Below are positions 1 to 43,291 of a DNA stretch of 43,291 nt, piece after piece. The notes beneath the pieces were generated by a model. The model made no database searches. It worked only from the letters and a program-made list of their open reading frames with translations, and was not told the origin of the DNA. How positions within the stretch are numbered: the first letter of the stretch is position 1; each line of letters starts with the position of its first letter. Made by a program: the position numbers and the translations under genes. Source of the stretch: a virus; the IMG/VR virus record IMGVR_UViG_3300042547_000645, positions 1-43,291 of that record, one strand, 5' to 3'.

Positions 1-127
1 AGGAGAATCCACGGCTGAACGAGAACCACGCCGAGTTTATTGCGAACATGGCGAACAGCCTAGAGCTGCCGAAGGTTCCGGTCCGCACATACGCCAACTA
101 CCTGAACAGCGCTGGAAAACCGGGCGC
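1..127. repeat. Terminal direct repeat, copy 1 (contig circularisation overlap)
   Basis: These 127 bases are identical to 43165-43291. The replication gene begun at 42624 continues in frame through the joint, so the two ends are the same locus read twice and the molecule is a closed circle of 43,164 bp. An overlap of exactly 127 fits a common assembler k-mer length, so it should not be read as a biological terminal redundancy. Confidence 0.95.
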
Positions 128-191
128 GGATGTGGCGTGTCAGTCGCCCGAAGCGGAATTCACCCCGAAGAAGCGTCCAAAATTTGATTAA
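1..191 (+). CDS. Replication initiator / replisome organiser, 3' end (continues from 42624)
   Basis: This is the last part of the gene that starts at 42624 and crosses the circular joint; the frame enters at base 3 and stops with TAA at 189-191. The joined protein is 243 aa. The C-terminal half holds a helical domain rich in Asn and Ala, ending in a basic tail. See the entry at 42624 for family and role. The next gene starts 12 bases downstream after a purine-rich site. Confidence 0.8.
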   Translation, partial: ENPRLNENHAEFIANMANSLELPKVPVRTYANYLNSAGKPGADVACQSPEAEFTPKKRPKFD

Positions 192-203
192 CCGGAGAAA
201 ATA

Positions 204-536
204 ATGAGCGGATTTATTCAGGAATTGGAGTGCAAGTGCGGCCACCGGCAGAAGTCGGCAGCGGTCAGCGCATTCAAGTGCGCGAAGTGCGGACTGTTCA
301 ACTACGTTTCCAAGGCGCTGGAGCGCGGCCACAAGACGGCTGAGCTGCTGGCGGCGGCAAGCGGACGGCTGGGCGGCTATTGCGCCTCCTGCGGGCTGAT
401 GAAGATCAAACAGGACAAAGCCTGTCCACGTTGCGGAGGAACGGCCGTAACGAAGAACGCACCGCCGGAGGCTGGACACATCGTAGCCGTCAGCCTGCTT
501 GGTCGGAGGCCTCAAATTGTGGGGGATCTCCGATGA
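204..536 (+). CDS. Zinc-ribbon protein, 110 aa, function unknown
   Basis: A small protein with four cysteine pairs or near-pairs: CKCGH near residue 10, CAKCG near 27, CASCG near 61 and CPRCGG near 75. They are spaced as two zinc ribbons or one split ribbon. ACCGGAGAAAATA upstream supplies the ribosome-binding site. The gene lies between the replication initiator and the helicase, so a nucleic-acid-binding or adaptor role in replication is plausible, but this is inferred from position only. Its stop overlaps the next start (ATGA), which suggests translational coupling. Confidence 0.65.
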   Translation: MSGFIQELECKCGHRQKSAAVSAFKCAKCGLFNYVSKALERGHKTAELLAAASGRLGGYCASCGLMKIKQDKACPRCGGTAVTKNAPPEAGHIVAVSLLGRRPQIVGDLR

Positions 537-883
537 TCGCAGAAACAAAACTCGAAGTGGGTGATTTGGTGAAACGCATAGCGACCGGCGAAGTGTGGCA
601 CGTCGATTGTCTGTCCGGTGACGAGATCACCCTGCGGCGCGGACGGGATTTGCGGACGCAGATTTGCAAAGAATACTTTGCCGAACGCTTCCACATGATG
701 CCCAAGGAGCCCGTCATTCAGGCCGCTGGCGAGGTGTCGGAGTTGGACAAGCTGGAACAGGCCGCCCTGCGCAATCTGCGCGACGTGGTGCGCGCAGAGC
801 TTCGTGAGCGGGATAAGAAAACCGGCTTCTTCGACGAGGCCAAGGCGTGGGTGAATTTGCGTAATGCGCTGAGCGTGTGCTGA
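533..883 (+). CDS. Hypothetical protein, 116 aa, in the replication cluster
   Basis: The start chosen is the ATG that overlaps the previous stop (ATGA at 533); an in-frame ORF extends further upstream but only as a shadow of the zinc-ribbon gene. The N-terminal 45 residues (GDLVKRIATGEVWHVDCL...) look like a small beta-barrel, SH3-like fold. The C-terminal half is a charged helix (EQAALRNLRDVVRAELRERDKK). I do not recognise the family. The site between zinc-ribbon and helicase suggests an early, replication-associated protein. Confidence 0.6.
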   Translation: MIAETKLEVGDLVKRIATGEVWHVDCLSGDEITLRRGRDLRTQICKEYFAERFHMMPKEPVIQAAGEVSELDKLEQAALRNLRDVVRAELRERDKKTGFFDEAKAWVNLRNALSVC

Positions 884-892
884 AACCGAGAA

Positions 893-920
893 GGCTTTAG
901 ACCATAGGCTTTGGGCTTTA
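893..920 (+). repeat. Heptad array, 4 units (GGCTTTA type)
   Basis: Four consecutive 7-base units, three of them GGCTTTA or GGCTTTG, in the gap before the helicase gene. The last unit runs into AGGAG (920-924), so the array also supplies the ribosome-binding site of the helicase. Confidence 0.75.
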
Positions 921-933
921 GGAGTTTTTTTTT

Positions 934-2454
934 ATGAACGAAACTGACGACAGAGGAAGAAGGCTGCCTCCGTATTCTGAAGAGGCGGAACGGGGGGTTT
1001 TAGGGTCGGCTATGATTGAGCCGATCCGGGTGATGGCAATGCTTAACGGGAAGTATCTTTTCACGAATGACCATTTCTATATCCCGGCTCATCGGTTGCT
1101 TTGGGAACAGCTAGACGAGATGTTCCGGTCTGGAAAGCCGATTGATCTATTGACCGTCGGAGAACAGCTTAAGAATGAGAACCGTTTAGATCAAACCGGC
1201 GGATACAATTTTATCGAAGGTCTGGTTGACAGTACACCCACATCAGCGCACGCCGAATACTACGCCCAGCAGGTACGGGCGAAATGGATACTGCGCAAGG
1301 CGATCAGCGAGGCGCAGGCTGTGATAGACAAAGCCTACCTGCCTTCGTCCAGCGAGAATCCCGAAGCCTTTCTGTCAGAAGCTCCGAACGGATTCATGCA
1401 GATTGCGTCGGGCGTGGTGAAGGAAGTCAAGCGCGAGGATGCCTTTGCGGCGGTGATTGACGAAGTGGAGTACGCCAAGGAGCGGCAGGTTGCGATTGCC
1501 AAGGGTGAGATTCCCCCTGCCCCGCGCTATATTTCAACGCCGTGGGAAGAGATCAACCAGAGCATCGGCGGAGGATACCGCAACTATTTTCACGTCATTG
1601 GCGCAGAAAGCTCCGCCGGCAAGACCACGCTGGTCGGACAGTTGGCCGAGCACATTGCGTCAGTCCACGGCAAGAAGGTGCTTTTTCTGTCGATGGATGC
1701 CGACGCGGAGGAACACGCCGCCCGTGATATGTCGCGCAATTCCGGTGTGAGCCTGCCGAAGCTGATGAGCGGATTCGCCCGGCGCAATCAGATTGATGCG
1801 TTCAAGGCGCAGGCCGCGCGTCTGGCCAAGCTGCCCATCGTGATTGACAGCAAGAGCTTCACGCTGGACGCGCAGGAAGCCAGCATCCGCATGAACCACA
1901 TGCGCGGCGACATCGGGATCGTCATTGTGGACTACTTCCAGCTGACGCGCCTTGGCGACCACAAGGTTGACATGATGGAGAACTACCGGATCAGCGCCTG
2001 CTGCAAACGGTACAAGGAGCTGTCCCGCGAGCTGGGTTGTCCGGTGATCGGATTGTCGCAGGTAAACCGCACAGCGCACACGCAGAACCGTTTTATCATG
2101 AAGCAGGATCTGCGCGGCTCCGGTGAAATTGACGAAGTGGCGCACACCATCCTGCTGCTCTACAAAGACCGCGACCTGACCGACGGTAAGGGAAAGGTAG
2201 TTCATAAAGCCGCCAAGGAAGAAAACCATATCCGCCCGGTGTGGTGGGAGTGGGTCAAGAACAAGAACGGTCCGCTGGGTGCGTACGAAACGTGGATGTA
2301 CAGCAACTACTTTAAATTTGAAGTGGCCGCCGAGGGAGCCTTTGAAGTGGCCGCAAATAAACAGGAAATCGGTCAGCTGGCGCACGGACTTCCAGCGCGT
2401 GACGACGATGGACCTGAACAGGAATACGCCGAACAGGAGAGCATGATCCTATGA
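934..2454 (+). CDS. dnaB: Replicative DNA helicase, DnaB family
   Basis: A 506-aa hexameric helicase of the DnaB type that unwinds duplex DNA at the fork and recruits primase. The N-terminal domain begins PPYSEEAERGVLGSAMIEP, as in DnaB. The RecA-like core has Walker A GAESSAGKT near residues 223-231, Walker B IVIVDYFQL with Asp near 333, a Q-containing motif VIGLSQVNR, the DLRGSGEIDEVAHTILLLY motif 4 and the terminal KNKNGPLG arginine-finger region (Lys-Asn-Lys instead of the usual Lys-Asn-Arg). AGGAG precedes the ATG by ten bases. It sits downstream of the initiator gene, as in many phages that carry their own initiator-helicase pair. Length is slightly above the E. coli protein. Confidence 0.95.
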   Translation: MNETDDRGRRLPPYSEEAERGVLGSAMIEPIRVMAMLNGKYLFTNDHFYIPAHRLLWEQLDEMFRSGKPIDLLTVGEQLKNENRLDQTGGYNFIEGLVDSTPTSAHAEYYAQQVRAKWILRKAISEAQAVIDKAYLPSSSENPEAFLSEAPNGFMQIASGVVKEVKREDAFAAVIDEVEYAKERQVAIAKGEIPPAPRYISTPWEEINQSIGGGYRNYFHVIGAESSAGKTTLVGQLAEHIASVHGKKVLFLSMDADAEEHAARDMSRNSGVSLPKLMSGFARRNQIDAFKAQAARLAKLPIVIDSKSFTLDAQEASIRMNHMRGDIGIVIVDYFQLTRLGDHKVDMMENYRISACCKRYKELSRELGCPVIGLSQVNRTAHTQNRFIMKQDLRGSGEIDEVAHTILLLYKDRDLTDGKGKVVHKAAKEENHIRPVWWEWVKNKNGPLGAYETWMYSNYFKFEVAAEGAFEVAANKQEIGQLAHGLPARDDDGPEQEYAEQESMIL

Positions 2455-2720
2455 CCGCAAAACTGACAAGCGACTGGTGGGTATGTTTGTGCGACAAGCA
2501 CGGCAACGTCCGGCATTTGACCGTCCGGGAGTGGCTGGGAGCCAACCGGCTGGACTTGCTGCAAGGGACGGATGAAACCCTGCCCGTGGCCTTGGCTGAC
2601 AGCCTGGACAGCTCACAGGAGGCCGGGCGGATCGTCAAGCGGCAGATCGCGGAGAAGAGAAAGGGAGAGGCAGGGACAGAGGAACAAAGGCACACAGGCA
2701 CAGAGGGGAATCGTCAATGA
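2451..2720 (+). CDS. Hypothetical protein, 89 aa
   Basis: Starts in an ATGA overlap with the helicase stop, so it is probably translationally coupled. The first 55 residues (SDWWVCLCDKHGNVRHLTVREWL...) look folded. The last 25 residues are encoded by a purine-rich low-complexity tract (2654-2708) of the dispersed repeat type, giving a polar, Glu/Gln/Gly-rich tail. The family is not recognised. Confidence 0.55.
   Translation: MTAKLTSDWWVCLCDKHGNVRHLTVREWLGANRLDLLQGTDETLPVALADSLDSSQEAGRIVKRQIAEKRKGEAGTEEQRHTGTEGNRQ
2654..2708 (+). repeat. Purine-rich low-complexity repeat inside a coding tail
   Basis: A degenerate run of GRGAGRCAGRG-like units with irregular 6-8 base spacing. It resembles the heptad arrays elsewhere in the genome but is less regular. 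It encodes the C-terminal tail of the 2451-2720 protein. Confidence 0.45.
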
Positions 2721-2965
2721 GTTGTGAACGGGTCAGCCGGTGGTTTGCGATGGGTTTTCGTCTTGGTGAAGACGGTAAGCCGGAGAGCGCGTTGCCGGTG
2801 TCGGTTTGTGAGAATGACTGGCAGCGCGTTGATATGAAGGCCGGTTATGCCGAAGGCGCGCGCGGAATGTCACACGTTCAGTTCTGGCTGGTTTCCGGTG
2901 ATTGGAAACATGAGGACGTGGAGAGGGAGATTTTTAAACACGAAGACACGAAGGGGGAGAATTAA
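2717..2965 (+). CDS. Hypothetical protein, 82 aa
   Basis: ATGA overlap with the preceding gene. The protein is small, with a central segment SHVQFWLVSGDWKHEDVEREIF. The final residues (FKHEDTKGEN) are encoded by a repeat of the CACGAAGACACGAAG kind. The stop TAA overlaps the next ATG (TAATG). The family is not recognised. Confidence 0.5.
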   Translation: MSCERVSRWFAMGFRLGEDGKPESALPVSVCENDWQRVDMKAGYAEGARGMSHVQFWLVSGDWKHEDVEREIFKHEDTKGEN

Positions 2966-2991
2966 TGGCCACAAAAAACACAAAAACAGAA
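2936..2991 (+). repeat. CACGAAG / CACAAAAA repeat spanning a gene boundary
   Basis: Two adjoining low-complexity runs: two CACGAAG-type units, then CACAAAAAACACAAAAACAG. The run ends the preceding gene and supplies the first nine codons (MATKNTKTE) of the ASCH protein. Confidence 0.6.
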
Positions 2992-3630
2992 ATGAAAGAG
3001 CGTCCGATACTATTCAGCGGGCCGATGGTTCGCGCCATACTCGAAGGCCGCAAGACTCAGACGCGGCGGGTGGTGAAAGACGAGGGACTGCCTCCGTCAT
3101 CGGATGTCATTCGTATTGTCGAACTTGATAATGGAGAGTTTGAACAGTTTTACAACGAGAAGCGTTCTAAGAACTGGCTTCTTAAATGCCCATACGGCCA
3201 GCCCGGCGACCGGCTTTGGGTGCGGGAAACATTTGCGGTGACAGACGGTTGCAGTGGTTACGAATATCCGTTTGTTCCAGCCTCTCCCGTTGAAAAGAAG
3301 GTGCTTTTTAGAGCAAGCGGAGATCGGGCAGAGAAATGGAGACCGTCAATTTTTATGCCGCGCTGGGCGAGCCGGATCACGCTGGAGATCGTCAGCATCC
3401 GAGTCGAGCGGTTGCAGGATGTTTCCGAAGCGGATGCCAAGGTGGAGGGAGCAGACACCTACAACGCTGCGCTCGACATCGGAACCAAAGGAACACCGCG
3501 TCTTGATGCCGGTCCGTTTCAAAAGGGCTACGCTCTGTTGTGGGGTGAAATCAACGGCCCCGGTTCGTGGGCGTCCAATCCGTGGGTGTGGGTGGTTGAG
3601 TTCCGGAGGTGTCAAAGTGAAGTGGCTTAA
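2965..3630 (+). CDS. ASCH-domain (PUA-like) phage protein
   Basis: A 221-aa protein of the phage ASCH type, a PUA-like fold associated with RNA or modified-base binding. Diagnostic blocks are KERPILFSGPMVRAILEGRK-TQTRR at the start, CPYGQPGDRLWVRETF, RPSIFMPRWASRITLEI, VERLQDVSEADAKVEG and INGPGSWASNPWVWVVEFRR at the end. The exact substrate is unknown. The start at 2965 has GGGGGA at good spacing; a second in-frame ATG at 2992 begins at the usual family N-terminus (MKERP), so the extra nine residues appear to be a repeat-derived extension. Its stop overlaps the next gene. Confidence 0.85.
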   Translation: MATKNTKTEMKERPILFSGPMVRAILEGRKTQTRRVVKDEGLPPSSDVIRIVELDNGEFEQFYNEKRSKNWLLKCPYGQPGDRLWVRETFAVTDGCSGYEYPFVPASPVEKKVLFRASGDRAEKWRPSIFMPRWASRITLEIVSIRVERLQDVSEADAKVEGADTYNAALDIGTKGTPRLDAGPFQKGYALLWGEINGPGSWASNPWVWVVEFRRCQSEVA

Positions 3631-3871
3631 GCTACCAAAATCCAAGGCAGCTGTGACTACAGAGCTGTATTTGGCGATGAAGCGCGACAAGGAGCATTTC
3701 GCATCTCTCGCGTTTCACCAGAGAAAGCTGGCCATTAAGCATGAGGCGCGCTGTCACAGATTAGAACACGCCTTGTCCGATGCTCTCGGAGCGTTCACCG
3801 GGAATGGTCAGCTGGTGACGGAGGAGCGTCTTGAGGCGTGGAAATCAATTTTAAACGGAGGTAAGAAGTGA
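3617..3871 (+). CDS. Hypothetical protein, 84 aa (GTG start)
   Basis: The longer ORF in this frame begins inside the ASCH gene, but GTG at 3617 has GGAGGT at ideal spacing and is taken as the start. The product is basic and helical (KWLKLPKSKAAVTTELYLAM...), with a long probable amphipathic helix HQRKLAIKHEARCHRLEHAL. No family is recognised. The stop overlaps the next GTG start. Confidence 0.6.
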   Translation: MKWLKLPKSKAAVTTELYLAMKRDKEHFASLAFHQRKLAIKHEARCHRLEHALSDALGAFTGNGQLVTEERLEAWKSILNGGKK

Positions 3872-4290
3872 GGGAGTTTTCAAACAGGGTTATTTCGGGA
3901 ATGTATCCGCCGACCAAAACGTGCCGGCATTATTCTGTCTTTGCTCATCGGGACGGGCGCGAAGTTCTTTATGTTCGCGGGATGGCCGGTGCGAGCATTG
4001 AATCCAATAGTCCTCGCGGTCACGGAACGCTTGGCATCCTTTTCTATGACGAGGCGTTTTCAGGCGAGGTTGTTTGCTCCGGGTGTACGGCGGAGGTTGA
4101 GTCTGGAACGATTGACGAAAGCGGAGAGATGCACTTTTCGTTCATGGTTTCGTCGCCGTCTTTTAACGGCGGTGTGCGATCAGATTACTGTCCGAAGTGC
4201 AGGATGCGCGTGGCAAAAGCAGTGCTTGAAGAATTCGAGCGAAAGATGCGGACGCTCGGCGTTGATAACTACGGGTGTTTACAAAAGTAG
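3868..4290 (+). CDS. Hypothetical protein with two Cys pairs, 140 aa (GTG start)
   Basis: GTG start in a GTGA overlap with the previous stop, preceded by GGAGG. CSGC near residue 72 and CPKC near residue 109 probably bind one zinc ion. Between them is a beta-rich segment. It lies just upstream of the large terminase gene; no specific function can be assigned. Confidence 0.6.
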   Translation: MREFSNRVISGMYPPTKTCRHYSVFAHRDGREVLYVRGMAGASIESNSPRGHGTLGILFYDEAFSGEVVCSGCTAEVESGTIDESGEMHFSFMVSSPSFNGGVRSDYCPKCRMRVAKAVLEEFERKMRTLGVDNYGCLQK

Positions 4291-4321
4291 TCGGTGATGA
4301 GTTTGAAAAGGATTTGATGAA

Positions 4322-6343
4322 ATGAGCAAAGCAACAAAGCATCCGGTGTATGCGCCGGTGGAGATACGGGACGCGGTGGCGCTGTTACGGGCCGAAGGGA
4401 TTGTCTCCCCTTCCCGCGAGCAGTTGCAGGAGAAGTTTAACTGGCTGTTCCGTCTGCGCGAGGAGAAGATCCACCGTGAGCTGAATAATCCGCTAATGTA
4501 CGGCTATAAGCCGAGCGTGTGGTTTATTTGCATGGCGGTGCTGGGGCTCGACTGGCTGATCCCCCCTTCTCTGTTCAAGGACGACGGGACAAAGATTGAA
4601 GGCGGCGCTGCGTTCGGCCAGGCGGTGCGTTCAGCGTTCGGGATGGAAGTTCCATGGGATGTGCTTTGCGTGCTGGGCGGCAACCGGTCGGCCAAGTCAG
4701 AGCTGGAGTGCTATCTGGCGATGGCGTCGGTGCTGAAGTTTTCGCGGGTGAATTTGCTGATGTTCCACACGGATTCGGAAATGTCCCGCAAGATTCATCA
4801 GGAGCGTATGTACCGCTATCTGCCGCCGGAGCTGAAGCAGCAGGCGCTGCGCGGGGCGGAGGCTTATATTTCCTACAAGGCCAAGACGGGCTTTTCTGAC
4901 GGGACGGGGTTCATTTTGCCCAACCGGTCGGAGTGCGGCTTCCGCAATTATCAGCAGCAGCGCGATAAGATCGAAGGCGAGGAGCTGGGCGAGCCGATGA
5001 AGGAGCGTTGTATCGGCGCGGTGGCGGATGAGTTGATCCCGGTGGACTGGCTTCAAACGCTGTTCTTCCGGCTGGCGACTCGCGGCAGTGCCATGATGCT
5101 TGGATTCACCCCGATTTACGGCTACAGCCCGACCGTGGGGATGTTTCTCGACGGGGCCAAGGTGTTGCGCTACGGCAAGGCGTTCCTGCTTCCACGCGAC
5201 GGCAAGGAGCCGGAAGAGAAGCTGGCGCTGAGGCAGGAGGATTGCCTTTGCTGGATACAGCAGGGGTCAGGAGTCAGTGGTCAGGAGTCAGAATGGAGGC
5301 AGGTGGCGAGCTGGAAATCTGTGCCGGCGGAAATGGTGGATCGTCGGGCGCTGACGGTGAAGCATGGCGAGCGGGTGTTTGCGGCGGTTCCACGGATCAT
5401 CCAGAGCCAGAATAAGCGCATGGGGGTGATCTGTTTCCACTCCGACGACAATCCGTTTGGTAACGCTCCCGAGGTTTGGAACAAGGTTCGCCACGCCAGC
5501 GCGGATGAAATCAAGGAACGCTATTACGGTTTCACCGAACGGCGCATGGCCGGCGCTTTTCCGCTGTTCGATGAAGATGTCCACACGATTGCGCCCGATG
5601 CGATTCCAAAGGCCGGAACGAATTACATGATCTGCGACCCGTCCAGGGATCGGAACATGTTTATGCTGTGGATTCGCTGCACGACCGAGGAAATCTACGT
5701 GTACCGCGAATGGCCCTGCCCTTCTTACGCTATCCCCACCGAGGGCTTTACCGGCCCGTGGGCTGAGCCGAGCGATAACGCAAAGCTATACGACGGCAAG
5801 AAAGGCCCAGCGCAGAAGAATTTTGGCTGGGGGCTGATGCAGTACAAGAAGGAGATCGCCCGGCTGGAGGGCTGGGATGTGTACGATTTGAGCGCGTCGG
5901 GTGAAGTGATCCGGACGTGGGATGAACATGGCAAAGCCGGCGAAAAAGTTTACATGCGCTTTCTCGATGCGCGGTTCGGCAATGCCAACGGCTACGACGA
6001 CGGCGGACAGATCAATCTGTTTGAGCAGTTCGACGCGATTGGCCTGACGTTCTACGAATCGGTCAGCGGAAGTCGTCACAGCATTGACGACGGGGTGCAG
6101 ATGATAAACGACGCGCTTTCGTACGACACCACCAAGCCGGTGGATTACCTGAACCGTCCGAAGCTGCGGATCAGCACGGAATGTCAGAACCTGATTTTTG
6201 CGATGAAGATTTGGACGGGGCTCGATGGACAGAAGGGAGCCTGCAAAGACCCGGTGGACTGCCTGCGCATGGCGCTGCTGAAGGACATTCAGCATTGCGA
6301 CGAACAGAAGGTCATGCGGTTCGGTGGGGGCGGGTGCTATTGA
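4322..6343 (+). CDS. terL: Terminase large subunit (DNA packaging ATPase-nuclease)
   Basis: A 673-aa packaging motor subunit that pumps DNA into the procapsid through the portal and cuts it with a C-terminal RNase H-like nuclease. The Walker A variant GGNRSAKS is at residues 119-126; the probable Walker B acidic pair is in GAVADELI (about 236-237). A nuclease Asp lies in MICDPSRDRN (about 439), and the usual C-terminal DPVDCLRMALLKD is present near 640. Residues about 315-325 (SGVSGQESEW) between the ATPase and nuclease parts are encoded by a perfect four-unit heptad array (5264-5291), an in-frame insertion. No small subunit lies immediately upstream; 41251-41913 is the best candidate. Confidence 0.92.
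   Translation: MSKATKHPVYAPVEIRDAVALLRAEGIVSPSREQLQEKFNWLFRLREEKIHRELNNPLMYGYKPSVWFICMAVLGLDWLIPPSLFKDDGTKIEGGAAFGQAVRSAFGMEVPWDVLCVLGGNRSAKSELECYLAMASVLKFSRVNLLMFHTDSEMSRKIHQERMYRYLPPELKQQALRGAEAYISYKAKTGFSDGTGFILPNRSECGFRNYQQQRDKIEGEELGEPMKERCIGAVADELIPVDWLQTLFFRLATRGSAMMLGFTPIYGYSPTVGMFLDGAKVLRYGKAFLLPRDGKEPEEKLALRQEDCLCWIQQGSGVSGQESEWRQVASWKSVPAEMVDRRALTVKHGERVFAAVPRIIQSQNKRMGVICFHSDDNPFGNAPEVWNKVRHASADEIKERYYGFTERRMAGAFPLFDEDVHTIAPDAIPKAGTNYMICDPSRDRNMFMLWIRCTTEEIYVYREWPCPSYAIPTEGFTGPWAEPSDNAKLYDGKKGPAQKNFGWGLMQYKKEIARLEGWDVYDLSASGEVIRTWDEHGKAGEKVYMRFLDARFGNANGYDDGGQINLFEQFDAIGLTFYESVSGSRHSIDDGVQMINDALSYDTTKPVDYLNRPKLRISTECQNLIFAMKIWTGLDGQKGACKDPVDCLRMALLKDIQHCDEQKVMRFGGGGCY
5264..5291 (+). 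repeat. Heptad array inside terL, 4 units (GAGTCAG type)
   Basis: Four in-phase 7-base units of consensus KRGTCAG, read as codons within the terminase gene. It is the same vocabulary as the arrays at 27128, 27584 and 28943 in the giant protein gene. Confidence 0.85.
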
Positions 6344-6345
6344 GA

Positions 6346-6387
6346 GAACTATGAACGATGAACTATGAAAGATGAAATTTGAATTTT
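6346..6387 (+). repeat. Heptad array after terL, 6 units (GAACTAT type)
   Basis: Six consecutive 7-base units, each beginning GAA (GAACTAT, GAACGAT, GAACTAT, GAAAGAT and two more degenerate). It starts three bases after the terminase stop. The same units reappear at 12051-12085. Confidence 0.85.
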
Positions 6388-6419
6388 CACAGAAGGTAAC
6401 AAAGAAAAGGGAGGAGATT

Positions 6420-6695
6420 ATGATTACAAAATATGTGGTTCTAAAAGAGTCGTTTATTCAGTCGGTGATGTCGGACGTGGTTACATTCGGCCTGCTGACG
6501 TTCTGCATGTGGTTTAGCATGGACTCCAGATTCTGGAGCGTGATTGTGTTTTTCATGTACTTTTTTTCCATCACCACTTCAGCGCTGAAGAGAACGAATG
6601 GAAGCGCGCATTGTAACTCGCCAGAAGAGTTAAAGGCGTTCGCTGAACGGTTGATCTCCGAGAAAGGAGGTGCAGATGAACAACCCAAAGCCTAA
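6420..6695 (+). CDS. Small membrane protein, 91 aa
   Basis: The start at 6420 is chosen over an in-frame ATG at 6372 because GGGAGGAG lies just upstream of it and the earlier codons are repeat-derived. Two hydrophobic segments are visible: VVTFGLLTFCMWFSM near residues 20-34 and FWSVIVFFMYFFSITTSA near 38-55, followed by a charged cytoplasmic-type tail. It could be a membrane-anchored accessory protein or a holin-like protein, but it lies away from the hydrolase genes. No family is recognised. Confidence 0.6.
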   Translation: MITKYVVLKESFIQSVMSDVVTFGLLTFCMWFSMDSRFWSVIVFFMYFFSITTSALKRTNGSAHCNSPEELKAFAERLISEKGGADEQPKA

Positions 6696-6921
6696 AGCCT
6701 CAAGCCTAAAGCCTTCCGGCGCATCCGCGCCGGTTCCCGCCGACAACCCATTGTTTTTGCGGGAGCAAGTGGCGGGGGTGCTAGGGGAATGCAAGGGGCT
6801 GCCGGATCACGCCTTTGTGAAGCGGGGCCATATTATGAAGGCGTACGGGCTTTCCGCGTGGAAGTTCCGTCAACTGGTGGGGGCGGGTCGGCTGACGCCG
6901 AAGCATTTCGTTTTCAAATGA
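6676..6921 (+). CDS. Small helix-turn-helix-like protein, 81 aa
   Basis: ATG at 6676 has AAAGGAGG at five-base spacing; the GTG at 6670 overlaps that site and is rejected. Residues 4-14 (PKPKASSLKPS) come from a heptad array. The C-terminal half, GHIMKAYGLSAWKFRQLVGAGRLTPKHF, resembles the helix-turn-helix of MerR/excisionase-like small proteins. It may be a DNA-binding protein, possibly packaging-related given the terminase neighbour; this is inference. Confidence 0.5.
   Translation: MNNPKPKASSLKPSGASAPVPADNPLFLREQVAGVLGECKGLPDHAFVKRGHIMKAYGLSAWKFRQLVGAGRLTPKHFVFK
6687..6714 (+). repeat. Heptad array in coding sequence, 4 units (AAAGCCT type)
   Basis: Four in-phase units of AAAGCCT (one CAAGCCT), encoding a Lys/Pro/Ser-rich N-terminal tail of the 81-aa protein. 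The reverse complement, AGGCTTT, matches the GGCTTTA array at 893. Confidence 0.85.
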
Positions 6922-6932
6922 AAGGGAAAATT

Positions 6933-7250
6933 ATGGAAAAGATCAGACAGATCGGACGGATGATTGCGCGGATGATGCCGGCGCGGCGGTTGGTGGTGGT
7001 GCAGAAGATCCGGCGGGAAAGTGACGAGGTGCTTGAAACTCTGCTGGCTCAAGGGCCGGAGGCTAACGCCTGGCGCGGGATGGACGAATGCGCGTGGCGG
7101 CTGATGCAGCGCTGGGAGGATGAGGCGACCGGATCGCTCGAAGACAAGGGGCTGGCGATTGTGCGCTCTCAGGCCGTGATGGAACTGCGCGGAGAAATGC
7201 TGGCGGTCTATTACGCCCGGCAGAAGAAAGTGGCAAAGGAACTGAAATGA
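6933..7250 (+). CDS. Hypothetical protein, 105 aa
   Basis: Two starts are possible: ATG 6918 overlapping the previous stop, and ATG 6933 with AAAGGG six bases upstream; the latter is preferred. The product is basic at the N-terminus (KIRQIGRMIARMMPARRL) and then helical with many Arg/Glu. It ends MLAVYYARQKKVAKELK. It resembles small coiled proteins of unknown function in phage late regions. It overlaps the next start by ATGA. Confidence 0.5.
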   Translation: MEKIRQIGRMIARMMPARRLVVVQKIRRESDEVLETLLAQGPEANAWRGMDECAWRLMQRWEDEATGSLEDKGLAIVRSQAVMELRGEMLAVYYARQKKVAKELK

Positions 7251-8005
7251 ACAGACAAGAACAGCAAGCGATGGTTGAGCGGTTGAAAACGACTAACACG
7301 GTGTTTTGCGGACTGCCAAGAAATGAGCAGGAGTTTATCGAAAAGCACCTGCGCGATTGCGTAGAGATTGACGTTTATGGTTGCTGGACAGAGGCAGAGC
7401 TACCTATTCATGCGTGTATGCTTTTACGCCTATCTCCCGACTTCCAGCTTCCAGCCCCAGCATCCTACGTCTTTGCCGAGGATAGGCCGAAGGAGCGGTG
7501 GCTGTTTCACATACCGAGTAAAACTGTTTATTCCTATACTTGGTCACAGAAACAAGACAACAAGGATTGGATCAAAATCACCGCCGGTCAGAAGCGTTAT
7601 CTGGAAACCAAGCACGAAGGTTATGAATTGCTGGTCGCCAAAAAAGGAGACAGGGTAATTTGCCTTGCCTGCGGAAGGGAGGAAATTTGCGGAACTGATT
7701 TCACTTCAGATTGTGACATCAACGGCATCCGGTGGGTGAAGGTTCCGGTCAAGCAGGAGCCATGTTTCGTTGAGTATGTAATCAGCAAAAACATTGATGA
7801 AGAATATATCTGCGACGTTGAACACAGAGAACACGTTAAGATGCTCTACGAACTCCCAAGCATCGTCGGGTTTGCTGGTTATAAGTTTTTTTGGGAAGAT
7901 GGAACAGAAACAGACTGGCTTGAAGATTGTCCATTTATTCAGCCAGACGGAACACCCGCCACGCCCATCGCCGCAAGGTTCTACATCAAGGGGGAAACGA
8001 AATGA
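7247..8005 (+). CDS. Hypothetical protein, 252 aa
   Basis: Coupled by ATGA to the previous gene. The sequence has several Cys residues (CLACGREEICG around residue 140) but no convincing metal site, and a beta-rich, Trp-containing C-terminal part (FAGYKFFWEDGTETDWLEDCPF). Residues SPDFQLPAPAS near 63-73 are encoded by a short heptad run. I do not recognise the family. It heads a run of three ATGA-linked genes ending at 8720. Confidence 0.5.
   Translation: MNRQEQQAMVERLKTTNTVFCGLPRNEQEFIEKHLRDCVEIDVYGCWTEAELPIHACMLLRLSPDFQLPAPASYVFAEDRPKERWLFHIPSKTVYSYTWSQKQDNKDWIKITAGQKRYLETKHEGYELLVAKKGDRVICLACGREEICGTDFTSDCDINGIRWVKVPVKQEPCFVEYVISKNIDEEYICDVEHREHVKMLYELPSIVGFAGYKFFWEDGTETDWLEDCPFIQPDGTPATPIAARFYIKGETK
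7435..7461 (+). repeat. Short heptad array in coding sequence (TTCCAGC type)
   Basis: About three units (TCCCGAC, then TTCCAGC twice) followed by a partial CCCAGC, in frame within the 252-aa gene. Confidence 0.55.
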
Positions 8006-8334
8006 ACCTATTGCCTGAGAGACAAAAGAAGGCAGACGAACTGGGGTTGCCGTTTCTTTATGATAACAATAGAAATGTTGTAACGAACAAGGACAATCAC
8101 AGTATTTGTCGGGCGTATGCTGGACATCATGATACTGTGTATCAAATGGTGCAGTCTGCCAACCGCGTTCTCCAGCTTGAGCAGGCCGTGGAGGAGTTGA
8201 GGGGGGCGTTGAAAACAGCAGATGCGGAGATTTTTAGGCTGATTTTTAGGCTGACAGGATGGGTCACTACGCACGAACACTTGATTGCAAAAAGAACAGT
8301 TAAGGAAGCACTCAAACAAACGGAGAACCTATGA
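8002..8334 (+). CDS. Hypothetical protein, 110 aa, coiled-coil-like centre
   Basis: The start is the ATG in an ATGA overlap with the preceding stop; upstream in-frame codons are a shadow. Residues about 50-75 (MVQSANRVLQLEQAVEELRGAL) form a heptad-patterned helix likely to be a coiled coil. A 12-base tandem duplication (ATTTTTAGGCTG twice, near 8229-8252) gives IFRLIFRL. The family is not recognised. Confidence 0.5.
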   Translation: MNLLPERQKKADELGLPFLYDNNRNVVTNKDNHSICRAYAGHHDTVYQMVQSANRVLQLEQAVEELRGALKTADAEIFRLIFRLTGWVTTHEHLIAKRTVKEALKQTENL

Positions 8335-8720
8335 AATTCAGCGACTTAACCGAACAGCAGGTTCAGGAAATCTGCGAGGCGTTTGCGAAGATGGAGGGAA
8401 TGACTCCGCCATTTAAAATGATGTGCGGCTTTGCTCCATGCCCGAAACAGTTTCATCTTTGTTACTACGACACGACAAACGGAATGACTAAAGTTTCCGA
8501 CTACCCCAACTCACTTGACGCCATGCACTGCATCATTGAGGGGCTAAAGGGTGATGAACCGCGTATGTTTATATGGCACCTACACGAAATGGTTGGCGAC
8601 GGCGGCATGTACGTACAAACAAAAGCAATCGTTAAAATAATCAAAGCCACCTGCCAACAGCAGTTCGTCGCGGCGGCGTTGGCATTGGGGTTGATTAAAG
8701 AGGGAGCAAACCATGAGTGA
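8331..8720 (+). CDS. Hypothetical protein, 129 aa
   Basis: The last gene of the ATGA-coupled run. It begins KFSDLTEQQVQEICEAFAKMEG, with a helical N-terminus. It has four Cys residues, not arranged as a clear metal site. No family is recognised. The gene is followed by about 285 bases without a credible gene, containing a terminator. Confidence 0.5.
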   Translation: MKFSDLTEQQVQEICEAFAKMEGMTPPFKMMCGFAPCPKQFHLCYYDTTNGMTKVSDYPNSLDAMHCIIEGLKGDEPRMFIWHLHEMVGDGGMYVQTKAIVKIIKATCQQQFVAAALALGLIKEGANHE

Positions 8721-8873
8721 CAAAACGGGCGAGGCGGCTAACCCCGCCTAAATGACCTGCAATCCACGACCTGCACCGGAGCGCAAGCAAGACGTTTCGG
8801 GCAGTGGCATCTAATTTTATGAGTATATGTTAAGCTATTTTGGTTAAGTCCTTGCGGTTTGGTTCGGTTCTAG

Positions 8874-8903
8874 GGCGTGTCGGTTTACACCGACACGCCT
8901 TTT
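8874..8903 (+). terminator. Rho-independent terminator
   Basis: A perfect 11-bp stem (GGCGTGTCGGT at 8874-8884 with its complement at 8889-8899), a four-base loop TTAC and a TTTT run at 8900-8903. It lies between the 6420-8720 genes and the scaffold-capsid operon and probably separates two transcription units. Confidence 0.85.
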
Positions 8904-8956
8904 GCATTTTCTGGTCTTGCGGGAAGGGATTTTCCGCAGGGGAATCTGGAAGCCCC

Positions 8957-8973
8957 TCGGCTCGTAGAGCCGA
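8957..8973. other. Small hairpin in the leader of the scaffold-capsid operon
   Basis: TCGGCTC and GAGCCGA form a 7-bp stem around GTA, 34 bases before the scaffold start. The sequence of 8721-9006 otherwise holds only two very short ORFs (12 and 20 codons) without supporting features. The hairpin may be a leader structure or a dispersed repeat; its role is unknown. Confidence 0.4.
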
Positions 8974-9006
8974 CACTACATTCCTGTTCACTTGATGGAG
9001 AGCATC

Positions 9007-9918
9007 ATGACCAAAAATGGAAATGTGGAACAGCAGCCGGGCGCTGGTGAAGGCGTCGAAATCGCTGTCAATGAAAACGCAGGTACAATCGAAGCTCTGA
9101 TTGATTCGATGGACGCGGTTGTGGAGAAGACCCCAGAGGTCAAAGGTCAGGATTCAGAGGTCAGTGAAACCACTGAAGAAACGACCGAAGCGGCGGAAAC
9201 GCCTGAAGCGGAAGAAACACCGAACGCGCCTGAAACGCCGGAGGTGGAAGAAGAAACCCACGAAGATGCTATCCCGGAAGAACACAAGGCTGTTTTTTCT
9301 GAGAAGGCACATGAAATCTTCAAGGAACGGATCGGCAAAAAGAATAAGCAGCTGGAAACGGTACGGACAGAACTGGAAGCAGTGAAAGCCGAGCGCGACT
9401 CGCTGAAGAAGTCTGCTGATCCGGCAATGAGGGATGCTGTTACTGCCGCCGGAATTGCACCGGAGTTTCTGGATGATGTTTCCGCTAAGACGATTGCCGA
9501 GGCCGAGAAGGTTCAGCGCCGCATTACGTGGGCGCGGGAAGCATCCAAGAACCCCGACGGGTACGAAGATGCGCAGTCCGGGAAGGTTTATACCCAGGCT
9601 GAACTTCAGGCTTACGCACTGGAAGCCGCCACCGATCCCGACAATATGGCCGTTCTGGCCGAAGCCCGTGCCGTCCGCAAGGCCGCGCAGGCCCGTCAGA
9701 AGGAAGCCATTCAGGAAGGTTTGAAGATTCTGGCCGCGCGGGAATCCGCGAAGAAGGCATTGAAGCCTGAAGCCAAGAAGCCGGTCAAAGCCTCCCCGCC
9801 AGCACCCAACGGAGCATCAGCAGCCGTTTCGAGAGAGCCTGCACAATCCGGTGATTACCGGGACAAGTTCCGCAAAAGCGGACGAACGATCAGCGACCTG
9901 ATCGACGCATCAACTTAA
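9007..9918 (+). CDS. Capsid scaffold protein
   Basis: Start at 9007 with GGAG six bases upstream; an earlier in-frame ATG at 8995 has no such site. The 303-aa product is very acidic through residue 90 (repeated ETTEEAAETPEAEETP-like runs). It then has a coiled-coil stretch (KNKQLETVRTELEAVKAERDSLKK) and ends in a Lys-rich, Pro-rich tail and a basic C-terminus (DYRDKFRKSGRTISDLIDAST), the part that in scaffolds usually binds the capsid protein. It lies directly before the capsid gene. Residues 43-52 derive from a heptad array. Confidence 0.8.
   Translation: MTKNGNVEQQPGAGEGVEIAVNENAGTIEALIDSMDAVVEKTPEVKGQDSEVSETTEETTEAAETPEAEETPNAPETPEVEEETHEDAIPEEHKAVFSEKAHEIFKERIGKKNKQLETVRTELEAVKAERDSLKKSADPAMRDAVTAAGIAPEFLDDVSAKTIAEAEKVQRRITWAREASKNPDGYEDAQSGKVYTQAELQAYALEAATDPDNMAVLAEARAVRKAAQARQKEAIQEGLKILAARESAKKALKPEAKKPVKASPPAPNGASAAVSREPAQSGDYRDKFRKSGRTISDLIDAST
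9135..9162 (+). repeat. Heptad array inside the scaffold gene, 4 units (AGAGGTC type)
   Basis: Four in-phase units of consensus ARRGGTC (one AGGATTC), encoding part of the acidic disordered region. Confidence 0.8.
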
Positions 9919-9931
9919 CAGGAGTTTAAAA

Positions 9932-10960
9932 ATGTCTTTACGTACAGGCCCTTTGACTGAGGCTATTCAGTCTAACAAGAAATTCGACTGGAGCGATGTT
10001 CTCCATACCGCCGGCGAAGTGACCGAGCCCTTTCTCGCGTTGCTGAAATCCGGCAAGAAACCGGTGCAGAAGGAATCCAACTGGCCCGTGTTCCAGCTGG
10101 GACGCAGCGGCTATGCCGGCGCGCTGGACGGCGCTCCTGCCGGAACCGCCAATAACCAGAGCCGCGATTCTCTCAAGAGCGTGGCGCAGTGGGTTCGCAA
10201 GGTGTGGAGCGTTTCGCACTATGCCGAGCTGACTGAAGCCTACGGCGTGAGCGATGAGGTCAAGTTCCAGAAGGAACAGGCCCTCAAAGATCTGCGTCAG
10301 GGATTGGAAATGCTGATGCTGTCCGCTCAGGACTGCGCGGTGGAGTCAGGGGAAACCCCGAATAAGACCCGTGGTGCTGCCATGTGGCTCGCCAATAGCG
10401 GACACAATGCCGAATATCCGATTGCATCGGACTTCGTGGTTAGCTCCGGAAGCATCTACACCGGCGCGCTGGCAGCGTTTGACGCCGCAGCTTGCGAAGC
10501 GGTTCTCCGTAACGCCTCGATGGATCGCTATGGCGCTGTCACGCTTGACGCTCAGGTTGGCCCTGCTCTGAAGGCCCGCATGGACGACTACGGCGCTCAT
10601 GACATCAAAGCAACCAGCAGCAATGCTGCGCTGAAGATGTTTAACGCGCAGGCTTCCGATAAGGAATACCTGAACGTAATCGACTTCTTCCAGTTCAGCT
10701 CCGGTCTGGTCCGCACTCACCTGAACTATAACCTCTGGCGCGATGCGGCCGGCGCGAAAACCGCTGTGCTGAGCAATGCCGGTGGTTTGTTCCTCGACAT
10801 GAAGATGTGGGAAATCGCCTTCATGGATGCCATCAACCACGACGATCTTCCGTTTGACGGCGGCTCGAAGAAGGGTCAGTGGCACGCGACCGCGATGCTG
10901 AAATGTTTCATGCCGAAGGGTCAGGCCATGATTACCCCTTCCGCTGAAGCGCTGAGCTAA
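9932..10960 (+). CDS. Major capsid protein (HK97-fold, probably the SU10/DUF5309 type)
   Basis: A 342-aa protein just after the scaffold, with AGGAG well placed. The pattern fits the SU10-like capsid proteins: an N-terminal part that reads TEPFLALLKSGKKPVQKESNW, a conserved AQWVRKVWSVSHYAELTEA, then a long helix KEQALKDLRQGLEMLMLSAQD, an ETPNKTRGAAMWLANS loop and a C-terminal beta-domain. It should form the icosahedral shell. Family placement is by pattern recognition; the capsid assignment itself rests also on position and size. A heptad array follows the stop. Confidence 0.85.
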   Translation: MSLRTGPLTEAIQSNKKFDWSDVLHTAGEVTEPFLALLKSGKKPVQKESNWPVFQLGRSGYAGALDGAPAGTANNQSRDSLKSVAQWVRKVWSVSHYAELTEAYGVSDEVKFQKEQALKDLRQGLEMLMLSAQDCAVESGETPNKTRGAAMWLANSGHNAEYPIASDFVVSSGSIYTGALAAFDAAACEAVLRNASMDRYGAVTLDAQVGPALKARMDDYGAHDIKATSSNAALKMFNAQASDKEYLNVIDFFQFSSGLVRTHLNYNLWRDAAGAKTAVLSNAGGLFLDMKMWEIAFMDAINHDDLPFDGGSKKGQWHATAMLKCFMPKGQAMITPSAEALS

Positions 10961-10962
10961 GC

Positions 10963-11032
10963 GAAGGCTGAAACCTGAAACCTGAAACCCGAAAGGGGAG
11001 TAGGGTTTTATGAAATCTGAAACCTGAACAGG
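10963..11032 (+). repeat. Two heptad arrays between capsid and next gene (GAAACCT type)
   Basis: Five units at 10963-10997 (GAAGGCT, GAAACCT twice, GAAACCC, GAAAGGG) and three at 11012-11032 (GAAATCT, GAAACCT, GAACAGG). The last runs into the ribosome-binding site of the 11043 gene. Confidence 0.85.
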
Positions 11033-11042
11033 GAGAATTAAA

Positions 11043-11636
11043 ATGAAGAAATTTACAATGATGATGATCGCGCTGATCGGGTTCGCCCTTTTCGCGCAGG
11101 CCGCTGAATGGCGCGCCGCGGATATGATGGAACAGGCCCGTTATGGAGCTACCCGTGTTTATGTGGTGGAGCATTCCGACCTGACCGAAACGAACGCAAA
11201 TACAGCTCAAACCCTGACGGTTTCCGTCCCGGCGAAGACGCTGGTTCAGTTGGTTTCAATGGAACTTGAAACGGCGTTTGATACCGCGAACACCAACTAT
11301 ACCGGCTCTCTAGCTGTGACGGTTGGTGACGGTACCGATGCCGACCTTTACCTGACTTCAACCGAGCTGGCCAGCGATGGTTCCGAGGTTTGGAAGAAGT
11401 TTGGAGCGCTGAACTCCGGAACCATTGCCGTGACACGGCAGATGGGTAACGTCGTTTATGGCACCGAGACCAACAGCCTGCTGACGAATGTCGTTTGCAC
11501 GCTGACGTCAGTTGCCCTGAACCAGAAAGTTTACACCACCGCCGATACGATCGACTTTGTGTTTACTCCTAATTCGGATGAAGCACTTGTCGCAAATAGC
11601 GTCGGGAAGGTGAAGTTCTTCATCAAGGTTCAGTGA
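11043..11636 (+). CDS. Probable virion protein with N-terminal signal peptide, 197 aa
   Basis: MKKFTMMMIALIGFALFAQA|AEW is a textbook Sec signal peptide with a signal peptidase I site after residue 20. The mature part is beta-rich and Thr/Val-rich (TLTVSVPAKTLVQLVSMELETAF..., GSLAVTVGDGTDADLYLTSTEL), like head decoration or fibre proteins often found right after a capsid gene. A secretion signal on such a protein is unexpected, because heads assemble in the cytoplasm. It may instead act in the envelope. GGGAGAATTAAA gives the ribosome-binding site. Confidence 0.7.
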   Translation: MKKFTMMMIALIGFALFAQAAEWRAADMMEQARYGATRVYVVEHSDLTETNANTAQTLTVSVPAKTLVQLVSMELETAFDTANTNYTGSLAVTVGDGTDADLYLTSTELASDGSEVWKKFGALNSGTIAVTRQMGNVVYGTETNSLLTNVVCTLTSVALNQKVYTTADTIDFVFTPNSDEALVANSVGKVKFFIKVQ

Positions 11637-11640
11637 CCGA

Positions 11641-11734
11641 ATTGCTGATTGGGGATTGCTGATTGACGATTTTCAGCAGCCCCTGATCGGCAGTTTTCAA
11701 TCTCAAAATCATCAATCATAAATCGGAAATCAAA
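11641..11734 (+). repeat. Pair of heptad arrays (ATTGCTG then AATCATC types)
   Basis: Five units of ATTGNNG type at 11641-11675 and four of AATCNNN type at 11707-11734, in opposite sense (ATT versus AAT as complement), so the two halves can partly pair. They fill the whole gap between two genes. Confidence 0.75.
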
Positions 11735-11735
11735 G

Positions 11736-12044
11736 ATGGCTGGATTCTCACAAGCGGTTCTGAATGCGGCGGCAGCGAAGCAGCGCAAGGCGAAGGAGTC
11801 CCGCAAGGTTTCCTCGCAGATCGGCGGCTCCGGCGTACGGACGCATCAGATTGATTCCCGTCTGTTTCATCAAGGCGTGGCCTATGGCCGCAAGCATGGG
11901 GTGCATCAGCCGTGGGATGAACCGAATTTTGTGCAGGAAATGGAGAAGTGTCACCCGGACATCGTAGTGGGTGGAAGTTCTTCGGGCTGTTCTCCTGTTT
12001 CTCCATACATGCTCGAAGCGGCGCGTAAGCTCGTTGGTGGATAG
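11736..12044 (+). CDS. Hypothetical protein, 102 aa
   Basis: A small gene in the head cluster, between the signal-peptide protein and the portal. N-terminal helix rich in Ala/Lys (QAVLNAAAAKQRKAKESRK), then a Gly/His-containing segment. There is no clear Shine-Dalgarno sequence because a heptad array ends one base before the ATG. No family is recognised; a minor head protein is possible. Confidence 0.5.
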   Translation: MAGFSQAVLNAAAAKQRKAKESRKVSSQIGGSGVRTHQIDSRLFHQGVAYGRKHGVHQPWDEPNFVQEMEKCHPDIVVGGSSSGCSPVSPYMLEAARKLVGG

Positions 12045-12050
12045 CCGACC

Positions 12051-12146
12051 GAACGATGAAGTATGAAAGATGAACTATGAAAATGGTAATTTTTAAAATG
12101 AAAATACGATCCGCTTTCATACTTCATACTTCATCTTTCATCTTTC
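12051..12146. repeat. Inverted pair of heptad arrays (GAAGTAT/GAAAGAT and complement)
   Basis: The left arm, 12051-12085, holds GAACGAT, GAAGTAT, GAAAGAT, GAACTAT and GAAAATG. The right arm, 12119-12146, is ATACTTC twice and ATCTTTC twice, the exact complements of the left-arm units. The arms can form a long stem just upstream of the portal gene. Confidence 0.85.
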
Positions 12147-12165
12147 TGTCAGCCGGAGGAATGAA

Positions 12166-14436
12166 ATGACGAAGGATGACACATATAAGCTCGATCAGAT
12201 TGCAGCCGACGGGGGGAGCGAGAAGGCGGCTCCGGAACAGGTTTCTGCGGTGAAGAGTCACCTTGATCGCATTCGTAATGATTTGTCTGACAATGTTTTT
12301 TCAGAGCGCGAGCGCTTAGGTCAGGTTCGTTTCTGTCAGTGGCCGGGACAAAGTGAGGATGGCCGTAAGCATGACGGGGCTAAGCGCGCCCTGCCCTTCG
12401 ACGGTGCCAGCGATACCCGCCCTTTCATGGCGGATGGAATTATCAATTTTATTGTGGCCGAGCTTTCTACCGCTGCGTCGCGCGCGACGGCGCGGGATAC
12501 CGGCATGGAGTCAACGGATTCTCAAGGCGGCGGGTTCAATTCGACGCTGATTAAGTGGCTGGTGATGAATCAGTGGACAGATTACCGCAAGCAGATTGAG
12601 CTGGCGGTGCAATATGCCTACGGTGATTCGCCGGGCGCGTGTGTTTTCTGGACGGATTGGTGCGAAGATAAGGAAGTTTCCCTGCAAAAGCTGACTATTG
12701 ACGAGCTGGCCGCACAGATCGGCGCTCAGATGAATCCGGATGCTCCGGAAGAGGAACAGCTGAATACGCTGGATATGCTGTTTGATCCGTCCCGTGCTGA
12801 GGATCTGAAGGCCGCGCTGGCGGCATACTACCCAAACCTGTCTACCGGGCGGATCGCCAAGGTGGTACGGTCGATTTATAAAGGGGAAGATGCAGAGTTT
12901 CCTGTTCCCCGTGTGAAAAGTGCCATCCCGAAGATGCGGGCTCTGCGGCTTTTCAAGGATATTTTCTTTGATCGGAGTGTCGAAGACATTCAAAAAGCTC
13001 CGGTGGTTGCGCTGGCAAATTACTATTCTGAGGCCGGTGTACGCGAACAGGCAGCCAAGTATGGCTGGAATAAGAAGTTTGTTGATGGCTTGCTGGCTTC
13101 CGGCAAGGGGCGCAGTGCGTTTAATGACAGTGCGCTGACTTCTGCGGTAGCGGCGATCAGCACGCAGGCCGAGCCGGATAATGAGCTGTTTGAAGTGTTG
13201 ACGGTTTATACCCGCGCCGTGAACGAGGACGGTATTCCCGGCGTTTACTGGCAGACGATTTCCTATTTTGTTAAAGACCCTGCCACCGATCGCAACCTGT
13301 TCGACCGCTCGCACGGTGAATATCCTTTTGACTACTACTCCCGCGAATCGCTGACCGCCTGCCTGGTGGATAGCCGTGGCGTGGCGGAGATTGTCCAGAC
13401 CGACCAGAACAGCGTTAAGCTGCTGGATGACAGCTTTGAAGACCACACTCAGCAGGCGACCAACCCGGTGCGAAAGATTCCAAAAGGCTATCCGGCCGGC
13501 ACGTTCCGCTGGGGTCCGTTGGCCGAAATGGAGATCGGGCCGCGTGATGCCACGAATGTCGGCTATATTGATCCTCCGGCCTACCCGCAGGCGAACAAAG
13601 ACCACTATCTGCGGATGCGCACCAAGGTTTCGCAATACTGGGGTATCCCGTTTGAAGATGTAAATGAGCGCTTCCTGGTGATGTACAGCCAGCAACGGGT
13701 GGATGGCCTGCTGCATGTGCTGCGGCAGGTATTTGTCCGCGCCGTGCAGTTGATGGATCAGTTCATGGAACCGGAACAGATTGCCCGGATCACCGGACAA
13801 AGCGTGCAGAGTTTGAACCAGAACCGGCGGCAGCGGTCGGAGATTCAGGGCAAGTATGATCTATCGCTCACCTTCGACGTGCGCGATCTGGATATGGAAT
13901 TTTTGATTAAGAAGGTGGATACCGCCCTGAAGATTCGCCAGCTCGACCCGAGCCAGCGGATTAACATTGGCGCGATTGCCGTGAATGCGATTGCCAGCCT
14001 TGACCCGAACTGGGCGCAGGATGCGGTACGCAGTGAAGCGCAAGCCAACTCCGCCGAAGAACAGGCCGCCAAGACTGATTTGGTGAAGATGCTCAACGGC
14101 GTGCAGGTGCCGCTGCAGGACGACCCGTGGAGCATTGATCCGGCTGTGCGCAAGCAGACGATTGAACAGGAACTGCTGCTTCGCCAGCAGAACCCGCAAG
14201 CCTTCCCGCCGGTCAGCCAGGCAGCGGCGGCTTTGATTGGTGATTACCTGAAAAATCTGGAACAGATGGGCTCTCAGCAGCAGAACGCGATTACCGGCCG
14301 TACCGGCGTAGAACCGACTGACCTCGCGGCGCTGGGGCAGGAGAAGAGTATGGGAGTGAGTGAGTTTGGGGGTGTGGGAGTGCCAGACAACCAACAACCA
14401 GCAACTAACAACTTACCCGCCGGAGGCGGACAATGA
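12166..14436 (+). CDS. Portal protein
   Basis: A 756-aa protein with the signs of a podovirus-type portal. It has the N-terminal block KRALPFDGASDTRPFMADGIINF, a long central region with the helical RMRTKVSQYWGIPFEDVNERF, then the helix-rich stem and clip (LLHVLRQVFVRAVQLMDQFMEPEQIARIT) and a Gln-rich C-terminus. Twelve copies would form the channel through which the terminase pumps DNA. The last 30 residues are encoded by heptad arrays. The gene lies after the capsid gene, the reverse of the common order. GGAGG precedes the start. Confidence 0.8.
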   Translation: MTKDDTYKLDQIAADGGSEKAAPEQVSAVKSHLDRIRNDLSDNVFSERERLGQVRFCQWPGQSEDGRKHDGAKRALPFDGASDTRPFMADGIINFIVAELSTAASRATARDTGMESTDSQGGGFNSTLIKWLVMNQWTDYRKQIELAVQYAYGDSPGACVFWTDWCEDKEVSLQKLTIDELAAQIGAQMNPDAPEEEQLNTLDMLFDPSRAEDLKAALAAYYPNLSTGRIAKVVRSIYKGEDAEFPVPRVKSAIPKMRALRLFKDIFFDRSVEDIQKAPVVALANYYSEAGVREQAAKYGWNKKFVDGLLASGKGRSAFNDSALTSAVAAISTQAEPDNELFEVLTVYTRAVNEDGIPGVYWQTISYFVKDPATDRNLFDRSHGEYPFDYYSRESLTACLVDSRGVAEIVQTDQNSVKLLDDSFEDHTQQATNPVRKIPKGYPAGTFRWGPLAEMEIGPRDATNVGYIDPPAYPQANKDHYLRMRTKVSQYWGIPFEDVNERFLVMYSQQRVDGLLHVLRQVFVRAVQLMDQFMEPEQIARITGQSVQSLNQNRRQRSEIQGKYDLSLTFDVRDLDMEFLIKKVDTALKIRQLDPSQRINIGAIAVNAIASLDPNWAQDAVRSEAQANSAEEQAAKTDLVKMLNGVQVPLQDDPWSIDPAVRKQTIEQELLLRQQNPQAFPPVSQAAAALIGDYLKNLEQMGSQQQNAITGRTGVEPTDLAALGQEKSMGVSEFGGVGVPDNQQPATNNLPAGGGQ
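14351..14414 (+). repeat. Heptad arrays in the portal C-terminus
   Basis: A G/T-rich part (14351-14378, four degenerate units of TGGGAGT type) followed by four clean units of ACAACCA type at 14387-14414. Both are in frame and encode a disordered tail. Confidence 0.75.
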
Positions 14437-15116
14437 GAGAACTGACTTTTAAGACGTTTTTCGAGCGGTTTGTTCCGATGATTGGCCGGAGCGCCGAAGA
14501 GTTTCCGTGCGGAAGCGTTGACGGGGAACGGCATTGTGCGGCGATTACTGCTGCCGTGCGCCGGGCGTATGAGCATGAGTTCTGGCCGGAGATCATGGTG
14601 ATTGATGAGCGCACGCCGTCGGTTGATTACCTTGTTGAGCAGGCTGAAGACGGAGAAGTCGAAATTGATGTGGTTCAGGGGTTCTTCCAGACGGAATCCG
14701 ATGCGCGTAACTTCAGCCGGCTTATCCATGCAGAGCGCATACCAGGCGGATGGATTTTAGATAAGGCGTATGACAGCGTATTCGTCCGGTTTCGTCCGGT
14801 GGCGCCGCGTTTTACGCGGGTTAAATGGGACGCAGCCAAGACATACGCAGCGAATGATGTCGTTTATCTCGACACGAACGGGAAGTGCTACCGCTCAACA
14901 AATGCCGGATCTAATAAGTACCCGGAAACGGAGACCACGTATTGGTCAGAGCAAGCCTTCCCGGGGTTCTTTGAACAGTACGCGCAGTATGCGGCGGCGG
15001 CGGAAAACTGGCGCTTTGAGCGGCAGTGGAGTCAGGCCGGAGAAATTCAGAGCCGGGCTGACGATACGCTGTTCCGGTTGAAATCGTCGGCTAAGGGCCA
15101 AGGAGGAACGCTGTGA
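14433..15116 (+). CDS. Adaptor or tail-connector protein with a sugar-binding-like module, 227 aa
   Basis: ATGA overlap with the portal gene. The N-terminal 60 residues (FKTFFERFVPMIGRSAEEFPCGSV...) are followed by a beta-rich region. Residues about 128-172 (KWDAAKTYAANDVVYLDTNGKCYRSTN...YWSEQAF) have the W-x-Y-x-x-G/N-D-x-V pattern of CBM5/12-like chitin-binding modules. The same module recurs in the 1103-aa tail protein. The position after the portal suggests a connector at the head-tail joint. Confidence 0.55.
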   Translation: MRELTFKTFFERFVPMIGRSAEEFPCGSVDGERHCAAITAAVRRAYEHEFWPEIMVIDERTPSVDYLVEQAEDGEVEIDVVQGFFQTESDARNFSRLIHAERIPGGWILDKAYDSVFVRFRPVAPRFTRVKWDAAKTYAANDVVYLDTNGKCYRSTNAGSNKYPETETTYWSEQAFPGFFEQYAQYAAAAENWRFERQWSQAGEIQSRADDTLFRLKSSAKGQGGTL

Positions 15117-15772
15117 GCACATTGAACAGAAAGCATTTATGGGTGAAGGCTGACATACGGCGCGGAGAGCTGCTGGATGCAGATACCGGCGAGGTACTGA
15201 CTTGTTTCCGTGGCAATGATCTGGCGGTGCATGTGGCCTTTTTCTCCGGCGATCTGCTGATGGCCATCAGCAATCTGGTGCAGGCGGTACTGACGGTAAA
15301 AGACCCGGCGGCTGTAACCGGTGATCCGCTGATGTACAAAGCGCAGGCTTCGCTGGATTCCGCGCTAACGTCGGCGCAGTGGAACGCAAGGACCAGCGAG
15401 CACGCGCTGTTTGAATTTACCGGCGCAGAAACCAATGTGGATATTTCCGGTCAGATATTCAAAGACCTCTATCTTGGGGTGAATGTTGATACCGACGATA
15501 CGCCCGGCAAAGACCTCTGCTACGGCACGGCCGATCTGCGGATTGTTGAAGATGGCCGCGGCGACGGTGACAACGCTCCGGAAGTTCCGGCTGAATATTA
15601 TACCAAGGATCAGGCCGACGCCCGGTATGCGCAGAAGTCCGGCGAAACGTACGCGATCAGCGGGGCTAGTGAACTGCGAACCCTGAACCTAAGCGATTGC
15701 ACCTTTGCGCAGCTGTGCGATTTGGTCGGAACACTGTCGGCTGACCTTAAAACATCGGGAGTGATTGAATGA
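15113..15772 (+). CDS. Tail or baseplate-associated protein, 219 aa (GTG start)
   Basis: GTG start in a GTGA overlap; AGGAGG lies upstream. The N-terminal 140 residues are a beta-rich domain. Near residue 163 is YYTKDQADARYAQKSG, a motif common at the shaft entry of tail fibres and fibre adaptors. It is followed by a short helical end. It is coupled by ATGA to the tail fibre gene, so it probably connects to, or forms part of, the fibre. Confidence 0.6.
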   Translation: MSTLNRKHLWVKADIRRGELLDADTGEVLTCFRGNDLAVHVAFFSGDLLMAISNLVQAVLTVKDPAAVTGDPLMYKAQASLDSALTSAQWNARTSEHALFEFTGAETNVDISGQIFKDLYLGVNVDTDDTPGKDLCYGTADLRIVEDGRGDGDNAPEVPAEYYTKDQADARYAQKSGETYAISGASELRTLNLSDCTFAQLCDLVGTLSADLKTSGVIE

Positions 15773-18090
15773 AAAAGATTTGTTATTGGTTATTGGTTGT
15801 TGGTTGTTGTGGATTGGCCTCTGCTGCTCAGCGGTTCGATACCATTTCTCGGTCACAAATGATTCCGACGACTCAAGATGTGGCGCAGGTTTGCGGTGAT
15901 CTGTCGAATCTATCAAACCGGACTGATCGGATTGAGACCCGTACCAACGACTGGAACACGGCTTTTGGCTGGGGCAACCACGCGGGGCTGTACCTTGGCT
16001 TGAGCGCATGGGGAACCGCGAGCAACGATCTATGGCAGGCGATTGGCAACCGGCTTGAAACGTCGGTGTTTACCGGCTGGACGAATAGCCAACACTCGAT
16101 CAACACGAACTATTCTGCGCGGATCACCGAGCTTGAAGACCGCCCGGTGAGTGATACCAATCTGGCGGCGATTGTTACGCAGGCGACGAATGATATTGCC
16201 GGACTAAAATCCGGAACCAGCACATGGAACAGCGTAACCGGCAAGGTGGATCAGACGGATGCGATCTATACCAACACGGCGGCGCAGGCTTCAGCGGCCT
16301 TTGGATGGGGCAATCATGCCTTGTCCGGGTATCTGACATCGGCACCTCCGCAGACGGTAACTAGCGTGAACGGTTCGACCGGCGCGGTGGTTATCACGGC
16401 GGCATCAATCGGCGCTGCCACGGGTACGCCGCTCTACGTCCAAAACTTTGACTACGGCGCGATCACGAATCCGCCGAACCTTGCAGTCTACGCCACGACT
16501 GGCTCGGTCGCTGCTGTCAGCAATATCGCCGCCGCCGCGCAGGCCACGGCGAGCAGTAACACCACGGAACTGTCCGGCAAGCATCCGCTTGAAAACCAAC
16601 GCCTTTCAACTACAAATAAACCTACGCTGGCGGGGTTGACTATTTCCGAAACGGTAAGCACAAAAGGTACAATTAGCGGCACAAACTCAGGGGCTTTCGC
16701 TGGCGAGTATTCTTACGCTGGAACGGACGAAACATACGGCCAGTATTTCACAAACAGCGCGGGTAAGGTTTTGTGGACGGATAACGGCTACAATTATACA
16801 ACCGGATGGACTCTCGGTGAGGCTGTTGGTTCGGTAACGTATTTTTATGATGGCGGGTGGCAGGATACTAACTATGAGCCTGTTGACATTGTTCTGACCG
16901 GAACGCCTTTTTACGGAGTTGGTGGAGATGTGTCTACGGCTGGAGATGTGTCTACGGCTAGAGATGTTTTAGCAGGACGTAACATCTTAATGACAAATGG
17001 CGCGGCCTCGTTGACCTATACTTACGACTCACGAAATCTAGGCGGCAATACCATTAAAATAGCGGGTAATGAACCATGTGCTGTGAATTTTGGGTTTGTA
17101 GATATTGGCAGGAATTTCTCTGGGGCGGACTTAAGCATCTTCGCTGGCGGGCCATTGGATGTTACGACGGCGGCGAATGGACAGATCGGATCAATATCCT
17201 ACACAGGAGGCGCAAGTTCAGAAAAAGCCACGGCAAATATTGAATATTCGATGGAAAACACCTTGGCGTTATCGTTCGTCGAGCTCGCAGTGCCATCTTT
17301 ATTTAATCTAACTTCATGCGGGCAAAACGATATAAATGCGGCGACCTACAAAGGGATGCAGTATTCCGCCAGCACGATGTTTTCATGCTTCGATCTTGTT
17401 AAAGCGGGAAACTGGGGAAACACAAACTACAACGCAATTACGAGTATATCCGACGCTCAAGCCTGCATCCTCGGCGGCTTCATGCATACGGCTGACGGCG
17501 TTAATGCGGATGCCAAGCGAACTATTTCAGGAAGTCGTGGATCGATCTTCTTTACGTATGAATCCGGAACGGCCTCCGAGTTTACTTCATCTGGTTCTCT
17601 AGCTGTCGGCTCGTCGTTAACAAATACCCACAATTTTTCGACCACGCTTGGAAGCGGAATAACCAGTCTTGAGGAAAATGCAGTTCACGCAAGAAAGTTC
17701 ATCGCCACGAGCGGTGGGACATCTACAACCAACAATGTTTTCCAGTTCGGTGCAAACTCATGGATATTCGTTTCTGGCACCAATTTAATGTTCCGCACTT
17801 TAATCCCAACAGATAACTCGTTTACTGTCACGGTAGCCCCAGCTGCCAGTTTTACAAACGTATACCGGTCTGCCGGGGTTGATTCGGGGAAAACCTACTA
17901 TACAAATTCGACAGGCAAATCGGCATGGAGCACCGACGAAAGATGGGAGCTTGGTAGTTCTCTAAATTCTCCCGTGTACTATCTGTCCGGCTCACAGTGG
18001 AAAGCAGTTTCGAATGATGCAAATGTAACCATCACTGTAACTGGAACCATGATCTCAACGGCAAATCCAAAGACAACACAACTCAACTAA
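15769..18090 (+). CDS. Tail fibre protein with N-terminal signal peptide
   Basis: 773 aa. The N-terminus KKICYWLLVVGCCGLASAAQ looks like a Sec signal with cleavage after ASA. Its hydrophobic core is encoded by a five-unit heptad array. The body contains two GWGNHA repeats (about residues 64 and 180), PPQTVTSVNGSTGAVVITAASIGA, a standard fibre-shaft motif, and long Ser/Thr/Gly/Asn-rich beta-structure, as in trimeric fibres that bind host surface glycans. A 18-base tandem duplication (16924-16959) gives GDVSTAGDVSTA. The fibre role is clear; the secretion signal is unusual. Confidence 0.8.
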   Translation: MKKICYWLLVVGCCGLASAAQRFDTISRSQMIPTTQDVAQVCGDLSNLSNRTDRIETRTNDWNTAFGWGNHAGLYLGLSAWGTASNDLWQAIGNRLETSVFTGWTNSQHSINTNYSARITELEDRPVSDTNLAAIVTQATNDIAGLKSGTSTWNSVTGKVDQTDAIYTNTAAQASAAFGWGNHALSGYLTSAPPQTVTSVNGSTGAVVITAASIGAATGTPLYVQNFDYGAITNPPNLAVYATTGSVAAVSNIAAAAQATASSNTTELSGKHPLENQRLSTTNKPTLAGLTISETVSTKGTISGTNSGAFAGEYSYAGTDETYGQYFTNSAGKVLWTDNGYNYTTGWTLGEAVGSVTYFYDGGWQDTNYEPVDIVLTGTPFYGVGGDVSTAGDVSTARDVLAGRNILMTNGAASLTYTYDSRNLGGNTIKIAGNEPCAVNFGFVDIGRNFSGADLSIFAGGPLDVTTAANGQIGSISYTGGASSEKATANIEYSMENTLALSFVELAVPSLFNLTSCGQNDINAATYKGMQYSASTMFSCFDLVKAGNWGNTNYNAITSISDAQACILGGFMHTADGVNADAKRTISGSRGSIFFTYESGTASEFTSSGSLAVGSSLTNTHNFSTTLGSGITSLEENAVHARKFIATSGGTSTTNNVFQFGANSWIFVSGTNLMFRTLIPTDNSFTVTVAPAASFTNVYRSAGVDSGKTYYTNSTGKSAWSTDERWELGSSLNSPVYYLSGSQWKAVSNDANVTITVTGTMISTANPKTTQLN
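15783..15817 (+). repeat. Heptad array encoding the signal-peptide core, 5 units (TTATTGG type)
   Basis: TTATTGG twice, TTGTTGG, TTGTTGT and GGATTGG in phase. Translated, they give the hydrophobic run YWLLVVGCCGL of the tail fibre leader. The complement CCAACAA matches the ACAACCA array in the portal gene. Confidence 0.9.
16924..16959 (+). repeat. 18-bp tandem duplication in the tail fibre gene
   Basis: Two identical 18-base units (GGAGATGTGTCTACGGCT) in direct tandem, followed by a partial third. In frame; adds six residues. Confidence 0.9.
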
Positions 18091-18099
18091 GGAGATTAC

Positions 18100-18477
18100 A
18101 TGAATAAAATTATCATCGCAACGCTGAGCCTATTCGCCATTGTAACGTTTGGGGAACTGGCTGTTCCGACGGGAGCCGAAATCAAACAAACGGACACTAT
18201 TACGACCACGGTAACGAATGCCGTGCCGATTGTTAAAATCGAAGTCTCCGAGGTGCGCTGGATGTTGCCTGCCGGAACCAACGGACTGACGGCTCCGCGA
18301 TGCATGGTCACGAAAATTCTAACCGCCGCAAACGGAAAGCAGACCACCCGCACGAAAGTTGTACCTCTTGCCAAGGTCGCCGATTATTTGGCCAGCTCAG
18401 GCACCAGCCTGAGCAACGTTGTGGCAATTCTGGCCGGAGCCGTGCAGATGGACACCAATGACGAGTTCGCGAAATGA
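18100..18477 (+). CDS. Exported protein, 125 aa
   Basis: AAGGAG precedes the ATG. NKIIIATLSLFAIVTFG is a signal peptide or N-terminal anchor. The mature region is Thr-rich and beta-like, then ends in a small helix. It follows the tail fibre and is coupled to a lipoprotein gene. It could be a fibre accessory, or a periplasmic part of a lysis or surface-exclusion function. Family unknown. Confidence 0.6.
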   Translation: MNKIIIATLSLFAIVTFGELAVPTGAEIKQTDTITTTVTNAVPIVKIEVSEVRWMLPAGTNGLTAPRCMVTKILTAANGKQTTRTKVVPLAKVADYLASSGTSLSNVVAILAGAVQMDTNDEFAK

Positions 18478-18716
18478 AAACCCACACCACCTCATCACCC
18501 GCCGATCTCGATCCGCTCGGATGCGCTGAAATGTCCATCCGCCTGATCCTCGCCGCGATCATGGTCGGCTGCGCGGTATCTGTTTCGGGATGCACCTACA
18601 ACCGCAACGCGCCGCTAATTTCGGGTTCATCTATCAATCCGATAAAAATTGATACCAATCTGACAGTTAAAGACTCAGCAAACGGAAACACCGTGCCGGC
18701 TTCAGCCGTGCCGTAA
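18474..18716 (+). CDS. Small lipoprotein, possible outer spanin
   Basis: 80 aa from the ATGA-coupled start; an in-frame ATG at 18531 gives a better lipoprotein leader (MSIRLILAAIMVGCAVSVSGC, lipobox VSGC). After the acylated Cys only about 40 residues remain, a size and layout found in outer-membrane spanin subunits. Its neighbours, two small membrane proteins and a hydrolase, support a lysis cassette. No clear inner spanin partner is visible. Confidence 0.55.
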   Translation: MKTHTTSSPADLDPLGCAEMSIRLILAAIMVGCAVSVSGCTYNRNAPLISGSSINPIKIDTNLTVKDSANGNTVPASAVP

Positions 18717-18734
18717 ACACAGAAAGATAAACCC

Positions 18735-19037
18735 ATGACACCGCAGGAGCACGAAATCGTCGAGGAAGGTAAGGAGATCGAGAAGGATTTAAAGGATGGC
18801 GTCGATGATGCCATTCAGCGCGGTGTCGCGTTTCTGATCCGCCAGCAGCGCACACAGATGTTTTCTGAATTTGTAACGGATAAGGAGTGCAAGGGCCGCA
18901 TGGCGATGTGCCCAGGCGCAAAGCCGGTAGTCCAGAAGCCTTCTTTTTCAAGGGCGCAGGCGGTCGCGTGGCTTGGTTCGGTGCTGATGGGATGCTCAAC
19001 CCTTCTCGGAGCGATTCATTTGGTGGTAACAAAATGA
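18735..19037 (+). CDS. Small protein with C-terminal membrane segment, holin-like candidate
   Basis: 100 aa. A charged N-terminal helix (EHEIVEEGKEIEKDLKDGVDDA) is followed by a basic middle. The C-terminal hydrophobic stretch is AVAWLGSVLMGCSTLLGAIHLVV (about residues 76-98). One transmembrane segment at the C-terminus and position before a hydrolase make a holin or pinholin possible. It overlaps the next gene by ATGA. Confidence 0.5.
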   Translation: MTPQEHEIVEEGKEIEKDLKDGVDDAIQRGVAFLIRQQRTQMFSEFVTDKECKGRMAMCPGAKPVVQKPSFSRAQAVAWLGSVLMGCSTLLGAIHLVVTK

Positions 19038-19165
19038 CAGCCGTTGTCGTCATAGCCTTAATCGTTGCAGGAGCCCTCTGCTTTTCCGTCTGGAGGCTCG
19101 CGAAGGCTGGCGGCGGTGTCAAGGTTGGGTTTGTTGTTGATGTGCGCTGGGGAGGCAGGAAATGA
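19034..19165 (+). CDS. Small membrane peptide, 43 aa
   Basis: ATGA-coupled; MTAVVVIALIVAGALCFSVW is a single N-terminal membrane segment, followed by a short basic tail ending RWGGRK. Too small for a family assignment. Position in the lysis cassette suggests a holin, antiholin or lysis accessory role. Confidence 0.5.
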   Translation: MTAVVVIALIVAGALCFSVWRLAKAGGGVKVGFVVDVRWGGRK

Positions 19166-19269
19166 GAATTGGCCACGAAAAACACAAAACGGATTCTGCG
19201 CTGCTGGCCTATAAGCCAGCTCCAATCTTCGTGCTTTTTGTGGCAATGAATTTCGGAGGTGAGAGATGA
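19162..19269 (+). CDS. Possible 35-aa peptide read through a hairpin repeat
   Basis: ATG at 19162 overlaps the previous stop, has GGAGGCAGGAA upstream and ends in an ATGA overlap with the hydrolase start. The frame is open through the whole 73-bp hairpin element (19172-19244) and ends APIFVLFVAMNFGGER. It may serve only to carry coupled ribosomes to the hydrolase gene; the product itself may have no role. Confidence 0.3.
   Translation: MRIGHEKHKTDSALLAYKPAPIFVLFVAMNFGGER
19172..19244. repeat. 73-bp hairpin element, copy 1
   Basis: Outer arms GCCACGAAAAACACAAAA and a nearly complementary run ending CTTTTTGTGGC enclose an inner hairpin GCTGGC-CTATAA-GCCAGC (19203-19220). Copy 2 at 19757-19829 has the same length, the same loop and a compensating change in the stem. 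Confidence 0.8.
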
Positions 19270-19748
19270 AGATCCCGAAGCGGCTGATTATTCGAGGTTA
19301 TACCGGAGCCGGGTTTGCCGGCGGATTAATCAAGTGGTTCACGTTCGGAACGATCAGCCACGTTTCTTTCGTTTTTGAGTTCGAGAAGCACCAGCCGGAA
19401 GAGTTTGAGAGCATCCAAGTCAAGGGTGTGAATCATCACGCGCCGGTCGAGGGGAAAGCCTTCGCCGCGTTCCTTGTCCCTCTGACTCCCGATGAACTGG
19501 AGCGGGCCTATGAGCAATGCCTGTTCATCAAGGGCAAATATGACTGGGCTGGAATATGGGGCTTTATGCGCCGGAAGCGGACGCATAACCCGAATAAGTG
19601 GTTTTGCTCGGAGTACATCGCCTATGTGCTGTGGAAGGCTGGGTATCCGCTTTCCCGCCGCGATCCGTACAAAGAAACCCCGTCAAGCATCTGCGAGACA
19701 TTGCGGATCAGCCGCAGCGAACAGGACGAAGACCCGAATGGAGTTTAA
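19266..19748 (+). CDS. Permuted papain-like (NlpC/P60-superfamily) hydrolase, probable endolysin
   Basis: 160 aa. The order His then Cys marks the permuted YiiX-like type: ISHVSFVFEF near residue 31 carries the catalytic His, and NKWFCSEYIAYVLWKAG near residue 115 the catalytic Cys. KYDWAGIWGF lies between. Members cleave amide bonds in peptidoglycan peptides or act on lipids. Position behind small membrane proteins suggests cell lysis. The protein has no signal peptide, so it would need a holin. The gene is flanked by two copies of a hairpin element. Confidence 0.75.
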   Translation: MKIPKRLIIRGYTGAGFAGGLIKWFTFGTISHVSFVFEFEKHQPEEFESIQVKGVNHHAPVEGKAFAAFLVPLTPDELERAYEQCLFIKGKYDWAGIWGFMRRKRTHNPNKWFCSEYIAYVLWKAGYPLSRRDPYKETPSSICETLRISRSEQDEDPNGV

Positions 19749-19756
19749 GAATGTTT

Positions 19757-19829
19757 GCCACAAAAAGCACAAAACATGGTTTGCGCGGCGGGCCTATAAG
19801 CCCGCTACCCTTTTCGTGTTTTTCGTGGC
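19757..19829. repeat. 73-bp hairpin element, copy 2
   Basis: Arms GCCACAAAAAGCACAAAA and TTCGTGTTTTTCGTGGC, with inner hairpin GCGGGC-CTATAA-GCCCGC (19788-19805). Relative to copy 1, a T-A pair in the inner stem is replaced by G-C. The outer arms match copy 1 in reverse orientation while the core matches directly. Confidence 0.8.
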
Positions 19830-19848
19830 CAATTAAAGGAGTTTAACT

Positions 19849-22800
19849 ATGATCGGAAATGATGTTTTAAAGGCGGTGCTGGCGGAGAGCAAGGCGGAGT
19901 TTGTTCAGGCGAGTATCTGGACGTTATCCGACAGGGATAATTCGTTTGTCCGGCGGTGGCAGATCGACCGGTCGCAGGCGCAGGAAGCTGAAGAGTTTCT
20001 GCGGAAATATTTGAGCGCGGCGAATCATCCGAATGATGGGCGCACAATTACCAATCCAGTGGCCACGACCGTGCGCGAGGGGGTTTATCGCGGCGGACGG
20101 GTGATGGCCAAGCTGGAGATTGATCCGCAGTCAAAGACGGAAGAGTGGTTTATTTATCAGGAGCTGCGCAAGGGGCTGGCGAACACCACGCTGCTGGGCG
20201 GGTCGGTGGATTTCTCGGCCTGGCGGGTGCAGAATGCGGAGAGCTTCCGCAGCGATAGCAATACCGTGGTGCTGGAACTGCCCAATGTTGATCCGTCCGC
20301 CGAACAGGCAATCCTTGGCGAGCTTACGGCGGATACGTTTTCTTCTTTATCTACCATTAATGAATCCCTGTCAGGAACCTGGCACAACATCAAAGCCACG
20401 GCAAAAATGGAAGACGACGGCAGCTATTCCATCCTGCTGTTCCTGTCAAAGCACAACAACAGCGATCTGTATTTCAAGTTTCAGGCTGGGCCAGACACGA
20501 TAAAAGGATTTTATTACAAGTGGGAGGCGACGGAAACGACGCTGGCCGAGCTGATTGTTACCAAACAGTTTGACGCGGACGGAGACATCGTAACGTCGAC
20601 AGGCAAAACGCTTCAGGATGTCGTGTCCGGCAGAACGGTTCAGATGCGCCGCACGGTACGCGATCCGGAAGATCGCCTTTTCGATGTCGAAATCGAAATC
20701 GCCTGGACAGCGGCCTACTCTCTCGCGGTTGCGTCGTCCTCGATTGTATTCCAAAAGTTTGAAGGCGCGTCCGTAGCGATTGACCAAGGCTTTGGAATCC
20801 CTGACAGCCTGCTTCCGAATTACGCCGCAAACTACAACGCCGCCGCCTTGGCAGAGAACCAGCTTGGCAATTTCCAGTTTGAACGCGATCAGGAAAACGG
20901 CACGTTCCGATTCACCGGCTCTATTACGACGCTAACGGCCCGTCAGGGCTACATCGACTGCGGGGATAAGTGGGTATTCTTCGGCGGACAAACTGCCAGC
21001 ACGAGCTTGATTGACGTGCCTTCTGCCATTAACGGCGGAGTGGCGCTGACCTTTTCTGCTTTCCGGACAACGGCTCTTGCAGGGTTCAAGTCCGAAGGCT
21101 CTGTTTCTGCCAGCACGGAAACCGGACTGTTTGCCTATAACATTCAGGTTCAAAAGAATGGGGTGGCGAGTAGTTATACTGCCGCGCATTCTGCTTCAAA
21201 CATTGAACAACGCTGGATTGAGAACGGGAGAGGTCCCGTTCTTCCGGTGGACATTCTAAGCAGTTACGATGATGTGTACGGCCTATGGTACGAAGTCGTT
21301 GACTTCAAGTTTGATGGAGTAGCCGGAAACTACACTTGGCAGAAAACGACGACTCGGTACTGCGCCCCGTCGGCAGGAAGCTGGGTTGATTTTTCGCCTA
21401 CTGTTGCTCCGGAGAAGAAGGACGTGGTGTTTAACCGCTCGTTCCAGCCCAGCAAGTACCGCAATCGCGGCAACTGGAAGGAAGAGGCGGTGCCGTGGCA
21501 TGAATCGTGGAACGGCTATGAAGGCTCGACCGAAGCTCCGGAAACTTGGATTTCTCTTGGCTATCAGGCCATGTATGGCAACTGGCAGAGCTGGTTTGAT
21601 AAAGCATTTATTTACGCTCCAACGGGGCCCGATGTTCCAGTCTGGGCAAGCTCGTATGATGCGTGGAGTAACACGAAGAATAACTATGCCGTCAACGATC
21701 TCGTTAATTACAACGGGCATTTTTGGAAGGCGTTGCATGTTGCCGCTACCGAAAACAAGGCAAAAGAGCCGTGGTCTGGAAGTGCAAATATAAACACAGA
21801 TTACTGGCAGTTTACCGGAACGGGAGTTTCGAGAGGAAGTAACTGGAATAGCGGAATAACGTATGCGGTAGGTAACCAAACAGACTATTTCGTTGGAGGG
21901 TCTCCAGCTTTTAGATATTACACCTCTATTCTTGGAACTCACGCCGCCATAACCGGGATTACTCCGGGGACTTCTGCATGGCACTGGGAGGATCAGGGTG
22001 TAGATACCAGCGGAGACGCGCAATACGCTACGGATGTTCAAGATTACACTCTTGCCCTACAGTCTCTTAGAATGCAATCGGGGGACGACTTCGGGTGTTT
22101 TATCGGACGCGCTGGGACTTCGTATTGCCGCTACACCCCAGATCGATTCGGTCAGAAATCTTTGCACTGGAATTACAAGGTTAATGATTATGGTGATGTC
22201 GGTGCGGCGGCAGGCCCATATGCAACAAACCAAACCAGAGACCTAGATTATCTCTACGAAACTCCAGCATACGGATATTCTATTTACAGCCTTGAGGTCG
22301 TGCTTTTGAAGAAGTACCGCGTCCGGCGCGAGTATATCCGCTGGTGTGATGGATTTGAGAATTACGGAGGTACCGAAACTCCGCCTGATTGGACGGCTGG
22401 AGGATTCGCGGCACGCTACGGCGATTGGAACGCCAATTATGTTAAAGCTGAAAGTACGGCGGGTGATGACGCGGGCCCGCTGGTCGGTATTAATTCGTCC
22501 ATTTCAGTCAACAGGTATCAGCCAACCCCGCAAAACATCGGCCTTAACTGGTCTGTCGCTCTAAACCAAGCGGGCGATGTCGGTGCGGCGGCAGGCCTTC
22601 ATACAACAAACCAAACCAGAGACTTAGATTATAACTTCGCGGTTGCGGCCTACGGGTTCTCGGTGTACGACCATCCGCTAGTTGAGGCTGTGGTCTTGGC
22701 TTCTTCCGGCGAGCCAGAGATCGACATGGATACGGGCATTCAATACTCGGCGGTGCCTTATGAGAATCCGGCTTTCTGTGTACTCGGTCAGCGGCTTGTG

Positions 22801-23160
22801 CGCTATGCCAAGTCTCAGGTGTCGCGCTACTATCTGACGGTTAATCCGGCGTTCCTTGCCACAAATCCGATCCCGACAATGGCCGCTGTATTAGCCGACT
22901 CAAATAGCAACCGGAACGTGTCTTACAAGCCCGTCAAAATATCAGAATACCTGTGGGCTATCGAGAAGACCGTGACGGAGTTTACCGAATGGAAGGCCGA
23001 TCTTCACGAGGTTGACGCAGACGGCAATGTCCGCAACTGGCCAAAGGTGGATCAAGCTGGATTCTATTTCTTGCGTCACTTCCCGATGGAAGGCAACAGC
23101 TTTACCGGAGAAGATGTGACGACCGGAAAAGTAGCGTATCCTCCAACCATTTTTGACTGA
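19849..23160 (+). CDS. Large tail protein with sugar-binding-like modules, 1103 aa
   Basis: AAAGGAG upstream. The N-terminal 150 residues look like a virion attachment domain. The middle and C-terminal parts are rich in Trp, Tyr and Asn. Two CBM5/12-like modules sit near residues 602-660 (YDAWSNTKNNYAVNDLVNYNG...) and 661-720 (NWNSGITYAVGNQTDYFVGG...). Two long similar blocks follow, each containing GDVGAAAG...NQTRDLDY (60-nt near-identical DNA at 22192-22251 and 22573-22632). It is probably the tail tip or spike that contacts host polysaccharide. No enzymatic site is evident. It overlaps the next gene slightly if that gene starts at TTG 23153. Confidence 0.65.
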   Translation: MIGNDVLKAVLAESKAEFVQASIWTLSDRDNSFVRRWQIDRSQAQEAEEFLRKYLSAANHPNDGRTITNPVATTVREGVYRGGRVMAKLEIDPQSKTEEWFIYQELRKGLANTTLLGGSVDFSAWRVQNAESFRSDSNTVVLELPNVDPSAEQAILGELTADTFSSLSTINESLSGTWHNIKATAKMEDDGSYSILLFLSKHNNSDLYFKFQAGPDTIKGFYYKWEATETTLAELIVTKQFDADGDIVTSTGKTLQDVVSGRTVQMRRTVRDPEDRLFDVEIEIAWTAAYSLAVASSSIVFQKFEGASVAIDQGFGIPDSLLPNYAANYNAAALAENQLGNFQFERDQENGTFRFTGSITTLTARQGYIDCGDKWVFFGGQTASTSLIDVPSAINGGVALTFSAFRTTALAGFKSEGSVSASTETGLFAYNIQVQKNGVASSYTAAHSASNIEQRWIENGRGPVLPVDILSSYDDVYGLWYEVVDFKFDGVAGNYTWQKTTTRYCAPSAGSWVDFSPTVAPEKKDVVFNRSFQPSKYRNRGNWKEEAVPWHESWNGYEGSTEAPETWISLGYQAMYGNWQSWFDKAFIYAPTGPDVPVWASSYDAWSNTKNNYAVNDLVNYNGHFWKALHVAATENKAKEPWSGSANINTDYWQFTGTGVSRGSNWNSGITYAVGNQTDYFVGGSPAFRYYTSILGTHAAITGITPGTSAWHWEDQGVDTSGDAQYATDVQDYTLALQSLRMQSGDDFGCFIGRAGTSYCRYTPDRFGQKSLHWNYKVNDYGDVGAAAGPYATNQTRDLDYLYETPAYGYSIYSLEVVLLKKYRVRREYIRWCDGFENYGGTETPPDWTAGGFAARYGDWNANYVKAESTAGDDAGPLVGINSSISVNRYQPTPQNIGLNWSVALNQAGDVGAAAGLHTTNQTRDLDYNFAVAAYGFSVYDHPLVEAVVLASSGEPEIDMDTGIQYSAVPYENPAFCVLGQRLVRYAKSQVSRYYLTVNPAFLATNPIPTMAAVLADSNSNRNVSYKPVKISEYLWAIEKTVTEFTEWKADLHEVDADGNVRNWPKVDQAGFYFLRHFPMEGNSFTGEDVTTGKVAYPPTIFD
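22192..22251 (+). repeat. 60-bp direct repeat in the large tail gene, copy 1
   Basis: Nearly identical to 22573-22632. The high DNA identity, greater than for the flanking duplicated protein blocks, suggests a recent duplication or gene conversion. Confidence 0.85.
22573..22632 (+). repeat. 60-bp direct repeat in the large tail gene, copy 2
   Basis: Pairs with 22192-22251; a few differences fall mainly around the residues PYA versus LHT. Confidence 0.85.
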
Positions 23161-23164
23161 TGCT

Positions 23165-24184
23165 ATGGATGAAAAGATTCCATCCGAGTTTATGTCTATC
23201 GGGGATTTCCTTTCCGAGCTGAAAGAATCCGTTCTCGGCAAGCATTTTCTGGAACTCGACGAGCCAGCCGACGACATCGAGGACATATTTTCGGACGATG
23301 GCGATCAGAAGGATGATGCAGGCTCCGGCTTTGATAGCGGAGAGCATACCGATCAGTCAGAGGAGCCGGAAGAGGGTGACGGAGGCGATGATGGTGATGA
23401 AGGCGGTGGCGGCGGCGGCTCCGATCATGGGTATGATGAAGACTGGAAGGCTTACGATGATGACGGGTTAGGCAAAACGCAAGGCCCAGAAGCCTCTAAG
23501 CTCCAAGGCCCCGAAGCAAGAGGCACAGAAAAGGAAGAGGCGGCGAAGGCCGAATCTGCAAAGGCGGCAGAAAGGGCGGCGAGCGATAAGCAGGCAGATG
23601 CTCCAGCGCCAGACAGTCCAACGCCCCAGACAAACAAGCCAGACCCTCTTTATAGCGCTACGGTTGCGTATGACCCGACCGGGGTGCGCGGAACAATTGA
23701 TGAAGCATTGCAGTCGGGCGATGACAATCCGGCAAGGATGGATCAAAACCCATCGAATTTCACAACGCAGATGAATGATAAGACTCCGTCCGCCGAGAGC
23801 ATCAAGGATTCTGCGTTATCAGATCAGGCCGCTGAGGCAGAGAAGCGCATCACTGTTCCTATCGGGGATCGCGGGGAGGTAATTACTGGAACCCCGGCAG
23901 AGCTTCAAGCTCAAGCCATCAGCCTTCAGGAGAGTTCAGACAATAATGCGATGGTTGCGGCGGAGTTGGCGAATGCTGAAGACCCCGCCCTAGCACTTAT
24001 TGAGTCGGTGACTGAATCTGCCAGAGAAGATTTCCTTGTCGCGGATGCAATTAATAGCGCTGTGCGAGAATTTTACGCAAGCCGCAATCCGGCAGACCCA
24101 AAAGACAAGGACTATAAAGAAGATTTAGAAAGGCTTGTCGGCAACATGGAATCCATGACCAGCGAGTTTGACATGGTAGCTTAA
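23165..24184 (+). CDS. Acidic virion protein, 339 aa
   Basis: Start uncertain: ATG 23165 is chosen, TTG 23153 is an in-frame alternative, and neither has a strong ribosome-binding site. Residues 35-110 are extremely Asp/Glu/Gly-rich (EEPEEGDGGDDGDEGGGGGG). A Lys/Glu/Ala tract follows and then a more ordered helical C-terminus (SESAREDFLVADAINSAVREFYASRNP region). It resembles internal virion proteins or scaffolding-like ejection proteins. A repeat-derived segment is present at 23481-23515. Confidence 0.55.
   Translation: MDEKIPSEFMSIGDFLSELKESVLGKHFLELDEPADDIEDIFSDDGDQKDDAGSGFDSGEHTDQSEEPEEGDGGDDGDEGGGGGGSDHGYDEDWKAYDDDGLGKTQGPEASKLQGPEARGTEKEEAAKAESAKAAERAASDKQADAPAPDSPTPQTNKPDPLYSATVAYDPTGVRGTIDEALQSGDDNPARMDQNPSNFTTQMNDKTPSAESIKDSALSDQAAEAEKRITVPIGDRGEVITGTPAELQAQAISLQESSDNNAMVAAELANAEDPALALIESVTESAREDFLVADAINSAVREFYASRNPADPKDKDYKEDLERLVGNMESMTSEFDMVA
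23481..23515 (+). repeat. Degenerate heptad array in coding sequence (AGAAGCC type)
   Basis: About five 7-base units of mixed AAGGCCC/AGAAGCC/TCTAAGC form, encoding TQGPEASKLQGPEA. Confidence 0.5.
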
Positions 24185-24200
24185 AAACAGGAGGTAAATT

Positions 24201-24524
24201 ATGGCATCATTAAAGACAGCGGCACAGTTCTTCGGGGCGGGATACACACTGGCAAGCAATACGGTTGGCTTGAAAACAAACAGCTACGCAACAGAGGCAG
24301 ATCGACTGCTGACCGAGCTGACCGACGCAGAGGCGGCAACGACCGCACCAGCGGAAGAAGTTGTTTTCGCCGTGCTTGAAATGCTCCGCACAAAGTTTGC
24401 GGCGGCTGGACTTTCTGGACTGAAGTTCTCCACACAAGACATCGCGGCAATACCCGGAACCGTTCGCCGGAGCTATCAGTTCTTTGTGGACATTGATACG
24501 GCGACTCAAAGCGTGGATGTTTGA
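24201..24524 (+). CDS. Small virion-cluster protein, 107 aa
   Basis: AGGAGG precedes the ATG. An Ala/Thr-rich helical protein with a beta-like C-terminus (GTVRRSYQFFVDIDTATQSVDV). It sits between larger virion genes, so a structural role is likely by position. No family is recognised. Confidence 0.55.
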   Translation: MASLKTAAQFFGAGYTLASNTVGLKTNSYATEADRLLTELTDAEAATTAPAEEVVFAVLEMLRTKFAAAGLSGLKFSTQDIAAIPGTVRRSYQFFVDIDTATQSVDV

Positions 24525-24573
24525 TTGACCTGAATCGAAAGTTTTATAGCGTAGAAGAAAGGCTGGTGGAATT

Positions 24574-25848
24574 ATGGTGAATAATTTGAACGATGTTCTG
24601 TTAGACAAAGACGGGAAACCCATTGGCCAGCCTGCTCCGGCAGCGCCAGAAAGAAGTTTCGGTGATGCCCTCATGGAGCGCGCCACCAAAGATCCTGTTA
24701 CGGGAGTGGCTCGCTTTAATGAAATCAATCCTGGCATTGAGCGTGTGGCCGATACGATGTACGGGAAGCTGCCTGCCGATCCGCTGCGCGAAGCGTTTAA
24801 TAACGGCATCCCGCTGGATCAGGTTCGGAACCCGTCGGCTATGATTGACCGGGCCGTTGCAGCGGGGGTATCCCCGTCCGGTTCGGTTAGTCCATCCGCC
24901 CCGCAGCCGCCTGTTCAGCAGGGTGTTCAGCAAGTTGTACCACCAGAGTCGGTCGCTAAAGGTCCGTTAAATCGGGATAGTGTTCCCGGCATGACGGCTT
25001 CCGAGATGCGAAATTATCGCGGGGAGTCCCCTATTCCGGCCAATGCGGCCCAGCCCGAAGGTATGTCGGCTATAGTTGATCGGCTGATTGCAGAAAAGCG
25101 TAGCCGCATGGAGTGGGAGCGCGGTACCGGCGAGTATAACGCCGGGCACGCCGCAGAGCTTGACGGTTTGATTCGCGCGATTGAGGCCGGACGCAAGATG
25201 GTTGATCCCAATACGGGGCTTCCGATGATTAGTGATTTGCAAGCGGCAGACGCTCTCGATGCCGCGTCTAAGACCAACTTGCGATATTCGACAACAAACT
25301 CAGATATTGGCGCAACTATTGCACGGGCGCTTGGCCAGCCAGACCGTACCGATCCGGGCAAATATGGCACCGGCAACGAGCCGTACCGCGTTTCGCAGGC
25401 GGTTCAGCAGAGTATTCCAGATTGGCTGGGAAGCATTGCTAAGGGGCAAACCAATATTACGGCTGGTGAAAATGTAAATCAGGAGCGGGCGGCAACCGTT
25501 TCCGCAGCGGCTAAGGCGTCGTCCGACCGGATGGATGTTCAGCAGCAGAAGGATGCGCAGACTGGCGACATCCGCGCTCAGAACATTGTCGATGCGTCGG
25601 GCCGGATCATCGGATACCGGGCTGGCGGCAAGGATCGTTATCTTTCAGCGACGGAGCTTGAAACGCTCAATGGCGCTGGCGGCGGATCGGCTACCTACGG
25701 CGCGGCCAGTACGAAGCCGGCGGCGAAGGCGGCTCCTGCTGCGGCCCCTGTTCAACGGACGGCGCAGGATGAAGCTGCGATCCAGTGGGCGCAGGCAAAC
25801 CCTGGGTCTCCGCAAGCGGCAGCAATTTTAAAACGTAACGGAATGTAG
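24574..25848 (+). CDS. Probable internal virion (ejection) protein, 424 aa
   Basis: Pro/Ala-rich linkers join helical segments; blocks such as NPGIERVADTMYGKLPADPLREAFNNGI and GNEPYRVSQAVQQSIPDWLGSI are well ordered. The C-terminus (QDEAAIQWAQANPGSPQAAAILKRNGM) is a small helical hairpin motif often seen at the end of phage internal proteins. It is just upstream of the giant protein, a usual place for ejection proteins of podoviruses. Confidence 0.55.
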   Translation: MVNNLNDVLLDKDGKPIGQPAPAAPERSFGDALMERATKDPVTGVARFNEINPGIERVADTMYGKLPADPLREAFNNGIPLDQVRNPSAMIDRAVAAGVSPSGSVSPSAPQPPVQQGVQQVVPPESVAKGPLNRDSVPGMTASEMRNYRGESPIPANAAQPEGMSAIVDRLIAEKRSRMEWERGTGEYNAGHAAELDGLIRAIEAGRKMVDPNTGLPMISDLQAADALDAASKTNLRYSTTNSDIGATIARALGQPDRTDPGKYGTGNEPYRVSQAVQQSIPDWLGSIAKGQTNITAGENVNQERAATVSAAAKASSDRMDVQQQKDAQTGDIRAQNIVDASGRIIGYRAGGKDRYLSATELETLNGAGGGSATYGAASTKPAAKAAPAAAPVQRTAQDEAAIQWAQANPGSPQAAAILKRNGM

Positions 25849-25856
25849 GAGTTCTT

Positions 25857-28800
25857 ATGGCCTTTGATCCCGACGCCTATCTCGCAGAAACAGACACGGC
25901 GGTGATGGATGCACCGGCTTTTGATCCGGATGCCTACCTCGCACAGAAGCCGGAGCCGACGGATCGGACGAATCCGACGGATGTTTCCGGCTTTGATCCT
26001 GATGCTTATTTGGCTCAGAAGCCGGAGCCTGTCGCCCCTGCTCCGGTGGCGGATGAGAAGCCATTCTTCCGTGCCGGTGATACCGCGGCGGCAATATGGG
26101 ATGCTGTGAAGGGGTTGGGGTCTACCGCTCCGGCGGCGTTCTATCAGCTTACCGAAGGGATGGAACGGCCTGACCGCTATTCAGATCCTGCAAAGGCGGC
26201 ATTCGCTAAGGCGGATGAGTACAATCAGGCGATGCAGGCCAAGACGGAGGCCAACCGTGCGGCAGGGACGAGCAGTTCCGTTGGCGAGTCAGTCAGAGCG
26301 GCTGGGCCAAGCCTTGGGTTTTCAGCTGGATCAATGGCCGCATCAATACCGGGTCGTATCGCTGGCGCTAAGGCTGGCGCTATGGTCGGCGGCGCTGTTG
26401 GCGGTCTAATTATTCCTGCTCCTGACCCTGCTGATATTGTTACTGTTCCGGCTGGTGCGGCAATCGGCGGATTGATTGGTGCGTTCTCTGGTGGCGTTGG
26501 CACTGGCGGAGCTGCGGCCTACCGGATGGCGGGTGCGCAGTTCCTGAATGAAGCCTTTAAGAACATTGAAGCGGAGTCCGTTCGCAAGAGCGGCCGTCCG
26601 ATGAATGAGGCTGAAAGGCAGTCGGCTTATGAAGCGCTGCTTCCGATCGCCAAGAACACGGCTATTTGGGAGGCCGGTCCTGAAGCGGTCGGCAATGCGG
26701 TAACGCTTGGCGCTGGTAAAATCATGTTCGGACTAGGCAGACCGCTCGCGTCCAAGTTTGCCGGAACACTGGCCGGCAAGGCCGCGGCTGGGGCTGGTAG
26801 TTTGGCGGTGGAGCTTGGCGGTGAAACCATTACGCAGGTAGCCCAGAAGGCAGATCAGCAGAAGCTGGATGCGATTGTCCAGGGCAGAAGTCCTGACGGA
26901 ATAGCGGCGGACTGGAGCAAGGGCGGCGTGGTTGAGGCCTTTAAGGAGGTTGCCCCGCAGACGCTGGCGATGATGGGTCTGTTCGGCGGTGCCGGTGCAG
27001 TGGCTGGTGCAATTAATAAGCAGATCAACCCCCAGCAACCAGCAACCAGCAGCCAGCAACCCTCCACCGTTCCCGTTCCAGAAGAAATGAAGGCATGGCT
27101 GGATCAGCAGGCCGGAAGACCGACAACAGAGGTCAGAGGTCAGGGGTCAGAAGTCAGTGGACAGTTTAATCGGCAGCCGTCAGACCTTCGCCTCGCAACT
27201 GATATTGAGATTTTACAGAGCGAAGATCGAAAAGCCGGAAGACCGACAGAGGTTACGGATCAGCAGAATTTAAATAACCCCCAACAGACCCCCGCCGTAT
27301 CCTTTCCGGCGGGAGAACAGCAAGCCGAGCAGGCGGCTATCGCACCGGAGGCTCCTGCCATAGCTCCGGGTGCACTTCCAGCGGTCATGGGTCAGGGGTC
27401 AGAGGTCAGCGGTTCTGCCACAATCGCCAATCCCCAATCCTCAATCCCCAATCCTCAATCCTCTGCCGACAACATCTACATGCGTATGCCGATTGAACGG
27501 GTGCAGGCGGATGCAGCGCTGGGGAACAAGCGGGCGCTTGATGCGCTGGCGATTCGGATGACGGAAGCCGGAAGACCGATGCCAGAGGTCAGAGGTCAGG
27601 GGTCAGGGGTTAGTGTGAAGGCCGCGACGAATCAACGCCCTGTTTTTTCAGATGATTTTTACGGAAGGATTGAGTCTGCTGGCTATACGGCGGCAACGAT
27701 TGGTTCGTCAGTCAGGGGAAATCCTCATTCTGAGACAAGCGCACAAGGTGCCGCATGGCGGCGCGGATTTGAAAAGTTCCAAGGTTCGGAACAAAATGTT
27801 CCAGCGGATGAAACACGTCAACCCGCAACCCTGAACCCTGAACCCTCCAACATCTACATGCGTATGCCGATTGAGCGGGTGCAGGCGGATGCAGCGCTGG
27901 GGAACAAGAGGGCGCTTGATGCGCTGGCGATTCGGATGACGGAAGCCGGAAGACCGATGACCGAAGAGGCGCGGCCACCGTCCGCACCCACAGTGGAAGC
28001 TGGACAGCCGCAGATTGCCGATGTTATAAACAGAGAGGTAAACAATGAGAAGAATAACAGATCAGGAATTGCAGGATTTGTCGAAGCGCAAGCCAGCGGG
28101 GGCGGCTTACCTGCGCCGCTACCTGCGAAGAGAAGCAGAGCAAAAGGTCAGCCAGACCAACCCCGCACCTTCAAAGAAAACCAACTCGTAAAGATCAATT
28201 CTAACCAGCAGTACATCCGCAGCGGTGACAGCTGGGTGATCGCCCGCGACGGGCGCATTATTCTCGACTCCAAAGGCAAGCGCAAGATTGTGCGCCGTCC
28301 TGAATTGATTGCCCAAATCGAGAACCGTCCGGGCTGGCAGGAACTGAAGGCTCAGGTTAAGCAGCAAGAGGGCGAGGTTCGTGCGCGCACCCGTCAGGCT
28401 GATGATGAAGTCCGCAAGTTCTACGATAGCGACCCGGCGCTGGCGCGAGTGTTGCGTGAGGGCGGAATCTTAATGCCGGAGCGCGAGCCGTTCGCAACAT
28501 ACCCCGATGAGTACGCCGCGATCCCGCGAGACTTCAGGGGCAAAGTCCACGCCGCAACAAAGCAACGTTTTGGTTTGCCGCTTGACCAGCACGCCGACCA
28601 GGTTGGAATGGACGACGAATCACTGCGCCGCAAGATGGAGGCAGCGGCTGAACAGGCTGATAAGATTCGTGAAGCGGTAATGGCCGGGCTTCCGGTTCCG
28701 GTGCAGGTTGATATGCGAGGGAATGATTTGGCCGCCGAGGCTATGCTGGCCGACATGCAGCAGGGTATCCGTCCGCCGCAGGATGCGATTGATGATTTCA

Positions 28801-31800
28801 AGGATATTTATAACGATCTGCTGAAGCTCTACGGGATCGATGAGAAGTCGCTCCGCAATCAGGACGAGCTTGCCGATGAGGATTATTATCCCGTCGAGGC
28901 GCTGGCCGAGCGCGCCGCGCTGGAGGATGAGGCCGCAGCGGCAGAGGTCAGGAGTCAGGAGTCAGGGGTCAGGGGTCAGGAGCCAGTGGTCAGGGATCAG
29001 CCCGTTGCTCCGGCTGGAGAAATGTTTGCTGACGTTCCTTTTAATCTGATGGGCGATGCTCCGGTTGAGCAGGCCCCTTTAAAACCAAAGACGCAGGAGA
29101 CCCCTGCCCTGTTCTCGAATCGGGAACTGATGGGCCGCAACTATGACGACCTGGACAACAAGGGGATTCAGGATTTGCAGGTGCAGGCGACCCGCGAGAA
29201 TGTGGATTTGACGAATGTTCCAAACTCCGCCCCGCGTATCCGTGAGGCGATCCGCGCCGCGCGGCGCTCCGATGCTCCCCGTAATCCCGTGGCCGGCGAG
29301 ATCCAGGCCGGAGCGGATGAACTTTTTGGGACGGGGGCTGGGAAGTTCCGGACGGAAGGCGCAGCTTTCTATTCCCCGCTGGCGCGTGCCGTCGAAGGAT
29401 TTAAACAGGATACCTTCTCGGTTGAGCAGCTAAAAGGAATGGTGAACAACGCTCCCGGCGTGAAGGCCGAGGAGCTTGTCGATCTTGGGTTTACCGACTG
29501 GCTGGATGGGATACAGGGCAAAGTCACGAAGGCTCAGGCGTTGGAGTTTATCAGGAACGGCGGGCCGCAGATTCAGGAAGTGGTGAAGGGGTTCGGCGCG
29601 GCTTCTACCGCGTTCGATGGGTGGAGTGATTCAGAAATCCGCGAGCATCTAGTAGAGAATATGAACGCTGATCCGGATGAAGTTCAGCCAATGAATAGAG
29701 CGGAGTTAATCGCGTGGGCTGATCGTAACGCCGATCCTTTCGATGCGTCTGGCGCTCCTAGTGATCCAAAATTCAGCCAGTACCAGCTTCCGGGAGGCGA
29801 GAACTACCGCGAGGTGTTGCTGACGCTGCCGGACACACAAAGAAAGCTGACAAAAGACGAATTGATAGAACTTGGTTCTCTAGCGAAGCAGCGTTTAGCT
29901 GCACGGATTCAAGCACAGCCGCAGCTGACATCAGAGCAAGAAGACCGCTATCAGGAGTTGGCTAAAATAGACGAACGTGTAACTAAATTGTTTCAATCAT
30001 CCCACTGGGACGAGCCGAACGTCTTGGCGCACGTCCGGTTGAACGACCGCACCGGGCCAAACGGCGAAAAGATTCTGTTCATCGAAGAGATCCAGAGCGA
30101 CTGGCATCAGGCGGGAAGGAAGGGAGGCTATAAGGGTGAAAAGAAAATTGATGCGAGCGGATGGACGGCATCGCTTAAAAATGTAAACGGAACCGAGGGG
30201 TGGGACGTTAGGGATGCTAACGGTTCTCATGTAAGCGAAGTCGCAAAAGATTGGAAGGGAGAAGTTCGCACAGCGGAGGATGCTATCCGCATTTCTTCTG
30301 CCGCAGAACAAAAGCGAGCAGACCTTGAGGGGTCTGTTCCTTCAGCTCCCTTCAAGAAGTCGTGGGCAATGCTGGCATTTAAGACAATTCTGCGGGATGC
30401 GATTGCCAATGGCTATGATTCTATATCGTGGACTCCCGGCGAGGTGCAGGCAGAGCGGTACGATTTGAGTAAGCAGATCAAGAGCCTGTCGGCGTGGAAA
30501 GTGGAAAGCGGGCAGTGGGAAGTTAATTTTGTCGATAACAACGGAACAAGCCACGGACAAGGGCCGCTTCCCGAATCAGCACTGGCTGATACTGTCGGGA
30601 AGGATTTGGCGCAGAAGATTATTGCGGACGGCGGCGGAGAGTATGCCGGTCTCGACCTCAAAGTCGGCGGCGAAGGGATGAAAGGCTTCTACGACCAGAT
30701 TCTGCCGAAGGAAATCCAGAAGTATGTCGGCAAGATGGGCGGGAAAGTGGGGACGGGAGAGGTTCAATCGTCCGAGAGGGTGTCAAAATACTACGTATTA
30801 GCAGAAGGTTTTGGACGCGCAGATCGCCAAGAGTTCGATACGCATGAAGAAGCCTATCGGCATTTGAAATCCATTCAGGCGGCAGAAGAAGAAATTACAG
30901 GAAAAACTAATGGCTATCGCGTTGAGAAGGCCATTTCAAACACGTTGGCTCCGTCTATTAAACAGGTTTGGAGCCTGCCCATCACCGACGCAATGCGCAT
31001 GAAGATTGGCGATGAAGGCCAGTCTCTTTACCGTGCTGGCGATCCGTCGGATGGGCTGACGTTTAACGAGTTCACGGAGAAGCAGAGGAATGAATCCATT
31101 CTCCTGCTGAAGCGTATCCTGGGCGACAATGTGCAGGTGCGGACGCTGGCAGAGAAGATTATGACGCCAGATGGTCAGGCCGCGCTGGGTAAGTATCAGC
31201 AGGGCTGGATTGATTTGGTGGATGGCCGTGCCGATGTGAAAGATACCGCCGCGCATGAGGCTGTTCATGCTGCCGTGGATTTGTTCCTCTCCCCTGCGGA
31301 GCGGTCGCGTCTGCTGGATGCGGTCGGCGGTAACGAAGAGTTGCTGGCTGAGAATTTTGTGCAGTATGCGAAGGATCGTTCCGGCGCGTTCGGTAAGGTG
31401 CGGATCGTGGCTGAGAAGCTGATCCGGTTTATCAAGGCGTTCGTTACAAGCCGTCAAAGTATGGGTGTTCCGTCCGATGCCGTTATTAAATTCTACGAGG
31501 ATTTGATGATGGGGAGCATGAAGAATCGCAGCGGACAGTCTGCCGGCGGGGCTGCAAGTTTCCGCGTTGATCCTAACGAAGAGAATTTCAAGAAGGTTCA
31601 ATCTCTCTACGAAGCGGCGCAGGGTGAGACCGATCCCGCGAAGCTGGAGGCGATCCGGCAGGAGTTCTATAAGATTCGGGATCTGGCGGACGCGGTTAAT
31701 GGCCGGACGGCTCCGGCGGTTTCGGCCAATACTCCGGTGAAGCGTAAGCAGTTGGCGGATATGTCCCGCGAGGAGCTGCAATCCGAAGCGAAGGCGCAGG

Positions 31801-33998
31801 GGCTTTCCCCTGCCGGTACGGTGGATGTGATCCGTAAGCGGCTTTTGAATGCGCAGGACGGTGAGCGGGTGCGCGCCCGGTCGTTCCTGCAAACGGTTCA
31901 ATCCGAAACAGGTTTGCCGAAGGAGTTGCTGGATCGGCTGGCGTCGGTTGATCCGCAGACCTATCAGCAGATGCGCTCCGGCGAAATGGTGAAGGCGTTC
32001 CGTGCGTGGCTCGATCAGGGCGCGGCGAATGTTTCCCGTGCCGATGCGTTTGTGATGAGCAATGAGAAGGCTGACGGGGTGAAGGGTACGCTGGCTGCCG
32101 CGCTGATTGACAGGTATAATTCAGAGGATAACTGGGAAGCAGCAAGCCGGATCATTGACCATATCGACCAGCTGGCACGTGAAAACGGTCAGTTTAATCA
32201 GGCTTTGTCTTTCGTGGCGGCTCATTCCGGCAAGAGTTTTATGCGGTCGGTGGATAAGTTCCTGCAAAAGTACAAGGTTTCTATCCCGGATGATGTGCTG
32301 GAGAGTATCCGGCAGGATTATATCAAGGCAACCCGCATTGATGATGAGGCGGCGCGGATGGATGCCGTGTCCGCTGTGATTGAGCGGGTGGCCGCCCTCG
32401 CCCCGACGAAGTGGAATGACTGGATCGGCGCCTATCGCTACACGAATATGCTTTCCAACCCGCGCAGCCATGAGCGCAATGTGTGGGGTAACTTTTTCCA
32501 GACGTTTGTGGCTCGTCCGCTGGCTCTGGCCGGTCAAGGCCGGTTGATTGGCGCGGTGCAGTATGAAGCGTCGGCTTTCAAGTCGCTGCCTAATGCGGTT
32601 CAGGCGTTCAAGGATGCTTGGAACAGCGGATCGACCGGCAATCGCTGGTTTGAATCCATGAACAGCAACATGAGCAAGTTTGAGAGTGAACGGATGCGCC
32701 AGGGGGCGCAGGCAGTTCCTGCCCGTAAGGCATTGCTGGTGGTGGGTCGCCTTCTCGAAGCTCAGGATAAGTTTTTCTCTGCCATGATTGCGCAGGGTGA
32801 AACCTACCGGCTGGTGCAGAAGGGCGTGACTCCGGATCAGGCGGTTGCGCTGGGCAATAAGCTGGCGGATGATCTGCTGTACCGCGAGAAGCTGGGCAAC
32901 GATATGGGCGACAAGTCCAAGGCGTTCGGCGTCCGGGCTCTGGATGCGGTGGGCTATCAGATGGAACAGCTTCGCAAGGCTCCGTTTATCGGCAAGCCGG
33001 CGGGGTGGTTCCTGCCATTCATCCGGACTCCCATCAACGTCGGCAAGCGTATGGTTGAGTTTTCCCCGCTTGGTTTTGTGCGCAATCCAACGGCTGGAAA
33101 GATGACGGCTGAACAGGCCGGACGCGCAGTTGCTGGGTCGGCGGTGATGATGGCCGGTGCGATGCTGGCGCTGGCAGGTCAGACAACCGGCGCCCCGCCG
33201 AAGGATAAGGATGAGCGCAAGCTGTGGTATGCGAGCGGTCGGCGTCCGTGGTCGGTTCTCCTTGGTGGAAAGTGGATTCCGATGTGGTATTTTGGATCGT
33301 TCGCCGGTGCGCTGGCGCTTCCAGCTGCTGCGCGGGATACCTGGGCGGATGATCCGGCCACTGCCGGCGCTCCGGTACACAAGAAGATGGTGAGCATTAT
33401 CGCCAACATGAGCGCGTTCTACGGATCGCAGACTCCTTTGCAGGGTGTCGGTACGTTCCTTGATATTGCAATGGGTAAGAGTGAATACACTACCGCCGGA
33501 TCGCTGGCGTTCAATGTCGGCCAGTTCGTTCCGGCCAGTGGGTTCCTGCGCTGGGCAAATCAGCTGGTGCTCGATCCCGTGTACCGGCGCGGCGGATCAT
33601 TCGAGGAAGGTTTCAAGAAGGATTATCCGTTCCTCAGCACGTCAACCCGCGCGGTGATGGGGCCTGAAATTAAGTCTCCATCCGGGCGAGTACTCCAGCC
33701 GGCTGAACCGGTGGTGCGTAAGACGGGATCAACCCTGCTTCCGTACGATGTGGATACGGTAAACCCTGAAATGGATGCGCGCTGGCAGGATCGGAATGAG
33801 ATTTTGAAGAATCGCGGACGGAACAATGAGGCGCTTGAGCAGGATATTCGGCGTGCGCTGCGCGGTGATATGCACCCTGACCAGGTGATTGATACGATTA
33901 AGCGTATGTCCGGCGGCAGCGTAGCCCTACGGGAAGAACGCGCGCGACTGATGCAGAAGGCCAAGGCGCGGTTTAAGGATGCGGGGCTGGAGAAGTAA
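25857..33998 (+). CDS. Giant internal virion protein, 2713 aa, with embedded metallopeptidase-like motif
   Basis: Begins with three copies of FDPDAYLA (residues 3-10, 22-29, 46-53). Gly-rich hydrophobic segments (about 165-225 and 370-385) could insert in membranes. Residues about 390-740 are a disordered region packed with heptad arrays and a duplicated 37-aa unit. A block typical of large polyvalent phage proteins follows (NDRTGPNGEKILFIEEIQSD near 1395, and LRDAIANGYDSISWTPGEVQ near 1510). HEAVH at about 1800-1804, with EELLAENF downstream, fits a zinc peptidase. A SAP-like segment lies near 1965-2000, and TNMLSNPRSHERNVWGNFF near 2200 opens a helical C-terminus. It is likely carried in the head and ejected with the DNA. 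Its 3' end overlaps the integrase gene by 26 bases. Confidence 0.8.
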   Translation: MAFDPDAYLAETDTAVMDAPAFDPDAYLAQKPEPTDRTNPTDVSGFDPDAYLAQKPEPVAPAPVADEKPFFRAGDTAAAIWDAVKGLGSTAPAAFYQLTEGMERPDRYSDPAKAAFAKADEYNQAMQAKTEANRAAGTSSSVGESVRAAGPSLGFSAGSMAASIPGRIAGAKAGAMVGGAVGGLIIPAPDPADIVTVPAGAAIGGLIGAFSGGVGTGGAAAYRMAGAQFLNEAFKNIEAESVRKSGRPMNEAERQSAYEALLPIAKNTAIWEAGPEAVGNAVTLGAGKIMFGLGRPLASKFAGTLAGKAAAGAGSLAVELGGETITQVAQKADQQKLDAIVQGRSPDGIAADWSKGGVVEAFKEVAPQTLAMMGLFGGAGAVAGAINKQINPQQPATSSQQPSTVPVPEEMKAWLDQQAGRPTTEVRGQGSEVSGQFNRQPSDLRLATDIEILQSEDRKAGRPTEVTDQQNLNNPQQTPAVSFPAGEQQAEQAAIAPEAPAIAPGALPAVMGQGSEVSGSATIANPQSSIPNPQSSADNIYMRMPIERVQADAALGNKRALDALAIRMTEAGRPMPEVRGQGSGVSVKAATNQRPVFSDDFYGRIESAGYTAATIGSSVRGNPHSETSAQGAAWRRGFEKFQGSEQNVPADETRQPATLNPEPSNIYMRMPIERVQADAALGNKRALDALAIRMTEAGRPMTEEARPPSAPTVEAGQPQIADVINREVNNEKNNRSGIAGFVEAQASGGGLPAPLPAKRSRAKGQPDQPRTFKENQLVKINSNQQYIRSGDSWVIARDGRIILDSKGKRKIVRRPELIAQIENRPGWQELKAQVKQQEGEVRARTRQADDEVRKFYDSDPALARVLREGGILMPEREPFATYPDEYAAIPRDFRGKVHAATKQRFGLPLDQHADQVGMDDESLRRKMEAAAEQADKIREAVMAGLPVPVQVDMRGNDLAAEAMLADMQQGIRPPQDAIDDFKDIYNDLLKLYGIDEKSLRNQDELADEDYYPVEALAERAALEDEAAAAEVRSQESGVRGQEPVVRDQPVAPAGEMFADVPFNLMGDAPVEQAPLKPKTQETPALFSNRELMGRNYDDLDNKGIQDLQVQATRENVDLTNVPNSAPRIREAIRAARRSDAPRNPVAGEIQAGADELFGTGAGKFRTEGAAFYSPLARAVEGFKQDTFSVEQLKGMVNNAPGVKAEELVDLGFTDWLDGIQGKVTKAQALEFIRNGGPQIQEVVKGFGAASTAFDGWSDSEIREHLVENMNADPDEVQPMNRAELIAWADRNADPFDASGAPSDPKFSQYQLPGGENYREVLLTLPDTQRKLTKDELIELGSLAKQRLAARIQAQPQLTSEQEDRYQELAKIDERVTKLFQSSHWDEPNVLAHVRLNDRTGPNGEKILFIEEIQSDWHQAGRKGGYKGEKKIDASGWTASLKNVNGTEGWDVRDANGSHVSEVAKDWKGEVRTAEDAIRISSAAEQKRADLEGSVPSAPFKKSWAMLAFKTILRDAIANGYDSISWTPGEVQAERYDLSKQIKSLSAWKVESGQWEVNFVDNNGTSHGQGPLPESALADTVGKDLAQKIIADGGGEYAGLDLKVGGEGMKGFYDQILPKEIQKYVGKMGGKVGTGEVQSSERVSKYYVLAEGFGRADRQEFDTHEEAYRHLKSIQAAEEEITGKTNGYRVEKAISNTLAPSIKQVWSLPITDAMRMKIGDEGQSLYRAGDPSDGLTFNEFTEKQRNESILLLKRILGDNVQVRTLAEKIMTPDGQAALGKYQQGWIDLVDGRADVKDTAAHEAVHAAVDLFLSPAERSRLLDAVGGNEELLAENFVQYAKDRSGAFGKVRIVAEKLIRFIKAFVTSRQSMGVPSDAVIKFYEDLMMGSMKNRSGQSAGGAASFRVDPNEENFKKVQSLYEAAQGETDPAKLEAIRQEFYKIRDLADAVNGRTAPAVSANTPVKRKQLADMSREELQSEAKAQGLSPAGTVDVIRKRLLNAQDGERVRARSFLQTVQSETGLPKELLDRLASVDPQTYQQMRSGEMVKAFRAWLDQGAANVSRADAFVMSNEKADGVKGTLAAALIDRYNSEDNWEAASRIIDHIDQLARENGQFNQALSFVAAHSGKSFMRSVDKFLQKYKVSIPDDVLESIRQDYIKATRIDDEAARMDAVSAVIERVAALAPTKWNDWIGAYRYTNMLSNPRSHERNVWGNFFQTFVARPLALAGQGRLIGAVQYEASAFKSLPNAVQAFKDAWNSGSTGNRWFESMNSNMSKFESERMRQGAQAVPARKALLVVGRLLEAQDKFFSAMIAQGETYRLVQKGVTPDQAVALGNKLADDLLYREKLGNDMGDKSKAFGVRALDAVGYQMEQLRKAPFIGKPAGWFLPFIRTPINVGKRMVEFSPLGFVRNPTAGKMTAEQAGRAVAGSAVMMAGAMLALAGQTTGAPPKDKDERKLWYASGRRPWSVLLGGKWIPMWYFGSFAGALALPAAARDTWADDPATAGAPVHKKMVSIIANMSAFYGSQTPLQGVGTFLDIAMGKSEYTTAGSLAFNVGQFVPASGFLRWANQLVLDPVYRRGGSFEEGFKKDYPFLSTSTRAVMGPEIKSPSGRVLQPAEPVVRKTGSTLLPYDVDTVNPEMDARWQDRNEILKNRGRNNEALEQDIRRALRGDMHPDQVIDTIKRMSGGSVALREERARLMQKAKARFKDAGLEK
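27032..27059 (+). repeat. Heptad array, 4 units (CCAGCAA type)
   Basis: CCAGCAA four times (one CCAGCAG), in phase within the giant protein gene, encoding a Gln/Pro/Ser-rich linker. Confidence 0.9.
27128..27162 (+). repeat. Heptad array, 5 units (AGAGGTC type)
   Basis: Five in-phase units of consensus AGRRGTC, encoding EVRGQGSEVSGQ. Confidence 0.9.
27380..27414 (+). repeat. Heptad array, 5 units (AGGGGTC type)
   Basis: Units AGCGGTC, ATGGGTC, AGGGGTC, AGAGGTC, AGCGGTT in phase; coding in the giant protein gene. Confidence 0.85.
27421..27462 (+). repeat. Heptad array, 6 units (CAATCCT/CAATCCC)
   Basis: Six perfect-phase units, differing only in the last two bases. Translated it gives NPQSSIPNPQSS. 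The unit is close to the CCCCAAT-type heptamers of cyanobacterial STRR repeats. Confidence 0.95.
27471..27581 (+). repeat. 111-bp duplicated unit, copy 1
   Basis: Encodes NIYMRMPIERVQADAALGNK and following residues to EAGRPM (37 aa). It is nearly identical to 27849-27959. Heptad arrays abut both ends. Confidence 0.95.
27584..27611 (+). repeat. Heptad array, 4 units (AGAGGTC type)
   Basis: AGAGGTC twice, AGGGGTC, AGGGGTT; begins three bases after the 111-bp unit. Confidence 0.9.
27820..27847 (+). repeat. Heptad array, 4 units (AACCCTG type)
   Basis: AACCCGC, AACCCTG twice, AACCCTC; ends one base before the second 111-bp unit. Confidence 0.9.
27849..27959 (+). repeat. 111-bp duplicated unit, copy 2
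   Basis: Matches 27471-27581 except for two or three bases that I could see. Confidence 0.95.
28943..28998 (+). repeat. Longest heptad array, 8 units (AGGAGTC/AGGGGTC)
   Basis: Eight in-phase units of consensus AGNRRYC. Because three heptads make 21 bases, the peptide repeats every seven residues (EVRSQES, GVRGQEP, VVRDQPV). Confidence 0.95.
30494..30521 (+). repeat. Heptad array, 4 units (GTGGAAA type)
   Basis: GTGGAAA twice, GCGGGCA, GTGGGAA. It lies in the folded polyvalent-type domain of the giant protein, just after the conserved ERYDLS segment. Confidence 0.75.
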
Positions 33999-35118
33999 AC
34001 ATTCTCAGCTCGGCAAGATCGTCGTCAACTGGAAACGGTTCGTCAACCTTAGGGATTTTGGCATAGTGGTTGAGCGTTACCTGGTAGGAGCTGTGGCCAA
34101 GCCAGTCGTGAGCGCGATCGAGCCCGTATTTTAAACGCCAGAATGATCCTCTCATGCGGCGCAGAACATACACGCTTTTCGATCCGTCGGGGATGAAGTC
34201 GCGCATCCATTTGGAAAGTTCCCGTTTTAGAAGGTTGTGCCTGGCAGTCGGCGTTCCGGCCAGTATGCGGGGGTCTCCGCCGAACTCTAGCAGGTCGTCC
34301 ATGACCTTCTGCGGCACCGGAATTTCGCGGGAGGTCTTCGGCTTGTAGCCTTCGGCCTCGCGCTGTTTGATATGCAGCCAGTAGATTCCCTTCTGATCCG
34401 TGCTGAACCAGTGCCGGCAGACTTCCTGCGCCTCTTCGTTGCGCAGTCCAAGGTCAAAGCAGAGAACGAAGGCCAAATAGAGCTGCTTGTTTTCGCGCTC
34501 GCGCAGTTTGCGTCCGGCTTCGATCATCCGGGTCATGGTTTCGCACGATGGCAGAGCGTTATCCACTTTGTCCGGCGTAATGATTTTGGCGGTAAGGAAT
34601 CGGTCGAAGGCTTTCGGGTGGACAATATCGTGCAGATAATCCATGCGCTTTGAGAAGATGCTGCGAGCCTGGCGTATCATGCTTTCAATGCTGCGCTTGC
34701 ATCCGGGTGATCCGTCGGCTGCCAGCATCGTGTCGGCATACTTCTTGAGAAGTTCAACGGTCAGCTCGGACATGCAGGCGGTTTCCGGCGCGGCAAATCC
34801 GGCCACGGTCATAATCTTTTTCAGGTTTCCGACGTTGCGGTGGGCGGTATCTTCTGCCGGAGATCCGCGGCGCAGGACTTCGGCGGTATAAAGGGCAATC
34901 AGTTCTCCAATGGTTGGAAAGGCAGCCTTTGAGCGGGTGCCGTATAGAGCGCCCCAGTCTTCTGTCTCTGCGGCCTTCTGCTTTACCTTCATCCGTTCCT
35001 TGGCCACGCGCAGATCACCGGTCTGGAGGCTCTCGGCGTAGCGATTTCCGGCAATGGTTTGAGTCCAGTACCATACTCCCTTGCGATTCGTTAGATTTTT
35101 TTCTTTCTTCGGAGCCAT
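33973..35118 (-). CDS. int: Tyrosine-family site-specific integrase
   Basis: 381 aa. The C-terminal catalytic domain has Arg226 (FDLGLRNEEA), Lys261 in the beta-hairpin (YKPKTSREIPVP), a second Arg320 in SVYVLRRMRG, His342 in DWLGHSS and the nucleophile Tyr352 in LNHYAKI. The HxxR box reads YVLR, with Tyr317 where His is usual. The N-terminal 60 residues form a probable arm-binding domain, and residues about 65-190 the core-binding domain. It should recombine attP (35329-35366) with a host tRNA-Lys gene. The gene is convergent with the giant protein gene and overlaps its end. Confidence 0.92.
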   Translation of the reverse strand: MAPKKEKNLTNRKGVWYWTQTIAGNRYAESLQTGDLRVAKERMKVKQKAAETEDWGALYGTRSKAAFPTIGELIALYTAEVLRRGSPAEDTAHRNVGNLKKIMTVAGFAAPETACMSELTVELLKKYADTMLAADGSPGCKRSIESMIRQARSIFSKRMDYLHDIVHPKAFDRFLTAKIITPDKVDNALPSCETMTRMIEAGRKLRERENKQLYLAFVLCFDLGLRNEEAQEVCRHWFSTDQKGIYWLHIKQREAEGYKPKTSREIPVPQKVMDDLLEFGGDPRILAGTPTARHNLLKRELSKWMRDFIPDGSKSVYVLRRMRGSFWRLKYGLDRAHDWLGHSSYQVTLNHYAKIPKVDEPFPVDDDLAELRMFTSPAPHP

Positions 35119-35328
35119 GATTCGCCTACCTTCCTGCGTCCTTTGATCATTGAAAACTTAATAAACCCTCTGTTGCTGGTAGCACGTGATTTTTTGATGT
35201 GCCTTGTGTTGTAACTTCATGTTGTTGGCTGTTTGTATTCCCTTGTGCATCGTTGTGCAAGCTGAAAGATTATAAACACCATTAAAAGCCAGTAATTTAA
35301 TGGGATTTGTTAAAGTTTTCTTTATGTT

Positions 35329-35366
35329 GGGCCGGTAGCTCAGTTGGTAGAGCATTTGACTTTTAA
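35329..35366 (+). other. attP: attP core: 5' half of a tRNA-Lys(TTT) gene
   Basis: These 38 bases read as tRNA positions 1-38: acceptor strand GGGCCGG, T8, D-arm with AGTTGGTA loop, anticodon stem 5' strand TTTGA and loop CTTTTAA with anticodon TTT at 35362-35364. From base 35367 the sequence (GCCCATG) no longer fits a tRNA and no 3' half exists in the window. It lies 210 bases from the integrase start, so it is the expected attP identity segment for integration into the host tRNA-Lys gene, with crossover in or near the anticodon loop. Confidence 0.85.
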
Positions 35367-35374
35367 GCCCATGT

Positions 35375-35442
35375 TTAAACACAAATTCCCCTTATTTATT
35401 TCCCGTTTTTGTGGCGTGTTGTGCCGTTTGCTGTGTGTTTAA
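35375..35442. promoter_or_regulatory. Inverted repeat beside attP, possible integrase/excisionase arm sites
   Basis: TTAAACACA at 35375-35383 and TGTGTTTAA at 35434-35442 are exact complements of nine bases, 50 bases apart, beginning nine bases from the tRNA half. The rest of 35119-35460 (about 340 bases) holds the attP core, short direct repeats (TTGTGCA near 35249 and 35260) and no credible gene. Confidence 0.4.
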
Positions 35443-35460
35443 GCATTTGTTTTTGTTACA

Positions 35461-35697
35461 TCACTGGCGGGATGCGTCCGCGCCCTTACTGCGCTTTTCT
35501 TCCCGTGCGGCAACGGCGATCCGGGCGCGTTCGCTGCGCTCGGCGGGTGTCATGCTGTGCATACATGCCTGCCCTTTGATTGAGTTGAGCAGGCTTTCGA
35601 CTTTGGCGCGGAAGCTGGTCGAGCGTTCGATATGTTCCAGGATGCGGCGCTCTTTGACGTCGAAATCCTTTTGGCATTGTGGGCAGGTGTATTTCAT
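35461..35697 (-). CDS. Small zinc-finger-like protein, 78 aa
   Basis: AAGGAG eight bases before the ATG at 35697 fixes the start; the longer ORF in this frame runs through the hydrolase gene. The N-terminus KYTCPQCQKDFDVKERRILEHI has one CPxC pair and a possible His ligand, giving a C2H-type or half-ribbon site. The rest is basic and helical (TPAERSERARIAVAAREEKRSKG). Last gene of the minus-strand operon. Function unknown. Confidence 0.6.
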   Translation of the reverse strand: MKYTCPQCQKDFDVKERRILEHIERSTSFRAKVESLLNSIKGQACMHSMTPAERSERARIAVAAREEKRSKGADASRQ

Positions 35698-35705
35698 GGG
35701 GCTCC

Positions 35706-36140
35706 TTATGTTGTTATTCCGAACAGGTGGTTTCCGATGGTTTGCTTGTGTGTCATGCAGGCCGACCAAATCGGGATTACGTTGAGAGTATGGTAGTGCG
35801 TGGCGGTGGTTGTTGGGCGGAATGTTCCAGCCCGCATTTGGCTTTCTATGCCTTCTAGGAATGCAAGGATGTCGGCCTCGGTTTGGTTGGACGGCTTGGG
35901 TTTGATGAATCCGGCGTTGTTGCATGAGAATTGTTTCGGGGCCAGACAAACCGCGTTGAGGGATTTTCCGTCCCGCTGCGCCCTGTTCCAGATCACCGAG
36001 GCGACGGCCAGAATTCCTTCGCGGCCTTCTCCTCTGGCTTCATGCCATATTGTTCCGGCGATTATTCCCTTGTTCATTTTCGTGCTTCCTTGTACTGCTC
36101 CAGCTGCCAATATGGCAAGCAGGATGATGATTGCGCGCAT
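35706..36140 (-). CDS. SleB/CwlJ-type cell wall hydrolase with signal peptide
   Basis: 144 aa. Signal peptide MRAIIILLAILAAGAVQG, then the Hydrolase_2 (SleB) domain: IIAGTIWHEARGEGREGILAVASVIWNRA with the catalytic Glu at 34, a CLAPKQFSCNN block and the closing HYHTLNVIPIW. Members are lytic transglycosylase-like muramidases of spore cortex or cell wall. Here it is a Sec-exported muralytic enzyme. It is carried in the accessory operon, not in the lysis cassette at 18474-19748, so it may act in host wall remodelling or superinfection control, or be a second endolysin. A leader hairpin precedes it. Confidence 0.85.
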   Translation of the reverse strand: MRAIIILLAILAAGAVQGSTKMNKGIIAGTIWHEARGEGREGILAVASVIWNRAQRDGKSLNAVCLAPKQFSCNNAGFIKPKPSNQTEADILAFLEGIESQMRAGTFRPTTTATHYHTLNVIPIWSACMTHKQTIGNHLFGITT

Positions 36141-36153
36141 GTTGAGTCTTTCT

Positions 36154-36178
36154 CGGAGGCTGTCAAGGGCCGCTTCCG
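36154..36178 (-). promoter_or_regulatory. Leader hairpin A, upstream of the SleB-type gene
   Basis: On the minus strand, stem CGGAAGC / GCCTCCG (one A-C mismatch) closes the 11-base loop GGCCCTTGACA (36171-36161). GAGAAAGA follows before the ATG at 36140. It belongs to the leader-hairpin family with the elements at 36594, 37124, 37709 and 39651. Confidence 0.7.
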
Positions 36179-36196
36179 GTTCGCCCTGGTGTCAAA

Positions 36197-36217
36197 ATTC
36201 GTGTCTGTAGCGGTTTA
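36197..36217 (-). repeat. CTACAGG-type repeat, copy 1
   Basis: Minus strand AACCGCTACAGACACGAAT, directly after the stop codon of the 121-aa gene. Related copies lie at 36619-36641, 36960-36980, 37044-37064 and 37075-37096. Confidence 0.65.
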
Positions 36218-36580
36218 TTCTTTGCCAGTTGCCTTTAAAATGGCGGTTTCCAGTACGTCTATGGCATCCTGCTCGTCAATGTTTTCCGGATCGGTGAGCG
36301 CTTCGAGAGCGTGCTGGCAGGCGGCGAGCAGATCGGGGACTGCTGCAATCAGTCTAGCATTGGCCAGGCTTTCTTCCGTGTCGTGTGTCTCGGATAGACC
36401 GCAAAGAGCAATGACAATATTTTCGCGTGTGTCAACCATAACGCCAATTTGCGCCTGGTCGAAAACATAACAAGCCCCTGCCTTCCACTTTCCCGGCGTG
36501 TGTAGTGGTATTCCGGCGGCTGCGCATAGTTCGGCGTGTGTGGCTGGTCTTCCGTCTTTCATGATTTTGATCGTGCTCAT
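36215..36580 (-). CDS. Hypothetical phage protein, 121 aa
   Basis: The C-terminal half, ESLANARLIAAVPDLLAACQHALEAL, is a helical motif common in short uncharacterised phage proteins. The N-terminal part holds a small alpha-beta segment. It is preceded by leader hairpin B with CAGAAAGAAG before the ATG. Function unknown; it sits in the accessory operon between the hydrolase and a Gly/Thr-tailed protein. Confidence 0.65.
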   Translation of the reverse strand: MSTIKIMKDGRPATHAELCAAAGIPLHTPGKWKAGACYVFDQAQIGVMVDTRENIVIALCGLSETHDTEESLANARLIAAVPDLLAACQHALEALTDPENIDEQDAIDVLETAILKATGKE

Positions 36581-36593
36581 GGTGCTTCTTTCT

Positions 36594-36610
36594 GCCGGGA
36601 TACGCCCGGC
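36594..36610 (-). promoter_or_regulatory. Leader hairpin B (short loop variant)
   Basis: Minus strand GCCGGG-CGTAT-CCCGGC, a perfect 6-bp stem with a five-base loop. It is followed by AGAAAGA and the start at 36580. It keeps the stem, GCGCCGG entry and purine tract of the family but not the long loop. Confidence 0.55.
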
Positions 36611-36618
36611 GCGGTTTT

Positions 36619-36641
36619 AATTTTCGTGCCTGTAGTGGTTT
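36619..36641 (-). repeat. CTACAGG-type repeat, copy 2
   Basis: Minus strand AACCACTACAGGCACGAAAA, directly after the stop of the 156-aa gene. Confidence 0.65.
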
Positions 36642-37110
36642 AGTATTCGCGCGGGTGCATGATTACGAGGACGCGGCGGCCGTTTTCGTCGGCGGTTGGG
36701 ATGGCCCAAAGTTCTGCGCCTTCGGGCAGCGGGAAGTCTGTAAAGGGGATTTCCTGCATGGTGCGGCGGTCGGCGTTGCCGTCGCTGCATGTGATATTGC
36801 ACTCGTTTTCTCCGGTCATTTGAATTTTCCAGCACTGGAAATCCGGATCGGGAATTTTTGCGGCCTCATATTGCCATGATGCGATTACGTCGATGAACCA
36901 AAAGGCTTCGCAAAGCTCAGCGAGTTTTCGCGCGCCGTCGGTGATGAGGATGCCGGGAAAATTGTGCCTGTAGTAGTTTCCGGTCCCGCCGATAGATTCC
37001 GCGCCTAGTTGTTCGAGCCGGGCGCGTAGTGCCTGCTGCTCGGTCGTCCCTGTAGCGGTTCCGGTCTCTGTGGTTTTCGTCCCTGTAGCGGTTTCGGGTG
37101 CTGTGTTCAT
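36640..37110 (-). CDS. Hypothetical protein, 156 aa, repeat-derived N-terminus
   Basis: Start at 37110, with GGAGAAAG at good spacing from leader hairpin C; upstream in-frame codons are shadow. Residues 4-24 (Thr/Gly/Glu-rich, two copies of TATGT) come from two copies of the CTACAGG repeat. The body (ELCEAFWFIDVIASWQYEAAK... and LPEGAELWAIPTADENGRRVLVIM) looks like an alpha-beta fold. A third repeat copy encodes GNYYRHNF. No family is recognised. Confidence 0.6.
   Translation of the reverse strand: MNTAPETATGTKTTETGTATGTTEQQALRARLEQLGAESIGGTGNYYRHNFPGILITDGARKLAELCEAFWFIDVIASWQYEAAKIPDPDFQCWKIQMTGENECNITCSDGNADRRTMQEIPFTDFPLPEGAELWAIPTADENGRRVLVIMHPREY
36960..37096 (-). repeat. CTACAGG-type repeats, copies 3-5, inside a gene
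   Basis: Cores at about 36960-36980, 37044-37064 and 37075-37096. The minus-strand form is AAACYRCTACAGGSAC. Two lie 33 bp apart and make the protein's N-terminal tail; the same motif lies between genes as copies 1 and 2. Confidence 0.6.
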
Positions 37111-37123
37111 GGTCTTTCTTTCT

Positions 37124-37148
37124 CCGGGGCTGTCAGTGGCCGCCCCGG
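37124..37148 (-). promoter_or_regulatory. Leader hairpin C
   Basis: Minus strand CCGGGGC / GCCCCGG, seven perfect pairs, loop GGCCACTGACA (37141-37131). GGCGAG lies before it and GGAGAAAG after. It occupies the 50-base gap between the stop of the 177-aa gene and the ATG at 37110. Confidence 0.8.
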
Positions 37149-37160
37149 CTCGCCGTGGTT

Positions 37161-37694
37161 TTAGTTCGTGAAAGGTTGGCCGGCGGCTGCGTAGGCTTCG
37201 CGGGTCCAGGCGCTGGCGGTGCGGCGGGTGTAGTTGGCCCAAAGTTCGCGGGCCTGGTCGGGTGTTACCTTGTGCAACTTCCGGCCGTCGAAGTGGTGCA
37301 GGACGGTTGTGGCGTCGCGGGCCGGTGACGCGATCCAGTCAACGGCGGTTTTCTCGTTTTCAAGTATCCGTTCGCGGGTGCAGCGTCCGAAAAGGTATGG
37401 GACCGATTCGCCCGGCGCTGGCCAACTTGGATCTTCTGCCGGCCGCATAAAATAAAGGTGCGTCCCGTATTTGTATGCGGAATGAATAAAAGGCATTCCC
37501 GGCCGGGCGTCGATTTGTTCGCGGTCGTGGTCTATGTCGGTGCGGTAGTCTGTAACGACCGAATTTATAATTTTTAGAAGCTGGCCGGCGGTTGTTTCTT
37601 GGCGCGCTTCTAGGTGCATAAATACGCCGGTATATGTGGCCGGCGTGCGGGTGCGGTCTTTCCACTGGCTGCGGGTCGGTCTGGTCGTGGTCAT
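37161..37694 (-). CDS. Hypothetical protein, 177 aa
   Basis: ATG at 37694 follows leader hairpin D and CAGAAAGG. Two recognisable stretches are YTGVFMHLEARQETTAGQLL and PYLFGRCTRERILENEKTAVDW. The C-terminus (TPDQARELWANYTRRTASAWTREAY) is helical. No family assignment is possible. It belongs to the block of genes following the AAA+ ATPase pair. Confidence 0.6.
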   Translation of the reverse strand: MTTTRPTRSQWKDRTRTPATYTGVFMHLEARQETTAGQLLKIINSVVTDYRTDIDHDREQIDARPGMPFIHSAYKYGTHLYFMRPAEDPSWPAPGESVPYLFGRCTRERILENEKTAVDWIASPARDATTVLHHFDGRKLHKVTPDQARELWANYTRRTASAWTREAYAAAGQPFTN

Positions 37695-37708
37695 GGTGTG
37701 GCCTTTCT

Positions 37709-37732
37709 GCCGGTCGTCCAGGGCGGACCGGC
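37709..37732 (-). promoter_or_regulatory. Leader hairpin D
   Basis: Minus strand GCCGGTC / GACCGGC, seven perfect pairs, loop CGCCCTGGAC. The loop is related to GGCCCTTGACA of element A. It lies between the stop at 37745 and the start at 37694. Confidence 0.7.
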
Positions 37733-37744
37733 GCGCCCGGTGGT

Positions 37745-38491
37745 TTAAATTTTCTGGTTTAAGATCCAGCGCTCGGCGCTGTACTTGTCGAGGCATTCGC
37801 CGGTTTCTATGTCGAGCGCTCCGGCTTCGGGCGGCATGTGCTGCGGGCGGCCGTAGGCGGCGGCGTGGTTTGGGTGGGTTGCCATGTGGTTTACAAAGTG
37901 CCAACGGAGCGCCCAGGGGCTTGCGGCGGTGGTAATGGCGCCAAGGTTTAACGGCTGATCTGCGCGCTTTACAGTGACGCGCGCGATGTAGTCGCGGCGG
38001 GTGCCGCTGGTGAATGCGTCTTTTATGCTGCAAACGGTTTCCACTTCGCAGCGGATCCCTGCGCGCTCCAGGCTGTCCACGATCCGCGCGGCGGCGTAGG
38101 TTTTCCAAAGCATGGCGTCGGCGCTTTTCTTGCAGCTTTCCGCGACGTTTACCCGGATCTTTTGGATCCGGCCGCGCTTGGTGCCGGCTGTGACTTTTAC
38201 GCGCTGGCGCATAAAAGGCCGTTCATCGTGGAAGCGTTCGACGTGCATTTCGTCGCCGTCGTCCATGCTCCAGCGCTTGGCGCGTTTGGTTTTTCCTGTG
38301 CTCCGGTTAAGCTCTGGCAGCTCGTTTAGTTTGCGGGCGCCTTCGGTCCAGGTGAAGCGGCGCGCTTCTATCTGTTCGCGGTCGGCGCCGATAAACCGGG
38401 CGCGGTCGGGGGTTAGCGTTTCGCGGTCTGGCGCTTGGCGGTAAAGCGCCGCCAGGCTTGGAAAATTATATTCTTTTGCGGTGGTTTTCAT
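37745..38491 (-). CDS. Partner protein of the CobS-like ATPase, 248 aa (DUF7192-like)
   Basis: AAGGGG lies before the ATG, ten bases after the ATPase stop, so the two are a tight pair. The block DGDEMHVERFHDERPFMRQR, then RIQKIRVNVAESCKKSADAMLWKTYAAARIVDSLERAGIRCEV, resembles phage proteins paired with MoxR/CobS ATPases that have a VWA-like alpha-beta core. I see no clear MIDAS (DxSxS) site, since the corresponding strand reads VNVAES. Function in the phage is unknown; such pairs usually remodel a protein complex. Confidence 0.55.
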   Translation of the reverse strand: MKTTAKEYNFPSLAALYRQAPDRETLTPDRARFIGADREQIEARRFTWTEGARKLNELPELNRSTGKTKRAKRWSMDDGDEMHVERFHDERPFMRQRVKVTAGTKRGRIQKIRVNVAESCKKSADAMLWKTYAAARIVDSLERAGIRCEVETVCSIKDAFTSGTRRDYIARVTVKRADQPLNLGAITTAASPWALRWHFVNHMATHPNHAAAYGRPQHMPPEAGALDIETGECLDKYSAERWILNQKI

Positions 38492-38500
38492 GGTGTCCCC

Positions 38501-39637
38501 TTAGAAACAAAGTGCTTTTTCGTCGTCGGTCCAGTGGCCAATGATCCCGGCTTTCCAGTCCAGGCCGGCGGCTTTCAGTTTGTCGGCGGCGATAATTGCG
38601 CGGGTGCTGATTATGCGGTCAATGCCGTTTGTTTTTACCGTGGCGCGCAGCGCCTGGCAGAATGCGACCACTTGCGGATCAAACTGGCTTTCGTATTCTG
38701 CGGAGTAGTCAACCTTAACAAAAGCGCCGGCGAAGCGGTCGAGCGTGGCGGCGTCGAGCTGGTTGTTTCCGATGTATTGGCGATCGGCTCCGGTGCCGGT
38801 GGTGTTAGCCGTGGCTATGATTACGCAATCAGGATTCCGGATGACGTGGCCGGTACTGGTTTCAAGCTCGTTATTAGCAAGCAGGGCGTTACATACGGCG
38901 GCAACGTCGGGCTCAAGCATCGGCATTTCATCAAGCACGATGATTCCAGGTTGTGCAATGGCGCGGCTGATTGCGCTGGCGCGCGGTTCCGGATATTTGA
39001 AGCCGGTTATTTCTGCGGGGCTGGTTCCGGCGCTGCATGACAGGATCGTGCAGGGCAGGTTTGCTTCCTCGGCAAGCTGGCGGCAGATCGTGGTTTTTCC
39101 GGTTCCGGCGGGACCATATAGCCAGATATTACGAAGTCCGGCGCCGATGATTGCGCGAAGGTCTGCCGGTGCGCCGGTTGTGGCCGGTGCCGGCTTGGCT
39201 TTCGGGGCCTTCGGCGCTTCTTCGTGTTCGGGCTCGTCGTGGTGTTCTTCGTGCTGCTCGTCGTGTTCCGGATCCTGGCGCGGAGCGCGTTTGGCTTTTG
39301 GTGCTGGCGCTTTTTCCGGTGCTTTATCTTCGGCCGGTTTTTCTTCTGGCAGTGGTAGCTCTTGCTGGTTGTCGTGGCCGGTGCTTTTCTTTTTGGCATA
39401 GAATGGCTGCCGGATGCTCTGGCCGTCCCAGTCGGGGAAGAAAGGGCGCACAAGGCGAACGGCGGCGCCGCGCTGGTCTTCGGTGCGTCCTTCTTTGAGG
39501 AAAGTCAAACAGGCGTCGATTATTTCGCCGGCCTGGCTGATCGTTGGCTCTGGCCGGTTTTCCGGTTCCCAAAATTTTAAACCGGTTAAGCGGAAGAGAT
39601 ACCCGCCTTGTTTGTGGCTTAGTGCTTGTTGTGACAT
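38501..39637 (-). CDS. AAA+ ATPase, MoxR/CobS-like
   Basis: 378 aa and the first gene of the minus-strand operon. A charged Glu/His/Lys-rich linker (about residues 95-160) precedes the AAA+ core: Walker A YGPAGTGKTT, Walker B GIIVLDEMP, sensor region VIIATANTTGTGADRQYIGNNQ and LDAATLDRFAGAFVKVDY. The proteins closest in layout are CobS-type chelatase ATPases and MoxR ATPases. In phages these occur with a VWA-like partner, here 37745-38491. AAAGGAG before the ATG follows leader hairpin E. Confidence 0.88.
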   Translation of the reverse strand: MSQQALSHKQGGYLFRLTGLKFWEPENRPEPTISQAGEIIDACLTFLKEGRTEDQRGAAVRLVRPFFPDWDGQSIRQPFYAKKKSTGHDNQQELPLPEEKPAEDKAPEKAPAPKAKRAPRQDPEHDEQHEEHHDEPEHEEAPKAPKAKPAPATTGAPADLRAIIGAGLRNIWLYGPAGTGKTTICRQLAEEANLPCTILSCSAGTSPAEITGFKYPEPRASAISRAIAQPGIIVLDEMPMLEPDVAAVCNALLANNELETSTGHVIRNPDCVIIATANTTGTGADRQYIGNNQLDAATLDRFAGAFVKVDYSAEYESQFDPQVVAFCQALRATVKTNGIDRIISTRAIIAADKLKAAGLDWKAGIIGHWTDDEKALCF

Positions 39638-39650
39638 GTTGCGCTCCTTT

Positions 39651-39673
39651 GGTTCCTGTCATGGGCCGGAACC
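39651..39673 (-). promoter_or_regulatory. Leader hairpin E, in the 5' leader of the operon
   Basis: Minus strand GGTTCC / GGAACC, six perfect pairs, loop GGCCCATGACA (39667-39657). It is preceded by GGCGAGC and followed by AAAGGAG and the ATPase start. It lies between the promoter and the first gene. Confidence 0.8.
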
Positions 39674-39700
39674 GCTCGCCCTGTTTCAATCGTCGGGGGA

Positions 39701-39729
39701 TTTATAATCTAACCGTTAGATGCAGACAA
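39701..39729 (-). promoter_or_regulatory. Promoter of the minus-strand operon with internal operator
   Basis: Minus strand -35 TTGTCT (39729-39724), 17-base spacer, -10 TATAAA (39706-39701). The spacer contains the perfect palindrome ATCTAAC-G-GTTAGAT (39707-39721), exactly between the two boxes. A bound repressor would block RNA polymerase. Transcription would begin near 39693, about 55 bases before the ATPase gene. Confidence 0.75.
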
Positions 39730-39811
39730 CAATATTTTATATATTTTTTTATGGGTTGCGTTTCGCTCAATGTTTGCAGGGGTGAGGGCGTTGAAAATTA
39801 TTTTTTTAAAA

Positions 39812-40117
39812 CTATTTTTTTATGCTCGGCGGCGGTGTGCTGTAGTCTGGCGGGGATATGCAAAGCGATTCCCCGAACTGGTAAAATACGGGGCGCAATT
39901 CTTTCGCGCCATTGTCAAATGTAACCATAACCCAAAGTTTGCCGGTTTGGGTGTCTAGCATATATTTATCAGAGTTCCAGTCTGACACCTGGCCGAAGGC
40001 GTAGCGCCCGGCCTCGCTTTGCAGTACCTGGAAGGCTGGCTTTGTGGTTATTGGATCGGCGGCGAGCGCAGCGGAACAGATCGCGGCGCTGCATATAATG
40101 GCGGTCAAGTATTTCAT
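39812..40117 (-). CDS. Secreted protein, 101 aa
   Basis: Signal peptide MKYLTAIICSAAICSAALA|ADP. The mature part, GRYAFGQVSDWNSDKYMLDTQTGKLWVMV, resembles small bacterial secreted proteins of unknown function with the pattern DTxTGKLW. GAAAGG precedes the start, which overlaps the regulator stop (ATGA). It may be a lysogenic-conversion or envelope protein. AT-rich T/A runs follow at 39793-39811 and could act as a terminator, though no clear hairpin is present. Confidence 0.65.
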   Translation of the reverse strand: MKYLTAIICSAAICSAALAADPITTKPAFQVLQSEAGRYAFGQVSDWNSDKYMLDTQTGKLWVMVTFDNGAKELRPVFYQFGESLCISPPDYSTPPPSIKK

Positions 40118-40320
40118 TTTTTACCTTTCGTTTTGTACGCTGGTCCGGCGGCTTCTTTCAATACGGCTTCGGCCTGTCTTTCAATTTCTATTCCGGTTCT
40201 CAATAAATGCGCAATGGCGTTTGATAGGCTGCGCCCCTGTTCTCCGGCTATTCGCTCGGCTTCCGCTAATATTTCCGGCGGAACTGTTATAGATATTTTC
40301 GGGCTTTTTCTGGTTTTCAT
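40114..40320 (-). CDS. Ribbon-helix-helix regulator (CopG/Arc-like), 68 aa
   Basis: The start is set at 40320 by GGGAGGGG upstream; the longer ORF includes the divergent promoter region. SPKISITVPPEILAEAERIAGEQGRSLSNAIAHLLRTGIEIE has the beta-strand and two helices of a ribbon-helix-helix DNA-binding dimer, followed by a basic tail. It faces a second such gene at 40444 across 123 bases with two palindromes. It probably represses its own promoter. Confidence 0.8.
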   Translation of the reverse strand: MKTRKSPKISITVPPEILAEAERIAGEQGRSLSNAIAHLLRTGIEIERQAEAVLKEAAGPAYKTKGKK

Positions 40321-40341
40321 TTGTTGCCCCTCCCTTTTCGT

Positions 40342-40376
40342 TTGTGATTGTCCTACCTTAGCGGACAATATGCAAC
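40342..40376 (-). promoter_or_regulatory. Candidate promoter and operator for the minus-strand regulator
   Basis: Minus strand -35 TTGCAT, 17 bases, -10 GACAAT. The inverted repeat ATTGTCC-N9-GGACAAT (40347-40369) overlaps the -10 box and spacer. This fits autorepression by a ribbon-helix-helix dimer pair. Confidence 0.55.
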
Positions 40377-40392
40377 TTTTTATTTTTTCTGC

Positions 40393-40421
40393 TTGTCGAG
40401 TGTCGGACACTGTGGCACATT
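40393..40421 (+). promoter_or_regulatory. Candidate promoter and operator for the plus-strand regulator
   Basis: TTGTCG (40393-40398), 17 bases, CACATT (40416-40421), a weak -10. The spacer holds the palindrome AGTGTC-G-GACACT (40399-40411). It shares the TGTC/GACA half-site with the palindrome at 40347-40369. Confidence 0.45.
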
Positions 40422-40443
40422 GCCGGAAATTCGGGGCTAAAAT

Positions 40444-40608
40444 ATGGAAAATAAAGTCAAAATTAGTGTTACTCTCCCGCCGGATCTGGTTGATGAAGTG
40501 TCCAGGCGCGCGGCGTGCGAGCATCGCAGCCTTTCCGGACAAGTTTCTTATTTTTTGGCGTTGGCGGTAGGACAAACGATCACAAAGCCGGAAAGGGTCT
40601 CCCAATGA
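40444..40608 (+). CDS. Second ribbon-helix-helix regulator, 54 aa
   Basis: MENKVKISVTLPPDLVDEVS then RAACEHRSLSGQVSYFLALAV is a complete ribbon-helix-helix domain in 54 residues, similar in pattern to the divergent 40114-40320 product. No strong Shine-Dalgarno (CGGGGCTAAAAT). The two genes and the palindromes between them look like a decision switch or a paired autoregulator. It might also be the antitoxin type of protein, but no toxin follows. Confidence 0.75.
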   Translation: MENKVKISVTLPPDLVDEVSRRAACEHRSLSGQVSYFLALAVGQTITKPERVSQ

Positions 40609-40874
40609 TTAATTTTTTAAATCTTCAGCCTTTATGCTTTCGCGGTCTTTTGTCACGGGGTGGCGCAGTGGTAGCGCGTCGGGCTCATGCTCCGAAGGTC
40701 GCCGGTTCAATTCCGGCCCCCGTTACCACATGGACAGATCCGGAAACAGGCGAGCCGTGCCGATGGGCTACCCGCAGAGAGTGCGCGCTTATCCTGGCCG
40801 CTTGTTTTTTGGGGTGCTGCATGTTTGCGGCGGCGGTTTTTGCGCTGGGCTGGTTTTTAGGGGGTGCGAAATGA
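40605..40874 (+). CDS. Possible small membrane protein, frame runs through the tRNA gene
   Basis: The ATG at 40605 overlaps the regulator stop (ATGA), and the 89-codon frame passes through the whole tRNA-Met gene. The tRNA-derived middle (AVVARRAHAPKVAGSIPAPV) is typical of shadow translation. The end, TDPETGEPCRWATRRECALI and a membrane segment LAACFLGCCMFAAAVFALGWF, looks genuine but has no ATG, GTG or TTG of its own after the tRNA. Either a real gene lost its start to the tRNA, or the product is spurious. Confidence 0.35.
   Translation: MINFLNLQPLCFRGLLSRGGAVVARRAHAPKVAGSIPAPVTTWTDPETGEPCRWATRRECALILAACFLGCCMFAAAVFALGWFLGGAK
40654..40728 (+). tRNA. tRNA-Met(CAT), initiator-like
   Basis: 75 nt with encoded CCA. 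Acceptor CACGGGG / CCCCGTT leaves positions 1 and 72 as C and T, an unpaired end that is characteristic of bacterial initiator tRNA. D-stem GCGC/GCGC; anticodon stem TCGGG/TCCGA with loop CTCATGC and anticodon CAT at 40686-40688; T-stem GCCGG/CCGGC. GTCGGGCTCAT matches E. coli tRNA-fMet. Deviations: G37 and C38 instead of A37 A38, and G31-T39 instead of a third G-C pair. Confidence 0.85.
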
Positions 40875-41029
40875 TTGCGCGTTGTGAGCCGTCATTTCGT
40901 GGGCACGCTCCCCTAGCCTACAGGCAGCCGGTTCGGCCTTCTCGCTGCAATGATCCGCGACTGATCGAGCGCTTTTTGCGTGTACCGGCGGCGCGCGTTT
41001 TTAATTCGGGGGTGAACCGTGAAAAATAA
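40871..41029 (+). CDS. Possible small basic protein, 52 aa
   Basis: ATG in an ATGA overlap with 40605-40874, preceded by TAGGGGG, and ending just inside the next gene. The peptide is Arg/Pro-rich (MIARCEPSFRGHAPLAYRQP...) without a recognisable fold. The overlaps on both sides favour translation; the sequence itself gives no support. Confidence 0.3.
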   Translation: MIARCEPSFRGHAPLAYRQPVRPSRCNDPRLIERFLRVPAARVFNSGVNREK

Positions 41030-41213
41030 CTGCGAGCCAGTCGAGCCACACTATAGCGCCGCGCAGGTTGCGGCGCTTCTTTCGATTTCGCGCAATACGG
41101 TTTTAAACTATCGGGCGCGCGGTGAGCTGCGGCCATGGGTGTGCCTGTCCGGGCGCGTTCTTTTCCCGGCTTCGACGGTAAACAAGTTTTTAGAATCTCG
41201 GCGCGTGGCCTGA
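41019..41213 (+). CDS. Excisionase-like / MerR-type helix-turn-helix protein, 64 aa (GTG start)
   Basis: GTG start after CGGGGGTG. EPHYSAAQVAALLSISRNTVLNYRARGELRPWVCLSGRVLFPASTVNKFLESRRVA is a complete winged helix-turn-helix of the excisionase/helix_turn_helix_17 type. It could bind attP arms as Xis or act as an early regulator of the plus-strand genes. It is far from int, so the Xis role is unproved. Confidence 0.75.
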   Translation: MKNNCEPVEPHYSAAQVAALLSISRNTVLNYRARGELRPWVCLSGRVLFPASTVNKFLESRRVA

Positions 41214-41250
41214 TTGGCGCGCGCTCTTTTTATTTTTTGGAGTTTTCAGA

Positions 41251-41913
41251 ATGTCAGAAGAGAAACAGATCCAGCTTTTCGAAGGTGATGAGATCACCGA
41301 AGCAAGCTGCAAGGCTTTGGAATACAAGCAGGGCGTATATTCCGGCGAGCTGTTAAAGGCCAACGATCCGGAGCGCTATACGCTAGTTTTAAACCTGCTG
41401 GCGTCCGGGCGTTTCACTTGGCGCGACATTCGGCAGGCAACCGGCGTTTCGATGGGCTTGATTGCTGGCGTCCTAAAGTTACAAAGTCGTGATATAGAAG
41501 CAGTTAAAAGAGAACAGGCGAGCGAGTCGCGTGTAATTGCCGGCATGACTAATGCCATGATGATCGAATGGCTGCGCGAAACCTTAGACAACCCGGATCG
41601 AATCCGCAAGATGACGCCGACCGACTTCCAGAAGCTGGCTACCGCCGGAGCCATTGCCACCGACAAGGCCCTTGTCCAAACAGGACAGGCAACCAGTATC
41701 ACAGAGTTTAAATCCATTGATCCTTCAGAGGATGAGTTTACCCAGGCGCTGCGCAGCGCTCGCCGTGTCGACATGATCGACGTTGAAGCCGTGGAGACCG
41801 GTATTGAAGGGGAAAGCGCGCAGACAAAAGGCGGACCGGTGCCGGGTGCTGCTGATGGTGATCCGGACGGCGTGGAGCAGGTCGGCGGCAGTGCGTCAGG
41901 CGGTGCCAAGTGA
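41251..41913 (+). CDS. Helix-turn-helix protein, candidate terminase small subunit, 220 aa
   Basis: TGGAG at good spacing. FTWRDIRQATGVSMGLIAGVLKLQSRDIEAVK (about residues 51-82) is a helix-turn-helix. It is followed by a helical region (MTPTDFQKLATAGAIATDKALVQTGQATSITEF) that resembles the oligomerisation helix of phage small terminases. The C-terminus is Gly/Ala/Asp-rich and disordered. The large terminase at 4322 has no small subunit beside it, so this is the best candidate; a transcription regulator is the alternative. Confidence 0.5.
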   Translation: MSEEKQIQLFEGDEITEASCKALEYKQGVYSGELLKANDPERYTLVLNLLASGRFTWRDIRQATGVSMGLIAGVLKLQSRDIEAVKREQASESRVIAGMTNAMMIEWLRETLDNPDRIRKMTPTDFQKLATAGAIATDKALVQTGQATSITEFKSIDPSEDEFTQALRSARRVDMIDVEAVETGIEGESAQTKGGPVPGAADGDPDGVEQVGGSASGGAK

Positions 41914-42156
41914 TTTATAATCACATGCTTTTAATTAAATACCCCAATGTTTTATGGTGTTTCGTGTTTTGTGTTGTGTGTTGTGTTGCGTGGCGCGCGG
42001 GATTGTCTGGCGCTGGTGGCGCGCGCGGGCGCGGCGCCGAAAAAAAAAACTTATACATAGGGGGGGAGGGGTTACTAACAACAACACTCTCAACATATAT
42101 ATATATGCGTACAACATCACAGAATTTTGAGCAAAGGGGTCTGATCGGAGGGAAAC
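41914..42156. other. Low-complexity spacer before the replication genes
   Basis: About 240 bases with GTGTTTTGTGTTGTGTGTTG-like runs, a GC-rich stretch of GCGCGCG type near 42015-42035, ten A, a G-rich run AGGGGGGGAGGGG, CAACAACACTC and an (AT)n tract CATATATATATATG near 42102. An 84-codon GTG frame crosses it but has no supporting content. The AT tract and position suit a promoter or DNA-unwinding region; no clear promoter could be fixed. Confidence 0.4.
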
Positions 42157-42627
42157 ATGGCTGAGTTCACAGTGTTTGAGAAGGATTTATCTGAGGCTTC
42201 CGGTGTTGCCAGAAGCATTTTCGTAAAAAAACGGCGCGAGCTGGTGGATGGAGTTGACTTTGCGCAGGTAAAAAACGCGACGGCGTACACGCCTGATGCG
42301 GCTTTGGCTGTTCTTACGGCTCTTGGTGTGCCCTCTCCGGCCAATGCGCTTGAGCGGGCTTGCAGAGGCATTGCTGACGGTTCTGAAAAAAACGGCGCGC
42401 AGCTTGTCGGGGTTGTAACTCGGCTGTTTCGTCCAAACACACGGGCAATGGAGTGCAGTTTAGAAAAAAACGGCGCGCTGGTGACGGTCAGTGTGCGGGA
42501 TAATCTGATGTTTTACGTTGGCCAGCGGGTTCCGCTGAAAAAATCGCTGACGGATATTCACTTTCTGGACGCACCCCACCCTCGCCGCAAGGGAAAGATA
42601 CCCGGCTTTGAGGAGGCCGCTAAATGA
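42157..42627 (+). CDS. Hypothetical protein, 156 aa, upstream of the replication initiator
   Basis: CGGAGGG precedes the ATG. The N-terminal half (FEKDLSEASGVARSIFVKKRRELVDGVDFAQV...) looks like a helix-turn-helix with a following wing. The C-terminal half has the two-strand segment GALVTVSVRDNLMFYVGQRVPL. Its end overlaps the initiator start (ATGA). It may be an early DNA-binding protein; the family is not recognised. Confidence 0.55.
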   Translation: MAEFTVFEKDLSEASGVARSIFVKKRRELVDGVDFAQVKNATAYTPDAALAVLTALGVPSPANALERACRGIADGSEKNGAQLVGVVTRLFRPNTRAMECSLEKNGALVTVSVRDNLMFYVGQRVPLKKSLTDIHFLDAPHPRRKGKIPGFEEAAK

Positions 42628-43291
42628 AGATGCCTTACATCAAGTTTTATATCCGCGATTGGCAGTCTGATCCGGAGCTGAGGATGTGTTCTTTGGGGGC
42701 TAGAGGTCTGTGGATCGAAATGCTTTGCATCATGCAGAACGCAAAACGCAGGGGACACCTTGAGTCACCCACGGGGGAACCTATAAACGACGATATGCTT
42801 TCTCGTTTAATCGGCACCGATAAAGGTGACCTTTATACGTACCGCGACGAACTGATTAAGCTAGGGGTCACATCAATCGAAGCTGAAACTGGCGTAATGT
42901 ATTGCCGGAGAATGGTTAAAGATGCTGTTAAATCTGAAAAATGCGCCAACGCCGCACGGAAGGGCGGAGGAAACCCCTCTCTCCGCACCTCTCTCCCAGG
43001 ATATAATATACAGAAACCAGAGACCAGAAACCATATAAGTTTAAAGGCCACCTTTAAAGGTGCCTCTACTGCTTCTCTCTCGATGGTTGAAGAAGTTTTA
43101 AACTGCCGTCCAGAGTTTGCCGGACTCGACCCCGCCCCGTTCTTCCAGGCGATCCACGTTGCGAAGGAGAATCCACGGCTGAACGAGAACCACGCCGAGT
43201 TTATTGCGAACATGGCGAACAGCCTAGAGCTGCCGAAGGTTCCGGTCCGCACATACGCCAACTACCTGAACAGCGCTGGAAAACCGGGCGC
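42624..43291 (+). CDS. Replication initiator / replisome organiser, 5' part (continues at 1-191)
   Basis: 243 aa across the circular joint. The N-terminus KMPYIKFYIRDWQSDPELRMCSLGARGLWIEMLCIMQNA is the winged-helix start of many phage O-like replication initiators. The middle (about residues 110-150) is a Lys/Thr/Ser-rich linker encoded by AT-rich DNA with a heptad run. The C-terminal half is a separate helical domain. Such proteins bind the phage origin and load the helicase; the DnaB-type helicase lies two genes later. Two AAAGGT palindromes inside the gene (42820-42836, 43041-43064) could be the origin. Confidence 0.8.
   Translation, partial: MKMPYIKFYIRDWQSDPELRMCSLGARGLWIEMLCIMQNAKRRGHLESPTGEPINDDMLSRLIGTDKGDLYTYRDELIKLGVTSIEAETGVMYCRRMVKDAVKSEKCANAARKGGGNPSLRTSLPGYNIQKPETRNHISLKATFKGASTASLSMVEEVLNCRPEFAGLDPAPFFQAIHVAKENPRLNENHAEFIANMANSLELPKVPVRTYANYLNSAGKPG
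42820..42836. promoter_or_regulatory. Palindrome ATAAAGGT-G-ACCTTTAT inside the initiator gene
   Basis: Eight-base arms around one central base, perfect. Related half-sites lie at 43041-43064. In lambdoid phages the initiator binds repeats within its own gene, so this is a candidate initiator-binding site. Confidence 0.45.
43011..43064. promoter_or_regulatory. AT-rich heptads and AAAGGT half-sites, candidate origin
   Basis: Three CAGAAAC/CAGAGAC heptads (43011-43031), then ATATAAGTTTAAAGG and the 12-base palindrome ACCTTTAAAGGT (43050-43061). The half-site AAAGG(T) occurs three times here and twice at 42820-42836. It is a possible iteron cluster and unwinding region. Confidence 0.4.
43165..43291. 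repeat. Terminal direct repeat, copy 2 (contig circularisation overlap)
   Basis: Identical to 1-127; see that entry. Confidence 0.95.

What the first reader, a model, noticed from the sequence alone, without database searches (positions are those of the whole stretch)
35329..35366. attP carries the 5' half, not the 3' half, of tRNA-Lys
Most phages that integrate in tRNA genes carry the 3' part, so the host keeps its own promoter. Here the identity covers tRNA positions 1-38, ending in the anticodon loop. After integration the rebuilt tRNA would take its upstream sequence from the phage (35119-35328), so the phage must supply the promoter for a tRNA that is probably essential. The lack of a 3' half also shows that the assembled molecule is the excised circular form.
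Basis: partly seen in the sequence, partly recalled or inferred. Interest (0 to 1): 0.65.

Follow-up and report, generated by a model that had tools for sequence, protein, structure and literature searches.

The report
Phage attP carrying tRNA-Lys 5' half
This circular virus of Kiritimatiellota/Verrucomicrobia-type bacteria carries the front half of a lysine tRNA gene as its integration site, so after insertion the host's tRNA is read from virus-supplied upstream DNA; integrated relatives show this arrangement directly, and it is a rare but already known mode of integration.

Summary
Window 35329-35366 is 38/38 identical to positions 1-38 of tRNA-Lys(TTT). It stops exactly at the end of the anticodon loop, and no 3' half exists in the window. 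An exact 127-bp terminal repeat makes the record a circle, and a divergent tyrosine integrase lies 210 bp away, so this is attP. Twelve genomes, mostly Kiritimatiellota, hold intact tRNA-Lys(TTT) genes with the same 38 bases; the gene is apparently single-copy in the six checked. No integrated copy of this phage was found. Homologous integrases in related genomes do show the predicted junctions. A 44.6-kb prophage in tRNA-Arg(TCT) has an intact tRNA whose 5' end faces the integrase, and a displaced nt 1-39 copy at the far end. Elements in tRNA-Lys(CTT) and tRNA-Pro(GGG) have both junctions, on separate contigs. The host promoter stays with the displaced half; rebuilt tRNAs are preceded by phage DNA. 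New here: the window also carries about 33 nt of tRNA leader resembling one candidate host's. Phage promoter activity is inferred, not shown. The kind is known: Islander counts 159 5'-fragment against 3760 3'-fragment islands, and archaeal pTN3 is an experimental precedent.

The parts
35329..35366 (+). attP identity block = tRNA-Lys(TTT) positions 1-38
   Evidence: 38/38 identical to intact tRNA-Lys(TTT) at 12 genome loci
35360..35366 (+). anticodon loop CTTTTAA, inferred strand-exchange (overlap) region
   Evidence: identity to host ends exactly here; in integrated relatives it ends 0-4 nt past the loop; exact cleavage sites inferred
35296..35328 (+). leader resembling the native tRNA-Lys leader of G006/L013; would become the 5' leader of the rebuilt tRNA
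   Evidence: similarity not significant further upstream
35273..35301 (+). candidate phage-supplied promoter TAAACA-N17-TTTAAT for the rebuilt tRNA
   Evidence: best sigma-70-like pair upstream, but not above chance (p=0.6) and not reported by the consensus scan; same distance from the tRNA as TTGCCT-N17-TTTCAT in L013; inferred
33973..35118 (-). tyrosine integrase (381 aa), divergent from the tRNA half
   Evidence: PHROG integrase E=1.3e-15; R226, K261, R320, H342, Y352 in conserved columns, Y317 at the usual His position
35119..35328 (+). integrase-proximal attP arm; upstream of the rebuilt tRNA after integration
   Evidence: geometry matches attR of the G206:C63 and G289 elements
35367..35460 (+). 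distal attP arm, with weak TTGTG-type repeats that could be integrase arm sites
   Evidence: p about 0.05; suggestive only
1..127 (.). left copy of exact 127-bp terminal repeat (circular record)
43165..43291 (.). right copy of exact 127-bp terminal repeat

Best explanation
This is the attP of a temperate phage whose tyrosine integrase recombines at the anticodon loop of the host tRNA-Lys(TTT) gene, with the identity block on the integrase side of the crossover. SHOWN here: the block is tRNA nt 1-38; the molecule is circular; genomes with the intact target exist; relatives with homologous integrases are integrated with an intact tRNA whose 5' end faces phage DNA and a displaced 5' half carrying the host promoter at the other end. 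INFERRED: the window's integrase does the same in a Kiritimatiellota host related to G006; after integration the tRNA consists of phage leader + phage 5' half + host 3' half and is transcribed from a promoter in phage DNA 35119-35328, best guess TAAACA-N17-TTTAAT joined to a host-like leader; the host promoter is left driving a useless 5' fragment.
For: 38/38 match ending at the loop edge. 127-bp terminal repeat. Divergent integrase 210 bp away. Relatives: (1) G206:C63, tRNA-Arg(TCT) intact at 15325-15401 with its 5' end facing the integrase at 15615, and nt 1-39 at 100% at 60022-60060. (2) G206, lone 5' half of tRNA-Lys(CTT) plus integrase plus phage genes similar to the window's on C87, and intact tRNA-Lys(CTT) with phage-like sequence upstream on C82. 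(3) G289, tRNA-Pro(GGG) intact facing the integrase on C113 and displaced half on C122. (4) G033, attP-like 5' half of tRNA-Leu(TAG) next to the integrase on C81 and intact gene on C3. The family-type promoter (TTGYCA-like, N17, A/T-rich -10) precedes displaced halves but not rebuilt tRNAs. Leader similarity to L013/G006. Apparent single-copy target.
Against: No integrated copy of this phage was found. The integrated relatives share only 26-30% integrase identity with the window, and two of the three have their junctions on separate contigs of a draft genome. Promoter scoring of 35119-35328 is not above chance, although many native host tRNA promoters in the same test are not either.
Confidence: 0.93

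Rival explanations
1. It is attP, but the phage supplies no dedicated promoter: the rebuilt tRNA is made by read-through of phage transcripts, or the lysogen tolerates reduced tRNA-Lys(TTT).
For: No sigma-70 site passes the consensus scan; the best candidate is not better than shuffles. In G206:C82 the rebuilt tRNA lies just downstream of a co-oriented giant phage gene.
Against: tRNA-Lys(TTT) appears single-copy in candidate hosts, so strong loss should be costly. In the window the neighbouring integrase is divergent, so no phage gene obviously reads into the tRNA. A host-like leader is preserved.
Confidence: 0.2
2. The window is an integrated junction (attL), with host DNA on the left of the tRNA half, and the phage is an ordinary 3'-type or integrates elsewhere.
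For: A lone 5' half is also what a displaced attL fragment looks like (as in G206:C87).
Against: 127-bp terminal repeat means circularity; an integrase gene lies directly left of the half; no 3' half anywhere in the window.
Confidence: 0.02
3. The tRNA half is a regulatory or decoy element unrelated to integration.
For: tRNA-like fragments with other roles exist (general knowledge).
Against: Ends exactly at the anticodon loop, next to an integrase, and equivalent halves of four other tRNAs lie with homologous integrases, with the matching intact gene in the same genome.
Confidence: 0.02
4. The leader similarity to G006 is convergence of an AT-rich segment, or G006's tRNA-Lys leader is itself a scar from a former prophage, rather than a host sequence captured by the phage.
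For: Only one of 24 distinct host leaders shows it; beyond 34 nt it vanishes.
Against: Score 24 against a shuffle maximum of 12 in 1000; the G006 locus is an intact xseA-tRNA-rnr region with no phage genes (gene names from my reading of the translations).
Confidence: 0.3

Closest known systems
Bacterial islands with a 5' tDNA fragment in Islander (PMC4383910): 159 islands, against 3760 with a 3' fragment
   Same: Element carries the 5' part of a tRNA gene and displaces the host 5' part; tyrosine integrase; the anticodon is one of the main subsites.
   Different: Islander covers complete genomes; this phage and its Kiritimatiellota/Verrucomicrobia-type relatives come mostly from metagenome assemblies. 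A partial copy of the host tRNA leader in attP is not a listed feature there.
Archaeal pTN3-type integration in tRNA-Leu (PMC5495485; reviewed in PMC8371274)
   Same: 41-bp attP/attB identity reaching the anticodon; tRNA restored but separated from its original promoter.
   Different: Archaeal plasmid; attP lies inside the integrase gene, which is split on integration, and the tRNA is said to be expressed from the integrase promoter. Here attP lies outside a divergent integrase gene that stays intact.
Ordinary 3'-half tRNA phages at the anticodon loop; in this integrase family G119:C35 (tRNA-Arg ACG) and L107 (tRNA-Thr)
   Same: Homologous integrases, block starting near the anticodon loop.
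   Different: They carry the 3' half, so the host keeps its own promoter.

Membership tests
tRNA-targeting attP of a tyrosine-integrase phage | identity block matches part of a host tRNA gene | tested here: met
   38/38 at 12 genome loci
tRNA-targeting attP of a tyrosine-integrase phage | tyrosine recombinase with catalytic residues near attP | tested here: met
   PHROG integrase E=1.3e-15; R226, K261, R320, H342, Y352, Y317 in place of His
tRNA-targeting attP of a tyrosine-integrase phage | attL/attR of this phage in a host | tested here: inconclusive
   None found in the viral scans, the genome pattern scan or 388 phylum genomes; absence from these collections is not evidence of absence
5'-fragment (5' tDNA) integrative elements | element carries the 5' end; block starts at tRNA nt 1 | tested here: met
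   nt 1-38
5'-fragment (5' tDNA) integrative elements | displaced 5' fragment and intact tRNA bracket the integrated element | tested here: inconclusive
   met for relatives: G206:C63 on one contig; G206 C87/C82 and G289 C122/C113 across contigs; not observed for the window phage itself
5'-fragment (5' tDNA) integrative elements | rebuilt tRNA transcribed from an element promoter | tested here: inconclusive
   host promoter is separated from the rebuilt tRNA in relatives; phage promoter not statistically supported
pTN3-type (attP inside integrase gene) | attP within the integrase ORF, split on integration | tested here: not met
   attP lies 210 bp outside the int ORF

The most novel reading that the evidence does not exclude
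In phages of Kiritimatiellota/Verrucomicrobia-type bacteria, capturing the 5' half of essential tRNA genes, sometimes with part of the host leader, is a recurrent strategy rather than a rare accident, putting a single-copy tRNA under prophage transcriptional control in lysogens; the half carried can switch between close integrases because the anticodon stem-loop is nearly palindromic.
Probability: 0.3. Interest if true: 0.6.

Novelty: new member of a known kind. Interest (0 to 1): 0.42.

Why it matters
If prophages replace the promoter of a single-copy tRNA, lysogeny changes control of a translation component and ties the host to the prophage's upstream DNA. The cases here, with host promoter, phage upstream DNA and both junctions readable, make it testable what such phages must supply and why 3'-half capture is so much commoner. 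Among the 8 homologues classified here 5 are 5'-type, against 4% in Islander (binomial 6e-6); the sample is small, chosen by similarity to a 5'-type integrase and not comparable in taxonomy, so this is a lead only.

Tried and rejected
Integrase and attP searches in phage records and IMG/VR gave no close relative; viral hits to the tRNA pattern were complete tRNA genes, not attP halves. L013 was first suspected to be an attR because its leader resembles the phage's; its ORFs show an intact chromosomal locus. Leader similarity beyond 34 nt was tested and is chance. Promoter scans are inconclusive. A 5'-specific integrase clade is not supported: the tree is poorly resolved, starred branches force at least 2 changes, and one 5' type (G206:C87) groups at 100/99 with a 3' type (L107). 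The upstream neighbours of the G206 displaced halves are not conserved in its family, so a clean two-sided empty site could not be shown; the intact target is conserved in relatives, and for tRNA-Arg(TCT) its downstream side too. G044 has promoter + tRNA-Arg 5' half duplicated 3.8 kb apart without an integrase homologue; left out as an example. G078 has a tRNA-Arg 5' end facing a broken integrase, but its displaced half was not searched. Williams 2002 is not held; its statements are cited through PMC8371274.

Full report
OBSERVATION. Window 35329-35366 is GGGCCGGTAGCTCAGTTGGTAGAGCATTTGACTTTTAA. An exact scan of the GTDB genome contigs for these 38 bases gave 12 loci. Seven carry Kiritimatiellae/Kiritimatiellales/Pontiella titles, two are titled Verrucomicrobia and three are titled Acidobacteria or Candidatus Sulfopaludibacter; in every one the match is the first half of an intact tRNA-Lys(TTT) gene. 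Host genes go on with TCA (mostly TCAAAGGGTC); the window goes on with GCCCATG, so identity ends at the last base of the 7-nt anticodon loop. No complete tRNA is called there and no second piece is in the window. The record has an exact 127-bp terminal repeat, so it is a circle of 43,164 bp and both sides of the half are phage. The three matches outside the group show that the tRNA alone does not fix the host.

INTEGRASE. ORF 33973-35118 (-) matches PHROG integrase profiles (1.3e-15), though no Pfam model reaches threshold. R226, K261, R320, H342 and Y352 fall in conserved columns, with Y317 at the usual His position. Its start is 210 bp from the half and it is transcribed away from it.

INTEGRATED RELATIVES. 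No integrated copy of this phage was found. A scan of 388 genomes of the same GTDB phylum found divergent integrase homologues, and their neighbourhoods are the key evidence. (1) G206:C63 carries intact tRNA-Arg(TCT) at 15325-15401 (-), its 5' end facing the integrase at 15615-16772, and a copy of tRNA nt 1-39 (100%) at 60022-60060, which continues as ...CTTCTAA|GCCTGATT instead of ...CTTCTAATCCGA: a 44.6-kb element that displaced the 5' half. (2) G206:C87 has a lone 5' half of tRNA-Lys(CTT) followed by an integrase and phage genes 26-35% identical to the window's. The intact tRNA-Lys(CTT) is on C82, preceded by phage-like genes including a 2151-aa ORF. (3) G289:C113 has intact tRNA-Pro(GGG) with its 5' end facing the integrase, and C122 has the displaced 5' half, identical through the loop plus 4 nt. 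(4) G033:C81 has an integrase and a 5' half of tRNA-Leu(TAG) in the window's geometry, and the intact gene with an identical 5' half is on C3 of the same genome. In each case identity ends 0-4 nt past the anticodon loop, as expected if the loop is the overlap region.

WHO SUPPLIES THE UPSTREAM DNA. In the family of G206 the native tRNA-Lys(CTT) and most tRNA-Arg(TCT) genes have a conserved CTTG(T/C)CA-like box about 35-40 nt upstream, with a -10-like box about 17 nt on. In G206 this box precedes the displaced halves; the rebuilt tRNAs are preceded by unrelated phage DNA. G289 agrees. So the separation of tRNA from its host promoter is directly visible. That the phage DNA holds an active promoter is inference: the consensus scan finds none in the window, and a softer matrix gives TAAACA-N17-TTTAAT (35273-35301) at chance level (p=0.6). 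The same test is also non-significant for many native host tRNA promoters, so it has little power.

LEADER. The 33 nt before the half (35296-35328) resemble the native tRNA-Lys leader of L013/G006 ('uncultured Verrucomicrobia bacterium' MAG) with score 24, against a maximum of 12 in 1000 shuffles; the next best of 24 host leaders scores 6. The similarity stops there. The L013 locus carries chromosomal genes that I read as xseA and rnr on either side of the tRNA, with no phage genes. The simplest reading is that the phage acquired its half, with leader, from a host of this kind; the -10-like TTTAAT aligns with TTTCAT in L013. tRNA-Lys(TTT) appears once, with at most one tRNA-Lys(CTT), in six candidate-host genomes.

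COMPARISON. This arrangement has a name and a count: Islander lists 159 islands with a 5' tDNA fragment against 3760 with a 3' fragment (PMC4383910). A review of archaeal recombinases says bacterial recombinant tRNA genes are with very few exceptions expressed from their original promoter, and that pTN3-like integrases use the 5' half (PMC8371274). [quoted passage not shown] The present phage differs from pTN3 in having attP outside the integrase gene. Integrases of this family also occur with 3' halves (G119:C35 and L107). The tree does not support a 5' clade and puts one 5' type beside a 3' type at 100/99, so polarity seems to change easily. That fits the near-palindromic anticodon stem-loop (inference).

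VERDICT. It is a new member of a rare, known kind, in a poorly studied host group.

Noticed in passing
window 40654-40728 (+): A complete tRNA with anticodon CAT (elongator Met, or Ile if modified), unrelated to the att site; the only intact tRNA in the phage.
   Followed up: no
window 25857-33998 (+): A 2713-aa ORF with no Pfam match; a 2151-aa giant ORF occupies a similar place in the G206:C82 prophage end, without detectable sequence similarity at the threshold used.
   Followed up: partly
window 37745-39637 (-): AAA_5 ATPase (PHROG 'porphyrin biosynthesis', CobS-like) next to a DUF7192 protein; a PF07486 cell wall hydrolase lies at 35706-36140.
   Followed up: no
window 35279-35303: Perfect 8-bp inverted repeat CCATTAAA-N9-TTTAATGG overlapping the candidate tRNA promoter; could be an operator or recombination-factor site.
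   Followed up: no
L133 9151-9227 and 12979-13018 (G044:C9): tRNA-Arg(TCT) promoter plus 5' half duplicated 3.8 kb apart with a glycoside-hydrolase-like gene between and no integrase homologue; possible remnant of a 5'-type element that carried the host promoter.
   Followed up: partly
L107 2789-2833 against G206:C87 60223-60261: Closely grouped integrases carry opposite tRNA halves (3' tRNA-Thr against 5' tRNA-Lys), suggesting easy polarity switching.
   Followed up: partly
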